From Centroberyx gerrardi (taxonomy: Eukaryota; Chordata; Actinopteri; Beryciformes; Berycidae): a stretch of 64,000 nt of DNA. This document shows positions 1 through 64,000 of the stretch, piece by piece (position 1 is the stretch's first letter; the number at the start of each line of letters is the position of its first letter). A program made the translations under genes and the position numbers. A model generated the notes under the pieces. The model searched no databases, had not been told where the DNA came from, and worked only from the letters and a program-made list of their open reading frames with translations. Location: contig NC_136019.1 in NCBI RefSeq assembly GCF_048128805.1, forward strand, positions 16,247,881 to 16,311,880. The letters are read 5' to 3'.

Positions 1-895
1 GAAGGTGGCTCAATGGGTCGGTGGCTTGCGTGGGATCCCACTATTTTATCACAACTTAGCAAGGCTCATCAAGCTGTTCCCTGCCATCCTCACCAGCAAG
101 TGAGTATACTGAACATAATGTGTGCATTTAACAAACTTGAAAGTAGTCACTCAAATCAACCTCAACATAGTGATTGTGACTCTACTTACAGGCGTGGTGT
201 GGATAGGAATGTTGTGCGCCTTCTGAGGGACTGGACTGAAGGGAACACTATGGTCAAGGTGTGGCGGCAGATACAGGAGAATCACGTTGAGTACCTTCAA
301 CGTAAGGACCTGTACACCACACTCCTCATGACTGTAGCGGAACCCGGAGGGATTGTCTCTGCATTTAGACACACATTCCAGGCTCCACCTCCTCCAAGAG
401 AGCTTCCCTCCGCGCTGCTCTTGCGCCACGCCTTCCTGCTGGCAGAGGCCAACAATGTGCAGGATTACCGGAGCCGGATCCTCTCCACTTTTGGCACTGT
501 GCTGAAAATGGATTCCACCAAGAAAGTATGTAAATCAAAACATAATGCCATACTGTATGATGCAAAACATATTGCAGTATTGTTTTGTTTTTATTCAGTT
601 TTAAATTGAACAAATTTTCACACTGTTGTAAAATGATTAAGAAAAATCACATATCAATAGAATCTAACAGAGGTTATCACATTATGCAAACTTGACATAT
701 TTTTTAGGTGGTGAAGAAGCTGTCCAGGGAGGGTCAAGGCTCAGCTGAGTGGTTCACCAGCATCGGAAACGAGCACTCCCAAATAGTTTCATTTGTGCTG
801 ACCTGTGAGGAGTCCGCTAAGAAGCTGGAACCGATGTGCCATGGAGTCATGGAAAGGTTCCGGCTGGCCAATCAACCTGTCCCCAAAATCTTATA
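1..895 (+). pseudogene. Inverted partial copy of the DUF6729-type gene (exons 5-7)
   Basis: Three exons are readable on the plus strand: the 3' part of one ending at 99 (donor at 100), a complete one at 192-525 (acceptor ending at 191, donor GTATGT), and the start of another from 708. Outer exons match the minus-strand gene closely: the segment from 708 (VVKKLSREGQG) differs from its partner at 4,975-4,790 by about three residues in 62, and the intron before it also matches. The middle exon, with RRGVDRNVVRLLRDW near its start, has no counterpart left in the other copy. Homology stops at about 895, where the opposite copy's 3' end begins, so the two copies lie tail to tail. It is cut by the window edge on the left and truncated on the right, so it is a fragment and not a working gene. 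Confidence 0.75.
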
Positions 896-939
896 TGGAT
901 GCCATATTTATACAATATACCATATACCATATTTCCCTT

Positions 940-1632
940 TAACACCTTTGTCCCTGCCGTGCTGGGTGTGGGCACATATTCCATCAGGGGGTAGTCTGGT
1001 GGAGGGAGGACTGCTGGCTGGTGTGGTGCTGGAGGTAGGTCTGCAGATGAGTTGGAGGTGGTCTTTGTGATGGTGGATGGCTGTTTTGTGGCGTGCATGT
1101 TGAGGAGCCTCTCTTGGCGACGGATGAAGTCCCGCACAGTCTTGATGTTAATTTTTGGTAGAGGAATGCCTGCTTTGCGCAGGACTGGATCCTCCACCAA
1201 AATCCGGTGCTGGATTCGCTCGTACGCCTTCAAGATGGTGCTCTTCTCAGGACTGCTGCGAGACCCTTGAGGTGAGCGCAACCACAACAGTTTCACCAGT
1301 GTGTACATCAGCCTGTTGTGCTGAGCACTGATGTCCTGTTGTGCTGGTGCATAGCGCTTGGCCATCTTTACCCTCTGTATCACAGCAGCATCAACAAGAT
1401 CATCCCTTTTTATGCGGCAGTAGAGGGTGTTGCCCCAGTGTGTTCTGTACAGCTGGTTGAACTGCTGCGGCTGCTTGTCATGCTCCTCCACTGCATTCCA
1501 GACTTCGAGGACCTTCCTCTGCTCAGTGGTAAGTGACAGCTTGTCCTCTGTCAGGCCAATCTCCACCAGCACAGAGCAGAACATTTCCAACTTTTGAAAG
1601 CCAGGAAGAGGGTTTGGACTGCAGGCATCCTC
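940..1632 (-). pseudogene. Exon 10 of the DUF6729-type gene, 3' truncated
   Basis: The acceptor TTTTTAACAG precedes EDACSPNPLPGFQKLEMFCS. The exon runs through an alpha-helical stretch (EQRKVLEVWNAVEEHDKQPQ, RVKMAKRYAPAQQDISAQHN) and a Pro/Thr/Ser-rich tail. Around 940 the family-like sequence gives way to an AT-rich run and then to the opposite-strand copy, so the true 3' end is lost. No stop codon, poly(A) signal or terminal repeat for the gene is recognisable here. Antisense frames in this block are shadows. Confidence 0.55.
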
Positions 1633-1730
1633 CTGTTAAAAAATTGCCATACGAATGCGGTAAGTTCAAATGCGTACATTGTCCAGCAACCAGTGCATTG
1701 TATTTCATTCTAGCAGACACAGTTACTCAC

Positions 1731-2242
1731 AAAGGCCGGAGGGTGAACAGTGGAGGTTTTGTCGCTGGTGAGCGTAATGTGGGGCAGGACGGCATCCAGC
1801 ACATCGTCATGTGCCTCCACGTCGCTCTGGTACGCCTCGTCTGCCTCTGGATCTGGATCGGGCTGCCCAGGCTGAACCACCTCCTCCTCTGGACCAGGTC
1901 CATCGTTGACAATGTCCTGAAGAGAGAAGGGTCCAGATTCACCCGTGCTCTGGCTGAACAGGTACTCCAACCCGAGCAGCTCGTTGGAAGGGACATCAGC
2001 AGGGGCCAGGAAATTCTCCTCCACAGTCTCTCCGAACAGCTGCCGACAGCGGGTGTTGAGGCGGTCAATCAGCGGTGCCGAGTAGGTCCTGTGGTGCCGT
2101 CCTTTGCCACCAAACACGGCATCCGAGCTCCTGTCTGAGTTCCACTGTGCAATGCCACTTATCAGGTAAACCTGATAGGGCCATGCTGCACAGTGGGGAC
2201 CTGAGTAGAGTAAAGCTTTAATGTCCTCGAGGGGCAATTTGG
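1731..2242 (-). pseudogene. Exon 9 of the DUF6729-type gene
   Basis: The acceptor TGTTTGCAAG precedes KLPLEDIKALLYSGPHCAAW. The exon continues with YQVYLISGIAQWNSDRSSDA, a Tyr/Ser block (RHHRTYSAPLIDRLNTRCRQ), and NELLGLEYLFSQSTGE. It ends in an acidic Pro/Glu/Asp tail before a GTGAGT donor (1730-1725). The block AYL-x-G-x-x-RWN-x-DR followed by G-x-x-LGxEYL is what I recall for this position in the family. The frame is open over all 512 bases. Confidence 0.6.
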
Positions 2243-2402
2243 CTTGCAAACAGCAGTAGAAATGGTATCCATACAATATATACATACAATATAGACATAC
2301 ACACAAGACATAAACACAAGTACACAGTTAGCGCCAACATCACTGTTGTCGTTGTCACTTGTCACCAGAACCATCAGAAGAGGCAGCAAGAATGAAAGAA
2401 AG

Positions 2403-2703
2403 ATGGGGGGAACCGTATCACATCCACAGATAGTCACAGTCCCAATTTGTTTAAAAAACCAATAGCTGATGGAATAAAATACCTCATATATCTGTTAGTG
2501 TTACCTCTAGGGTGGTAAAACCTCCGCCTTGAGGGGAGCAAATTAAACTCACTGTGTAAAGGGTGCTGGGAGTCCAATAAGATGACCTGAGCTTTCTGTG
2601 TGGCTCTGACTTGGTACAGGTGGCAAAGATCATTTAAATTTACACCAGTAACTTTACGGTACACATTCACAATTTTTCCCAGCAAGTTTTTGTTGAACAT
2701 CAC
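2403..2703 (-). mobile_element. LINE 3' fragment: end of a reverse transcriptase ORF
   Basis: An 89-codon minus-strand frame holds NLLGKIVNVYRKVTGVNLND, LLPSRRRFYHPRGNTNRYMR and SFIP-like YFIPSAIGFLNKL before a stop. This is the usual C-terminus of fish CR1/L2/Rex-type LINE polyproteins (LLPSGRRFR..TNRYKxSFIPxAI in related elements). It begins abruptly near 2,703, as expected for a 5'-truncated LINE copy. It sits in the intron between exons 8 and 9 of the broken DUF6729-type gene, in the same direction. Subfamily is not assigned. Confidence 0.6.
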
Positions 2704-2776
2704 AATAAAAGGTATTAGAATAATGACAGGGTCACATGTTTAATTTGTTACAAGTATACAGACTACACTTGTGTAC

Positions 2777-4239
2777 CTAGAATCATGTAGAGCTTTGTGG
2801 AATCCTTCCAGGCTGTTGCTTCCACGCAGGCATTTGTAGTAGGGCACATCCACATTGTTGACGGTTGTGGTACGTGCCACCCTATACATGTTCATGTCTG
2901 GTGGATCCTGGATGCACTCCTGGGGCCTATACTACGAAGCAAGTTCAACAAAGTCAGGGTATGTTTGAGTTAGCCGGCTTCACTAAACCTAACATTGGCG
3001 ATCCAGATAACCGGTCTCACGTAGCTGGATATCAACTGGCTCTGTCAACCCAGGATTTACCTATCCAGCTATGAGCGCATTCACATGAAAGAGGCGGGGT
3101 TTGTAACAAATAGCCAATCACTTGCAACATGGACAGATCCAGATCAGACAATTCGGATAAGATAAGATGAAACTACTGATCCCCGTGGGGAAATTAGATA
3201 GTTGTGCAGCAAAAGTAATATGATTCAGTGGGGAAAAGGACATAGAATATAAGCGCAAAACTATAAAAATAACTAATAGCCTAAAAATAGGCGAAAATAA
3301 TAAAATAGGCTAATCAAACAATAAAAGCCATAAGCAATAGACCTAATTATAAGATGATATAAGCCCTAATATTTCCTGCTGACATTTTCAACATGGGTAT
3401 CGGAAAGAAATGGATAGCTACTAACATTGGGTTCTTCTCTCAAGAAGAACAAATTCTTATAATGAATAACTGTCAGCATTACAAAACATAACCGCGAAAA
3501 GTAAAAGTTGTTTCTGCTTCCAAGGCTAGAGAGGACTACTGGAGGAACTGCCCCGTCATTAGGACACAGTGGGCATATTTTTCATTGATAAAATATTTTG
3601 TGGACACATTGAGGCTGTAAAAAGATTTTCTATTCATAAAGTCGGTCTCTTGTTCTTCAGGGCTGCGGTAATGGAATATGAATAGCCGACATTGAACCAA
3701 ACACTGTTGGAAATCCAATTAAATAAAGTCAGCGCAATTAATATATGCAACAGTAACTTTAATCCATTAATAATATGGTCAATTAAGTAGCCTACCTGCT
3801 ATATCTCCGATATAATACGTTATCATGGAAAACAACGTGATTCTACTGGTCTGTAAACACGTCGCCCTGCGAACAGCACTTCTTACTGTCTGTTAATTCA
3901 AAAATAACAGGTTTCAGTTTTTTACTGGGATTTTCATTTGTATATTTGTTCATATCGGGATCCTGTAGGAATGGTGACTCCCTGTTTCCAGAGAGCTGAT
4001 TGGTCAGAAGGCGGCCTTTCATACGTTTTGATCCGATACCCTGAACTTAACCTGCTCCGGAGCAGGTTAGCCGTGCAGCATAAGTTACCATGGTGATCTA
4101 CCCCGGTTAAAAGTGAACCACCTTCGTGAGACGGAAAAGCCAGGGTTAAACCTGAAGTTACCTCGCTAACCCCAAATCCTGCTTCGTAGTATAGGCCCCA
4201 GGTGTCGCTGCTGGCCTGCCCACATCTCATCAATGGCCT
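2777..4239 (-). pseudogene. Exon 8 of the DUF6729-type gene, split by an inverted-repeat element
   Basis: The acceptor TATTTACAG ends at 4240. The first 40 bases encode EAIDEMWAGQQRHL. The reading then resumes at 2,920 with ECIQDPPDMNMYRVARTTTV and VPYYKCLRGSNSLEGFHKAL, ending at a GTACAC donor (2,776). The 1.28-kb element at 2921-4199 sits between the Leu and Glu codons, and skipping it keeps the frame. CIQDPP and the RGS-SLE-FH motif are the best conserved marks of the family as I remember it. The Glu in SLEGFH is the candidate third acidic residue. Confidence 0.65.
2921..4199. mobile_element. Non-autonomous DNA element with GGGGCCTATACTACGAAGC ends
   Basis: The first 20 bases (TGGGGCCTATACTACGAAGC) recur inverted at the right end (GCTTCGTAGTATAGGCCCC), giving a nearly perfect terminal inverted repeat. 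No open frame of note lies inside. An internal piece near 3,160-3,210 (ATCCCCGTGGGGAAATTAGA) looks like a second, older repeat. The element interrupts exon 8 of the DUF6729-type gene, between Leu and Glu codons. I could not see a target-site duplication longer than one base. The palindromic ends suggest the PIF/Harbinger or ISL2EU groups, but that is a guess. Confidence 0.65.
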
Positions 4240-4324
4240 CTGTAAATACACATACATAAATACATACATACAGTGTGTTATGTTCACTTTGTATGCTACA
4301 CTAGCCGTATCGATGTTGTAATAA

Positions 4325-4975
4325 CTTTTTTGTATGAGATCTTTTATACCAAGTGTTTTGAAGAGGCTCACTCCACTCTCGTCCAGCCCAGGGGGGACCC
4401 TTCAGCTCCTCAATGGCCAGGTGGATGAGCCGGAATGTTTCCTGAGCCCCGAGTGTGACCCTCCGCACATGGTGTTTGAGCTGCTCCCTGGAAATGTAGT
4501 GGCGGACAACATCCTCATCTGAGACAGACTTCAGCGTTGCCGGGTCCTTGGCTCTGACGGCCTTGATGAGCAGTTCCAGGTCTGTGCGGTTGTAGACCAG
4601 CACTGCCCCAGCTAGAGCAGACTTGAACACAGCGTACTTGGAGTGAGACTCTGTGCGTATGGCTGTGTCAAACCGGTGGATCCAGTGGAAGATGTCCAGA
4701 CGCACAACCATCCCATTGTCCACCCAAGGCTGGAACAAAGTCTCCAACGCTGTTGGGCCCTGCGCACGGCAACACTCACGGTCCATGTATAAGATTTTGG
4801 GGACAGGTTGATTGGCCAGCCGGAACCTTTCCATGACTCCACGGCACATCGGTTCCAGCTTCTTAGCAGACTCCTCACAGGTCAGCACAAATGAAACTAT
4901 TTGGGAGTGCTCGTTTCCGATGCTGGTGAACCACTCAGCTGAGGCTTGACCCTCCCCAGACAGCTTCTTCACCAC
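4325..4975 (-). pseudogene. Exon 7 of the DUF6729-type gene, putative catalytic core
   Basis: Begins after a TTTTTTAG acceptor with VVKKLSGEGQASAEW. It carries MDRECCRAQG followed about 25 residues on by MVVRLDIFHWIHRFD, then RTESHSKYAVFKSALAG and a helical C-terminal part ending in EELKG. The acidic residue spacing and the LDxFH motif recall DDE transposases of the KDZ and MULE kinds; this is inference from the motif only. Near 4,390 the reading frame shifts by one base in a run of six C, and GLDESGVSLFKTLGIKDLIQ continues in the new frame up to a donor-like GT near 4,325. Confidence 0.65.
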
Positions 4976-5174
4976 CTAAAAAATGTCATGTTTGCATGTG
5001 ATAACCTCTGTTAAATTCTATTGATATGTGATTTTTCTTAATCATTTTACAACAGTGTGAAAATTTGTTCAATTTAAAACTGAATAAAAACAAAACAATA
5101 CTGCAATATATGGTTTAACGCGCTTCAACCAACTCACAAGAAATAGTAGGCCTGTCCGGTGCTCTCAGAGCAAT

Positions 5175-5210
5175 CTTGTATCAGGAGAGACTTGTGTCTT
5201 CATCAGATTC
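5175..5210 (-). ncRNA. Hammerhead-ribozyme-like remnant at the PLE1 3' end
   Basis: Read on the minus strand the segment gives CTGATGA followed by a short AGAC-ACAA-GTCT hairpin, the arrangement of the first core strand and stem II of a hammerhead. The following GAAA core strand is not present (CTCCTG instead), so it should not cleave. Penelope-like elements are known to carry minimal hammerheads in their terminal regions; the identification rests on position and the first half of the core. Confidence 0.35.
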
Positions 5211-5239
5211 AAACAGTACAAAGGCTTGTATTCTCTTAA

Positions 5240-5890
5240 ATAACCTCCCCTAATTAGGGACTAATCCAGCACAGGCTGGAAGAATGGGGTGGGGACAACA
5301 AGCTGCATGCAGGGTTCCCAACTATGCAACAAAAAAGAGCAGTAAATACATAAATAGATACATAAATATGATATTTCATCAGTAACCACATCCAATAAAC
5401 TGTGTCAAGATATCAGTAACCATAATAAATAACTTGTATCGAAACGATATATATTAGTCCATTCAATATCTTAAACAAACCTCCCCTCATCAGAAATTAC
5501 TACAGCATAGGCTGGAAGAGGGAGAAAAAGGGGAGGGGACAATAAACTGCATGAAAACAAGGTTCTCTCTTATGCAGTATTAAAAAGAGAAAAGAGAAAG
5601 TAAATATGAAAAAAAAAAGAAAATATCTATTCATAACATTACAACAGTAACCACAGACTGCAACAACAATAAATAGCCTGCATCAAAACGATGCATCTTA
5701 GCCCACTGAATATCAAAACCAACACTCTCCTAATAAAGAATTACTACAGCATAGGCTGGAAAAGTGAAGAGGGGTCAGTAGGCTGCATGTAAATAGGGTT
5801 CTTGATTATTAAATAATAAAGAAAAGGAGACATAAAAGATACATGACCTTACATCCACCCATAAACTAACCACGCATCGTATTGTATCAG
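5240..5890 (-). repeat. About 240-bp tandem repeats in the PLE1 3' region
   Basis: Three diverged copies start near 5,246, 5,480 and 5,724, spaced 234 and 244 bases. Each contains CTCCC/TCTCC, then AATTACTACAGCATAGGCTG or a close variant, a GCTGCATG block, an A-rich run and a GTATC..ACGAT segment. They lie between the endonuclease end and the 3' terminus of the element. Confidence 0.7.
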
Positions 5891-5959
5891 TAATTATCAT
5901 ATATAGCCTGTCTCAAGCAGTATGGCTACATAAAAAACAACAAGTAGGGCTTGGCTCAA

Positions 5960-8325
5960 GGCTATAAAAAAACAAGTAAGGCTTAGCTCCTCATTAAGTC
6001 CTGATGGTTCAACAGTGTTAAGTTCAGTGATCCAGAAAGCTTCTCTGCATAGCAATTTATTAATAATATCTCCACCTCTAGGGGATGGTGTAATATTTTC
6101 GATCCCCCAGAATTTAAGAGAAGCAGGAGAGCCATGATTAAATTGAATATAATGGTGTGCGATTGCATAGTCCATATTTTTAGTGCGGATAGCAGTCTTG
6201 TGTTCAGCTATTCTTTGTTTTAGAGGGCGTTTAGTTTGACCAACATAGACTTGCCCGCATGGACATTTCAAAATATATATGACGTGTAGAATTACAATTT
6301 ATGAAAGATTTGATGTTACATTTTTTACCCGTACGGGGATGAGAAAAATATTTAGTTTCACTTGAATTAGAGCAGTGAACACAGTTACCGCATCTATAGA
6401 ACCCTAGAGGTGGGTTTGGTAACCAAGTGGTTCGAGGGGAGGAGGACTGGATCATGCTGTGTACTATTCTGTCTCTTATGGAGCGAGACCTTTTAAAAGT
6501 GATAAGGGGAGGTTCTGAACAAATATCTTTCATGGCAGGGTCTGTTTTTAAAACGTGCCAGTGTTTTAATATTGTGTTTCTGATCTCGCCTGCCGTAGGA
6601 GAAAATTCTGTAGAGAAGCAGAGTCGAGAGGAGGGCTCACGTGGCTTTTTAACCAATAGGCTAGATCTATTGGTACGTGTCGCCTTTTGGTAGGCTGAGT
6701 TAATGTCTAGGCCCAAATATCCTCTGCTGCGAAAGCGTTCTTTCATTTCTATGGATTTCATTTCAAATTCTGCCTCTGTTTTACAGTTTCTGCGAAGGCG
6801 TAGAAATTGACCCACTGGTATGTTCTGAATCAATCTTCTAGGGTGATTGCTATCCGCTCTAAGAAGCGTATTTCTACTGAGGGGTTTTCTGTAGATCGTT
6901 GAGCATAATGTATTATCGCTGCCCTTATATATGGTGAGATCCAAAAAATTTATTTTAACAAAATCAAATTCTGAAGTGAAAGAAAGCAATGTCGAAGTAG
7001 AATTAATGTACTCTATGAAGGCATTAAGCTCATTTAAGGTACCATTCCATACCATGAATATATCATCAATATACCTCCGCCACAGAGAGATCTTTGAGTG
7101 GAAGGGGTTAGAAGAGGCATTATAGATGAACTTCTCTTCCCAAAAGCCCATAACTAAACAGGCATAGGATGGCGAGAAGGAACTGCCCATACTCACGCCC
7201 TGGCTCTGAAGAGCCAGCATACTGAAAGAAGTTCTTAGATAAATTAATTCAGTAAGTGTCAATAAAAATTAATTAGGGAAAAAATCAACATATTGAGATA
7301 AAGGTTCGGTTAGGCAACCAATACTTGAAACAATAGGACGAAGAGGGGGATTCACTAGGGATTTATGTATTTTGGGTAGGCCGTAAAATACAGAGCATAT
7401 AGGATACTTAACTGTTAAAAATTATTTCTCTTTGTCAGTAATCCAACCTCTTGAGAACGCCATTTCTATATATGTGTCATTTTCTTCTTTAATGCATTCA
7501 GTAGGATTAGAATTAAGGGGGGTATAATTATCTCTGTCTGTGAGTAGTGATCTAATTCCTTTATCATATTGTTCATGGCTTATCACAACAGTGGAACCCC
7601 CTTTGTCCGCAGGGCGGATGATAATATCCGTTCTACTTTCCAAGTTTTGTAAAGCTTTGAGTTCATTTTTAGAAAGATTATTTTTGTAGGGAACTCTTTT
7701 CTTACAAATCTTATCAAATTCTTTTTCCAAAAGGTTATTATAGGTGACAATAGCTGGATTAAGGTTAGAAGAAGGTAGAAACCTAGATTTCTTTTTGAAT
7801 GGTGTAGCTTCTCTATTATCTACTTGTATACTCACAGTTTCCGTGTTTCTACTCAATATATTTCCATTAGTGAGGACATTGGATCTGGGAGAGAAGAAAT
7901 GTTTGAGATGTAAAGATCTGATGAACTTGAAACAGTCCACTTTCAATTTAAACAGATCCACAGAACTTGTAGGGGAGAAAGAGAGACCTTTATTGAGTAC
8001 ATGTGTTTCAGCTTGGTTTAGATTTTGACCCGATATATTGATCACCGTCTGTTCATGTTGTGTTGCGAGTGGCGAGGTAGCTCTGCTTGGGGGGTTCCTC
8101 CTCTGCCCCCTTGTGCCCCTCCTCGTCTTCTTTGACGAGGGAGAGCGTTGGCCAAAAAAGACTGTGGGATTCTCCGTTGGTTTTTGGCCTCACTTCCCTC
8201 TGACGTATCCATCTCGCTGTCGGTAGAAAATCTGGTAGCACCTGTTGCTTTAAAGCGTGTAGGTCGGCGTGGTCGACATGAATATCTCTGTTCCCCATTC
8301 CAGTCATACACCACTCCTTCAGCAT
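5960..8325 (-). pseudogene. PLE1 reverse transcriptase/GIY-YIG endonuclease, decayed
   Basis: Segments in order on the minus strand: an N-terminal region (8045-7422) with IIRPADKGGSTVVISHEQYD; a stop-broken stretch near 7,420-7,262 that still reads FYGLPKIHKSLVNPPLRPIV, the Penelope RT signature; then 7262-6290 with GVSMGSSFSPSYACLVMGFW and RRYIDDIFMVW, the catalytic YxDD box. A one-base shift near 6,290 leads into CPCGQVYVGQTKRPLKQRIA, the GIY-YIG domain, and GIENITPSPRGGDIINKL, ending close to 5,960. Such enzymes prime reverse transcription at a nick made by their own endonuclease. At least one stop and two frameshifts are visible, so no active protein is expected. An upstream basic frame (8325-8042) may be the 5' part. 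Confidence 0.75.
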
Positions 8326-8348
8326 AGTATTATGTTCAGTATACTCAC

Positions 8349-8537
8349 TTGCTGGTGAGGATGGCAGGGAACAGCTTGATGAGCCTTGCTAAGTTGTGAT
8401 AAAATAGTGGGATCCCACGCAAGCCACCGACCCATTGAGCCACCTTCTCCGCTCCTGGCTGCCTTGAGGCACTGTCCACAGCACAGGACCTCCGTCAGCA
8501 TGGCATACCAACCAGATACATCACTGATGTGACGTAC
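8349..8537 (-). pseudogene. Exon 5 of the DUF6729-type gene, Cys-rich end of the domain
   Basis: Starts after CCCCACAG at 8538 with VRHISDVSGWYAMLTEVLCC and continues through GQC, matching the second half of the putative zinc-ribbon-like part of DUF6729. It ends with PCHPHQQ before a GTGAGT donor at 8348-8343. Its 3' half is nearly identical to bases 1-99 of the opposite strand. Eighteen bases past the donor the homology between the two copies stops, where the 3.2-kb Penelope-like element begins. Confidence 0.65.
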
Positions 8538-8682
8538 CTGTGGGGAAAAAATCAAATCAAATAAAGGCCAATAGCAGCATATGACTTTCTGTGCTCTTTT
8601 TTTTTTCTTGCATGTTTACATACATAGTAATAAATATTCAACTGTAATGTAATAACTCTAACACAGGTGAAGTGAGTTATAC

Positions 8683-9370
8683 CCGGTGGTGGTAGCCAGA
8701 CTTGTAGAAGTGCACATTCCGTCCTCTACCCACACACTCATCACCTCGAGGACACTTCAGGGAGTACCTCCACACAGGGTGCCACACAAAGACGCGGCTC
8801 CGAAAAAAGAGTTGTGGAGTTGGCAGAGCACCCCTGACATAGCCGGGAGGTTCTGGTGGGTAAAACCACATGCGGTCTTATTTCATCACCCGTCGCCTCT
8901 TGAACAGACCAGTGTTGTCCTTGTAGATTTGAACGGGGGTGAACAGCCCTCTTTCTGTGTCCTCTTTGAGCCAGGAAATGTCGGCAGATGGGATGCCATT
9001 GGGGTTTTCCCACGGACGCACCCAACCCTCTAGCTCCACCTGCAAAACACATAATGCATACAAAACATTTGGTTATTATTGTGTACAAAGTAATGTTAAA
9101 ACATAAAACCAATTTAAAAAACATGTAAAACAAATTGTTCTCATTTACATTGTTTGCATATAATGTGAATATCACTTACAGGGGAGTCACTCAGAGGTGA
9201 TTCCACGGGATAATCATGACCCTTGGTTGTGGACGGGGACTCTGTGGGCTGGCTAGTGGACACATGCTGCTTGGGCTGGACAGCGGCCTCAGGCTGTTTT
9301 GGCCGGACAGTACACTCAGGCTCATCTGCACGCTTGTGATGTGGGTCACCAGGGTAGCAGAGCACAGGAG
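8683..9370 (-). pseudogene. Exons 3-4 of the DUF6729-type gene, with the DUF6729 core
   Basis: Exon 3 (about 9370-9180) is a low-complexity Pro/Ser/Gln stretch with PESPL-like acidic-proline runs, cut at its 5' side by the Penelope-like fragment. Exon 4 (9039-8683) opens with VELEGWVRPWENPNGIP and carries WFYPPEPPGYVRGALPTP, FFRSRVFVWHPVWRYSLKC, PRGDECVG and FYKSGYHHR. The WFYPP start, the FFR-x-R-F-x-W middle and the Cys residues are the features I connect with DUF6729. An in-frame TAA lies at about 8,880, directly before the WFYPP block; it would truncate the product. Acceptor (TTTTGCAG) and donor (GTATAA) are both present. Confidence 0.6.
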
Positions 9371-9652
9371 CTGCATCCGTACCCAGGACCAACGTAACCC
9401 GGTGGCAGTGCATTTCAGAGAGGCAAATCACCCAGTGGCCTCTCTCAGATACATTGGCATCGAGCATGTTAGAACTCCGAGAAGAGGAGGCGATTTAAAT
9501 ACCCTCTTACTCTAAAGAGAAAGTTTTTCATTTTCACTCTCCAGACTCTGGAGGCTCTAGAGGTCTGAATCAAGAGTATGAGATCAAACATTTTCTCTAA
9601 AATAAAAAATAAAAATGGTGGTAGTATCATGATGGCTCTCCCTACATATATA

Positions 9653-10343
9653 CCGTATTTCCTCTAATAGTGGCCTGGGCCTTTATTTACCTCAACTGCA
9701 GAGGGTACCAGGCCTTTATTGGAAGCAGGCTTATATTAGAGACAGGCCTTTATTTCTAATTCCCTCTGTTTGATAAGTATATTTGCTCATATTTTAGTAC
9801 GAAGCCTCCTTGTTTTCTGATCTGCTTCTGTTGGGGTACGTTAGGTAGATGTTTTTTTGTTACTGCAATGCATTATGATAATTACGGTAATCGACGACGG
9901 CATGCTCCAGAGACTTCCGCCGGCCGAGCCATCTTGTGGCACTTGTACGTTACTACAAACTACAGTTACAAACAGGCACCAGGAGTTTACCGGTATCCAC
10001 CGTTGTTTGCATGTAAGCTGAAGCTAGCTGAAGCTAACTGAAGCTAACTGAACCTGGGCGCCGATGTGTTCCCGGTGATCCGGCCGAGATTTCGGCGGCG
10101 GTCCGGGGCTTGGATCGGGAGGATCAATGCGGGCCGTGGGCGCGGTGGAGAGGACAGCGGCGAAGAGAGGAGACGGACACGGTGCAGCCATATACTAGGT
10201 TTTGACCTAGTCTTGTTTCCTTTGTTTTTTCCTGCGGCCTGTATTTGAGACCGGCCTTTATTTGTTCGTGTCGACGACGGCCCCGGCCGTTATCGGAGAC
10301 CCGGCTTTTAATTGACTACAGGCCACTATTACAGGAAATACGG
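9653..10343. mobile_element. 0.69-kb MITE with CCGTATTTCC ends and TA flanks
   Basis: The left end reads CCGTATTTCCTCTAATAGTG and the right end is its inverse with one mismatch over about 24 bases. Both ends are bordered by TA (9651-9652 and 10344-10345), the target used by Tc1/mariner-like elements. Left arm: two further near-repeats of AGGCCTTTATT; right arm: GGCCTTTATTTG in the same sense. The centre (10,060-10,170) is markedly GC-rich with a 60-codon frame that I do not regard as a gene. A four-fold AGCTAACTGA-type repeat lies at 10,018-10,050. Confidence 0.75.
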
Positions 10344-10863
10344 TAGGTATTTCTCTAGACCCTGACACACATATCTGTAAAAATGTTTAATTAAACAACA
10401 GGTGTGTCTTTTTTCCTTGTGTGTTTTTTTCCTTTCTTTCCTTATTGTGATTTATTCCTTATTGTGATTTGATCTAGCTGACTTTTTATAGAAAAGTGTT
10501 AAAACCCAATTTCTTACATGAATTTAAGATTTCTTCTTTTCCCCTAACTTAATACAATATTTTTGAACGTAGGTGATGTAGATTTTGATATATGGGATGT
10601 TGTATCTGATATTATGTTTATGCTTATATATAAGATATACATGTATGTTTGATATTTTTGAAGTATGGCTTTTGTACTACTGTTTTTTTTTCTCTATGTA
10701 TCTGTTTTCTATGTACTTTATTGAATTGTTAATTATTTTTGGATGTTTATCACCCTGGGCGGTTTGGATGGTTAACCACACCTGCCATCATAGAGCTTGT
10801 CAGCCTATGGGTGTGCATGATGTATAAATATGGGTGTGGTTTCCATTTTTCAAATATTTTGAC

Positions 10864-10897
10864 CTGACGAAGATCCAAGTAGGATCTAAACGTTGTC
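10864..10897 (+). ncRNA. Degenerate minimal hammerhead ribozyme of PLE2
   Basis: CTGACGA (10,864-10,870) matches the CUGANGA core. It is followed by GATCC/GGATC (10,872-10,876 and 10,882-10,886), a perfect five-pair stem II with a short loop, then TAAAC and GTTGTC, the usual place of GAAAC and the GUC cleavage triplet with a tiny stem III. The G of GAAA is T here, which is expected to destroy activity. Known for Penelope-like elements as a class; the folding is my own reading. Confidence 0.55.
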
Positions 10898-10915
10898 ACT
10901 ATTAAACTTTTGTGT

Positions 10916-12116
10916 CATGGAGCAAGTGTGCAGGCGTTACTCCTTCTTTCACTGGTGTGTTCAACCACCTCCTCACAGAACTGTTTGCCTTCTTTATTAT
11001 CTCCTGTTACGGCCGTAACCGTACCCCCCCCAGAAGATTCCCTAGTGTTTCCTTGTGTTTCCCCTTCCCTGTGTTCCAAGTGCTCCCCTGTCTCTCTCTC
11101 TCTGTCTATGTTTTGTTTGTGTGTGTATTGGCGTGGGCGTGGTCTCCCTTCCTCGTTCTCCTGGCTCCCGGCTCTGCTCATCCTGCACACCTGTCACAAT
11201 CTGCTCCTCAGTTTCCCTTGTCAACCACTCTTTCATCCCTAGCCCTCCACATTGCTCTCGGTCCCTGTCTCCAGCCCCTGCTCACTTCTCCCAGGCCATG
11301 TTCTTTCCTTCAACTCCCCAATCCTGCCATCCTCTAGCCGTCCACCAGATGTCCTCGGACTTTCCCTCCTTTCCTCATCACCTGACTGCCCCACCCATCC
11401 ACACACCTGTTCCCACTTCTCATCAGCCCTGCAGTCACCTGAGCTTTCCCTCCCATCTCCCCACCTGCACCTCATTCCCTAATCAGCCTTCACTACATAT
11501 ACCAGTTCACTTCCTTTGTTCCCTGCTAGATCGTTACGTCAAGTTGCCGTGTGCTTCATGTCTTGCTCTCTAGCTTCTGTATCTTGTTCTTCTGTTGTCC
11601 CTGAGACCTGTTACCTGCCGGTTTTGGACCTTTCCCGTGTATTGGACTTTTTGATTCTTGCCTGCCCCTTGTCGGATTTGTTTGCCAGTTTGGACTGCCT
11701 TCTCTGGTTCTGACCCTTGCCTGCCTCACCATCCCATAAGCCTTTGTACCTCGTTGTGTTAATAAAATCACTGAACTGTATCAGCTCTGCCTCAGGCATC
11801 TGCATTTGGGTCCTATCCCCTGTGTTCCTGCTATCCTGCAAGCACCAGCCGTGACATCTCCCTCTGCTCATCACTGAATTGCTCTGGCCTGTCCTTTTAG
11901 GTGTGGTACTGGCTGTAGAGTTCCCACATCTCTTGAAAGGTGTGATCCTCAAACCCTCTCTGACCGTAGATACACCTGTCGATGTTGGCTTCAAGGAGAC
12001 TGGAGACTTGTGGGAAGCTTTCTGCATATTCTGTGAGGTAGTCTTTCACCCACTGGTTCACAATCTCTCCCTTTCTATGTGGGTTTGTCACCTCTGATCT
12101 GTGCTTGTCAAGCACG
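10916..12116 (-). pseudogene. Exon 2 of the DUF6729-type gene, split by a solo LTR
   Basis: The acceptor CCAG ends at 12117. The exon encodes RVLDKHRSEVTNPHRKGEIV and continues through SFPQVSSLLEANIDRCIYGQ to MWELYSQYHT, where an in-frame TAA appears. Past that stop the frame stays open to the LTR at 11,856, and resumes beyond the LTR at 11,004 with IIKKANSSVRRWLNTPVKEG when the LTR and one target-site copy are skipped. It then meets the Penelope-like 3' end near 10,915. I infer that both the LTR and the retroelement landed in this exon. Confidence 0.5.
11005..11856 (+). mobile_element. Solo LTR, probably Gypsy-type, with 5-bp target duplication
   Basis: Begins TGTTACGGCC and ends GCCGTGACA, so the termini are TG...CA. 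It is flanked by TCTCC on both sides (11,000-11,004 and 11,857-11,861), a perfect 5-bp duplication. Inside are a CT-rich region, a TATATA-like stretch near 11,494, and AATAAA at 11,761-11,766 about 90 bases from the end, as expected for promoter and poly(A) signals. The GTTTGGGTCCTA-like end is typical of fish Gypsy LTRs. No internal gag or pol is present, so the provirus was lost by LTR recombination. Frames found inside are fortuitous. Confidence 0.85.
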
Positions 12117-12333
12117 CTGGAATCATATACGTCAACTTAGTACCGTCATCATTAATATCACTGCAATTGTGATAATGAGTAAAGAAACTTTGCAAAGATG
12201 AATAATAAACACTGATAATAGCCATAGTTTTGTGCAAACAGATATACAGGTAATTTATTTTAAGCATGCCATCAAAATGGTATTTAAAATGCATACCCTA
12301 CAATGGTATTAAATATAATATGCTTACTACTTC

Positions 12334-12629
12334 ATGTAGCCCACATCGTTTGCCACAAGCCAGTGGAATGGTGCATTCTCATACTGGCCAAATGGCACCA
12401 CCAGCTTTCCCAGGCACAGCTGACGCGACGGCGCGGGGATACCCTCTGCTCGAAGGAGCTTCTCTGCGTGGGCCAGGGCAGTGGCCTGGTTGAGCAGCTC
12501 TTGTGGAGGTTTGGGGAAGACCATCCTTTTATCCCGATAGTAACGGGCCACTTTGGTCGCCATCAGTACGGCCTGTTGACGATTTGCAGGGGCATCTGGC
12601 TTGACGACGCGGATTACTGGGGTCGCCAT
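12334..12629 (-). pseudogene. Exon 1 of the DUF6729-type gene, ExoX C-terminal-like end
   Basis: Begins MATPVIRVVKPDAPANRQQ and keeps an open frame for about 98 codons. It ends in VPFGQYENAPFHWLVANDVG, which resembles the short C-terminal domain of exonuclease X and related proteins (G-Y/K-x-G-x-x-F-x-W-L-x-x-N-D-x-G-Y). A donor-like GTAGTA follows the last codon. The first ATG is the only good start in the frame; upstream is AT-rich. The resemblance is by eye and needs a profile search. If real, the module would be a short DNA- or protein-binding patch rather than a nuclease, because no exonuclease core is visible here. Confidence 0.5.
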
Positions 12630-12639
12630 CTTCAGTTGT

Positions 12640-13930
12640 AGCTACTGAAATACACTTAGATACAGTAACGCCACCACAACAGCAACAACAACAATATCAT
12701 TATTATTATATTATAATAATATATGAATTACTAATATAACAATGAACGTTAGTGTACAACAGGGCATTGATACACTTTTAGCACACAGCGAGGAAGAGGA
12801 GGAAGTGTCAGAGCAGGGTGACAACTGCTAAACCCTGATTACAGCTCCTCAGATGAAGATGAAGAGAACTCTGAGGGAGAGTTTTCATAACTCCTGGGCC
12901 TACAAGACTGACTCTTTCCCATGCATCTGACATTTTATCCACTTTTCAACTTTTCTTCCCTTTGGCTAAGTTTTAGGTTTTTGCTTATGGCAAAACTCCA
13001 AGAGTGTGCATGCCATCTTTACACTCAAAATCAGTTGAAATACTTTGCCCCAAAAGTTGCCAGAAAAAAACATCAGGAATATGGAACTCTTATTATGGAT
13101 TATGGAACTCTTATTATTCCTTGGAATAATAAGGAATATGGAACTCTTATTATTCCTTGGAATTATTCTTATTATTCCTTGGAATAATAAGACTTCCATA
13201 TTCCATATACCCCTATACCATATTCCATATACCCCTGCCATAGCCATAGCCTGGGAGGCAGCGCTGCCTTACAGATAACATTGGAGGCAAAAAACACACT
13301 GAGAGAAATCACTGTAGTTGTTATATTCTCCTGTCTTGGACAATATAGGCCATGGTATTTTGTGCTAGTGGGTGTTTTTTGACAGCAGGGAAAAATGATA
13401 AAAAACGAATGGTAAATCAATACAGTCTCCCTGACCTCTGAAACACTGAATAAGAGTTAATTACCTATTTATTAATGAGTGATGGGTTGTTTTTGGAGTT
13501 CAAGATTTGGTATGGTAACGTATAGGTCAAGGTAAACTTTATTATCTCAGATAGGGAAATTCGGGTGGTCAAGGTGCAGAAGTAGGCCTACAGTATAGAG
13601 ATTAATAACAAGGCAATGTTTAGGCTAAAAAAGACCCGGGTGTCGTTGCACACCTAAAACCGCCAACGGGTAAAATTGACCCGTGCACGTAGCCTCTGCA
13701 TTCTTTCACTGTATTAAGGCAATGTTTTCACGAATACATGTCTAAAGTCACAAAATTAGTATGTTTAATCATCACCTGTGTTTTTGTCCTGGACGCCCTC
13801 ACTTTTCCCGGAGGTTGATCGCTGTCAGATGACCCGTCAGAGGAGTCAACCCATGACACGTCGCTCAGTCCTGATACCTCTCCACCATCAGACTCTCCAT
13901 CACTCTGCCTGTGTGGCATCCATGAATCTC
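12640..13930. other. AT-rich stretch with acidic coding remnants, unassigned
   Basis: The segment at about 12,780-12,880 encodes SEEEEEVSEQGDN-like acidic sequence and SSDEDEENSEGE in different plus frames. The segment 13,919-13,728 (minus) encodes DGESDGGEVSGLSDVSWVDS and SSDSDQPPGK. Such acidic starts are common in piggyBac-like transposases, and GGGTAAAATTGACCCG (13,668-13,683) recalls piggyBac-type ends, but no catalytic domain is present. I cannot assign it. Confidence 0.25.
13074..13240. repeat. Palindromic AT-rich repeat cluster
   Basis: GGAATATGGAACTCTTATTA and variants recur at about 13,075, 13,098 and 13,134. Between them CTTATTATTCC is followed by TTGG and GGAATAATAAG-like inverse copies, giving nearly perfect palindromes around 13,118 and 13,178. 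The right side carries a doublet CCATATACCCCT. No gene is visible. Confidence 0.6.
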
Positions 13931-14200
13931 TTTCTTTTGTCCATATTGACTTTAAACGCGCAAAATTAATTGTGCAAAAATAGCCATATTCTATAGCGGG
14001 TAAATTTTATACGCTGGCGATTATAGAATGCCCATTTTTTAAATCTGTTTTTATCTTTACTGTTTTTAACAATAGGGGATGCTACATAACACAATTTTAG
14101 GACAAGTCAAAGACTGGGGTACTTACCCTGTGGCGGTTCTAGTGTTTAAAGAACTCCGATTTCGAGCTTTGCTGTTGTTTTGCTGCTACGCTAAATTCAG

Positions 14201-14208
14201 ATTTGCAT
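14201..14208 (+). promoter_or_regulatory. Octamer ATTTGCAT, possible snRNA distal element
   Basis: A perfect octamer lies upstream of the CCAAT-containing satellite and the U1 pseudogene. Octamers are the typical distal sequence element of vertebrate snRNA genes about 220 bases from the start. Here the spacing to the pseudogene is larger because of the satellite. I found no exact octamer at the matching place upstream of the complete U1 gene. Confidence 0.35.
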
Positions 14209-14298
14209 ATCGACGTGTGATTGTTTGTCTACAGTCGAGACATATGATTGGTAGTCTACAGTCGAATTCTACGATCCAATTGGGAGTCTACAGTCAAA

Positions 14299-14586
14299 GT
14301 CTACAGTGAGTTAGACCAATCAGAACGCGTAACTGTCTACAGTGATTTAGACCAATCAGAACGCGTAACTGTCTACAGTGACTTAGACCAATCAGAACGC
14401 GTAACTGTCTACAGTGACTTAGACCAATCAGAACGCGTAACTGTCTACAGTGAGTTAGACCAATCAGAACGCGTAACTGTCTACAGTGACTTAGACCAAT
14501 CAGAACGCGTAACTGTCTACAGTGACTTAGACCAATCAGAACGCGTAACTGTCTACAGTGACTTAGACCAATCAGAACGCGTAACT
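14299..14586 (+). repeat. 36-bp satellite, eight near-identical copies
   Basis: Eight consecutive copies begin at 14,299, 14,335, 14,371, 14,407, 14,443, 14,479, 14,515 and 14,551. Each reads GTCTACAGTG-A-(C/G/T)-TTAGACC-AATCAG-AACGCGTAACT. Copies differ mainly at base 12. Each unit has a CCAAT box (GACCAATCAG) and an ACGCGT (MluI) palindrome. The array ends at GTCTACAGTCACTGTAGAC (14,587-14,605), an inverted repeat of its own first nine bases. Three diverged half-units (ATTGG, GTCTACAGTC) precede it from 14,220. Because 36 is a multiple of three it stays open as a 12-residue protein repeat, which I do not believe is translated. Confidence 0.95.
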
Positions 14587-14627
14587 GTCTACAGTCACTG
14601 TAGACTTTGCACTAGACTCGTTGTCTG

Positions 14628-14703
14628 CTGCGAATTCCCCAAATGTGGGAATCTCGACTGCATAATTTCTGGTAGTGGGGGACTGCGTTCGCGCTCTCCC
14701 CTG
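14628..14703 (+). pseudogene. U1 snRNA 3' half, truncated
   Basis: Seventy-six bases are identical to the 3' part of the complete U1 gene at 15,917-15,992, from CTGCGAATTCCCC through the Sm site AATTTCTGG and the last stem-loop (GGGGGACTGCGTTCGCGCTC). The 5' 88 nt, including the splice-site-pairing sequence and stem-loops I and II, are absent; the 36-bp satellite and a short unrelated linker stand in their place. A 3'-box-like TTCATGTGAAAAAAAAAA follows. It cannot make functional U1. Confidence 0.9.
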
Positions 14704-14849
14704 TATTCATGTGAAAAAAAAAAGTTAATTTCCAGCTGAGATCATTACTGCTCCATGGATGGTATGTTACCATGTACTTTTTAACTGTGGGACAGTGCCT
14801 ATACACTGACATTATTGCTTATAGCAAGTAGTGTTATGTTATACAAATA

Positions 14850-15104
14850 TACTGAATGTACAAAGTATTAGGAACATCTTCCTGATACTGAGTTGCAGCC
14901 CATTTTGCACAATCCACATCTCAATTATCCCAAAGCTTCAAAATCCTTCACTAACTCGTCTGCTTCTCTTTATCTACAGCTCCTCCTTTGTGATTGGTAG
15001 AGATTTAATAAGGATAATCAATAAGGGATAGTGGCTTCACCTCATGCTGTAGGCCTACTTCATGGAAAGGGTAAGTGGGTTTAATATTTTGTGCATTCAG
15101 TGTA
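14850..15104 (+). mobile_element. MITE with CACTGAATGTACAAAAT-type ends, copy 1
   Basis: The left end ACTGAATGTACAAAGTATTA is inverted at the right end (TAATATTTTGTGCATTCAGT). Internal landmarks are CATCTTCCTGATACTGAGTT, GATTGGTAGAGATTTAATAA and CAATAAGGGATAGTGGCTTC, which are the well-known blocks of a widespread fish non-autonomous Tc1-like repeat. It lies about 150 bases after the U1 pseudogene. Confidence 0.75.
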
Positions 15105-15828
15105 TATGCTATATGCTGTATATTTAATTGCAGGATAACCCCATTAATGACAGTGACCTTGAAGAATATACAGACTTATCCTTACAAAATATCACCTTAG
15201 TATTTGGACTTAATTGCTATTGGGACTTATAGTGTGTTTGTTGTGCTCAATAGTAAGTTTCTCTTCCTTTTAGATTTGTGTATCTGCTATATCACTATAG
15301 CAGTGGTGGACTCAGGCTGTTTGAAGGGCAGGGGTGAAAAAATAAAAAGGGCACCTACTGCACGACATGGGGCCCCACCAGCGCGCAAAAAGCTATGATG
15401 CATCATGTATGATGAAATAGTCTTCATCCTTGATTAAGATTAACATTATGTTATTAGGCGATCCAGATTATAACCACACCTCTATGATAAAAACACACAG
15501 GGAACTATAACTACATCTTAGAAGGTTACTTTACAACTTGAATATAGTCTATTATCGTGCAAAAAAATATCATGCCACAGAAAAGCATTAAGTAATAATG
15601 CTAAAATATTATAAATTATATAATTATAAATGCTATAATAGTAAAATACAATATCAAACCAAATAAAACGGACTTTGCTTTACATCTTAGTAATGCATGT
15701 AGTATATAAGCTTAATGATATTGTGACGGTACGTTGGTGTAAATATTGTGTGTCCAGTTAATTGCGGGCACCGTCCCGCAGACGTGCATGTGTCTGAATG
15801 ACCCCTCTGTGTCTGGCGTGTACAACTC
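15105..15828. other. Upstream region of the U1 gene, no gene seen
   Basis: AT-rich DNA without convincing frames. A 64-codon frame at 15,204-15,398 shows no family signature. The last 70 bases before the U1 start should hold the proximal sequence element; I could not identify a clear fish PSE by eye. A GCGGGCACCGTCCCGC inverted repeat lies at about 15,764-15,779, around 50-65 bases before the start. Confidence 0.4.
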
Positions 15829-15992
15829 ATACTTACCTGGCAGGGGAGATACCATGATCAAGAAGGTGGTTCACCCAGGGCGAGGCTCAGCCATTGCACT
15901 CCGGTTGTGCTGACCCCTGCGAATTCCCCAAATGTGGGAATCTCGACTGCATAATTTCTGGTAGTGGGGGACTGCGTTCGCGCTCTCCCCTG
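15829..15992 (+). ncRNA. rnu1: U1 spliceosomal snRNA, complete, 164 nt
   Basis: U1 recognises 5' splice sites in the U1 snRNP. The gene starts ATACTTACCTGGCAGGGGAG, with the ACTTACCTG that pairs to introns. Stem-loop I (GATCAAGAAGGTGGTTC) is the 70K-binding site, stem-loop II has the U1A loop ATTGCACTCC, and the Sm site is AATTTCTGG in place of the human AATTTGTGG. It ends GGGGGACTGCGTTCGCGCTC followed by TCCCCTG. The length is exactly the vertebrate 164 nt. All functional blocks are intact, so it could be active. Transcription would be by RNA polymerase II from snRNA-type elements. The sequence GCTCAGCCATTGCACTCCGG has small changes from human. A 3'-half copy lies 1.2 kb upstream. Confidence 0.95.
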
Positions 15993-16012
15993 ATTTCATG
16001 TGAAAGAAAAAC
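15993..16012 (+). terminator. 3' box of the U1 gene
   Basis: ATTTCATGTGAAAGAAAAAC directly follows the mature 3' end. It fits the loose snRNA 3'-box pattern GTTTN(0-3)AAARNNAGA that directs 3'-end formation through Integrator. The same segment follows the pseudogene in a more A-rich form. Confidence 0.55.
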
Positions 16013-16245
16013 ATAAAATGTTTAGCTGGATTGATCTAGTCTAATGGGATATAGTGTAATTACTGTATTTAGCGTTTTAATGCCCTGTTGAAGTTTTAGG
16101 GGTTCCTACAGTCAAAACACAGGGCAAATGTAATGTTTATATAGTATGTTATGATGATGCCAGAGAAAGAACTGTTGTTGAACAAAATCATTATATGATA
16201 CACAATAAGACAGCCATGCTTAGCCTACAGCAAATAGAAGCAAAC

Positions 16246-16437
16246 ACGTTGAATGTACAAAATACAAGGGACATCTTCCTGATACTGAGTTGCAGCCTGC
16301 TTCTCTTTCTCCTCCTTTGTGATTGGTATATTTAATAAGGGGAATCAATAAGGGATAATGGCTTTTACCGAGATTCACCTCATCAATGCAATTCATGAAA
16401 AGACTAAGTGTCCCTCATATTTTGTATGTTCAGTGTA
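16246..16437 (+). mobile_element. MITE with CACTGAATGTACAAAAT-type ends, copy 2
   Basis: TTGAATGTACAAAATACAAG at the left is inverted at the right (TTTTGTATGTTCAGTG). It shares CATCTTCCTGATACTGAGTT and AATCAATAAGGGATAATGGC with copy 1 but has its own internal deletion and insertion. It lies about 250 bases after the complete U1 gene, mirroring copy 1 after the U1 pseudogene. Confidence 0.75.
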
Positions 16438-16918
16438 CATGCTATAATGTTTATTTTTTATAATGACATTCTGGTACATACTGTATGTCAATGGATCGCA
16501 AACACAAATCTCTTCTGTCATGTGCTCACCACTTGGGGGAGCCATTCACCACTTACTGTCAAGCTTACCACAGTTAAGGTTTTGTATGTTCAGTCACAAG
16601 GCTTTGGCTACATACAGTTTGTATTCAACTACACATTCAAATCATAATCTGTCATACATAATTAAAACGTTTTATTTCCTAAAGGGATATTCCACAAAAC
16701 ACTGATGGCTGTTTCCATGGAAAAGGTGTGTAGCTTTGTGGCATTTGACAATTACAGTTATAATTTCTAAAAAGGTCAAGGGCTCAAGTAAAAAAGTTTT
16801 TTACTTGCCAGGTAGTCAGAGGCATGTTCAAAATCACAGGAATATTAGCACATTTTCAAATTAATTTAAGGGACTACTTTCCTTTGTTTGAACAGACAGG
16901 AGGAAAACCAGTTGGCAT

Positions 16919-16949
<31 letters not shown>

Positions 16950-17463
16950 CTTTGAACTGTGTGTACATTCGCATCGGTGTTGGCTGACTCTTGTTTTACT
17001 CACTCTTTTGCCAGGAACAATCTTACATAATCCTTTCCTGTCCCCCATTGTAGACTCAGAGTTTATTCTCACGACCATCCCTTTCTAATATAGGACACAA
17101 CTCAAGTTGATTCCAAAAACTTTATTTGTAAAAAGGAAATATACAAGGAATTGCAGTCACAGTCTGCAACAAAGCAGTATACAAAACTACACTACACAAA
17201 TAATTGTAGGTTTTTCTTAATATGTAAATGCGATAAGATATAATTGTGTTTAATGTCGATACAACCTTAGTGAGGTGTGATATTCTTAAATTTCCTGTAC
17301 ATCTTTTCTAATGTTTCATTCTGGAAATTAAAGGTTGGTTGTAGTTCAGATTAGATGTCTTGCTATGATTTTATTGACTTGAATGATTCTGCAATTCAAT
17401 GTTACATGTTGCTTTTTCACATTTATGATCATTCACATAAAAACACGTACTGTATATTTGACC
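16438..17463. other. Intergenic DNA with a TG microsatellite
   Basis: No gene seen. A TG run of about 28 bases lies at 16,922-16,949. Short frames here show no family signature. Confidence 0.5.
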
Positions 17464-17690
17464 TAGGGATGTAGCTCAGTGGAAGAGTGGATGCTTTGCT
17501 TGTAGTAGGTCCTGTTTGTCAATCCTTACTGTAACTGGAAGGTCACAGTTTAATTTCCAGTAACAGCCAGTGTGTCCATCCCTGCCGGGTTGTCCTTGAG
17601 CAAGACCCTGAAGCAGCCGCCCCTGACCTCTGACCCCTCTGGTGAAATGTGCTATTGTATGCATGTCTCAGAGGAATAATATGAGCAAAC
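17464..17690 (+). mobile_element. tRNA-derived SINE
   Basis: GGGATGTAGCTCAGTGGAAG carries a good box A. A box-B-like segment follows in degraded form near 17,515. The body ends with TCCTTGAGCAAGACCCTGAA and CTGACCTCTGACCCCTCTGG, the tail found in many fish SINEs. It is not a working tRNA gene because the anticodon arm and box B do not fold. Confidence 0.6.
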
Positions 17691-18065
17691 AAAAATTCCT
17701 TAGTACATTGTGTGTACTTTCTTTTAACAATATATCAATAACGTTGCACTGAAGTTAAGGCAAGGGAGGTTTCTTTATTCATCTGAGTAATTATTTCGAA
17801 TAAAGCCTTAGTGACGTATCTTCCAGGATGTTCGGCTGGCTGCTGTAGTAATTGTTTTTTACTTCCTCCCTTCTGTGGTACTCTTTTCCCTGGTCCTTAC
17901 ATCTCCTGGCTTTTTTCAGGCTTAGTCACCCCCATCCACCCTCTCCCCTCGTTCTCGCGTTCAATCCCTTCCGCATATTTCCGATAAATCCCCCACCCAA
18001 CCTCCACGGTCCACCTCACCTCTCTATCCTCCATCTCTGTCTACGTCTCTCCCCCCTCTCCCATC

Positions 18066-21000
18066 TCACACCCAGACCTTTCCCTTCCCGTTGCCCTCCG
18101 CTCCCTCTCGGCCGCCGCAGCAGCCGGTGCCCAGGCCGCGGTGCTGGGTGGCGGGCAGGTTCTTGTAGACGGCCCGGCTGTACGGGATGAAGCAGAGGCC
18201 CAGCTGGAGGTTCCGAGCCAGGCGGCAATAGGCAGCCAGCGCCAGGACCAGTAGAGGGGTGACCAGGAGGAAGCCCACCACCAGCAGAGCCACGCAGCCC
18301 CCGTCAGTCAGCAGGTCTGAGCAGAAGGGGGACGTCCCATGGGGGCGAACCTGGGGAGACGAGAGGAGAGAGGCAGCAGATGGGTTGATATGGCAGCATG
18401 ATGGCCTAGCAGTTAGTGAGGTCATTCCCCAACCAGAGTGAAGAGGTTGGGGAAGAGAGTTTTGTTATACTCTGTTGATTCCTGAGGGAGAAATTCTCTT
18501 TTCGCTTGTCCCTTCCACAGGGAGGTCAGAGGTCAGGCTCAGCTACAGAACAGGATTCAGAATCTTGTTCCAGGACACTACTCACTACATAGCCCTGCTG
18601 TGACAGTTGTGTTGGAAAATTATGCAATACTAATGCAGGATAGAAACAGTGGGGTACTTGTATTAATATGCACCCACATTTTTCATGACTAGCAAGCACT
18701 TTTATATTGGATACGGATGTACAGATTGGGCAACATTATGTATTACTTTCAGTATTTTGGGGATTTTTATATATGGAACATCATCCATTTAAATGATTGT
18801 GTGAACTGCAGGGAAGAACAGATGATAAGGACAGGCGGTGATGTGCTCTGTGTGGAATGTGTATCTGAGGTGAGGACAGATAGCAGTTGGTAGTCTGAGA
18901 TACACACACATGCACTGAAGCACTACCCTACTCAAGCCTGTTCATGACAAAAAAACAGGAACACGCTAACAACAGTTGTGAAACATCAGCATCTCTGTAT
19001 CCTGTGCATAAAACGGTGTTGACGAGTAATAGGCTATTGCCTTTGCAACTGTTGCTGAGCAACAGCATAGGGAAAGGAGGTGAAAGGGTTTTGTTAGAAT
19101 GGGAGAGGAATGGAAAGACACCGGGGCTGAATCATCCTTATCTCCCTAAGAGGTAGGAACAGTACATTAGAGTGGAGGGGGAAGAGGAGGAGGAGGGGAG
19201 GTGCAAGGAGCGAAAAGGTTTGCGGGAGTGAGAGAGGAGTATTTATTGTAGTAGAAGGCGTAATTGCGAGCTGCAAAGTCAAAAATTCATGTATTTTCTT
19301 TTTTTTTCAATAGTTTGCAGGGTTCCCACACGGGTCTGAAAATGAATGGAAATAGAATTTGGTCATTTGCAGGTCTTGATAAGTTTGAAAATTGCACAAA
19401 AGTTTGGAATAGTATAGAAAAATATTGTTAATATTTGTTTATTTGTGAATAATAATCGGCATCTATAGAGGGTTTATAGTGTAGTTAGTAGGGACAAGAC
19501 AACTATTTGCGTAAATCACACTGAAACACCAAATTCTTCAAATCAAGAAATGAAGGTGTGGAAAAAGTGTAGAATTTAGAAGCTGAATCTGTGTAGGAAC
19601 CCAGAGTTTGGCCAGAAAGTAATACCAGGTAGAGAGGGGAGGCAAAACATTTAGTGGAGAGAGAGTGAGAGAGAGAGATGGTTTTAACTACACAGGGGAG
19701 GAAAAAAGGCAAGGGAGGGTGAAGGGGGGCAGGGTGGGTAGGAGTTGTAACAGATAAGCCTCACCCAAGTATGCCCATGTTTGTTTTTACTTGGTGAGGC
19801 CTCCTTTGTGGCTCCAGATCAGAGCCAACTTACAGCATACAGAGAAAGCCCTCTTACAGCATACTCCTTTTTACTCATGCATATGCTTGCGTTGGATGTG
19901 TTTTTGGACCACCATTACACATCGAATTCCCTCAAATGTCTTGTTCGTGTGACAATCTTAAAAATCTTAGAAGTGGAATCAAAGCGTCCTGCACAGCTCG
20001 AGGAACCCTCGATACTACCCTTCCTCTCTTTCTCCACTTTTTCTCAGCCCTTTTTTTTCCTTTCGATTTCTCCCCCTCTCTCCGTCCTCCCAGGTCCTGG
20101 TTAATCCCTCTCTAAGCTGGTGTCACATGAGGTCTAATTGGTGGGAGTGGGGGAGAACAGAGAGAATCCTGGTCTCTCTGGTCATTAAGAAGATGGTTGG
20201 TCTGCAGCCGTCAGTAGCTATTCAAAGTCTCTGAACCATGATGACTTATTGGGGGACTCCAGGATAAGGTTTACTGATTAATAGGTCAAGCAGGTTGTTT
20301 GTGTGTTGTTTTTATGCGTTCAGTGGCTCTCATCACATTATGCGCTTGTATGTCCACATTTCTTCTCTGTTATGTATGCCCAAGAACCCGTTAATCCCCA
20401 GCCAGTTACCAAGCTGTCTTTAAAGTTTTCATCTCTTGACATCAGGCTCCCTAGACTCCTGACCCATCGTCCACTCCACTTCACCCATCTCCTCGACATC
20501 TGAGGGAACCTCAGGCTTATCAGATTATAAAACCTCTTATCACAGACAGAGCCAAACCCCACCCTAAGCCCCAGGCAGAACTATTTCAAACACGTGGATG
20601 AAAGTTGTGAGATGAGGACTTGCAGGTCTTTCCTAAAGAGGTGGATGTAGCCGTCTCTCGGTCCCATTCATCTTTCGATTAGATGCAGCAAACGTGTGAA
20701 TATTTGCTCTCACTAAGGCACACACTCACTCACTCTCTCTCACCAAAGAGCACACTCGTACAAATAGGTGAATAATGTGAATAGCACGGAGGAGGAATGC
20801 TGGCGTCTTGGAGAGATGCTTATTGAAAGTTGGGGTATACGAACATTATAGACCAAAGAAGAAAGAAAGAAAACAAAAAGACAAAGGCACTCTCTCAGAA
20901 AAAAAAAATCCAAAGCCTTTATTGTAATAGCTAATGCATAGTATCATATCAAAGAATTAAAAAGGCAATGTGTTGCTGCCCATACAGGCGTTCCTCAAGG

Positions 21001-21951
21001 TGCAAACACTGCACCCTGTTCTACTATCTTCAATGCTATGCTTTAGCCATTAAAATAAAGGGTCTTTAATGTTTTCTGAGAGTGCCTTGGACTTTGTCTT
21101 TTATTTTTCTTTGGTCTATAGGTGAATTATGTGTCTGATAATAGATTGGAGATGACAATGAGGAATTTTGCAGGAGGAAATTATACTCCGCTGAAATAAT
21201 ACATCCAGTCAACATATTTCTCCACAGGAAAGTTTGCGCCAAAAAGTATTTGCTCTTGCTCAATACATTCTCCCACAGGACAGATGGGAAGCCTAAAGCT
21301 GGGACGGCGATAGCATAAAGCCTAGAGAGATGGTCTTATGAAAGACCAGAAAGGTCATTGGTTCAAATCCCCAAAGAAGTGAATAAGAAATACTCTTTGT
21401 CCCAAGTGGTGCACTGGATGAGTATAAAGCAGGGCATTGCGGAAAAAGAGCATGCATGCTGGGCGAATGGAATAAAAGTTTAAAATATGGACACAGTGTC
21501 TCTTAAGTCTCACCCCCACCCACCTCATCCTCCCTCGTCCCTCCCCTCTTACTGTGGAGTGGCAGAGGAAGCCGAACACCACCATGACAATTGCCGGCGT
21601 CAGGATGGTCCCGAACACCAGTCCGGCCAGGCAGGCGTTGATGGCGGCGATCACCAGGTTCTGAGCCGTCACCAGCACCGAGCACGCCCAGCAGTCCAGG
21701 GACCCGCGCAGCTCCAGGGGGGCCTCGCTGCCCCCGCCCCCGCTCTCGGCCGCAGAGTACGGAGGAGGCACCACCACGCGTGAGGGTGTCTCTACCCCGC
21801 CGCTCATGGCAGCGGTGGAGGCCAGGGAGTTGGAATGGTGGAGGTGCTGGTGGTGGTTGGGGTGGTGGTGGTGGTGATGAGGGGGCAGTTCCTCCGACAG
21901 GTCCAAGGCCTGGTGGTGGGCTCCCTTCTCTAGAGTACCAGTCATACTCAT
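18066..21951 (-). CDS. tmem88: TMEM88, Wnt-signalling inhibitor (two coding exons)
   Basis: Coding parts are 21951-21553 and 18350-18066: 684 nt, 227 residues plus stop, phase 0 at the junction (donor GTAAGA, acceptor CTCCCCAG). TMEM88 is a two-pass membrane protein that binds the PDZ domain of Dishevelled through its C-terminal VWV and dampens canonical Wnt signalling. The last residues here are GKGKVWV. Residues about 85-130 (LDCWACSVLVTAQNLVIAAI through FGFLCHS) and about 150-178 (LLVVGFLLVTPLLVLALAAY) form the hydrophobic parts; human LDCWACAVLVTAQNL and GKVWV match closely. The N-terminus is longer than in human, with a histidine run at about 25-39 and a Pro/Ser/Gly linker. ATG at 21,951 follows an acceptor (CCCACAG) six bases upstream, so at least one 5' non-coding exon exists. 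It lies downstream of KDM6B on the same strand, as in human. Confidence 0.93.
18351..21552 (-). other. TMEM88 intron with SINE remnants
   Basis: No gene is visible besides repeats. SINE pieces: GGCAGCATGATGGCCTAGCA at about 18,393 (plus) and GGAGGTCAGAGGTCAGGCTC at about 18,520 (minus). A box-B-like GGTTCAAATCCCCAAAG lies at 21,359. GA-rich and CT-rich tracts occur near 19,170, 19,660 and 20,030. Confidence 0.45.
20847..21120. mobile_element. 274-bp inverted-repeat element (MITE)
   Basis: TATAGACCAAAGAA at the left is perfectly inverted at the right (TTCTTTGGTCTATA). Similarity continues inward for about 70 bases, with AAGACAAAG and AAGGCACTCTC on both arms. The middle has GCCCATACAGGCGTTCCTCA. 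No coding frame. Confidence 0.75.
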
Positions 21952-21957
21952 AGTGAA

Positions 21958-24194
21958 CTGTGGGCAGAGAAGGAGACATTGGGGGTGGAAGAGGAAGTAG
22001 AACGTTTAGCAAAATTAGTGACAGAATTCAGTGTGGCAGCACAGCTTTGCATGTTTGAAGTTTGAATGTCAATCAGCCCCATTTAGCATGTTTGGAGCGT
22101 GTATTCCTACATCTAAGTAGAGTGCATGTCTTAAGCAAGAGAACGGACGAGCGAACTGGATGAGGGGACTAGTCTGGTGCCATGGTTGCACAATACTTTT
22201 GAATATAATCATACTCCAGTCTTCAAAGGCCTTGTGGCTCTGGGTTCACTTAGAGGTTGGAGGTCTTATCTATACAAGCAGGAAGCCAGCCTCGTGTGAT
22301 GCCCGTCTACGAGGTGATGATTATCAGAGAGCTGATTGGCCAGAAGGAAAGGGGCCCATAATTACTGTATGTAGATGTGTACCAGAGAGATGAAGGGTAA
22401 GTGGTATCAAAGCATGTGGGTGTTGCCTGCACGTGTATTTGTGTTTATGCATATTCTTGTGCCTGTGTGGTTCAGCCCCCACCATGGTTCTACTTTAGGA
22501 TACAATATTTTTCTTCACTTTCATGTCCAGCAACCATGTTACAATACATGATAAAAACTTCATACTTACACCACAGGTTCCCCCTATAGAGTAGATGATC
22601 TGATTCGAGTTTTGGAACAGTTTGCTGCAAAAACTGCATATCAATGAGCCTCTTGTTTAAGTTACATTTTTTGTGCAAGATTGTCACAGATAATATGCAA
22701 AATTAAGGGCAAAAGTGGTAGAACATAGCAAACGTATCTCAGCGCTATATGAAATAGTTTGTTTCCATTTAACAAAAAGTCTGCCAAGGTTCATACACTT
22801 GTTATTCCGAGGCAAGCACCACCATGGAAGTTCTGCTCTGAGCCAAGCTCCATCAGTCTGCATTCACTAAATGCTACGACAGCTTTTAAGCGGTACACAG
22901 CTGTGTCAGGTACAGGATGTCTTCCCTTCCCCAGGGTCAAGAGACAAGTGTTGCCCCAGCCAGCCAGGGGACATCTCTGAACAATAGGGCCAGGTCAGCT
23001 GCTAAAAATGCCACAACAGTGGAAACACCCCAGTAAGGATGACACAATCAGCCCGTCAGTCTGCCCCGTTAGCCAGCAGGTCAGACAGACAGACAATGAG
23101 ACAGTGGTTCATTTAGCCAATCCAACAACCAGTCATCCAGCCTCACTGGTCTCACTTTGCGAGACGGTGTCCCTGTTATTCAGAGACCATGTCTTTTAGC
23201 CCAACTCGCCACTCAATTAGGTAGTCCAGCCAGTAACATGACAGTAATCAGCCAGTAAGAGACCAGACAGCCAGAAAGGAGCACAGAACTGCCTTCCCCA
23301 ACACTATCAATCTCTCTGTGCTAAAATACTCCCCTTGGGTGGGATGAACTACGGTTGGGTATTTATTGGGCGAACAAACATTTCACGGTGAAATGGAATG
23401 GATAAAAGCACTACACACTTCTTCATGTCACGTTCCTTCTTTACACACACACACACACACACACCTGAACATGAACTGACAGAGGAAGACATCCATTACG
23501 GTGCCGTCCTTGGTGCTTTAGTGTTGTTTATTTTCCACGTCTCTCTCCCATTGTTGTCTTAAGTGTTGTTTTAAGGTGGAAGGTGACGCAGGAACGGCTG
23601 GCAGGAAAGTCTGCGTGCGCGCGTGTCTGTGTGTAAGATGACTCATTGTGCCCCTTGCTGAAAATACATGTGGCCGCTCCACCCACTTTACTCGCTGTTC
23701 TTGTTATTCTTTGAATAGCATTTCTTTGAATAGCACGTCACGTCATTGTTTGTCCCAAACCTGGGAATTCTGGCTACTGGGTATATTGTGCAGTGACGTT
23801 AATGTAGCTACCATATGGTGACATGGAGTTGCACAACCACACCTCCTCCACTGGTTTTAAACTTTTGCTGTCATATGTGCTTACCATCAAGTACTGCTGA
23901 ACACAAGATGCCTGTCTCGTCCCTGCAGCATTATCATGCTTGGATGCTGCAGGGAGAATTTCTATTGTTCTATTACTCTATTGTCTGGAACAAAGCAGCT
24001 GCATTAATTTATCCTGTGTTTCACAGAGGCTCATTTTAGTCATCGCTACTAGTTTACAATGAACAACAGTAAAGAAGAACTTTGAGCCGCTTTGAGCCGC
24101 AATCAGTTGAATGAAGACATTTTAGTGGTATGTAGTGGTATATTTAAATATGATTTAAAATGTGTCTAAACTATGCAGCTGCACTTCTACTCAC
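21958..24194. other. Upstream intron of TMEM88, no coding gene
   Basis: Contains a short CA run at 23,443-23,464 and many short frames without family marks. I saw no conserved protein. Confidence 0.35.
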
Positions 24195-24290
24195 ATTGTG
24201 GTATGGGGCCTGGTTGACCTCTTGCTGTTCCTCCTCCAGATTGTAACTGCTTCTCCTCACTTTTGAACACACCAAGGAGCTTTAGTCCAG
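24195..24290 (-). other. tmem88: Possible 5' non-coding exon of TMEM88 (donor end)
   Basis: A strong GTGAGT donor lies at 24,194-24,189 on the minus strand after CCCCATACCACAAT. An upstream 5' exon is required because the coding exon begins with an acceptor. This is the best donor I saw in the 2 kb before the ATG exon. Its 5' limit is unknown; the coordinate given is only a placeholder. Confidence 0.3.
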
Positions 24291-24299
24291 TCAATTTTC

Positions 24300-27200
24300 C
24301 AAGCAGATGTTCTCACCTCACACCTCAACAAACTCTCCTTAGTTTTCTCTTTATTCTATCCCCTTCAACCCACAGCTCCTCTCTCCTGGATCAGGGTCGG
24401 TCTCCCCCTCCTGTCGGTGTGTTTTTGAGGGGTTCCTTCCTACTGCCTTATCTATCAGTGGTGGTATGCTGGTATGCTGGCTTCCTGCAGCTCCGCTCTC
24501 CCGCTGCTTCTTCTCTCCACTATCCGGAGTTGTCAGTGGAGCTGATTAAGTCCCGGGTGTCTCTGGCTTTTTCCACGTGCAACAACAAGTCGCTATAGCA
24601 GCAGCACAAAGATGCTCTTTCCTCAGCTGCCGAAGACGACTCAAGTCGCAGAGGCTCTGGTCTTTCTCTTTAGAGGTCTTCTACACCTCCGTCTGTCTGT
24701 CTGTCCGTCTGTCCGTCTGCCTGACCCTCCTCCTTTTACCCCACTCCCCCCATTCGACGTGAGAGTGTGTAGTGCCGTCTCTCTTTCCCTCCCTCTTTCT
24801 CCCGCGCGCTCTCCATCCATCCTTCTCTCTCCACCCACTATGCTTAACTATGTTGAGCGTTATCACATCCCCCCTCCCTTTCTCCAGCAACTATGCTCAG
24901 TTAGCGCATGCATTCCACCTCCCATATCCAGGACATATAAGAACCCCCCCCCCCCTCACCCCCCCTTCCCTCCTCTCTCTGTCCCTGTGGCAGTGGGGGC
25001 TGGGTGTTGGGTGTTGGGGGTCAGAGTGAGGCAGCTTGCCTGATAAGTTGAGGTTCAGGAGAGCAGAGTATGATGGGGGAAGGGCAGCAAAGGCAGACTT
25101 GGTGTGTGTTTATTTAAAGAGCAGGAGAGAAGAGGTGGCATGGTGCTAAACGCATTATTCAGTGTTTCAAGGCTGCTTTTGATGTGTTTTGCTGGTGTTG
25201 TTTTTTACTGTAGTTTGTCATTGATGTGATGGTCATGCGTAAGCTTTTGAATGTTTTTAAAGGTGCTATGTGTGGCATTTCTTAAACATCAATTCATTAT
25301 CCATTGTCTAATTAATTGTGATACCTTGGTATAATTACCATATACAAATGAGACCATGGTTTAGACGATTGGTAGCCTCTATCTCACACCAGTTAATGTT
25401 TCTCGAAATTAAAACTACATTTCCCATAAAACCCGTTGCTTCCTGTGACAGAGGATGTTGATACCTGTCCCCTCTTTCCCTGGCATCGCTCTGCATGCAT
25501 TTGTTTTGAAGGGCAAGAAGAAATGAAAGCCGCAAATTTAGTTTTTCATTGGCCTTTCACTCCTTCTGCCATCTGCCAGAAACTCAGAGAGCTTTATCTC
25601 TGTTTGTGGTGGCAATGATTTATTATTGCTAAAATGCTACATGCAGCACCTTTAAATAGCAAATTGATTGAGTTGTTTAAGGAATTTTCTTTACTTACCC
25701 CCCTCCAGGAAGGTCAGAGGTCAGGGCCAGCTACAGAGCAGCACCTCTGGAGCTGGAAGGGTCTTTCTCAAGGACACCTCAGCAGGGCGGATGCTGGGTG
25801 ACGAGACGTCTTGAACCCAGGTCCTCCACTTGAAGGACGCTCTCTCTAAACACTAGGCCACCTTGCTGCCCTCAAAACATGCTGTGTTTAAGGACTTGAC
25901 AAACTAGAACCTTCATCCTTGATGGATGGAGGGCTGAACTTGAGTGTAGAGAAAGAGTGTAAGCAACTTATGTAGTGGCTTGCATGCCTTATATCAAACT
26001 TATATGGTTTGGAGGCAGTTGAATCGTGTCAGACTGTGTAGTTTTTGGGTGGAGATGGATGGTTCAGTCTTCATCTCAGCTGAGAGAAGTCAAGACCCGG
26101 GCTTGAATAAGATGAGCAACAGAGGGATTGACAGCAGTTGCATGATGTGGAGATGTAAGAGATTTTGTAAAGAGATGTCAATCTGTCCTGTTTATGTTTT
26201 ATGATGAAATTAAAGCGCAACATCAGGACTCAGATAAAAACCGCCGCCGGAATATGGGATTAGAAAAGGAGGATGAAGTAAAAAGAACAAAGAGAGTAAG
26301 GAAGGGGGATAATCAGTTAAACGATAAGAAAAGATCAGAGCATAAGTTCAGTAATTACTCTTGTCTGATCCTGATTTTCTACCCTCTTTCCTCTGCTTTG
26401 AGCCAGCTGGGTTTATTTACTTTTAGCCCTTCTTTGGTCCCCTTGCTGTGCTTGTTTATTTTCTTAGCAGCCCCATGGGCATAGAAACCATAGAGGGATT
26501 TTTAAGTTCCCTTTCACTCCTACAACAAGATATAGACCCTAAATGATGAGTCATCTGGTACATGTAACAGCATGATGGGCTGCAGTGGCAGGATAGGGTG
26601 GACAAGTGAATGATATATTAGTATTTTAAATGTGTTCAGAACAGCCTGGTTGGATGATTTTTATCATTTCTATCTTAAATGTTTAGTCAGTGAATGAGTG
26701 AGTCAGTGAGTGTTGGGGTTTATGTTTACTGTCACTGTGTTATGCAATAAGAGTGGATAGGCAGAAGGAGAGGGCAGAGTGGTGGAGGTTTGAGTAAAAA
26801 AAGAATCAATTCAATTAGAAGTGTGGTAGGACTTTTAAAAAATATATATATGTTTTTGCTTGTTATCTAGGTTCATACACACACTCAAACACACAGAACT
26901 ACTGATAGTTGAGGAGTAGAGGAATGGGAGCTTAATATGCAGCAACACAGATCTTTGGGCTTCATTAACAAGATACTGCAACACACACACTCTCATAAAA
27001 GTGGGACAGGTGCTAACTGCTGTCTGCTATTTATATATTTTTATTTGTTTTGATTCAGATGCTTTGCCAATAATGTTCATGAAACATTGATGCCAATAAG
27101 GCAAAATTGACTTGGGATTGAGAGAAAAAAAAAAAATGATGAACTAGCAGTGTTCTATGATTGCATTTACCAAACTGAGCAGTCAAGTCAGAAAAGGACC

Positions 27201-27737
27201 AAAGCAAGTATTTATAGCATTTCACAGTATTTATAGCATTAACTGGTGGAGTGGCATGAAGAAATTGCAATTCCACTAGATCCCCAGCAGTGTTTTGACA
27301 CTGGCGAGCCAACATGCTGTTATGTCACTGCAGAGAGACTTGTGCGTAGTTCACGTGTTCCCCTAGGGAAACTTATCGTTACAGTTGGAATAGGTAAAAC
27401 GTAATCTTTCCTCTCAAACTCGGCAAGAGCAGCGTAAACAAACTTCAAAGCTTTGTCCGTCATGATTATACCATGTGGTGAGTGGAGCGCTGAGGTATTA
27501 TGTCTCTGTGGAGGGAACGGCCTCTTCCCCCCTCGTCATCACCTGACTGCGGCGGGGGGACGGACAGGCGGACTGAGGGTCTTCCTGTGTGGGCTGAAGC
27601 AGGATTTCCTCCGGCCCGTCCAGTAAAGCTCTGTCCCTCGCCCGGCCCCGCGGCTCCCATCTTGACCTCAGGTCATGGTGACCTGCCAACGCTCTGTCGT
27701 TCTGCTTGGCAGGACTGCAGGTCTTTACAGTCAGGCC
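24300..27737. other. Intergenic region between TMEM88 and KDM6B, left part
   Basis: CT-rich and CCC-rich tracts occupy 24,680-25,000, including an eleven-C run near 24,945. They could belong to the TMEM88 promoter but no core element is clear. From 25,050 to 27,700 I see only short frames, CA runs and one SINE. Confidence 0.35.
25700..25870 (-). mobile_element. tRNA-derived SINE
   Basis: On the minus strand GGCAGCAAGGTGGCCTAGTG (box-A region), GGACCTGGGTTCAAGAC (box B) and GAGGTGTCCTTGAGAAAGAC are followed by CTGACCTCTGACCTTCC. The order and wording match the SINE-like fragments at 18,393-18,550 and 29,566. Confidence 0.7.
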
Positions 27738-28733
27738 CAGGGGCCAGGCTCACACAGCTGCTCTCAGACACGTTAAGAAGATACCTAACAACTTGTAGGA
27801 AGTTCTTAAGAAGGCTCTTAAGTGCGATTTGCCAATATTTTCTTAAGATTAGTCTCATTTCTTATCAACTTCTCTTGATTTCTTACGTACGAAAAAAAAG
27901 AAAATGTATTTTCTGTAAGAATGTGTTTGTGTTGGATTGCTTGATGCTGTCTGCTAACTACTGCAATATAACCTTTTGTTGGTTTGAAAATTTAAATCCA
28001 CTTGTGCAACCTTTTAATAAGAAAATGTTAATATTTCAAATGCTATCTTATAGAAAACAATTTTGAACAGTTATTCAAGGTGGCTTTATTTGTGATGTAC
28101 TTAAATAAGCAAGTATTTGAAAAGACTCAGACACTGGTTACTGCCTTTGGATTAAAGGACTATTAATTGTCTAATTTGCTAGCTGCTTTTCATGAATGGA
28201 GACATACACTAAGTAAAAAAAAAGCTAAGCTTAATAAAATGCTGAGTTTAAAATGTAAGATACAGTAAGTAAATGTACTAATACCTTTAAAATACCTAGG
28301 CTACTTGTCTAAAATGTGTGTTGAATTGAATTTAGGCTCAACTTTTCACTGCAACACCTAGAGGAACAAGAGGAAGTTTAAGTTGAGAAACAAGACTGTC
28401 TGTAGTGATGTCTGTGCTGTTCTGGTGTATCGTTAATGGACTAGATTTTACAAAGCCACGCCTCCAGGCATGTGCACTTGAAAATGTTTAACATCAGGGC
28501 AACATGGTGTCGTGCTTATGGACAAGAACAAATTTGATAACTTTGCTTTCAACAAGCCCATTAATCTGTACATTTTTTTTAGGAAGCAAAATAAGAAACT
28601 TAAGAATATACTTCAGAACAATTTTGATTAATATCACCTTTTCTTAAGTTCTTTTCTTAAGACTAAAGTTATGGAAAAATAGCACTTTAGAATATTTGTT
28701 TTCTTAAGAAGGTTTTGTGAATCTGGCTCCAGG
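27738..28733. mobile_element. About 1-kb element with GAGCCAGATTCACAAAA-type ends
   Basis: The right end reads on the minus strand CCTGGAGCCAGATTCACAAA. The left end has GGGGCCAGGCTCACACAG, a diverged match. CTTAAGAA motifs recur just inside both ends (27,810-27,850 and 28,595-28,710). This layout belongs to a common fish DNA repeat whose superfamily I cannot name. No transposase frame is left. Confidence 0.5.
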
Positions 28734-28735
28734 AT

Positions 28736-28840
28736 TGTAGTGGAGGTTAAACCTCCTAAATTCAGTCAACCTGCCTTTTAAAGCTGATATGAATCTTTGG
28801 TATAAATCCACAGCTCTAGTAAGACTGATGTAGGATATAT
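28736..28840 (+). repeat. Dispersed repeat, copy A
   Basis: GTAGTGGAGGTTAAACCTCC, AAATTCAGTCAACCTGCC and AGCTGATATGAATC recur in diverged form at 30,773-30,890. Type unknown. Confidence 0.5.
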
Positions 28841-29565
28841 GAAAACAGGATCTTTTCAACAATTAAAATGCTAAAAATAAACTTTTTTCTCTGTTATATA
28901 TTGGTGGTTCTTCACCAGAGGATGTATTACCCACCTGTTAATTTCTCACTACATCCATGTTAGAAACATGTAGTAGATGAATTCCAGAACAGTGAACTCC
29001 TGGTGTTTGTTAGTGTAACAGTGCAGTATCCAACAGCAGCCAGTAGTGATTGTGTGTGACTGCATGAATATGAAGTGTGGCATTCCTGGAAAAAAAGCAT
29101 CTCTTCCTGTATAAATAAAGGTTAAAAAGTGTTATTGGTCACCGACTCGGTGTTGAATTATCAGCAAGGAAACTGAAGTCTGGCCGGTCTCTCTACTGCT
29201 CCCTGCTATTTCCTGCTCCGCTATCTGTGAAGCTTTGCTGTTCGCTCGACCTCCTTCCTCAGTTTACCCTGGATGCTGTGTCCAAATGGAAACCTTTCTA
29301 TCAACTCCGGCCTTATTTTTCTCACACGCATATCTAACAATAGTGAGCACGAGTTGAGGGCGTGAATGGGAGAGCAGCGCCAAACATACGCCACAGCCAA
29401 GCGATATGACCTGTTATTGTAGGAGGCCGGCGGAGCGTAGACGCATTTAAGGTACAACATGCAGAGGTTGATTCTAGCGTCCAGTCTCACATGTTTGGGG
29501 CCGGTGAGTAAGCTGCGAGCTTCCTGATATAAATGAGGTGAATGGCAGCTGAATGGCAGCTGGGC

Positions 29566-29710
29566 GGTGCAGTGAGAAGGGAAACTCCTTCAGCCAGGAG
29601 GCATGGGGTCAAACTACTGTTATCGCCCTGCTGAAGTGTCTTTGAGCAAGACACTGCTGCTCTGTAGCTGAGCCTGACCTTTGACCTCTGACTGGTGGAA
29701 AAGAACTTCT
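29566..29710 (+). mobile_element. tRNA-derived SINE fragment
   Basis: GGCGGTGCAGTGAGAAGGGA, a box-B-like GGGGTCAAACTAC, GTGTCTTTGAGCAAGACACT and CTGACCTTTGACCTCTGACT follow in the usual SINE order. Confidence 0.55.
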
Positions 29711-29719
29711 CCTTTGGGG

Positions 29720-30357
29720 ATTAGTAGCAATAGTGAGGATTCAAAGTTCACCACTAGTGATGTATTGTTGAAGGCTGTGTGTGCAGCTTCTTTCAGTCCC
29801 AACTATTTCTATCAGGTTTAATTAGAACAGCTGTTTTAGGATGAAGCTGGGAGATGGGAATACATTTTAGGCCCTAAGCCACATACAGAGTAGAACAAGG
29901 TGATGGTAAGATATTAATATAAAGGAGCCTCTAAAGCTCACAGTTACAGTGTGAAGATGTTATGCTGCTGATTTACATATAGTGAGATGAAAGTTGATCA
30001 CAGTTTGCCAGCTATGCTGCTGTGCAGTGCCCAGAATAACCTGCAGTTGAGAGAACTAATTAATACATCTGATGGTAATGGATACTTCATCCTTTAGAGA
30101 GTGTGTGATATCATCTTGAGACAGGGTTTTTTTTCTCCCCTTCTGAAAAAAACCCCCAAACCTTCGAAGCCCAAGCTGTTCAAAGCAGCAAGAGACAATA
30201 GTTTACTGCCACTAACAAAAAGATACAACAGCCGTGACTAAACCTCTTATTAATATTACATCTCTTGGATGTATTGGTCTTCAGAAATCTAGAGCTCTTG
30301 ATACCACTGTATTGCAATTACATTCATGCAGTTATTGCTGAAACCAAATGCCTTTCA
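29720..30357. other. Intergenic, nothing recognised
   Basis: No coding or RNA gene is visible. Ordinary AT-balanced sequence with short frames only. Confidence 0.4.
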
Positions 30358-30723
30358 CACTGGTCTTAACAAGTCATTTAGTCTATTACTGAGTGCAAAA
30401 GTCCAAATTTTCTTAAAATAAGTGAACAAATCTGCCAGTGGGGTTAGATCATTTCACTTGTTTCCAATGCAAGTCGACTTGTTTCAAGAGTTTTGTAGAA
30501 TCAAGTGTCATTGTCTTGATAGTAGTGCAGTGAGCTGCCTTATTCTGACTTGTTTCAAAATATTGACACTCATTTCTAGAAAATTCCTGAAACAAATGAA
30601 ACTGCAGTGGAAACAAGTGGAGTTATCTCACCTCACTGGCAAACTTTTTCTCTTTAAGAAAAATAAGATGTGAAGGCTAAATATGAGTCTAAATGACTTG
30701 TTAAGATGGACTTTTTTGCAGTG
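30358..30723. mobile_element. MITE with CACTGCAAAAAAGTCC-type ends
   Basis: The right end is GGACTTTTTTGCAGTG preceded by AATGACTTGTTAAGAT. The left has CACTGGTCTTAACAAGTCAT, the same ends with the A-run part deleted. The inner GTCTTAACAAGTCATTTAG block is shared with the element at 50,003-50,199, so the two are one family. Confidence 0.7.
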
Positions 30724-30772
30724 TATAGGCTAAATCGTGTTGTGACTTAATCACACTGACTGTGCAGGGATG

Positions 30773-30895
30773 TAGTGGAGGGCAAACCCACCTAAACTCA
30801 GTTCACCCACCTTTTTATTTGCAGAATAGAGTTTACCCCCTTTTTAGACTGACATAAAACTTAATGATCTAAATTCACAGTATAGATGATAGGCA
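30773..30895 (+). repeat. Dispersed repeat, copy B
   Basis: GTAGTGGAGGGCAAACCCAC, CTAAACTCAGTTCACCCACC and GACTGACATAAAACT match copy A at 28,736 in order, with a longer middle. Confidence 0.5.
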
Positions 30896-30939
30896 TATGA
30901 CAAAGACAAATAAAATACAGAGGAAGATGCTACTCACTT

Positions 30940-32701
30940 TTGGGTTTATCAAAAAGCGTTTATTATTAATAGTCATAGTAATGTCACACAAATTCACAAA
31001 GTGTTTAAGACATGTCTGGCTCAGTTTGGTGTGTGTGTATGCAAGTATGTCTGTGTGAATTCTCTAAACAGTGCAGTTATAAATAAATGACCACAAAGAG
31101 AAGGAAAAGGGAAAGGTATATTGCAACAGGAAAATAGAATTCTCATTTTCAGAAGACAAACAGAAAAAAACAAAAAAAAAGGTTGTTCAAAGAGAACATT
31201 TAGCACCATCTATCCCGTTATCATATTCAACAGATAATATCATAAAATCATTAAAATCTCATCTAAAAAGCCCCCTATGGAATAAAAACAAACCAAAAAA
31301 AACAAAAAACAAAATTACGATTTCTCAAGAACGTTTTGGGAAAATGTAGTTTTGTTTTTTTGTTTTTTTTTCTTCCTTAATGAGCATACAAAGACAGCAT
31401 TCCATTAGTCATCTTCTCTACGTGAGCGGTGTGCCTAGCGACTACAGGAAAGATGGCGTTATATTCAAGATAAAGATATCATTTAATATATACCAGAAGA
31501 AAAGGGCAGGAGTCATGAGAGGCAAGCACCAGAGAAACAGCAGCCCCCCCTCCCGCGGACACACAACCCCCACAATTCAGTTCATACAGAGCAATCGGTC
31601 ACGATAAAAAAAAAAATTTAAAAAACCTCTCAAACTTGTACAACCCTATCAAAAAAGGGAGAACATTGATATCCAATAAATAGAAGAAACATTTTAAATA
31701 AAAAAAAAAAAATGTACAATGCAAAAAAAAAAAAAAAAAGTCCAGGAAATACTAAATCTGCATACTGGAACAAAACAATCAGAGGTACAATACACGATAA
31801 AACACCAGATGACGATGATCTTTTTTTTTTTTTTTTTTTTTTTTTTGAAGAGATAGATCATACGGAAATGGAAGAAATGAACAAAAAAGACCTGATGATG
31901 TGCTAGAGGTGTGACAACTGAATCTTAAATCTCCAGAAGAAATAAAAAGTAGAATTCGTAAAAACACAAGATTTACAACACATACAAGATTCGGAAAGAC
32001 AAAATGAAATCCCCCCCCTCCCGAAAAACAAAACCAAAGTCTTTGAAACCCGTATGTTTTGAAGCATTCCAAACAATTGTATTTTTTTTAAATTCTTAAT
32101 GCTTTAGAAAAATGTTCATATCTCTATTATTAGTATTTTTCATTTTCTCTCTTTTCTAAATACAAGTGACAAGGCCAATGTGGTATATATCTAGGCTGAT
32201 CTAGTTTAGAAAAAAAACAATAAATTATTTAAAAAAAGAAAAACAGCACCCCACAAAAATTGCAAACAGCATGTACAAATTTCAGTATTCAAGACGACAA
32301 AAACAAAACAAAATAAAATAACTGTCTGGTACTGACAAAAACATGCCATTGAAACCATCAACTACCCTCCATAGTTTGTTCAATGGCAGCACCAACTGCC
32401 CCCTGGTTTTCAAGTTCACTGTTGCCAGGGTTTCTGGTCGAGAGCACCATCTGAGAGTAAACTGGCGTTTTATTGGCGGCTTGGTTGTTTTTTTTTTTTT
32501 TCTTGTAAACAGTGATGATGAGTAAACTGGTATTCAGCTGGCTGTTCGGCAAGTATTAGCAGTAGTAGTAGTAGTAGTAGTAGTAGCAAAAATGATCTTA
32601 AATAATGAAGGGAAAGTTGAAAACCAAAGTGAAACGGTGTCTTTTGTCCTGGCTAGCAGGAGTTTTGGTTATGGCTGAGGGGACGCAGGAGGGGAGCTCT
32701 G
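30940..32701 (-). other. kdm6b: KDM6B 3' untranslated region
   Basis: Runs from the stop codon at 32,702 to the poly(A) signal at 30,959. It is A/T-rich with long homopolymers: a T run of about 28 on the plus strand at 31,821-31,848, several A runs at 31,600-31,740, and a TAG trinucleotide run near 32,562-32,585. The boundary near 30,940 is inferred from the signal. Its length of about 1.75 kb is plausible for this gene. Confidence 0.55.
30959..30964 (-). terminator. Poly(A) signal AATAAA for KDM6B
   Basis: AATAAA on the minus strand, the last canonical hexamer I saw before the dispersed repeat at 30,895. Cleavage would be 15-25 bases further on. Confidence 0.5.
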
Positions 32702-44653
<11,952 letters not shown>

Positions 44654-45086
44654 CCAGCCTGGGGAGTTAATGTTAGGACAGCGACATACACCTATGAGGA
44701 AAGTAGACGCTTTTCCATATGGCTTCATACACATATGGCTCATACACACATATAGAGCATATGAAGAGTTCTATTCCAAAATGCTGCACATCTATTTTGG
44801 AAAGGAAATTATTACCGATCACATTATAGGAGTATGTCTCACATTTTATAAAGACGTAGAACACCTGACACTGTTTAAATGGCCTTCTGAGTATTCCCAG
44901 AAGTAATCCTCTAAGTATCTGAATGCATTATTTTTAAGATACGGTTATAGAATAGTTACATTTTTTTGTTGCAAATATTCTGTTGCTACCCAGTCCTGCA
45001 CAGCACATAAAGTACATCATGTATTCACAACCCTGAAATTGGAAGCCGTAGCATTAAAGTGAATCAGAGAGAGCGCTCTTACTCAC

Positions 45087-45203
45087 CAGACTAGCTGAGT
45101 CTGTGAAGCCCTCCACTGCAGCACAGAGAAGGCCTCACTCCAACACTGAACAACTGTCTGTACCGTCTGACTCCTCTGTCTTCAGCACCAAGAAACCAAA
45201 AGC
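45087..45203 (-). other. kdm6b: KDM6B 5' non-coding exon
   Basis: Bounded by an acceptor (CCAGCCGACAG) and a GTGAGT donor. It has no ATG continuing into the coding frame. It sits just before the first coding exon, and the acceptor ahead of that exon requires at least one such upstream exon. Confidence 0.5.
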
Positions 45204-45945
45204 CTGTCGGCTGGAGAGAGAGAGAGAGAGGGAGAGATGAAAAGGAGAGCCACTATGAGAAATAAAGAGAACAAGCGAGACAGAAAGAGACATAGAAAAG
45301 TCAATAAATGCCAGTGGGCCCTCTATTATATAGGCTAGTTGGTGTGTGTGTGTGAGTTGGAGAGCCTGTCTGCAGAGAGGGGAGGGCGTAAGCAGAATAT
45401 AGGGCAGGGGAGAGCTAGGCAGAGTCCAGGATTACGACTGCAGAGACGAACTGCCCCGCCAATGAAACCCTCTCGCTTTATTTAGGTCCAATTCTCATAT
45501 TCCACCTTTCCTCAGCCTCTGTTCTAGTTCGGACATCCATTTCCCCAGGCAACATTGCCTGAACTTAAGAAAGTGCACTTGAAATCTGAATATAGCATGG
45601 GTGCCTTTGTCTCCGGCTGGCTGCTGTGCGTTGAGGAGCCTGTAGAGGGCGCCGGTAAACCAGCCGGTGTGGAATAGGATTATTACCCAGGCGCAGATGG
45701 CTCAGTGGGGAGCTCACCTATAGGAGGACAGACCTGAGGTTACTGTAATCCTTACCATGGGCCTCCTGATAACAAGAGACAGAGGGGAAGACTAAGAGAG
45801 AGAGGCCTTGGTCACCTGCCAAATGTGTGTGTGTGTGTGGTGTTGCAAGCACTGCCAAGTGTGCAAGCTGTATGATCACGTCAGGCCTGTGCTGGTTTTG
45901 TGCACGTGAGCACGAATAGTGTGCGCTCTTAAGTGGGTGCGCCTG

Positions 45946-46404
45946 CGTGTGTGTGTGTGTGTGTGTACTACAGCGCTCTAAAGGGTGTGTAGATGTGTGT
46001 GCAGGTGTGTATGTGTGTGTGTGTGTGTGTGTGCTTCCGCGTGCCCGGTGGATACACTAAGGTTTAATCTCATTACGGCAGGCGTGATGGAGAGGGAGAG
46101 GGGGGCAGGAGCGACAGACGGTCTGAACAGGATGGAAGGATAGATTAAGGAGAAAAGATGGGGATGGAGAGAAGGAGGGAGGGATGGAGGGAGGTGGAGT
46201 GGAGTGGAGAGCAGGAACGGTGCCATAGAAAACGCCCACACACCTTCCCACACACACACATTCACCCACATACACACGCGAGGAGATGCACACAAAGGAA
46301 ACGGTTGAGGGGAAAACACATAAAAGAAGCTGACAGATAACTCCCACCCCTCCCTTCCCTCTGAAGCACCTGACGCGCAGTCTCACACACACACACACAC
46401 ACAC
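45946..46404. repeat. TG/CA microsatellites
   Basis: TG runs at 45,946-45,967 and 46,009-46,033, CA run at 46,384-46,404, and a GGGA/GGAG purine tract between them. Runs of TG are able to form Z-DNA. Confidence 0.85.
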
Positions 46405-47392
46405 GATACAAAAGACAGAAGGTGTCAGATACAAAAAAAGTCCATGTTTCAAAGTCCCTTGTTTCAAAAAAACAAAGAGAGACAGAACAAAAGAGACCGC
46501 TGCCAAAACCTGAGAGGGAAAACGGATGAGTATGCACCCACTCCCGCACAATAATATTACTTTTCTCAGTAACAACTGGTGTAACGAATACCTATTTCAG
46601 TTAAACGAATATTACAGTGATAAGTCAAACACATCATTTCTTTGGCTATCATCCCTGCTAAATATCAGATTGAAGATTGATTATCCAAAACAAAAATATC
46701 CCACTCCAATCCCATGATTTGTTTTGCATTAGTCATCATCATCCTCCTGAATTAGTTTAGTATCCCCACTACTCTCATTTTATCAAGCAAAACGATAACA
46801 ACACCATTGGACGTCAATCATATTTGGCTTTCCTGATCATTCACAGGAGAGGTAGTTGAATTGTCTCAGGGAGTAACAAGAAAATACTTTGAAGTAAGTG
46901 ACAACTAATGCGTAATGCAGCACTATTTTGGAGTCACAAGCCCGACACTGAATCACACGCGCACACACAGAGGTTATGATTCATTTGTCTTGCTCAGCAC
47001 AACGCTCCACCATCAGTTTTCCTAAATTAGCTCTGGTAGTACGCAGGCCCTCCTCCCACCAGTTCCTCTTCTCGTCCTCTCTTCCACCCACCGACTCTGG
47101 ATGTCTCTCTCTCTATTTAAAGCCCGGTAGGGGATATTTCAATCGTTCCACACTTTTAGCTTTTAGCGTGGGGAGTGGAATAGAAATATACGGCGCAGCA
47201 CGCCACCCTCTCTATCTGTTCCCTTCCGCCTCAGAGGGATCACCGTGCACCAGGCGCCGCTGCTACGTAAAGATAGGCCGGCTGAGAGGCTTGGCGTTAA
47301 CTGTCAAGGCTGCATCAGACATTCTGCTACACAAGCCCTCAAAAGCTAGAGAGAGACACACACACACGCAGACACACTCACACTGAGCATAC

Positions 47393-47479
47393 CTTTTAGA
47401 ATAGCACCAAGTTATTGATTCACAGTCGTGTTAAGTCTCAGCTTCGGCTGCCAATCATCTCTCTGGGGCCTCCTCAACC
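47393..47479 (-). other. kdm6b: KDM6B 5' non-coding exon
   Basis: An 87-base segment with an acceptor (AAGACAAAG-side GTCTTTCAG) and a GTATGC donor. Supported only by splice signals and position. Confidence 0.4.
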
Positions 47480-47934
47480 CTGAAAGACAAGAGAAGACAA
47501 AGACGTTCATGTCAAGCTGTCATCTGAACGACATCAAGCCGTGTTAAAACACAACGCTCACAAGTGATGTTCAGCGCTCTCGTGCGCAAGAGTGCTCTTT
47601 GTTCATACAGGAATTGAACCCGAGGGTCTCAAACCAGATCATTCATTTCGCTGTGGGTTTTATTGGGGGAAAGAGGGGGGTGCTGAGGAGTTCTTGGTTT
47701 CAGTATGAACTAAGAACCTCCTTTTCCTACTTCTTCTCCTACTCTTTCTAGACAAAAGAATCATCACTTCTTCCCCTCCCCCCCCCTCCTCCTCCTCCTC
47801 CTCCTGGTTTCCTGACTTCTGAGGTGACGAGCCTGGTTTCAGAGCAGTGTGGAAAACCAGAGGGTGGCTCGGAGGCGAAAGGGTGAATCAGCAGGGGGGC
47901 CGACACAATGGGAGTGAGGGGGGCTCTCTTGCGC

Positions 47935-47949
47935 TCTCTCTCTCTCTCT

Positions 47950-47990
<41 letters not shown>

Positions 47991-48280
47991 AATGGTGAGA
48001 CTGACTGTGGCAGCTTAGCAGGCGAGCCGCTACACAAACAAGGCTGATCCCGCTCTAACAGGAAGAAACCCGGCGCGCAAAGTCAACTATCACACGTGAA
48101 ACGGTGGCACGGGAAAAACAAAACAAAAAAAATAAAGCACGCGGCGTCACAAAGAGAGAGGGAAGAAAGAGAAAGAGAGAGAGAGAGAGAGGTGGTGAGG
48201 GTGAGAGGTCTAAACGAGGACAAACGTAGAGATAAAAAGAGAAAGCGTGAGAGAGAGAGAGAGAGACAGACAGTGTGTGT
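47935..48280. repeat. CT, CA and GA microsatellite cluster
   Basis: CT at 47,935-47,950, CA at 47,952-47,985, GA at about 48,164-48,191 and 48,249-48,266, and TG at about 48,272-48,286. A CTCCTC trinucleotide run lies at 47,780-47,805. Confidence 0.85.
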
Positions 48281-50002
48281 GTGTGTGAGAAGGTTGAGTG
48301 CAAACAGGGACACGGTGGCGGGGTTGTAATTACCACTTTTATAGAGGGTGTGTGTTTATGTCTGTTGTGACCAAACAGCCGTCTATTCCAGTCGCTAGCC
48401 TGGCTATCACGTTGCTCACAGTCACCCTACCGACACAGTGTGAGAAACTCAGCACTCTGCAACCAGATAGTGTACACACACAGCAGACAGTGTTACATAC
48501 CAGCTCGGGTTCTATCAGACCATACCAAAGTGATGAAATGCGGTTATACAGGCTGCGAGCCGGTGTGTGTGTGTACGTGCATGCGTGTGAGAGAGAAGAA
48601 AGAGCGTGCGCGTGTGTGTGTTTTGCTTTTTGGGGAACCCCCGATGAGTCAGCGCTCTGGAAAAGGGCTTACCCCAAAACCGCCCACCCCTCTTCCTTAA
48701 CCCCGCCCTCCCTGGGACGGCACTTACAGTCAGGTGACCGGGGGCGTTTCATCGCCGATGACGTGGTGGCAACGGGAATTTCTCGGACTTCATGATGTCA
48801 CTTCTGCCTTTTGATGTTGCACAAGGCACGGGTGAGTTTGCGTTTGCGTTTGCGTGTGCGTGTGTGTGTGTGTTACACAGACAAACAGGATGTGATGACA
48901 GGCTGCAGGGGGTTTTATGGCTAAGAGAGGAATCAAGCCGAAAACCAAACCGCAGGTACCAGAGAAATGATGAGGCAATTTACACTGTACACGCATGTTG
49001 ATACAGATGTTGATCAATTTCAGGTAGTCGTTGCGTTGGTAACTGCAGTAAATGAAATATTTTGGTACAATTGGTACAATACAAAAAAAAGAAAACAAAT
49101 GATGAAACCAATCCTCGCTCTTTGGCACCCTGAACGCCACAATCGCTGGTTGGGTTTGTGCTTTCTCCTCTACTTGCTCACCAGTCAGGCATAGCATTCA
49201 AGCACCATCATGCCTCCTACTCCATAGTTGTGTTGGTGAAAGTCATTTGAGGACCTTTGCTACTCACAATCTCAACACCACACTGAAACAGCCCAGTATT
49301 TTATGCACCATGATAGCAAACCTTAACTTCAACATCAAACAGTTCATCCATGTTCACCCAACAGATGACGCAATTCGATTTTATATCAAAAATCCCCCCA
49401 CGGTGCATCCTGGGCCAGTGAAATCCCCCCTTTCCCTCGACACCAGACATCAAAGAGCTCTTCCTGTCAACACCCTCGTCGTCGTAGTTACGCAATTTAT
49501 TGTCCCGGCAACACCAACCACCGGCCCGGGAGGAGGAGCCGACAGGGAAGCTTCGGCAAGGGACATCGCCATGCCAACCCGTTGCCAACCACAACAACCA
49601 GGAAGTTGGAGAGAAAATAAGGGAGCTCTGTCGAACGCTCCATTGCGTCTAACAAGGAACACACACACACACACAAAAAAAGAAAAACCCCGCCGTAATT
49701 TCAGGTGACTCACTAACCAAAGTCATGAGCTCGCGGCCGTGCACAGTGGAGCGTGCTTAGTCACTGTTACAAGCTGTAAGGGGGGGAAACAAACGGTTGA
49801 AATTAAAATGTTCAGATGACGTTTGTCTCTGTGCAGTAGTAAGCCAGACCCAAATATATCCACACACTCCTCCCCTCCTCCTCCTCCTCCTTCCTTCTCT
49901 GCCAACCACTGGCACGGTCTGGTCCCCGGCCAGACAACCACACTGAGGCCAGCAGAAACAAAAATAGACTGCAGAGAGACGCGGGGAAGCAGCGAGGGTA
50001 TA

Positions 50003-50199
50003 CACTGCAAAAAATATCCACCGTAACAAGTCATTTAGACCAGGATTGAGTCTTTAAACTGAGTGAAGTGAAACAACTCTGCATTGGAAATAGGTTGAAT
50101 TATCTGATCCTGCTGGCAGATTTTTCCACTTGATTTAAGAAAATAAATATTTGAAGACTCAGTACTGACTTGAGATGGAGATTTGATTTTTTTGCAGTG
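50003..50199. mobile_element. 197-bp MITE with CACTGCAAAAAA ends
   Basis: CACTGCAAAAAATATCC at the left and GATTTTTTTGCAGTG at the right are inverted repeats. The inner TAACAAGTCATTTAGAC is shared with the element at 30,358-30,723. It lies in a KDM6B 5' intron. Confidence 0.8.
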
Positions 50200-50483
50200 C
50201 AGCAAGGCCAAATAATACTGAAGGGGAAAGAGACGGCGTGCATGAAGAGAGACAGTGGATGAGAGCACAGAGAGAAACGTGAAAACTAAAAAGAAAGACA
50301 GAGGGGCTGAAGCCGAGGTGCCTGGAGAGTGTTACTGTCCTAGTAAAGCCACTGTAGCGCCTGTCCGATAAGAAATGACCAGATAAGGTTTGGGTTGGGG
50401 TTGGGGGGCAGATAACTGAAAACAGAGCGAGGGACGGTTCCGGTAGCGCCGAGTTTTTGGCCGAGGACAACGGAAAGGCCATG

Positions 50484-50560
50484 CATGGTTCTCTCTCTCC
50501 CTCTCTCTCTGTCTCTCTGTCTCTCTCTCTCTCTCCTCCCTCGCTCTCTCTCTCTCCACT
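50484..50560. repeat. CT microsatellite
   Basis: CTCTCT runs with interruptions by G and C, typical of a decaying dinucleotide array. Followed by ACACAC at about 50,634 and TG at 50,706-50,722. Confidence 0.8.
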
Positions 50561-51699
50561 CCATTTGGCCGTTACGTAATCGGGCCCAGATAGAGATCGT
50601 GTTCTGGAGGAAACACCATTCCTTTCTCTCTCTCACACACACACGCACGCAGAGGAGCAGCCAGCCTCTGCGTCCTCCACCCCCACCTTGTTGCCAGGCT
50701 CCCTGCGTGTGTGTGTGTGTGTGTATTTATTTGTTTGTGTGTGTGCGCACGTAAGTGCGTGGCGTTCCAAGTCGGTGATGCGGGCTACCTCGTCACATCC
50801 ACGTCCTTCCACACACACAAAGAAACTCAGAGAACACTTCAACAGCCAACACACACACACACATAGGGCAGTGTGGGTCAGCCCAGGACAGCGCAAGCAA
50901 ACATTTCTTTGTTTCTTCACACACACAGAAGCATCTGACCTCCGCGAAGAGAAGATTATCTCCCGCTAGCATCCACCTCAACAACACAACCTTCCATCCA
51001 GGCCACATGCAGATCCAGAGAGCTGACCTAACCCTTCACCCTGTTCCACCCAGGCCTTCTGCGCTCATCGGCGGCACGCTACCCAGACATAACAGCACGA
51101 TAGCAGGCTCTTATTTGTCTTACTTTGTCTCCTCCTGGCTTATATGCGTGCTCCCTCACATCTGCTCTACATTCAGGGCATGACAAGAGAGAGAGAAGCC
51201 ATAAAACACAGAGGGGAGCAAGTTACCCAAGATCCAAACTCCTGTCCACGCAGAACCTTTGCTCAACATTCGGTCGCTTTTCGACGCACGGGATCAACTG
51301 TAGGCCGTGTTTCCCGAGACAAACCTACGGTGAGAAACCGAGGTGTGGAACTGGCACCAGCAAATGCCAGCCACCGACCAAATGCTGCTTCAGTTTGGCT
51401 GTCGCTGGTCAGCCGCCTCATCTTCCATCGATTCTCTATCCTAACAACTAGTAAAGCTATTAAGATCACACTTGCTGAATTTACCAAAACCCAAACATAG
51501 CTTCCCAACCCTCATGAAACCCTCATGAACTTAGAATAAACGGTTAGTCTACATTTCAGTCTGTCTGTTGAAAGAGAAACAGAACATGGAGGGGCGGGGG
51601 CATGAAAACATGAAAAACATGAGGCCCCTTTTGTCTCCTCCGCTCACCACCCTGACATCTGGGCCTGTGACTGACAACACACAACTGGGTAAGTGTGGT

Positions 51700-51702
51700 G
51701 TA

Positions 51703-51737
<35 letters not shown>

Positions 51738-51910
51738 GATGCACATGTGTGTGACGTTAAAGAGAAGGGGAACAGAGAGAGCCTGACTCAGAGCAGAGAG
51801 GAAGCTGTCGTCACAGCCACAGGAAGTAGGCCTCCCTGAGGGGTGTGTGTGTGTGTGAGGCCTTGGGGAGGGGTTAGGAGGCTGAGGCTTCCTGTGGAAC
51901 AGATATGAAC

Positions 51911-51944
<34 letters not shown>

Positions 51945-51956
51945 TGTGTGTGTGAG
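51700..51956. repeat. CT and TG microsatellites
   Basis: CT at 51,702-51,728 and TG at 51,914-51,955, with a second TG run near 51,843-51,857. Confidence 0.85.
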
Positions 51957-52100
51957 CATGGATTCACACGCTTTTGGCTGAGAGAAAGATGGTAAAAATG
52001 AATGTGGGCTTACGCAAGCACTACGGTGTCTGCAAATGTGAAAGAAGGAGAGTCAATTCAAAAAAGCTTGAGGCCACTTTCACTCGTGACTCTTAAAATA
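51858..52100 (+). repeat. Block duplicated at 60,200-60,390, copy A
   Basis: GGCTGAGGCTTCCTGTGGAA, CAGATATGAACTTTGTGTGT, TGTCTGCAAATGTGAAAG and GAGGCCACTTTCA occur in the same order at 60,217-60,385 with substitutions. The two copies sit either side of the likely KDM6B promoter. Confidence 0.75.
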
Positions 52101-52496
52101 CACCTCAGACACCCAGTCATCCAGTGTGAGTGGTACGTGTGTCCGACCCATGACTCAAACAGGCCTAGTGGTCAACACAAACAAGGCAGTCAACTGACTT
52201 GAAAATGACTTGAAAAGCCATTCGCTTGGCCATGACCCTGGGTGTTAAGTGAAAAGCCTTGTTTCCCCTCTTTTTTTTTGCTTCTGGTAAAGAGAGGGAG
52301 TGAATGACAAACACATGATGGCAGAATGAGTGTGTGTCTGTGTGTGTGTGTGCTGACTGAGTAACTTGCCCTTCCAGTCACTTGTACTCCCAGCATCACT
52401 TTCACAGAAACTCAGAGTTTCAGAGGAAGCGACAGTCTGGATTTCTCGACAGACAGACGGTGCTGCTGTGCATGTCGCTGTCTGAATCGAGAATTC

Positions 52497-52542
52497 TGTC
52501 TGTCTGTCTGTCTGTCTGTGTGTGTGTGTGTGTGTGTGTGCG
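52497..52542. repeat. TCTG/TG compound microsatellite
   Basis: TCTG repeated about six times passes directly into a TG run. A CA run follows at 52,840-52,862. Confidence 0.85.
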
Positions 52543-54060
52543 TGAGAGACAGTGACTCAACACATGAACATGTGTCTGATCAACAACTGGCAACTGCTTG
52601 CTCACCGTCACTCTCGATTTCCACACTTCAGCTGCCTCAAAAACCCCAAACTTTTCTTTTCTTGCCTCCCCCGGGGCGATCGGTTTTCGAAAAAACAAAT
52701 CTGAGAAAACCTCAGGAGAAAACATAACACCCTGTGTGCCTTTCTGATAGGAAAAACAGCCTGAAATCACAACGGCAAAACCCCCCTCCCTCATACTGCT
52801 CTCTCTCTCCATCCAGGTCCTTCCACTCTACATCCAGGAACACACACACACACACACACACAACAGACAAGAGACTCTGTTCCCTTGGTAACGGTTGCTA
52901 GGGGGAACCGGTCGCGTCTTCGCTAACAGTTATTAAGCTAGAGAGGGAGAGATGGACGGAGAGAAAGAGTGGGAGATAGAGAGAGGAATTCATAACAAGG
53001 TTTATGAAAGGTCTCCAATGATCAACATGTTTACAGAGGTGCAGGTCGGCTTGACCTCGCACGTCATTCCTGTTCCTCTTCCTCCCTGGATTCACAAACA
53101 ACATTACCTCTCATCAGCAGTGTGTGAATAAGAGAAAACAACATGGATGTGTGTGTGCCTCAGAGTTAATGACGGCGTGCGTACAGATGGCCGGTCCAGC
53201 GTTGCTCTTATACGGTGGGTGTAATTACCGATCATTTTGACTCTATCAGAACAGCCGTGACGCAGGCTTTGTTATGACTTTGTTATGGCATTTGTTTACC
53301 GATTCCGCCACATTCCGATGTCATCGGTCTTTTCGTTTTTTCTCTCTATCCCTCTCTCCCTCTTCTCGTCTTATCACTTTATTTTGCCGGCATGGTCGAG
53401 GCGGGTAAAGTAGTCACACATGAGGTTAAAAAAAAAAAAAAGACAGGAAGAAAATTCTTTCCAAGGTGTGTGTGTGTAACTTTGTGTATGAGTCACACAC
53501 ACACACACGTTGGTTTGCACACCTCCCTTCCACTGGAGCATCATCAGTGGCAAAGGGCCAGAGATAACAGAGAGGAACTGAACTTGCAGGGAAAACTTTC
53601 CCTCTCTCTCACTCTGCTGAACGGGCAAACAGTTACATGACATAAACAACCTTAGTTCCTTAGCATGGTCTATAAATGGCTTGATATAACATTATTTTCT
53701 GTGATGTGCTTTTGGTTACATCTGATTTTCCCACCACTCCTGTAAAAGCTCTCAGTAGGTTCAAGGCTCAACTTCTGGACAGAATTATAGTCTGTGTGTC
53801 TTTTTTTCCTTATTGTTCTCGGGTCCAAAATACAGCATAATATAACCTTGAGCTAGTCTAAAGCTGCACGTATTGGATCTCCATTAGTGTGTTATCTAAT
53901 ACAGCTGAGATGCCTTAAAAACAACTCTTTACCCCATCAAAGTAGACCCACGTCCCGTTGTGGGCCCTAGCCCCTAGTTTGAGAGACCAGGATCTACACC
54001 TCAGCTGGCAGTCTCACACCGCATGGTGGAATTCCACACTGGCTCGACTGAGTTTTTACT

Positions 54061-54080
54061 CCCCCCCCCCCCCCCCCCCC
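54061..54080. repeat. Run of 20 C
   Basis: Twenty consecutive C on the plus strand (20 G on the KDM6B strand). Such a run can form a G-quadruplex or may be an assembly uncertainty. Confidence 0.8.
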
Positions 54081-55172
54081 GGCCCCTACCTGCCTCTGCT
54101 CAGACCTTTATCCTGCTGTCTGGACATGCTCGCTTTGCTGAAGCGTTAACATGCACCGCAGCAAACTAAATAAACCAGTGGACACACCGAGGTGGAGCTG
54201 CCAGGGATTCTCTTGATGCTATTTGTCAAGAAGCTGCAGTGTTCCTCTAAGCAGAAACGCCATGTGGTGAGGTAGAGGTCCCATATTAGTCAGGTTTCAT
54301 GATTTTGTTTTCAGATGCACTATGGTTCAGGTTAAAAATTTAAGGCAAACCTGCTGAGTGGAGGCTTTGCAAAATGCTGCAAACTGGCCTGATTGGAAGG
54401 ATTTCAGTCATTCTTTACTGAGGGGAGCCAATCAGGACCAAGTCCAGTTGTGATGTGTTAACTTGGTTTTCGACAAGGCAATGACTTTAAATTTAACCAC
54501 CCAAACAAAATCAAAGTTTAACAATATCAGCATCTTTGATGATCTATGACAGGGCCCCTTTAAATGCTCTGTGTCTCTTCTGTGGCGCTGACAAGAAGCG
54601 ACGGGGAATTCCTCAACTGGTTTCCAACCTCGGTGCCAACTAACAAGTAGAAGAACTTGTGTTTTAACGCCTGACTTATTAGGGAAGAGGGGGTGTTTGA
54701 AAAATCGTCAGCGAAGCAGATGTTGTCCTGCACCTCCCTCATTCCTTCTGTCTCACTTTCTATTACTCTCTCTGTCTCTCTCCCCACCTCTGGAGAAGAA
54801 GCGACACCCTTTCGTGGAATGATGGCAACTATGCAGTGTCACAGAAACTATGGTTTCATCATCAGCTCCAATCACTTCCCCCACACACCCACACTTGCTT
54901 GTGTTTGTTTTCGGACACACGGCAACAAAAAGTAGCGGTGAGGCACGACAACTCTGAAAAAAGAAAAAACGTGACAGATTTTCACACGGCCGAAGCAACA
55001 AAGACACACACACACACGCGGCTCTCGTTTCATCATCGCCAACCGTTGAAGGAGTGTTAGGTGACTAAGCAGTTTAAACCAGCCTACTGACCCATTTCTC
55101 ATGCCAGCCGGTCACCTACACACACACACACCTACACACACCGCTCTGTCCCTTCACACCCATCCCCTAACA

Positions 55173-55400
55173 CAGGGATTCCCAAACTTTTTCATGTCAA
55201 GAAGCATCCGAAAATAGCCGATTTAGACCAGAAACTCTTGTTCAATACAGATTTTATCCAAGGAACTCTCATCTCGGTCGATTATATTCAATTTTACATA
55301 ATAATATTAAAATTAAACTAATCCTCATTTTGCTGGGGACCCCCTGTAACACTCCCATCAAAGCCCACAGGGGGTCCCAGGGCCTGAGATTGGGAACCAG
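55173..55400. mobile_element. hAT-type MITE remnant
   Basis: Left CAGGGATTCCCAAACTTTTT and right GAGATTGGGAACCAG fit the CAGNGGTTCCCAAAC...GTTTGGGAACCNCTG pattern of hAT elements. The GGGGACCCCC and AAGCCCACAGGGGGTCCC blocks inside are also typical. No clear 8-bp target duplication remains. Confidence 0.65.
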
Positions 55401-57726
55401 CACTCTTACACACACACACCAGCCTCTTCTGCTTACTCAATATGAAGCTGTGTGAGTCAGTCACTATTGTTGAGTTGGCAACATTATTTCCATCATCATC
55501 TCCCTCACTGGTGTGTGTGTGTCGCTTTAATATTACTCCACGTTCGTCATCACCCATAGTAGAATGGGCGGCGATTGTTCATTCACACACACTCACATAC
55601 ACACACTCCTATTCAGATCACGGGACAAACGGAGGCGGGGGAGCTGAGGCAGCACACAGCCAGCCAAAGAGAGCGCGCAGAGACTTGGACCTTAACTTTT
55701 TACAACCTCCCGACATCAAAAGGACAGACAAAAACACGCCACCGGTTTCCATGTCAATCGATCTGATTGATCGGAAGTGAACCTTCAAAGGGTTTTTTCT
55801 CTCTCTTTTTTTCACGACCCCATGCCAGCACACTCCGCTCTTTTAGATCTAGGGTCGTTTATAGCGGGCAATAAAAATGCATGGTGGGTTATAAGGTTAT
55901 CTGATGACCAGTGATGTGGTTGTAAAGTGGAAAAAAAGGTGGGTAAGCGCGTAAGTCCAAGCCAATAAGCCAATAACAACCACCAAAACAAACGAGAATT
56001 AATTCGATTTTTAGAAAAGCATTAATTTATGCCCCCCGCCATTGAAAGACCACATTCTTCATTTCATTTCTATTAGTTGGATACTTCTTTTTATGCCGTT
56101 TACTGCTCGTGGCTTCACTTTCTGTGCGTAATTTCGGTGCAGAGTGCGCTCCAAAGCACACAGAGGCGCGCCGGTCATCAAAAACAAAGACGTGCGCGTC
56201 AGCTGGTAAGGTGTGAAGGTTGATTTTGTAGTTTGCTGTATCGTTATAATGGGGAGCAAAGATCAAGCAGAAATCGCTATAAATGTAGCCTATTTGGAAG
56301 CCTTGGAGTCTTATCAGAGGAGCGTTCTGTTCCCTGTAAGGTGATAGCGTGGTTTGGCGACCGACGTCTAATAATAGATCACACTGATTAAATAACACGA
56401 TCTGGTCCGACTTTAATGAATTGACTCCCCCAGAAACCTAAAAGACAAGCACCAAAACAGCACCCCTCCCCCCGAAAAAATGAGGGATGCAAATCACTTC
56501 CTTTCAATCCGGCTCTTTGTGTGCGTAAGGACTGACTGGGGGGTGGAGGTGTGGGGGGTGGTGGCAGCTATCCATTCACTTTATACGGCTGCCGACCTCG
56601 GTGCTCCTGCCCACCCCCCACTCCTACTCCCACTGCACCGAGCCACCCACTCCTACACACACACACACACACACAATGGCGTGAGATCTCCTTACACAGG
56701 CAATTTTCTCTCCCTGTCCTCTAGCTCTCCTTCCCTTCCCTTCTTCTAGCCATGGGATGATCCTGTGTTTTAAAGCACGCGGGTTCCCCAGACCGGGCGT
56801 CCCGAAGCAAAATGAGGATTAGGTTTATTTTCACGGCTTCATTCAGTAGACACTGAGAGCAATGAATGGATAAGGATGACTGCTTTTCACTTTCCTCAAT
56901 GTGATTATCAGCCAGTCATATAGGCTTAATTCTACACTAAATCACATCTACCAACAACAGTGATCTCACACGGGACAAAATCTGATCAAACGGGGGTTTA
57001 TCTGGGGGTCCTTACCACGAAAAAGTGAGGGAACCCCCATTTCAAGGCACGCCATTACACAGAAATAACACTAATCCAGATGCACCAACCGAATAAGCAC
57101 CTATATTGCCCATGTGTGGTGATGATAAATCGCGGCTGAGAGAACCAGAAATTCAAACTATCGCCTTTCACTGAATTGACACGCACGCGTGGGCTACAAG
57201 GAGTCATTTGCGGTGAAGAAAATACACAGCGAAATTCCCCCACCTCATCAGTTGGAGACGTTCAAGGGTTCCGCTTTAATCGATTACGATAATTCACTCA
57301 TTGTCCTTAACAGCAACAGTGCCTCTCTTCATCAACAAACACACCATTAAGAAAGCAGCGAACAAGGGCTATAGTAATCCTATGGTATATTTAAGAAGGA
57401 TACTATACAGATATCACATCAATACTATACGTTAAGTCACTATAGGAATACTATAGGAATATTATACTGAGAGACCACGAATAGCATAAAGTAGGTTGGT
57501 TATTATAGTGTTTTACCAATACTATTCCAACAATGTAATTATCTAATTGTGTTTTGTTTACATTAGTGGCTGAACACCAGCTTGGAGCATAAGTTTTTAG
57601 CTTGCTCGGCTTTAACATCCCAGTTTACAACCAAAACAAAGTCGGCTGGACTTTTAAATGCTCCCGGCTCACACAGGCAGCTAGCAGTTACAACACAGCA
57701 GGGCAATGGTCTGGTCCTGCACTCAC

Positions 57727-58145
57727 CGTTCACTGAACTGTCTCCAATGGACGCTCCAAAAAACATGAAATTACTTCCAAAATCGTTAATATGTATCCGG
57801 TTCCTCGTGGTCCCCGGAGGGCCCCGCAGTGTCGAGGCTTGTATCCGCAAGTTTGGAGCTCCGAGCCTGCAGATAAATTCCCGACCAGCCGGCTGAGCGG
57901 AGCGGAGCACAACAACAGCCTTATAATCCCGGTTAGTCTCTGCCGCTTCCTCTCGAAACAACCATGAAACTTGTATCGCCCGACGCCCCGAGAAGCTCTC
58001 TATTGTCTCGAATGTGGTCGCCGTTTCATATTCTTCTTATTATTATTCCGTTTTGTGTTTCCCTTCGCCGTGCAGCGACGGTCCGGCTCGTTCTCTCCGG
58101 TCCGCGTCGAGCTCCTTTTTTCTCTGCCTTCACACACAGAGGCAG
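57727..58145 (-). other. kdm6b: Probable first exon of KDM6B
   Basis: A GTGAGT donor lies at 57,726-57,721 after ATTGGAGACAGTTCAGTGAACG. The DNA behind it (57,800-58,300) is rich in CpG and lacks a preceding acceptor that I could find, as expected for a first exon. The start near 58,145 is inferred from a TTTAAA box about 30 bases upstream. It is non-coding with respect to the KDM6B frame. Confidence 0.45.
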
Positions 58146-58149
58146 CCAG

Positions 58150-58300
58150 GCAGGGATCGTATTGCGCGAGCTCTGTTTTAAAGGGACAGAGCCACACACG
58201 CACACACCGAGAGACACACACGCACGCACACACACAGAAGCACATACACACACCGACACACACACGCCCCTCCTGACGTCACCGCACGGCCCCGGAATTC
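58150..58300 (-). promoter_or_regulatory. kdm6b: Probable KDM6B promoter
   Basis: On the minus strand a TTTAAA (about 58,173-58,178, within CCCTTTAAAACAG) lies about 100 bases downstream of a perfect TGACGTCA at 58,274-58,281. Between them is a CA/TG and CG-containing stretch. KDM6B is an inducible gene in vertebrates, so a CREB/ATF site is reasonable, but this is inference. Confidence 0.4.
58274..58281. promoter_or_regulatory. CRE site TGACGTCA
   Basis: Perfect eight-base palindrome bound by CREB/ATF proteins, next to GTGCGGTGACGTCAGGAGG on the minus strand. It is placed at about -130 of the inferred KDM6B start. Confidence 0.6.
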
Positions 58301-58549
58301 CCTGACAGCGCAAACTGGCACCGAGTCCGACTCCCTCCCGAGTCTCCGGTACCGGAGCTGCTGCCCCAGCCTGGAGCCTCCGACTAGGTTTAATTTGTTT
58401 ATTTTTTTTTGTTTTTAATCCCTTTTTCTTTTGAAGCGGACTCGTGACCGTCTGTTGGACCCGTTGAACGGCACGAGCGCATTTCCGTGTGACCGGCTAT
58501 TTTTGGACAAGGAAGAAGTGTAACCCTGACGCCATATTATCACAGGAAG

Positions 58550-58990
58550 AGATATAATATGGTGTTATGATTAGGTTTACTACACACCAAATATAGTTGG
58601 GTATATGTCTGGGTCATATATACTATATATGTATGGATTATATAGACTATATAGCCTATGTATGGATTATAGAAATGTATAGATACACAAGATATTATGG
58701 TGTTATGATTAGGTGTACTAGCCTATATACTCTCTATATAGTTAGGTATATGTATGGATTGTATGGGTTATAGAAACATATAGATATGTGAGATATTATG
58801 GTGTTATGATTAGGTATACTATATTATATACTATATAGTCTATATACAGTGTATAGCTGGTTATACATATGGATTATATATGTATATATATATATATATG
58901 AATGGACTATATAAATAGATTATATAGATACACTATATTTGAGAGATTGTGGTTTTCTGATTAATTATACTATAATTAGGTATACTGTAT
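58550..58990. repeat. AT-rich minisatellite, about 115-125 bp units
   Basis: GATATTATGGTGTTATGATT recurs at about 58,690 and 58,792 and in near form at 58,555; TATAGTTAGGTATATGTATG-like and GGATTATATAGAC segments follow each. A fourth weak copy starts near 58,945 (GAGATTGTGGTTTTCTGATT). Confidence 0.75.
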
Positions 58991-59519
58991 GCATGGATTA
59001 TATACGCTATATAGGGGTAGATAGATTATAGGGTATATGTGGTGTTTATGTACTATATATAGTGTTTATATGCATGTATGTACATAGTATATCTATATAC
59101 AGATATTATACAAACTTCAAAGCTTCTACTATGTATGTATAGATAGATACATACATACACACATAGATGCATACATACGTAGGCAGGCTGTAGGGCTTGA
59201 AGGTTGTATTATATCTGTCTGGATGGATTATTTATTATAGCAATAGACTAAACATGGTTAGGCCTATAAATAAAACCTGAGTTATCAGGCCAATAAATAT
59301 CTTGCTCCATTCCAATACAATAACACCTTAAATCTCGTGCATTATTTGCCATGCGCTCGCAGGCAGCCACCTATGATCCTGGGTGAGGTAAACAACACAC
59401 AACACCAATGGCTCTCTCTAAGGCCGGAAACGTTTGGCTGCTCCAGCCTTTCCTGGCCAAAGTAACCATCCTGTACTCTGTAATAATGCCAAATAGCCAC
59501 GTTGGTAGAACCAGCCGTA

Positions 59520-59562
59520 TGTGTCACACACACTCTCACACACACACACACACACACACACA
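59520..59562. repeat. CA microsatellite
   Basis: CACACACTCTCACACAC followed by a clean CA run. Frames through it are artefacts. Confidence 0.85.
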
Positions 59563-60199
59563 GGGGTTATATTTAGAAAGCACCGGCTCAGCAGGACGAC
59601 AGGAGGCAAAATTAGCCGCCACAGGAGAACAGGAGTGTGTCATGGATGATGCTGAGACGATGACAAAAGGATTCACACACAAACACACACAGTTTATTTA
59701 TGGTCGCATCAGTACTGACGAAACAGTGGGACATAAACAATAAAATCAGGACATTTTGGGACCTTTCACACACACACATTCACTCTGTCTCTATGTAACT
59801 TTATGTCTCTTTTAGTCTCTCTCACTGTCTGTGCTCCTCTCACTCCTATCAAAACAGATTACTCACAACTGTTTATTTTGAGATAACTCAAGGCATTTCT
59901 GCTTCATTAGCTGCAGTATTTCATTAGTATCCAGTGGAGAGTGACAGGAGTGGTGGGAGAGAGAGGGGTGGGGCTTCAAATGCCAGATTCAAACTCACGA
60001 TGAAGTAAGTGCAAGGCATGTCCGCACCACCACGGTGCATCTACAGTCTATTGTCATGTGACAATGAATGTTCAATAATGTGTTTTGTGTGTGCACTCTG
60101 AAAAAGAGACGGGAGGCTGCAACAGTGGGGGTCTTTATGACAGTGGAAGGCAGTGTGTTTGTATGTGTGTGTGAGTGTTTTCTGTATTTGTGTGTGTAA

Positions 60200-60390
60200 G
60201 AGGACGTAGGGCGGGGTTAGCAGCCTGAGGCTTCCTATGGAACAGATATGAACTTTGTGTGTGTGTGTGTATTTGAGAAAGTGTGTAAAGGAGAATCTAA
60301 GCACATGCGAGTACTAGAATGTCTGCAAATGTTAAAGAGTAAAAGTAAGAGTCGATTCAAAAACTTAGAGGCCACGTTCATTTCTAACTG
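60200..60390 (+). repeat. Block duplicated at 51,858-52,100, copy B
   Basis: Contains AGCCTGAGGCTTCCTATGGA, ACAGATATGAACTTTGTGTG, TGTCTGCAAATGTTAAAGAG and GAGGCCACGTTCA in the same order as copy A. Confidence 0.75.
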
Positions 60391-60419
60391 ATTGATTGAT
60401 TGACAGTACAATATCCTTA

Positions 60420-60580
60420 TAGCAGCTGATAATGTAATAACTGCCAGATAATGTAATAACTTGTCAGTAAATGTGATAAAATGTCTCTCAAAATGGGTTA
60501 AAAACACCAGATAATGTAATAACATCTTCAGACTGATATTATAAATTTTAAAAACGTCTTATAATGTAATAACGGTCAGT
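60420..60580. repeat. TAATGTAATAAC motif cluster
   Basis: The twelve-base motif TAATGTAATAAC appears four times at about 60,431, 60,449, 60,507 and 60,561. It may be part of a DNA transposon; ends were not found. Confidence 0.5.
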
Positions 60581-60817
60581 GTATTAATGTATGACACTAT
60601 CAGGAAGAAAACTATTACAATATCAGGTTTTATGCAGATGCTACAATCCTTAATTATACAATCCTTATTATATCCTTAATTATAATCAACACCATACAGT
60701 GTTGTGACTGACAGGGCCAGTAAAGTCCATTGTGTGTTAGTGAAATAATGGAACATATAGAGGATATTTTGTGTATGTGTTTGAGAGAAAGAGATGTGTG
60801 AAAAGTATGTATGTGTG

Positions 60818-60821
60818 GGAC

Positions 60822-60852
<31 letters not shown>

Positions 60853-61317
60853 TTGCACTGTAAAGAGTGTATGGTGGGAGACCATTAGCCCTGTAAAGTG
60901 AACAGGAAGAGGACTGGTGATTGATGTGGGCACGGGTGGGACTCCAGCATACCACACACACTGCCACACACACACACACACACACACACACAGCCACACA
61001 CACACACACACACACACATAGCTTCCTCCAGCTGTTTCTCTCATAGACGTATTGTACGGTATATAATAAGTGTGTGAGAATATTAAGTGTATGTCTCCCC
61101 AATGAGTTCAATCCCCATCCTTCCTCCCCCACAACAGGGGAAGTCAAGGCATTACAGTCTATCCCGGGGGTCCCGAGTGTGTGTGTGTGTGTGTTTGGCA
61201 GGAAGGGAGTATAAGGAAAAAAGAATTGTGAAGTAATGTGTATTTAAGTTCTTATAGCTCTTATGCGTAGCTAGCAATCCTGTACTCATGTCTGTGTGGG
61301 TGTGTGGAGGGAGGCAG

Positions 61318-61362
<45 letters not shown>

Positions 61363-61365
61363 TGT
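60818..61365. repeat. Long TG/CA arrays
   Basis: TG at about 60,821-60,849, CA at 60,966-61,018 (interrupted by GCCA), TG at 61,176-61,194 and TG at 61,319-61,362, about 44 bases long. Confidence 0.9.
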
Positions 61366-63158
61366 GTGTGGTGCGGGTGGGCGCTTTGCGTGCGTGTCTG
61401 TGTGTGTAATTAAAGTGATTGGGGAGGGGAAGGAGGACGGCTGAGTTCTCACACCCCAGATATATATAGCAGCTCTCCCATGGGTACAAGCCCCAAAAAT
61501 TCCTGTCATGCCACACACACACACACACACTTAAAAAATAAACAGCATATAATTCTGATGAGGTCCAGACAGAGCAGAAGCAGAAAAAAGAGTGTGTGTG
61601 TGTATGTGTGTGTGTTTTACAGTCATAGGAGAGTGTGTCCCTGGTACAGATGGTACTTCTCTGCCTCCGATCTGTGGGACTGTGTGTGGGACTGAATGTG
61701 TGTGTGTGTGTGTGTGTACATGTGGCATATCGTGAGTCAGCCTTTTGGGTACGCTGAGAGACCGACAGACACGATAATAATCACCTCCACACACACACAC
61801 ACACACACACAGACTGAGAGAGCCACACAGGCAGTCAGGGAGTCTGACAGTCAGACAGACAGACTGGCTTAGCACACCCACATATAGTTCTCATTTAGCT
61901 GGGTGAATGGAGCGCTACAGCCCCGATAATTAGGGCCCTGATTCGGGGGAGAAGGGGGCCGTCAGAGAGCCCAGCTTTCCTCAAGCACCTCACACAACCG
62001 TCTAATCCCAACTGTAGCGCTATGATAAGCTAAGCGCTCCAGTCATGTTCAAAACGCTCGCGATCCCAATAGGTAGTGAAAAGTAAACTCTACTTAGAGG
62101 AGCTTAAGAAGGCTCGGCTCGCTCTTAAAGGAACACGCAGAGTTTTTTTGGGGGGAGATTGGGCAACTTACCTGTTAAGCGATGAGAACATAGACGCCAA
62201 AGTCATCCATGTGTCCCCGGTGCTCCATGCTAACACGCTAGCCTACTGATAGCAGGTGACTAGCATTATCTCAAAAGTGAAAAACAGGAGAGCAGCTCTA
62301 AAACTAAATGCTAGGTAATTTTAATATGTGGTTAAGTCTGGCAGTTTTGTGTAGGAGGTTGGTAAAAATTTACATGAAATATAACATAAAAATAGCATAC
62401 TGTTTTGAGCTACTAGGGACTACTTTTCCTGTTTCCATAGGAAGTGAAGGCGGTGGGCGATGTGAGACGGTGTGCAGCTAAAAATCACTGCACAGCAGAT
62501 GAATATGTGGTTGCTCAGCTGAAACAGTTCCACAAATAAACCTGGCAGCATCAGCTATATAGAGATAATGATATTTCATTTTTAAGTTTTATGAATCTAC
62601 AGGCCATATAATAAAAACGGCTAACAATTTTGTATTACTAACAGGTCAGTCTTCTTACTTTGGATAATGTTAGTCTCATCACTCAACACAGTGTATGCTA
62701 AAGTGTTAGCATGGAGCATTGGAGCCAATGATCTACTGGGGACACATGCAAGGGCGTAGGTTTGATTTTGACATTGGTAGGGACACAAATGGGGGAGGTC
62801 CGGAGGGGATGTAACCCCCACTGGAAGCTGAGGCGTTTTGCATTTATGATAGACTTCTGACCGCCATTTCATGTCATCTAGAGCCTTAATTTATAGATAG
62901 TTGTGGTAGCCAACACACTCATTAACAGACACACAGACACAGGGGTGTAGCGCATTAATGAATCCTTTACTCAAATTTGCCAGCTGAATGGGACTTTGAA
63001 GAGCACATTTTGTTTTAAGGCAGGTACTGTACTGTTGCCTATTCAAACCAATGATCTGTAAACATGTATTTACATTTCAAAAAAAAAAATAATAATAAGA
63101 TATTGTAAACTATATCCAAACCCTACATACAAACAGCTGAGTGTCCACTGCTTTGCTC
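61366..63158. other. Upstream DNA, no gene recognised
   Basis: Further TG/CA arrays (about 61,700-61,720, 61,789-61,812). GGGCGTAGGTTTGATTTTGA at about 62,752 resembles an end region of hAT elements and may belong with the transposase fragment that follows. Confidence 0.4.
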
Positions 63159-63660
63159 CTATTTGAAGGAGCCAAACACATGCCTACGGCTGTCATTAAC
63201 AGAGATGAACTGTTGGCATATTTGTTTTACATCAATGTTGTCCAGTGTGTCCTGATGGACATGGCACACAGCAGCATTGTTCAATCTCACTTGTGACATT
63301 GTTGTTCTGAGCCACGTTTTCAATCTCCTCAATGCACTGAAACTTCTTTCAGCCTCAGCTGATGAGACTGGGATGACTAAAAGCAGCCTAACAAGGGTTT
63401 CAAATTGATCAAACAGGCCTCTCACTTCAACTGCCATTCCTCTCATGATATTAGCCACTTCAGCACTAGATTTGAAAGTGTTTTTGGACCGGAACATGGC
63501 TAGTTGGACTTTTAGAGTCTCCCTGTTCAGTTCTGGGTACTGATCAACAATGTCATCCACTTCTCCAGTCAGGAGAGTTTCCTCCAGCTTCTGCAAGACA
63601 TCTAGATCTGTTTGGCTGAACCTCTCCTTAAACTGACACCGTAATATGGCTAGGCTGGTT
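63159..63660 (-). pseudogene. hAT transposase C-terminal fragment
   Basis: Reads from FSQTDLDVLQKLEE through RSKNTFKSSAEVANIMRGMA and LLLVIPVSSAEAERSFSALR, then RLKTWLRTTM to HVFGSFK and a stop. The P-x-SSAEAERSFSALRRLKTWLR block is the hAT dimerisation domain, closest to ZMYM1-like fish elements. The zinc finger and the catalytic part of the transposase are missing; upstream (63,660-64,000) I see no continuation. It is thus a 5'-truncated or internally deleted copy, with no expected activity. Confidence 0.8.
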
Positions 63661-64000
63661 GTTAGCTATCATCCATCATGCTAGCTAGCTTGTGGTAGTT
63701 TCTACTAACCAGGAATAATAAGGAAAACAAGTATGAATACGTCTATGAAAGTACTAAACACATGGATAGTATGTAGGCTACTTACGGTCGTCACTCGTCA
63801 CAGACGCACGCGACGCGGTACTTAATTAAACTAACTTTAATGGCTAAACACAACTATTACTAATATAAAATAGGATGGAGCCTTCACTTGCATGCTTGCC
63901 GGTAGGCGGAGCTTGGCTCTTCTTGTACACAGCCCACAGCATTTCATACGTTAGCAAGAAATGGCAAAGCCAATCAGCGATTTTTTTGGGGGGTTAGGGA

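Follow-up and report, generated by a model that had tools for sequence, protein, structure and literature searches.

The 64,000-nucleotide stretch of Centroberyx gerrardi DNA analyzed here (the window) contains a DUF6729 gene, which raises the question of whether the gene represents an undescribed mobile system, as the initial annotation proposed, or a member of a known family. The results showed that it is almost certainly the transposase gene of a decayed Dada-U1 DNA transposon. It is a further member of the U1 group of the Dada superfamily, which was described by Kojima and Jurka in 2013 (PMC3706591) and surveyed in fish by Kojima in 2022 (PMC8869645), and no new system. The assignment was made by comparison with published descriptions of named Dada-U1 elements rather than with their sequences.

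Table 1. Features of the Dada-U1 element and its surroundings in the window.
Feature	Position	Strand	Basis
Copy B, partial and in inverted orientation: last part of exon 5, exon 6, beginning of exon 7	1..895	+	
Copy A, decayed Dada-U1 element	896..14627	-	alignment to intact copies C23:4500887-4511610 and C6:30665233-30686454 (tandem pair)
Exon 10, truncated, without C-terminal CCHC part	934..1632	-	
Exon 9 (GPHCAAWPYQ ... TVHPPAF)	1731..2201	-	
Exon 8, second piece: ECIQDPPDMN, catalytic E (SLEGFH 2797-2814)	2767..2920	-	
Inserted element with 26-bp inverted ends, splitting exon 8	2921..4197	.	inverted repeat 96%; breakpoints 2920/4198
Exon 8, first piece (EAIDEMWAGQQRH)	4198..4240	-	exon undivided in intact copies
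Exon 7: second catalytic D (ILYMDREC, 4772-4795), DxxH (RLDIFHW, 4682-4702)	4395..4966	-	alignments
Insert in place of exon 6: YIDD RT-like motif, GIY-YIG frames	5110..8328	-	breakpoints from alignments
Exon 5: DUF6729, second cysteine pair (CCGQC)	8338..8537	-	Pfam PF20499 with exon 4
Exon 4: first DUF6729 part, WFYPPEPP, first two cysteines	8687..9039	-	Pfam PF20499 with exon 5
Probable exon 3 (ends approximate), linker rich in proline	9180..9494	-	read from sequence
Exon 2 (ends approximate) with an in-frame stop in 11891-11908	11852..12127	-	
Exon 1, ATG start, N-terminal part, ExoX-like_C-type motif FGQYENAPFHWLVANDVGYMK	12330..12629	-	
3' U1 snRNA gene fragment, U1 positions 89-164, starting CTGCGAATTCCCC	14628..14703	+	interrupted target
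Complete U1 snRNA gene adjoining element	15829..15992	+	Rfam RF00003, 169.4 bits, E 5.5e-44

The many-exon gene itself was confirmed, with about ten exons and PF20499 matches above the gathering score, both for the joined letters of exons 4 and 5 of the minus-strand copy (E 1.7e-21) and for exons 5-7, likewise joined, of the plus-strand copy (E 4.4e-12). The motifs WFYPPEPP (within DRMWFYPPEPPG, 8842-8877), MDREC, LDIFHW, and SLEGFH, which had been read from the letters, were all found on the minus strand. The extent first given, 4325-12629, was too short, since SLEGFH and the 3' exons fall outside it; the coding pieces extend from 12629 to about 934, with the 5' end of copy A at about 14627, where the right junction with the U1 fragment was read. 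For the proposed ExoX-C-like segment (12330-12392), no ExoX match was obtained in the window copy at E up to 1, only two weak unrelated matches; among the six relatives scanned, ExoX-like_C appeared in one, Branchiostoma P0137 (26.1 bits, below the cut-off of 26.5). The probable exon 3 resembles VRPKQPE...TESPSTA...ESPLSDSP of relative P0002.

The window copy is a dead relic. Exons 2 and 4 contain in-frame stops (in exon 4 within 8869-8889) and exon 6 is gone, and therefore the copy is broken. Exon 2 is also shortened by inserted DNA; the C23 and C6 copies keep the homologous exon open. The insert in place of exon 6 gave a GIY-YIG match (PF01541, E 7.3e-06, at 5897-6298) and no Pfam reverse transcriptase match in its other two frames; from its YIDDIFMVW motif, we take it to be a Penelope-like retroelement with a putative reverse transcriptase. 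The second, inverted copy suspected nearby is indeed present as a partial one, copy B, which ends abruptly at 895 and extends left of the window to C23:16244075. It is 100% identical to copy A over 1-119 and 96.3% identical over 569-895, and its exon 6 encodes LKMDSTKKV (502-528, plus strand), which holds the first catalytic D. The 3' part of copy A carries a duplicate of the element's own 5' half in inverted orientation; the exon-4 stop is common to both copies (exon 4 of copy B lies left of the window). The 3' terminal piece of copy A lies left of the window, past copy B. A repeat search of 1-17000 yielded 14 pairs, none of which brackets the gene, with copy B against copy A as the longest; the 3' end of copy A is outside this stretch. 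The window copy landed in a U1 gene and later received at least two insertions, and the inverted duplicate broke its 3' part.

Six close copies were found in the same genome, including the two partial ones of the window complex. Three of them are intact sisters of 10.6-10.7 kb lying within U1 snRNA genes at U1 position 91, namely the C23 copy and the C6 tandem pair (Table 1). GCGAAT flanks the C23:4.50 Mb copy on both sides and marks each of the three borders of the C6 pair, with the insertion falling between CT and GCGAAT of U1. Sub-terminal GTGCAA/TTGCAC repeats are located exactly 19 nt from GCGAAT at both ends of the intact sisters, and U1 itself has TTGCAC at the same 19 nt. No terminal inverted repeat was seen when the element ends were compared by eye. 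The transposase may bind its own ends and the U1 gene via the shared sequence, would cut by D-D-E chemistry, and would insert at position 91 of U1, with the cuts staggered by 6 bp. The base-exact match of both ends to the target makes target recognition testable. Several observations count against the Dada-U1 reading. The right junction of copy A is altered, with 17 nt and not 19 between TTGCAC and GCGAAT (at the 3' terminus, which lies left of the window, GCGAAT and the 19 nt are cleanly preserved). The recognisable 3' end of a decayed copy at C6:28.73 adjoins non-U1 sequence without GCGAAT; its 5' end was not found, although complete U1 genes flank this copy on either side. The right sub-terminal repeat reads TTTGCAC, whereas ATTGCAC is published for Dada-U1. 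In addition, no PDB match at E 0.001 or better was obtained with Foldseek alone.

An undescribed transposon superfamily would be in keeping with the Pfam listing of DUF6729 as of unknown function and with its being named in none of the literature searched. This reading is refuted by the U1 junctions and is very improbable, as the target, duplication, sub-terminal repeats, cysteines, triad with DxxH, introns, and length are all as in published Dada. A 6-7 bp target site duplication in multicopy small RNA genes is a feature of the superfamily. The zebrafish elements Dada-U1A_DR and Dada-U1B_DR (PMC3706591) share the target gene and base and the GCGAAT duplication; zebrafish Dada-U1 is also alike in its tandem copies with one common GCGAAT, GTGCAAT-type sub-terminal repeats, lack of a terminal inverted repeat, length of about 10-11 kb, introns, D-D-E with DxxH, and CCCC and CCHC cysteines. 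Unlike the zebrafish elements compared, the window copy is dead. KDZ/Zisupton was also considered and was dropped on seeing the U1 junctions.

The Dada-U1 transposase comprises an N-terminal part, the CCCC region, the D-D-E core, and a C-terminal CCHC motif, and is 967-1,455 aa long in the six closest among the relatives listed. DUF6729 is the CCCC-bearing region: C107, C113, C150, and C153 are conserved in 81/81, 79/81, 83/83, and 83/83 ungapped rows of an alignment of 90, and the corresponding cysteines of Dada-U6_DR are C389, C394, C429, and C432 (PMC3706591). In the same alignment, the CCHC residues C1092, C1095, H1102, and C1111 are found in 68/72, 70/71, 69/72, and 66/71 ungapped rows; the motif is present in the C23 copy and absent from the truncated window copy. 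Its spacing is C-x2-C-x6-H-x8-C here, as against C-x2-C-x9-H-x8-C from the printed residue numbers of Dada-U6_DR. This links the Pfam entry to a transposase family that has a name and a known target; many fish proteins and some from lancelets that carry DUF6729 are annotated only as uncharacterized or hypothetical.

The proposal of a mobile element with a D-D-E nuclease core was borne out, and the core is predicted to adopt an RNase H fold with a long helical insertion following the DxxH signature. The triad first assigned (MDREC, LDIFHW, SLEGFH) was replaced after checks against conservation and the structure model. It consists of the D of LKMDSTKK, the D of Y-[VM]-D-R-x-C-C, and the E of SLEGFH (D302, D371, and E566 in P0001), so that the D of MDREC and the E of SLEGFH stand and the D of LDIFHW is part of the DxxH signature (D400xxH403). 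No replacement of the latter D was seen among 153 core-complete relatives, in contrast to the triad positions. The first D is encoded by exon 6 and is kept in the window only in copy B. The spacing in P0001 is 69 and 195; the printed residue numbers of Dada-U6_DR give 68 and 176 (PMC3706591).

The fold and the C/DxxH motif are common to MuDR, hAT, P, and Kolobok, and structural matches include Hermes and the P element transposase; the gene could accordingly belong to one of these superfamilies. This is highly unlikely. The scanned pieces gave matches to DUF6729 and to none of the Pfam domains of those superfamilies, no terminal inverted repeat was seen, and a 6-bp duplication in U1 and Dada-U1 sub-terminal repeats are present. 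MULE, hAT, P, and THAP/Kolobok profiles were reported neither for the window pieces (E up to 1) nor for six relatives (E up to 0.01), and the whole relatives P0005 and P0076 gave no significant match to them; a Harbinger-type domain is present in two of the six relatives scanned, which are probably fusions. The best E in a PDB search by sequence profile was 0.26. As a further system for comparison, the bacterial IS256-type transposase ISCth4 (PDB 6xgx) shows 9% identity over the aligned residues.

A domesticated Dada-type protein kept by fish as a host gene has a precedent in dDada, a Dada-U6 gene of Cyprinoidei and the one case described (PMC8869645), and catalytic residues are lost in many annotated relatives. 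For the gene studied here, such a role is hardly credible: two exons of the window copy contain stops and its exon 6 is lost, the close sisters are multicopy, with two in tandem 100% identical over 10.6 kb, and the three intact sisters are triad-complete and bordered by target duplications. Single-copy conservation, which the initial annotation had named as the sign of a host gene, does not apply because six close copies exist and target duplications in U1 flank the three intact ones. dDada belongs to the same protein family, but its catalytic residues and DxxH are altered (DxxQ) and it is a single conserved locus, in contrast to the multicopy, target-flanked elements here; window exon 7 retains MDREC and LDIFHW, and the intact sisters retain the whole triad. 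The present genome is a further one in which Dada-U1 copies with a complete triad have recently moved or been duplicated; one of these copies sits within a U1 array.

Among 142 readable relatives, 38 have at least one catalytic residue replaced (by a non-acidic residue in 35) in a core otherwise largely conserved. These losses amount to about 41 separate changes on the tree, against a mean of 1.4 for other near-invariant residues in triad-intact proteins. On this basis it is possible, though doubtful, that fish Dada transposases repeatedly lose catalysis and that the dead proteins are retained in a binding or repressing role at snRNA and tRNA genes. If true, this would be a repeated fate for Dada proteins, and it may go well beyond dDada, the sole domestication found in the literature searched. 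D371N is common to three pipefish proteins (Entelurus and Nerophis), and such shared losses hint at lineages. Comparison of L029, a copy in this genome with its first D changed to N, with the triad-intact, mutually identical L026 and L027 gave a pN/pS of 0.77, for which the motif-cut exon ends may include intron; this value is nearer neutral and speaks against selective retention of L029. In a small control set of 30 Harbinger/HARBI1 proteins, the assumed triad positions were kept in 24/28, 27/29, and 28/29, with no clear excess of triad loss over other conserved columns.

Distant DUF6729 paralogues in this genome show 33-39% identity and may belong among Dada-U6, Dada-5S, and tRNA-targeting Dada, which are of the same superfamily with other targets (PMC8869645). 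Rfam at the gathering threshold detected no RNA target in four short paralogue loci. In four 10-kb paralogue loci among 11 scanned, the scan found one U2 and one tRNA, at distances of about 3 kb and about 2.5 kb, respectively, from the coding matches, with no junction seen with either; ARAGORN identified the same tRNA as tRNA-Gly. At locus L045, weak sub-threshold U6-like and microRNA-like matches were observed.

The initial annotation had proposed the gene in the window as a candidate undescribed mobile gene with a possible D-D-E core; it is a decayed member of the Dada-U1 group, with sisters in the same genome that recently moved or duplicated. It is one gene on the minus strand with exons spread from 12629 to about 934, and its DUF6729 region (PF20499) was matched by Pfam with an E-value of 1.7e-21. 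This copy (copy A) is a relic, with in-frame stops in exons 2 and 4. Exon 6 is absent from it and present in the inverted partial copy at window 1-895 (copy B). The insert found in its place contains a reverse-transcriptase-like YIDD motif, but the Pfam scan of the insert frames gave no RT match; we take it to be a Penelope-like element. The stretch with inverted ends between exons 2 and 3 is probably a further inserted element. The sequence TAACTGTCTACAGT of the 36-bp repeat occurs eight times in the tandem array and once in each intact copy.

Coordinates of features in the window and on contigs C6 and C23 of the same genome
Feature	Location	Character	Position or remark
Insert 1	window 5110-8328	GIY-YIG frame, Pfam E 7.3e-06	occupies the place of exon 6
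Insert 2	window 2921-4197	26-bp inverted ends	splits exon 8
Inverted-end stretch	window 9646-10350	32-bp ends, 91%	between exons 2 and 3
Tandem repeat	window 14299-14595	36-bp unit	just inside 5' end of copy A
U1 3' fragment	from window 14628	U1 positions 89-164	adjoins 5' end of copy A
Complete U1 snRNA gene	window 15829-15992	Rfam, 169.4 bits	
Inverted U1 fragment	C23:4501489-4501569		L037
Inverted U1 fragment	C6:30665835-30665915		
Inverted U1 fragment	C6:30676441-30676521		
Complete U2 snRNA gene	C6:28647838-28648028		L047
Complete U2 snRNA gene	C6:30660113-30660303		L031
Complete U2 snRNA gene	C6:28721242-28721432		L039

Copy B extends leftward past the window edge. It has the same exon-4 stop as copy A, so it seems to have been duplicated from copy A after the onset of decay rather than inserted independently. 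The inverted piece at C23:16244002-16248775, which reaches into the window from the left, combines a U1 3' end with a 5' half-copy of Dada. It sits within copy A's 3' part, has the exon-4 stop of copy A, and may have originated by one-ended transposition or inverted duplication.

In the assembly (778.9 Mb, 278 contigs), the window corresponds to C23:16247881-16311880. In addition to the window complex, close copies with exon matches 64-92% identical to the relative protein P0001 comprise a tandem pair at C6:30.67 Mb and single copies at C23:4.50 Mb and C6:28.73 Mb; distant copies (33-39% identity) were found on contigs C3, C4, C6, C9, C15, and C23. With 40 of 347 candidates scored, at least these are present. 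The tandem copies are 100% identical to each other across 10,616 bp, and over the long aligned pieces the C23:4.50 Mb copy matches this pair at 99.1-100% identity. Open exon stretches and the catalytic triad are present at both locations; the C6:28.73 Mb copy is decayed. Two Dada-like loci near opposite ends of the 25-Mb contig C23, L026 (C23:920697-924479) and L027 (C23:24564846-24568628), are identical across 3,783 bp, which suggests recent movement or duplication; no target was found for them.

The C23:4.50 Mb element is flanked by U1 1-96 and U1 87-164, as are the two head-to-tail elements at C6:30.67 Mb, which are separated by a single GCGAAT. The distance between the target site duplications (GCGAAT) is 10,708 bp at C23:4.50 Mb, and the tandem repeats with a period of 10,606 bp. 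The 30 kb analysed around the C23:4.50 Mb element contain ten complete U1 genes, with array members 847-874 bp apart. Inside each element end, GCGAAT is exactly 19 nt from GTGCAA/TTGCAC, which equals the gap in U1 itself, and no terminal inverted repeat was seen on reading the ends. According to the published description, Dada elements have introns, no terminal inverted repeats, lengths of 4,666-10,979 bp, and a transposase with D-D-E plus DxxH, CCCC and CCHC motifs; Dada-U1 duplicates GCGAAT in U1 after CT, forms tandem copies without additional bases, and has sub-terminal GTGCAAT/ATTGCAC at a distance equal to that in U1 (PMC3706591). The target, duplication, sub-terminal repeats, and motifs published for Dada-U1 are those of the elements here.

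Counting against a perfect U1-target picture, the 3' end of the C6:28.73 Mb copy adjoins non-U1 sequence without GCGAAT (its 5' end was looked for and not found), and the right junction of the window copy is altered. Copies with foreign sequence flanking one end are also described for other Dada groups (PMC3706591). Within their 3' part, the intact elements contain a stretch of U1 (positions 84-164) in inverted orientation beside a Dada-like end remnant; it may have been left behind when an earlier element inserted. The three U2 genes on C6 are within kilobases of Dada-type copies, and no insertion into U2 was seen.

The joined-query search returned 81 proteins at E <=0.01 out of 7,991 scored candidates, from fishes and one lancelet where the organism was named; a second search with the distant relative P0076 gave 376 matches, of which the best 120 were examined. 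Among the matches listed, most have PF20499 and are annotated as uncharacterized or hypothetical, and several species have many paralogues. No paper in the literature searched contains the word DUF6729, so its link to the Dada transposase is absent there in that word and may exist under other wording. A 2022 survey (PMC8869645) counts more than 120 Dada families in fish. It distinguishes twelve target groups, among them Dada-U1, and describes a single domestication event, dDada.

The triad (D302, D371, and E566 in P0001 numbering) was surveyed in 200 aligned relatives; the core was complete in 153, of which 11 had a triad-site gap, leaving 142 readable. D-D-E was intact in 104, and at least one triad residue was replaced in 38, a D/E swap being the sole change in three. 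On a FastTree tree made without the triad columns, the three triad sites showed 16, 14, and 11 changes, mostly on separate terminal branches, compared with a mean of 1.36 and a maximum of 7 in 42 comparison columns (>=99% conserved in triad-intact proteins). Most conserved residues close to the triad sites also changed little. D400, which starts the DxxH signature, and D533 showed zero changes among core-complete relatives. At other near-invariant columns, 44 of 1,587 cells (2.8%) were replaced in the triad-changed proteins versus 15 of 4,354 (0.3%) in the intact proteins, on which the columns were defined, so the former are somewhat decayed elsewhere, and far less than at the triad. A small Harbinger control (30 proteins) gave no clear excess of triad change.

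The Dada-like locus L029 (C23:955443-959225) is 95% identical to the triad-intact L026/L027 and has its first catalytic D changed (ILKMNSTKK). The pN/pS of this pair, the sole one testable in this genome, was 0.77, which speaks against retention by selection. The sample may also be biased, as the P0076 query is itself triad-changed and the best 120 of its matches were used, and the survey uses gene predictions as annotated. For these three reasons, recurrent triad loss with selective retention is held as a lead and not a result. Four triad-changed proteins (P0160, P0176, P0180, and P0188), without which 34 are left, cluster on the tree and are candidates for dDada. DxxQ occurs in three of the four and also in P0012, P0152, and P0162. 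D371N is common to the pipefish proteins P0163, P0172, and P0179.
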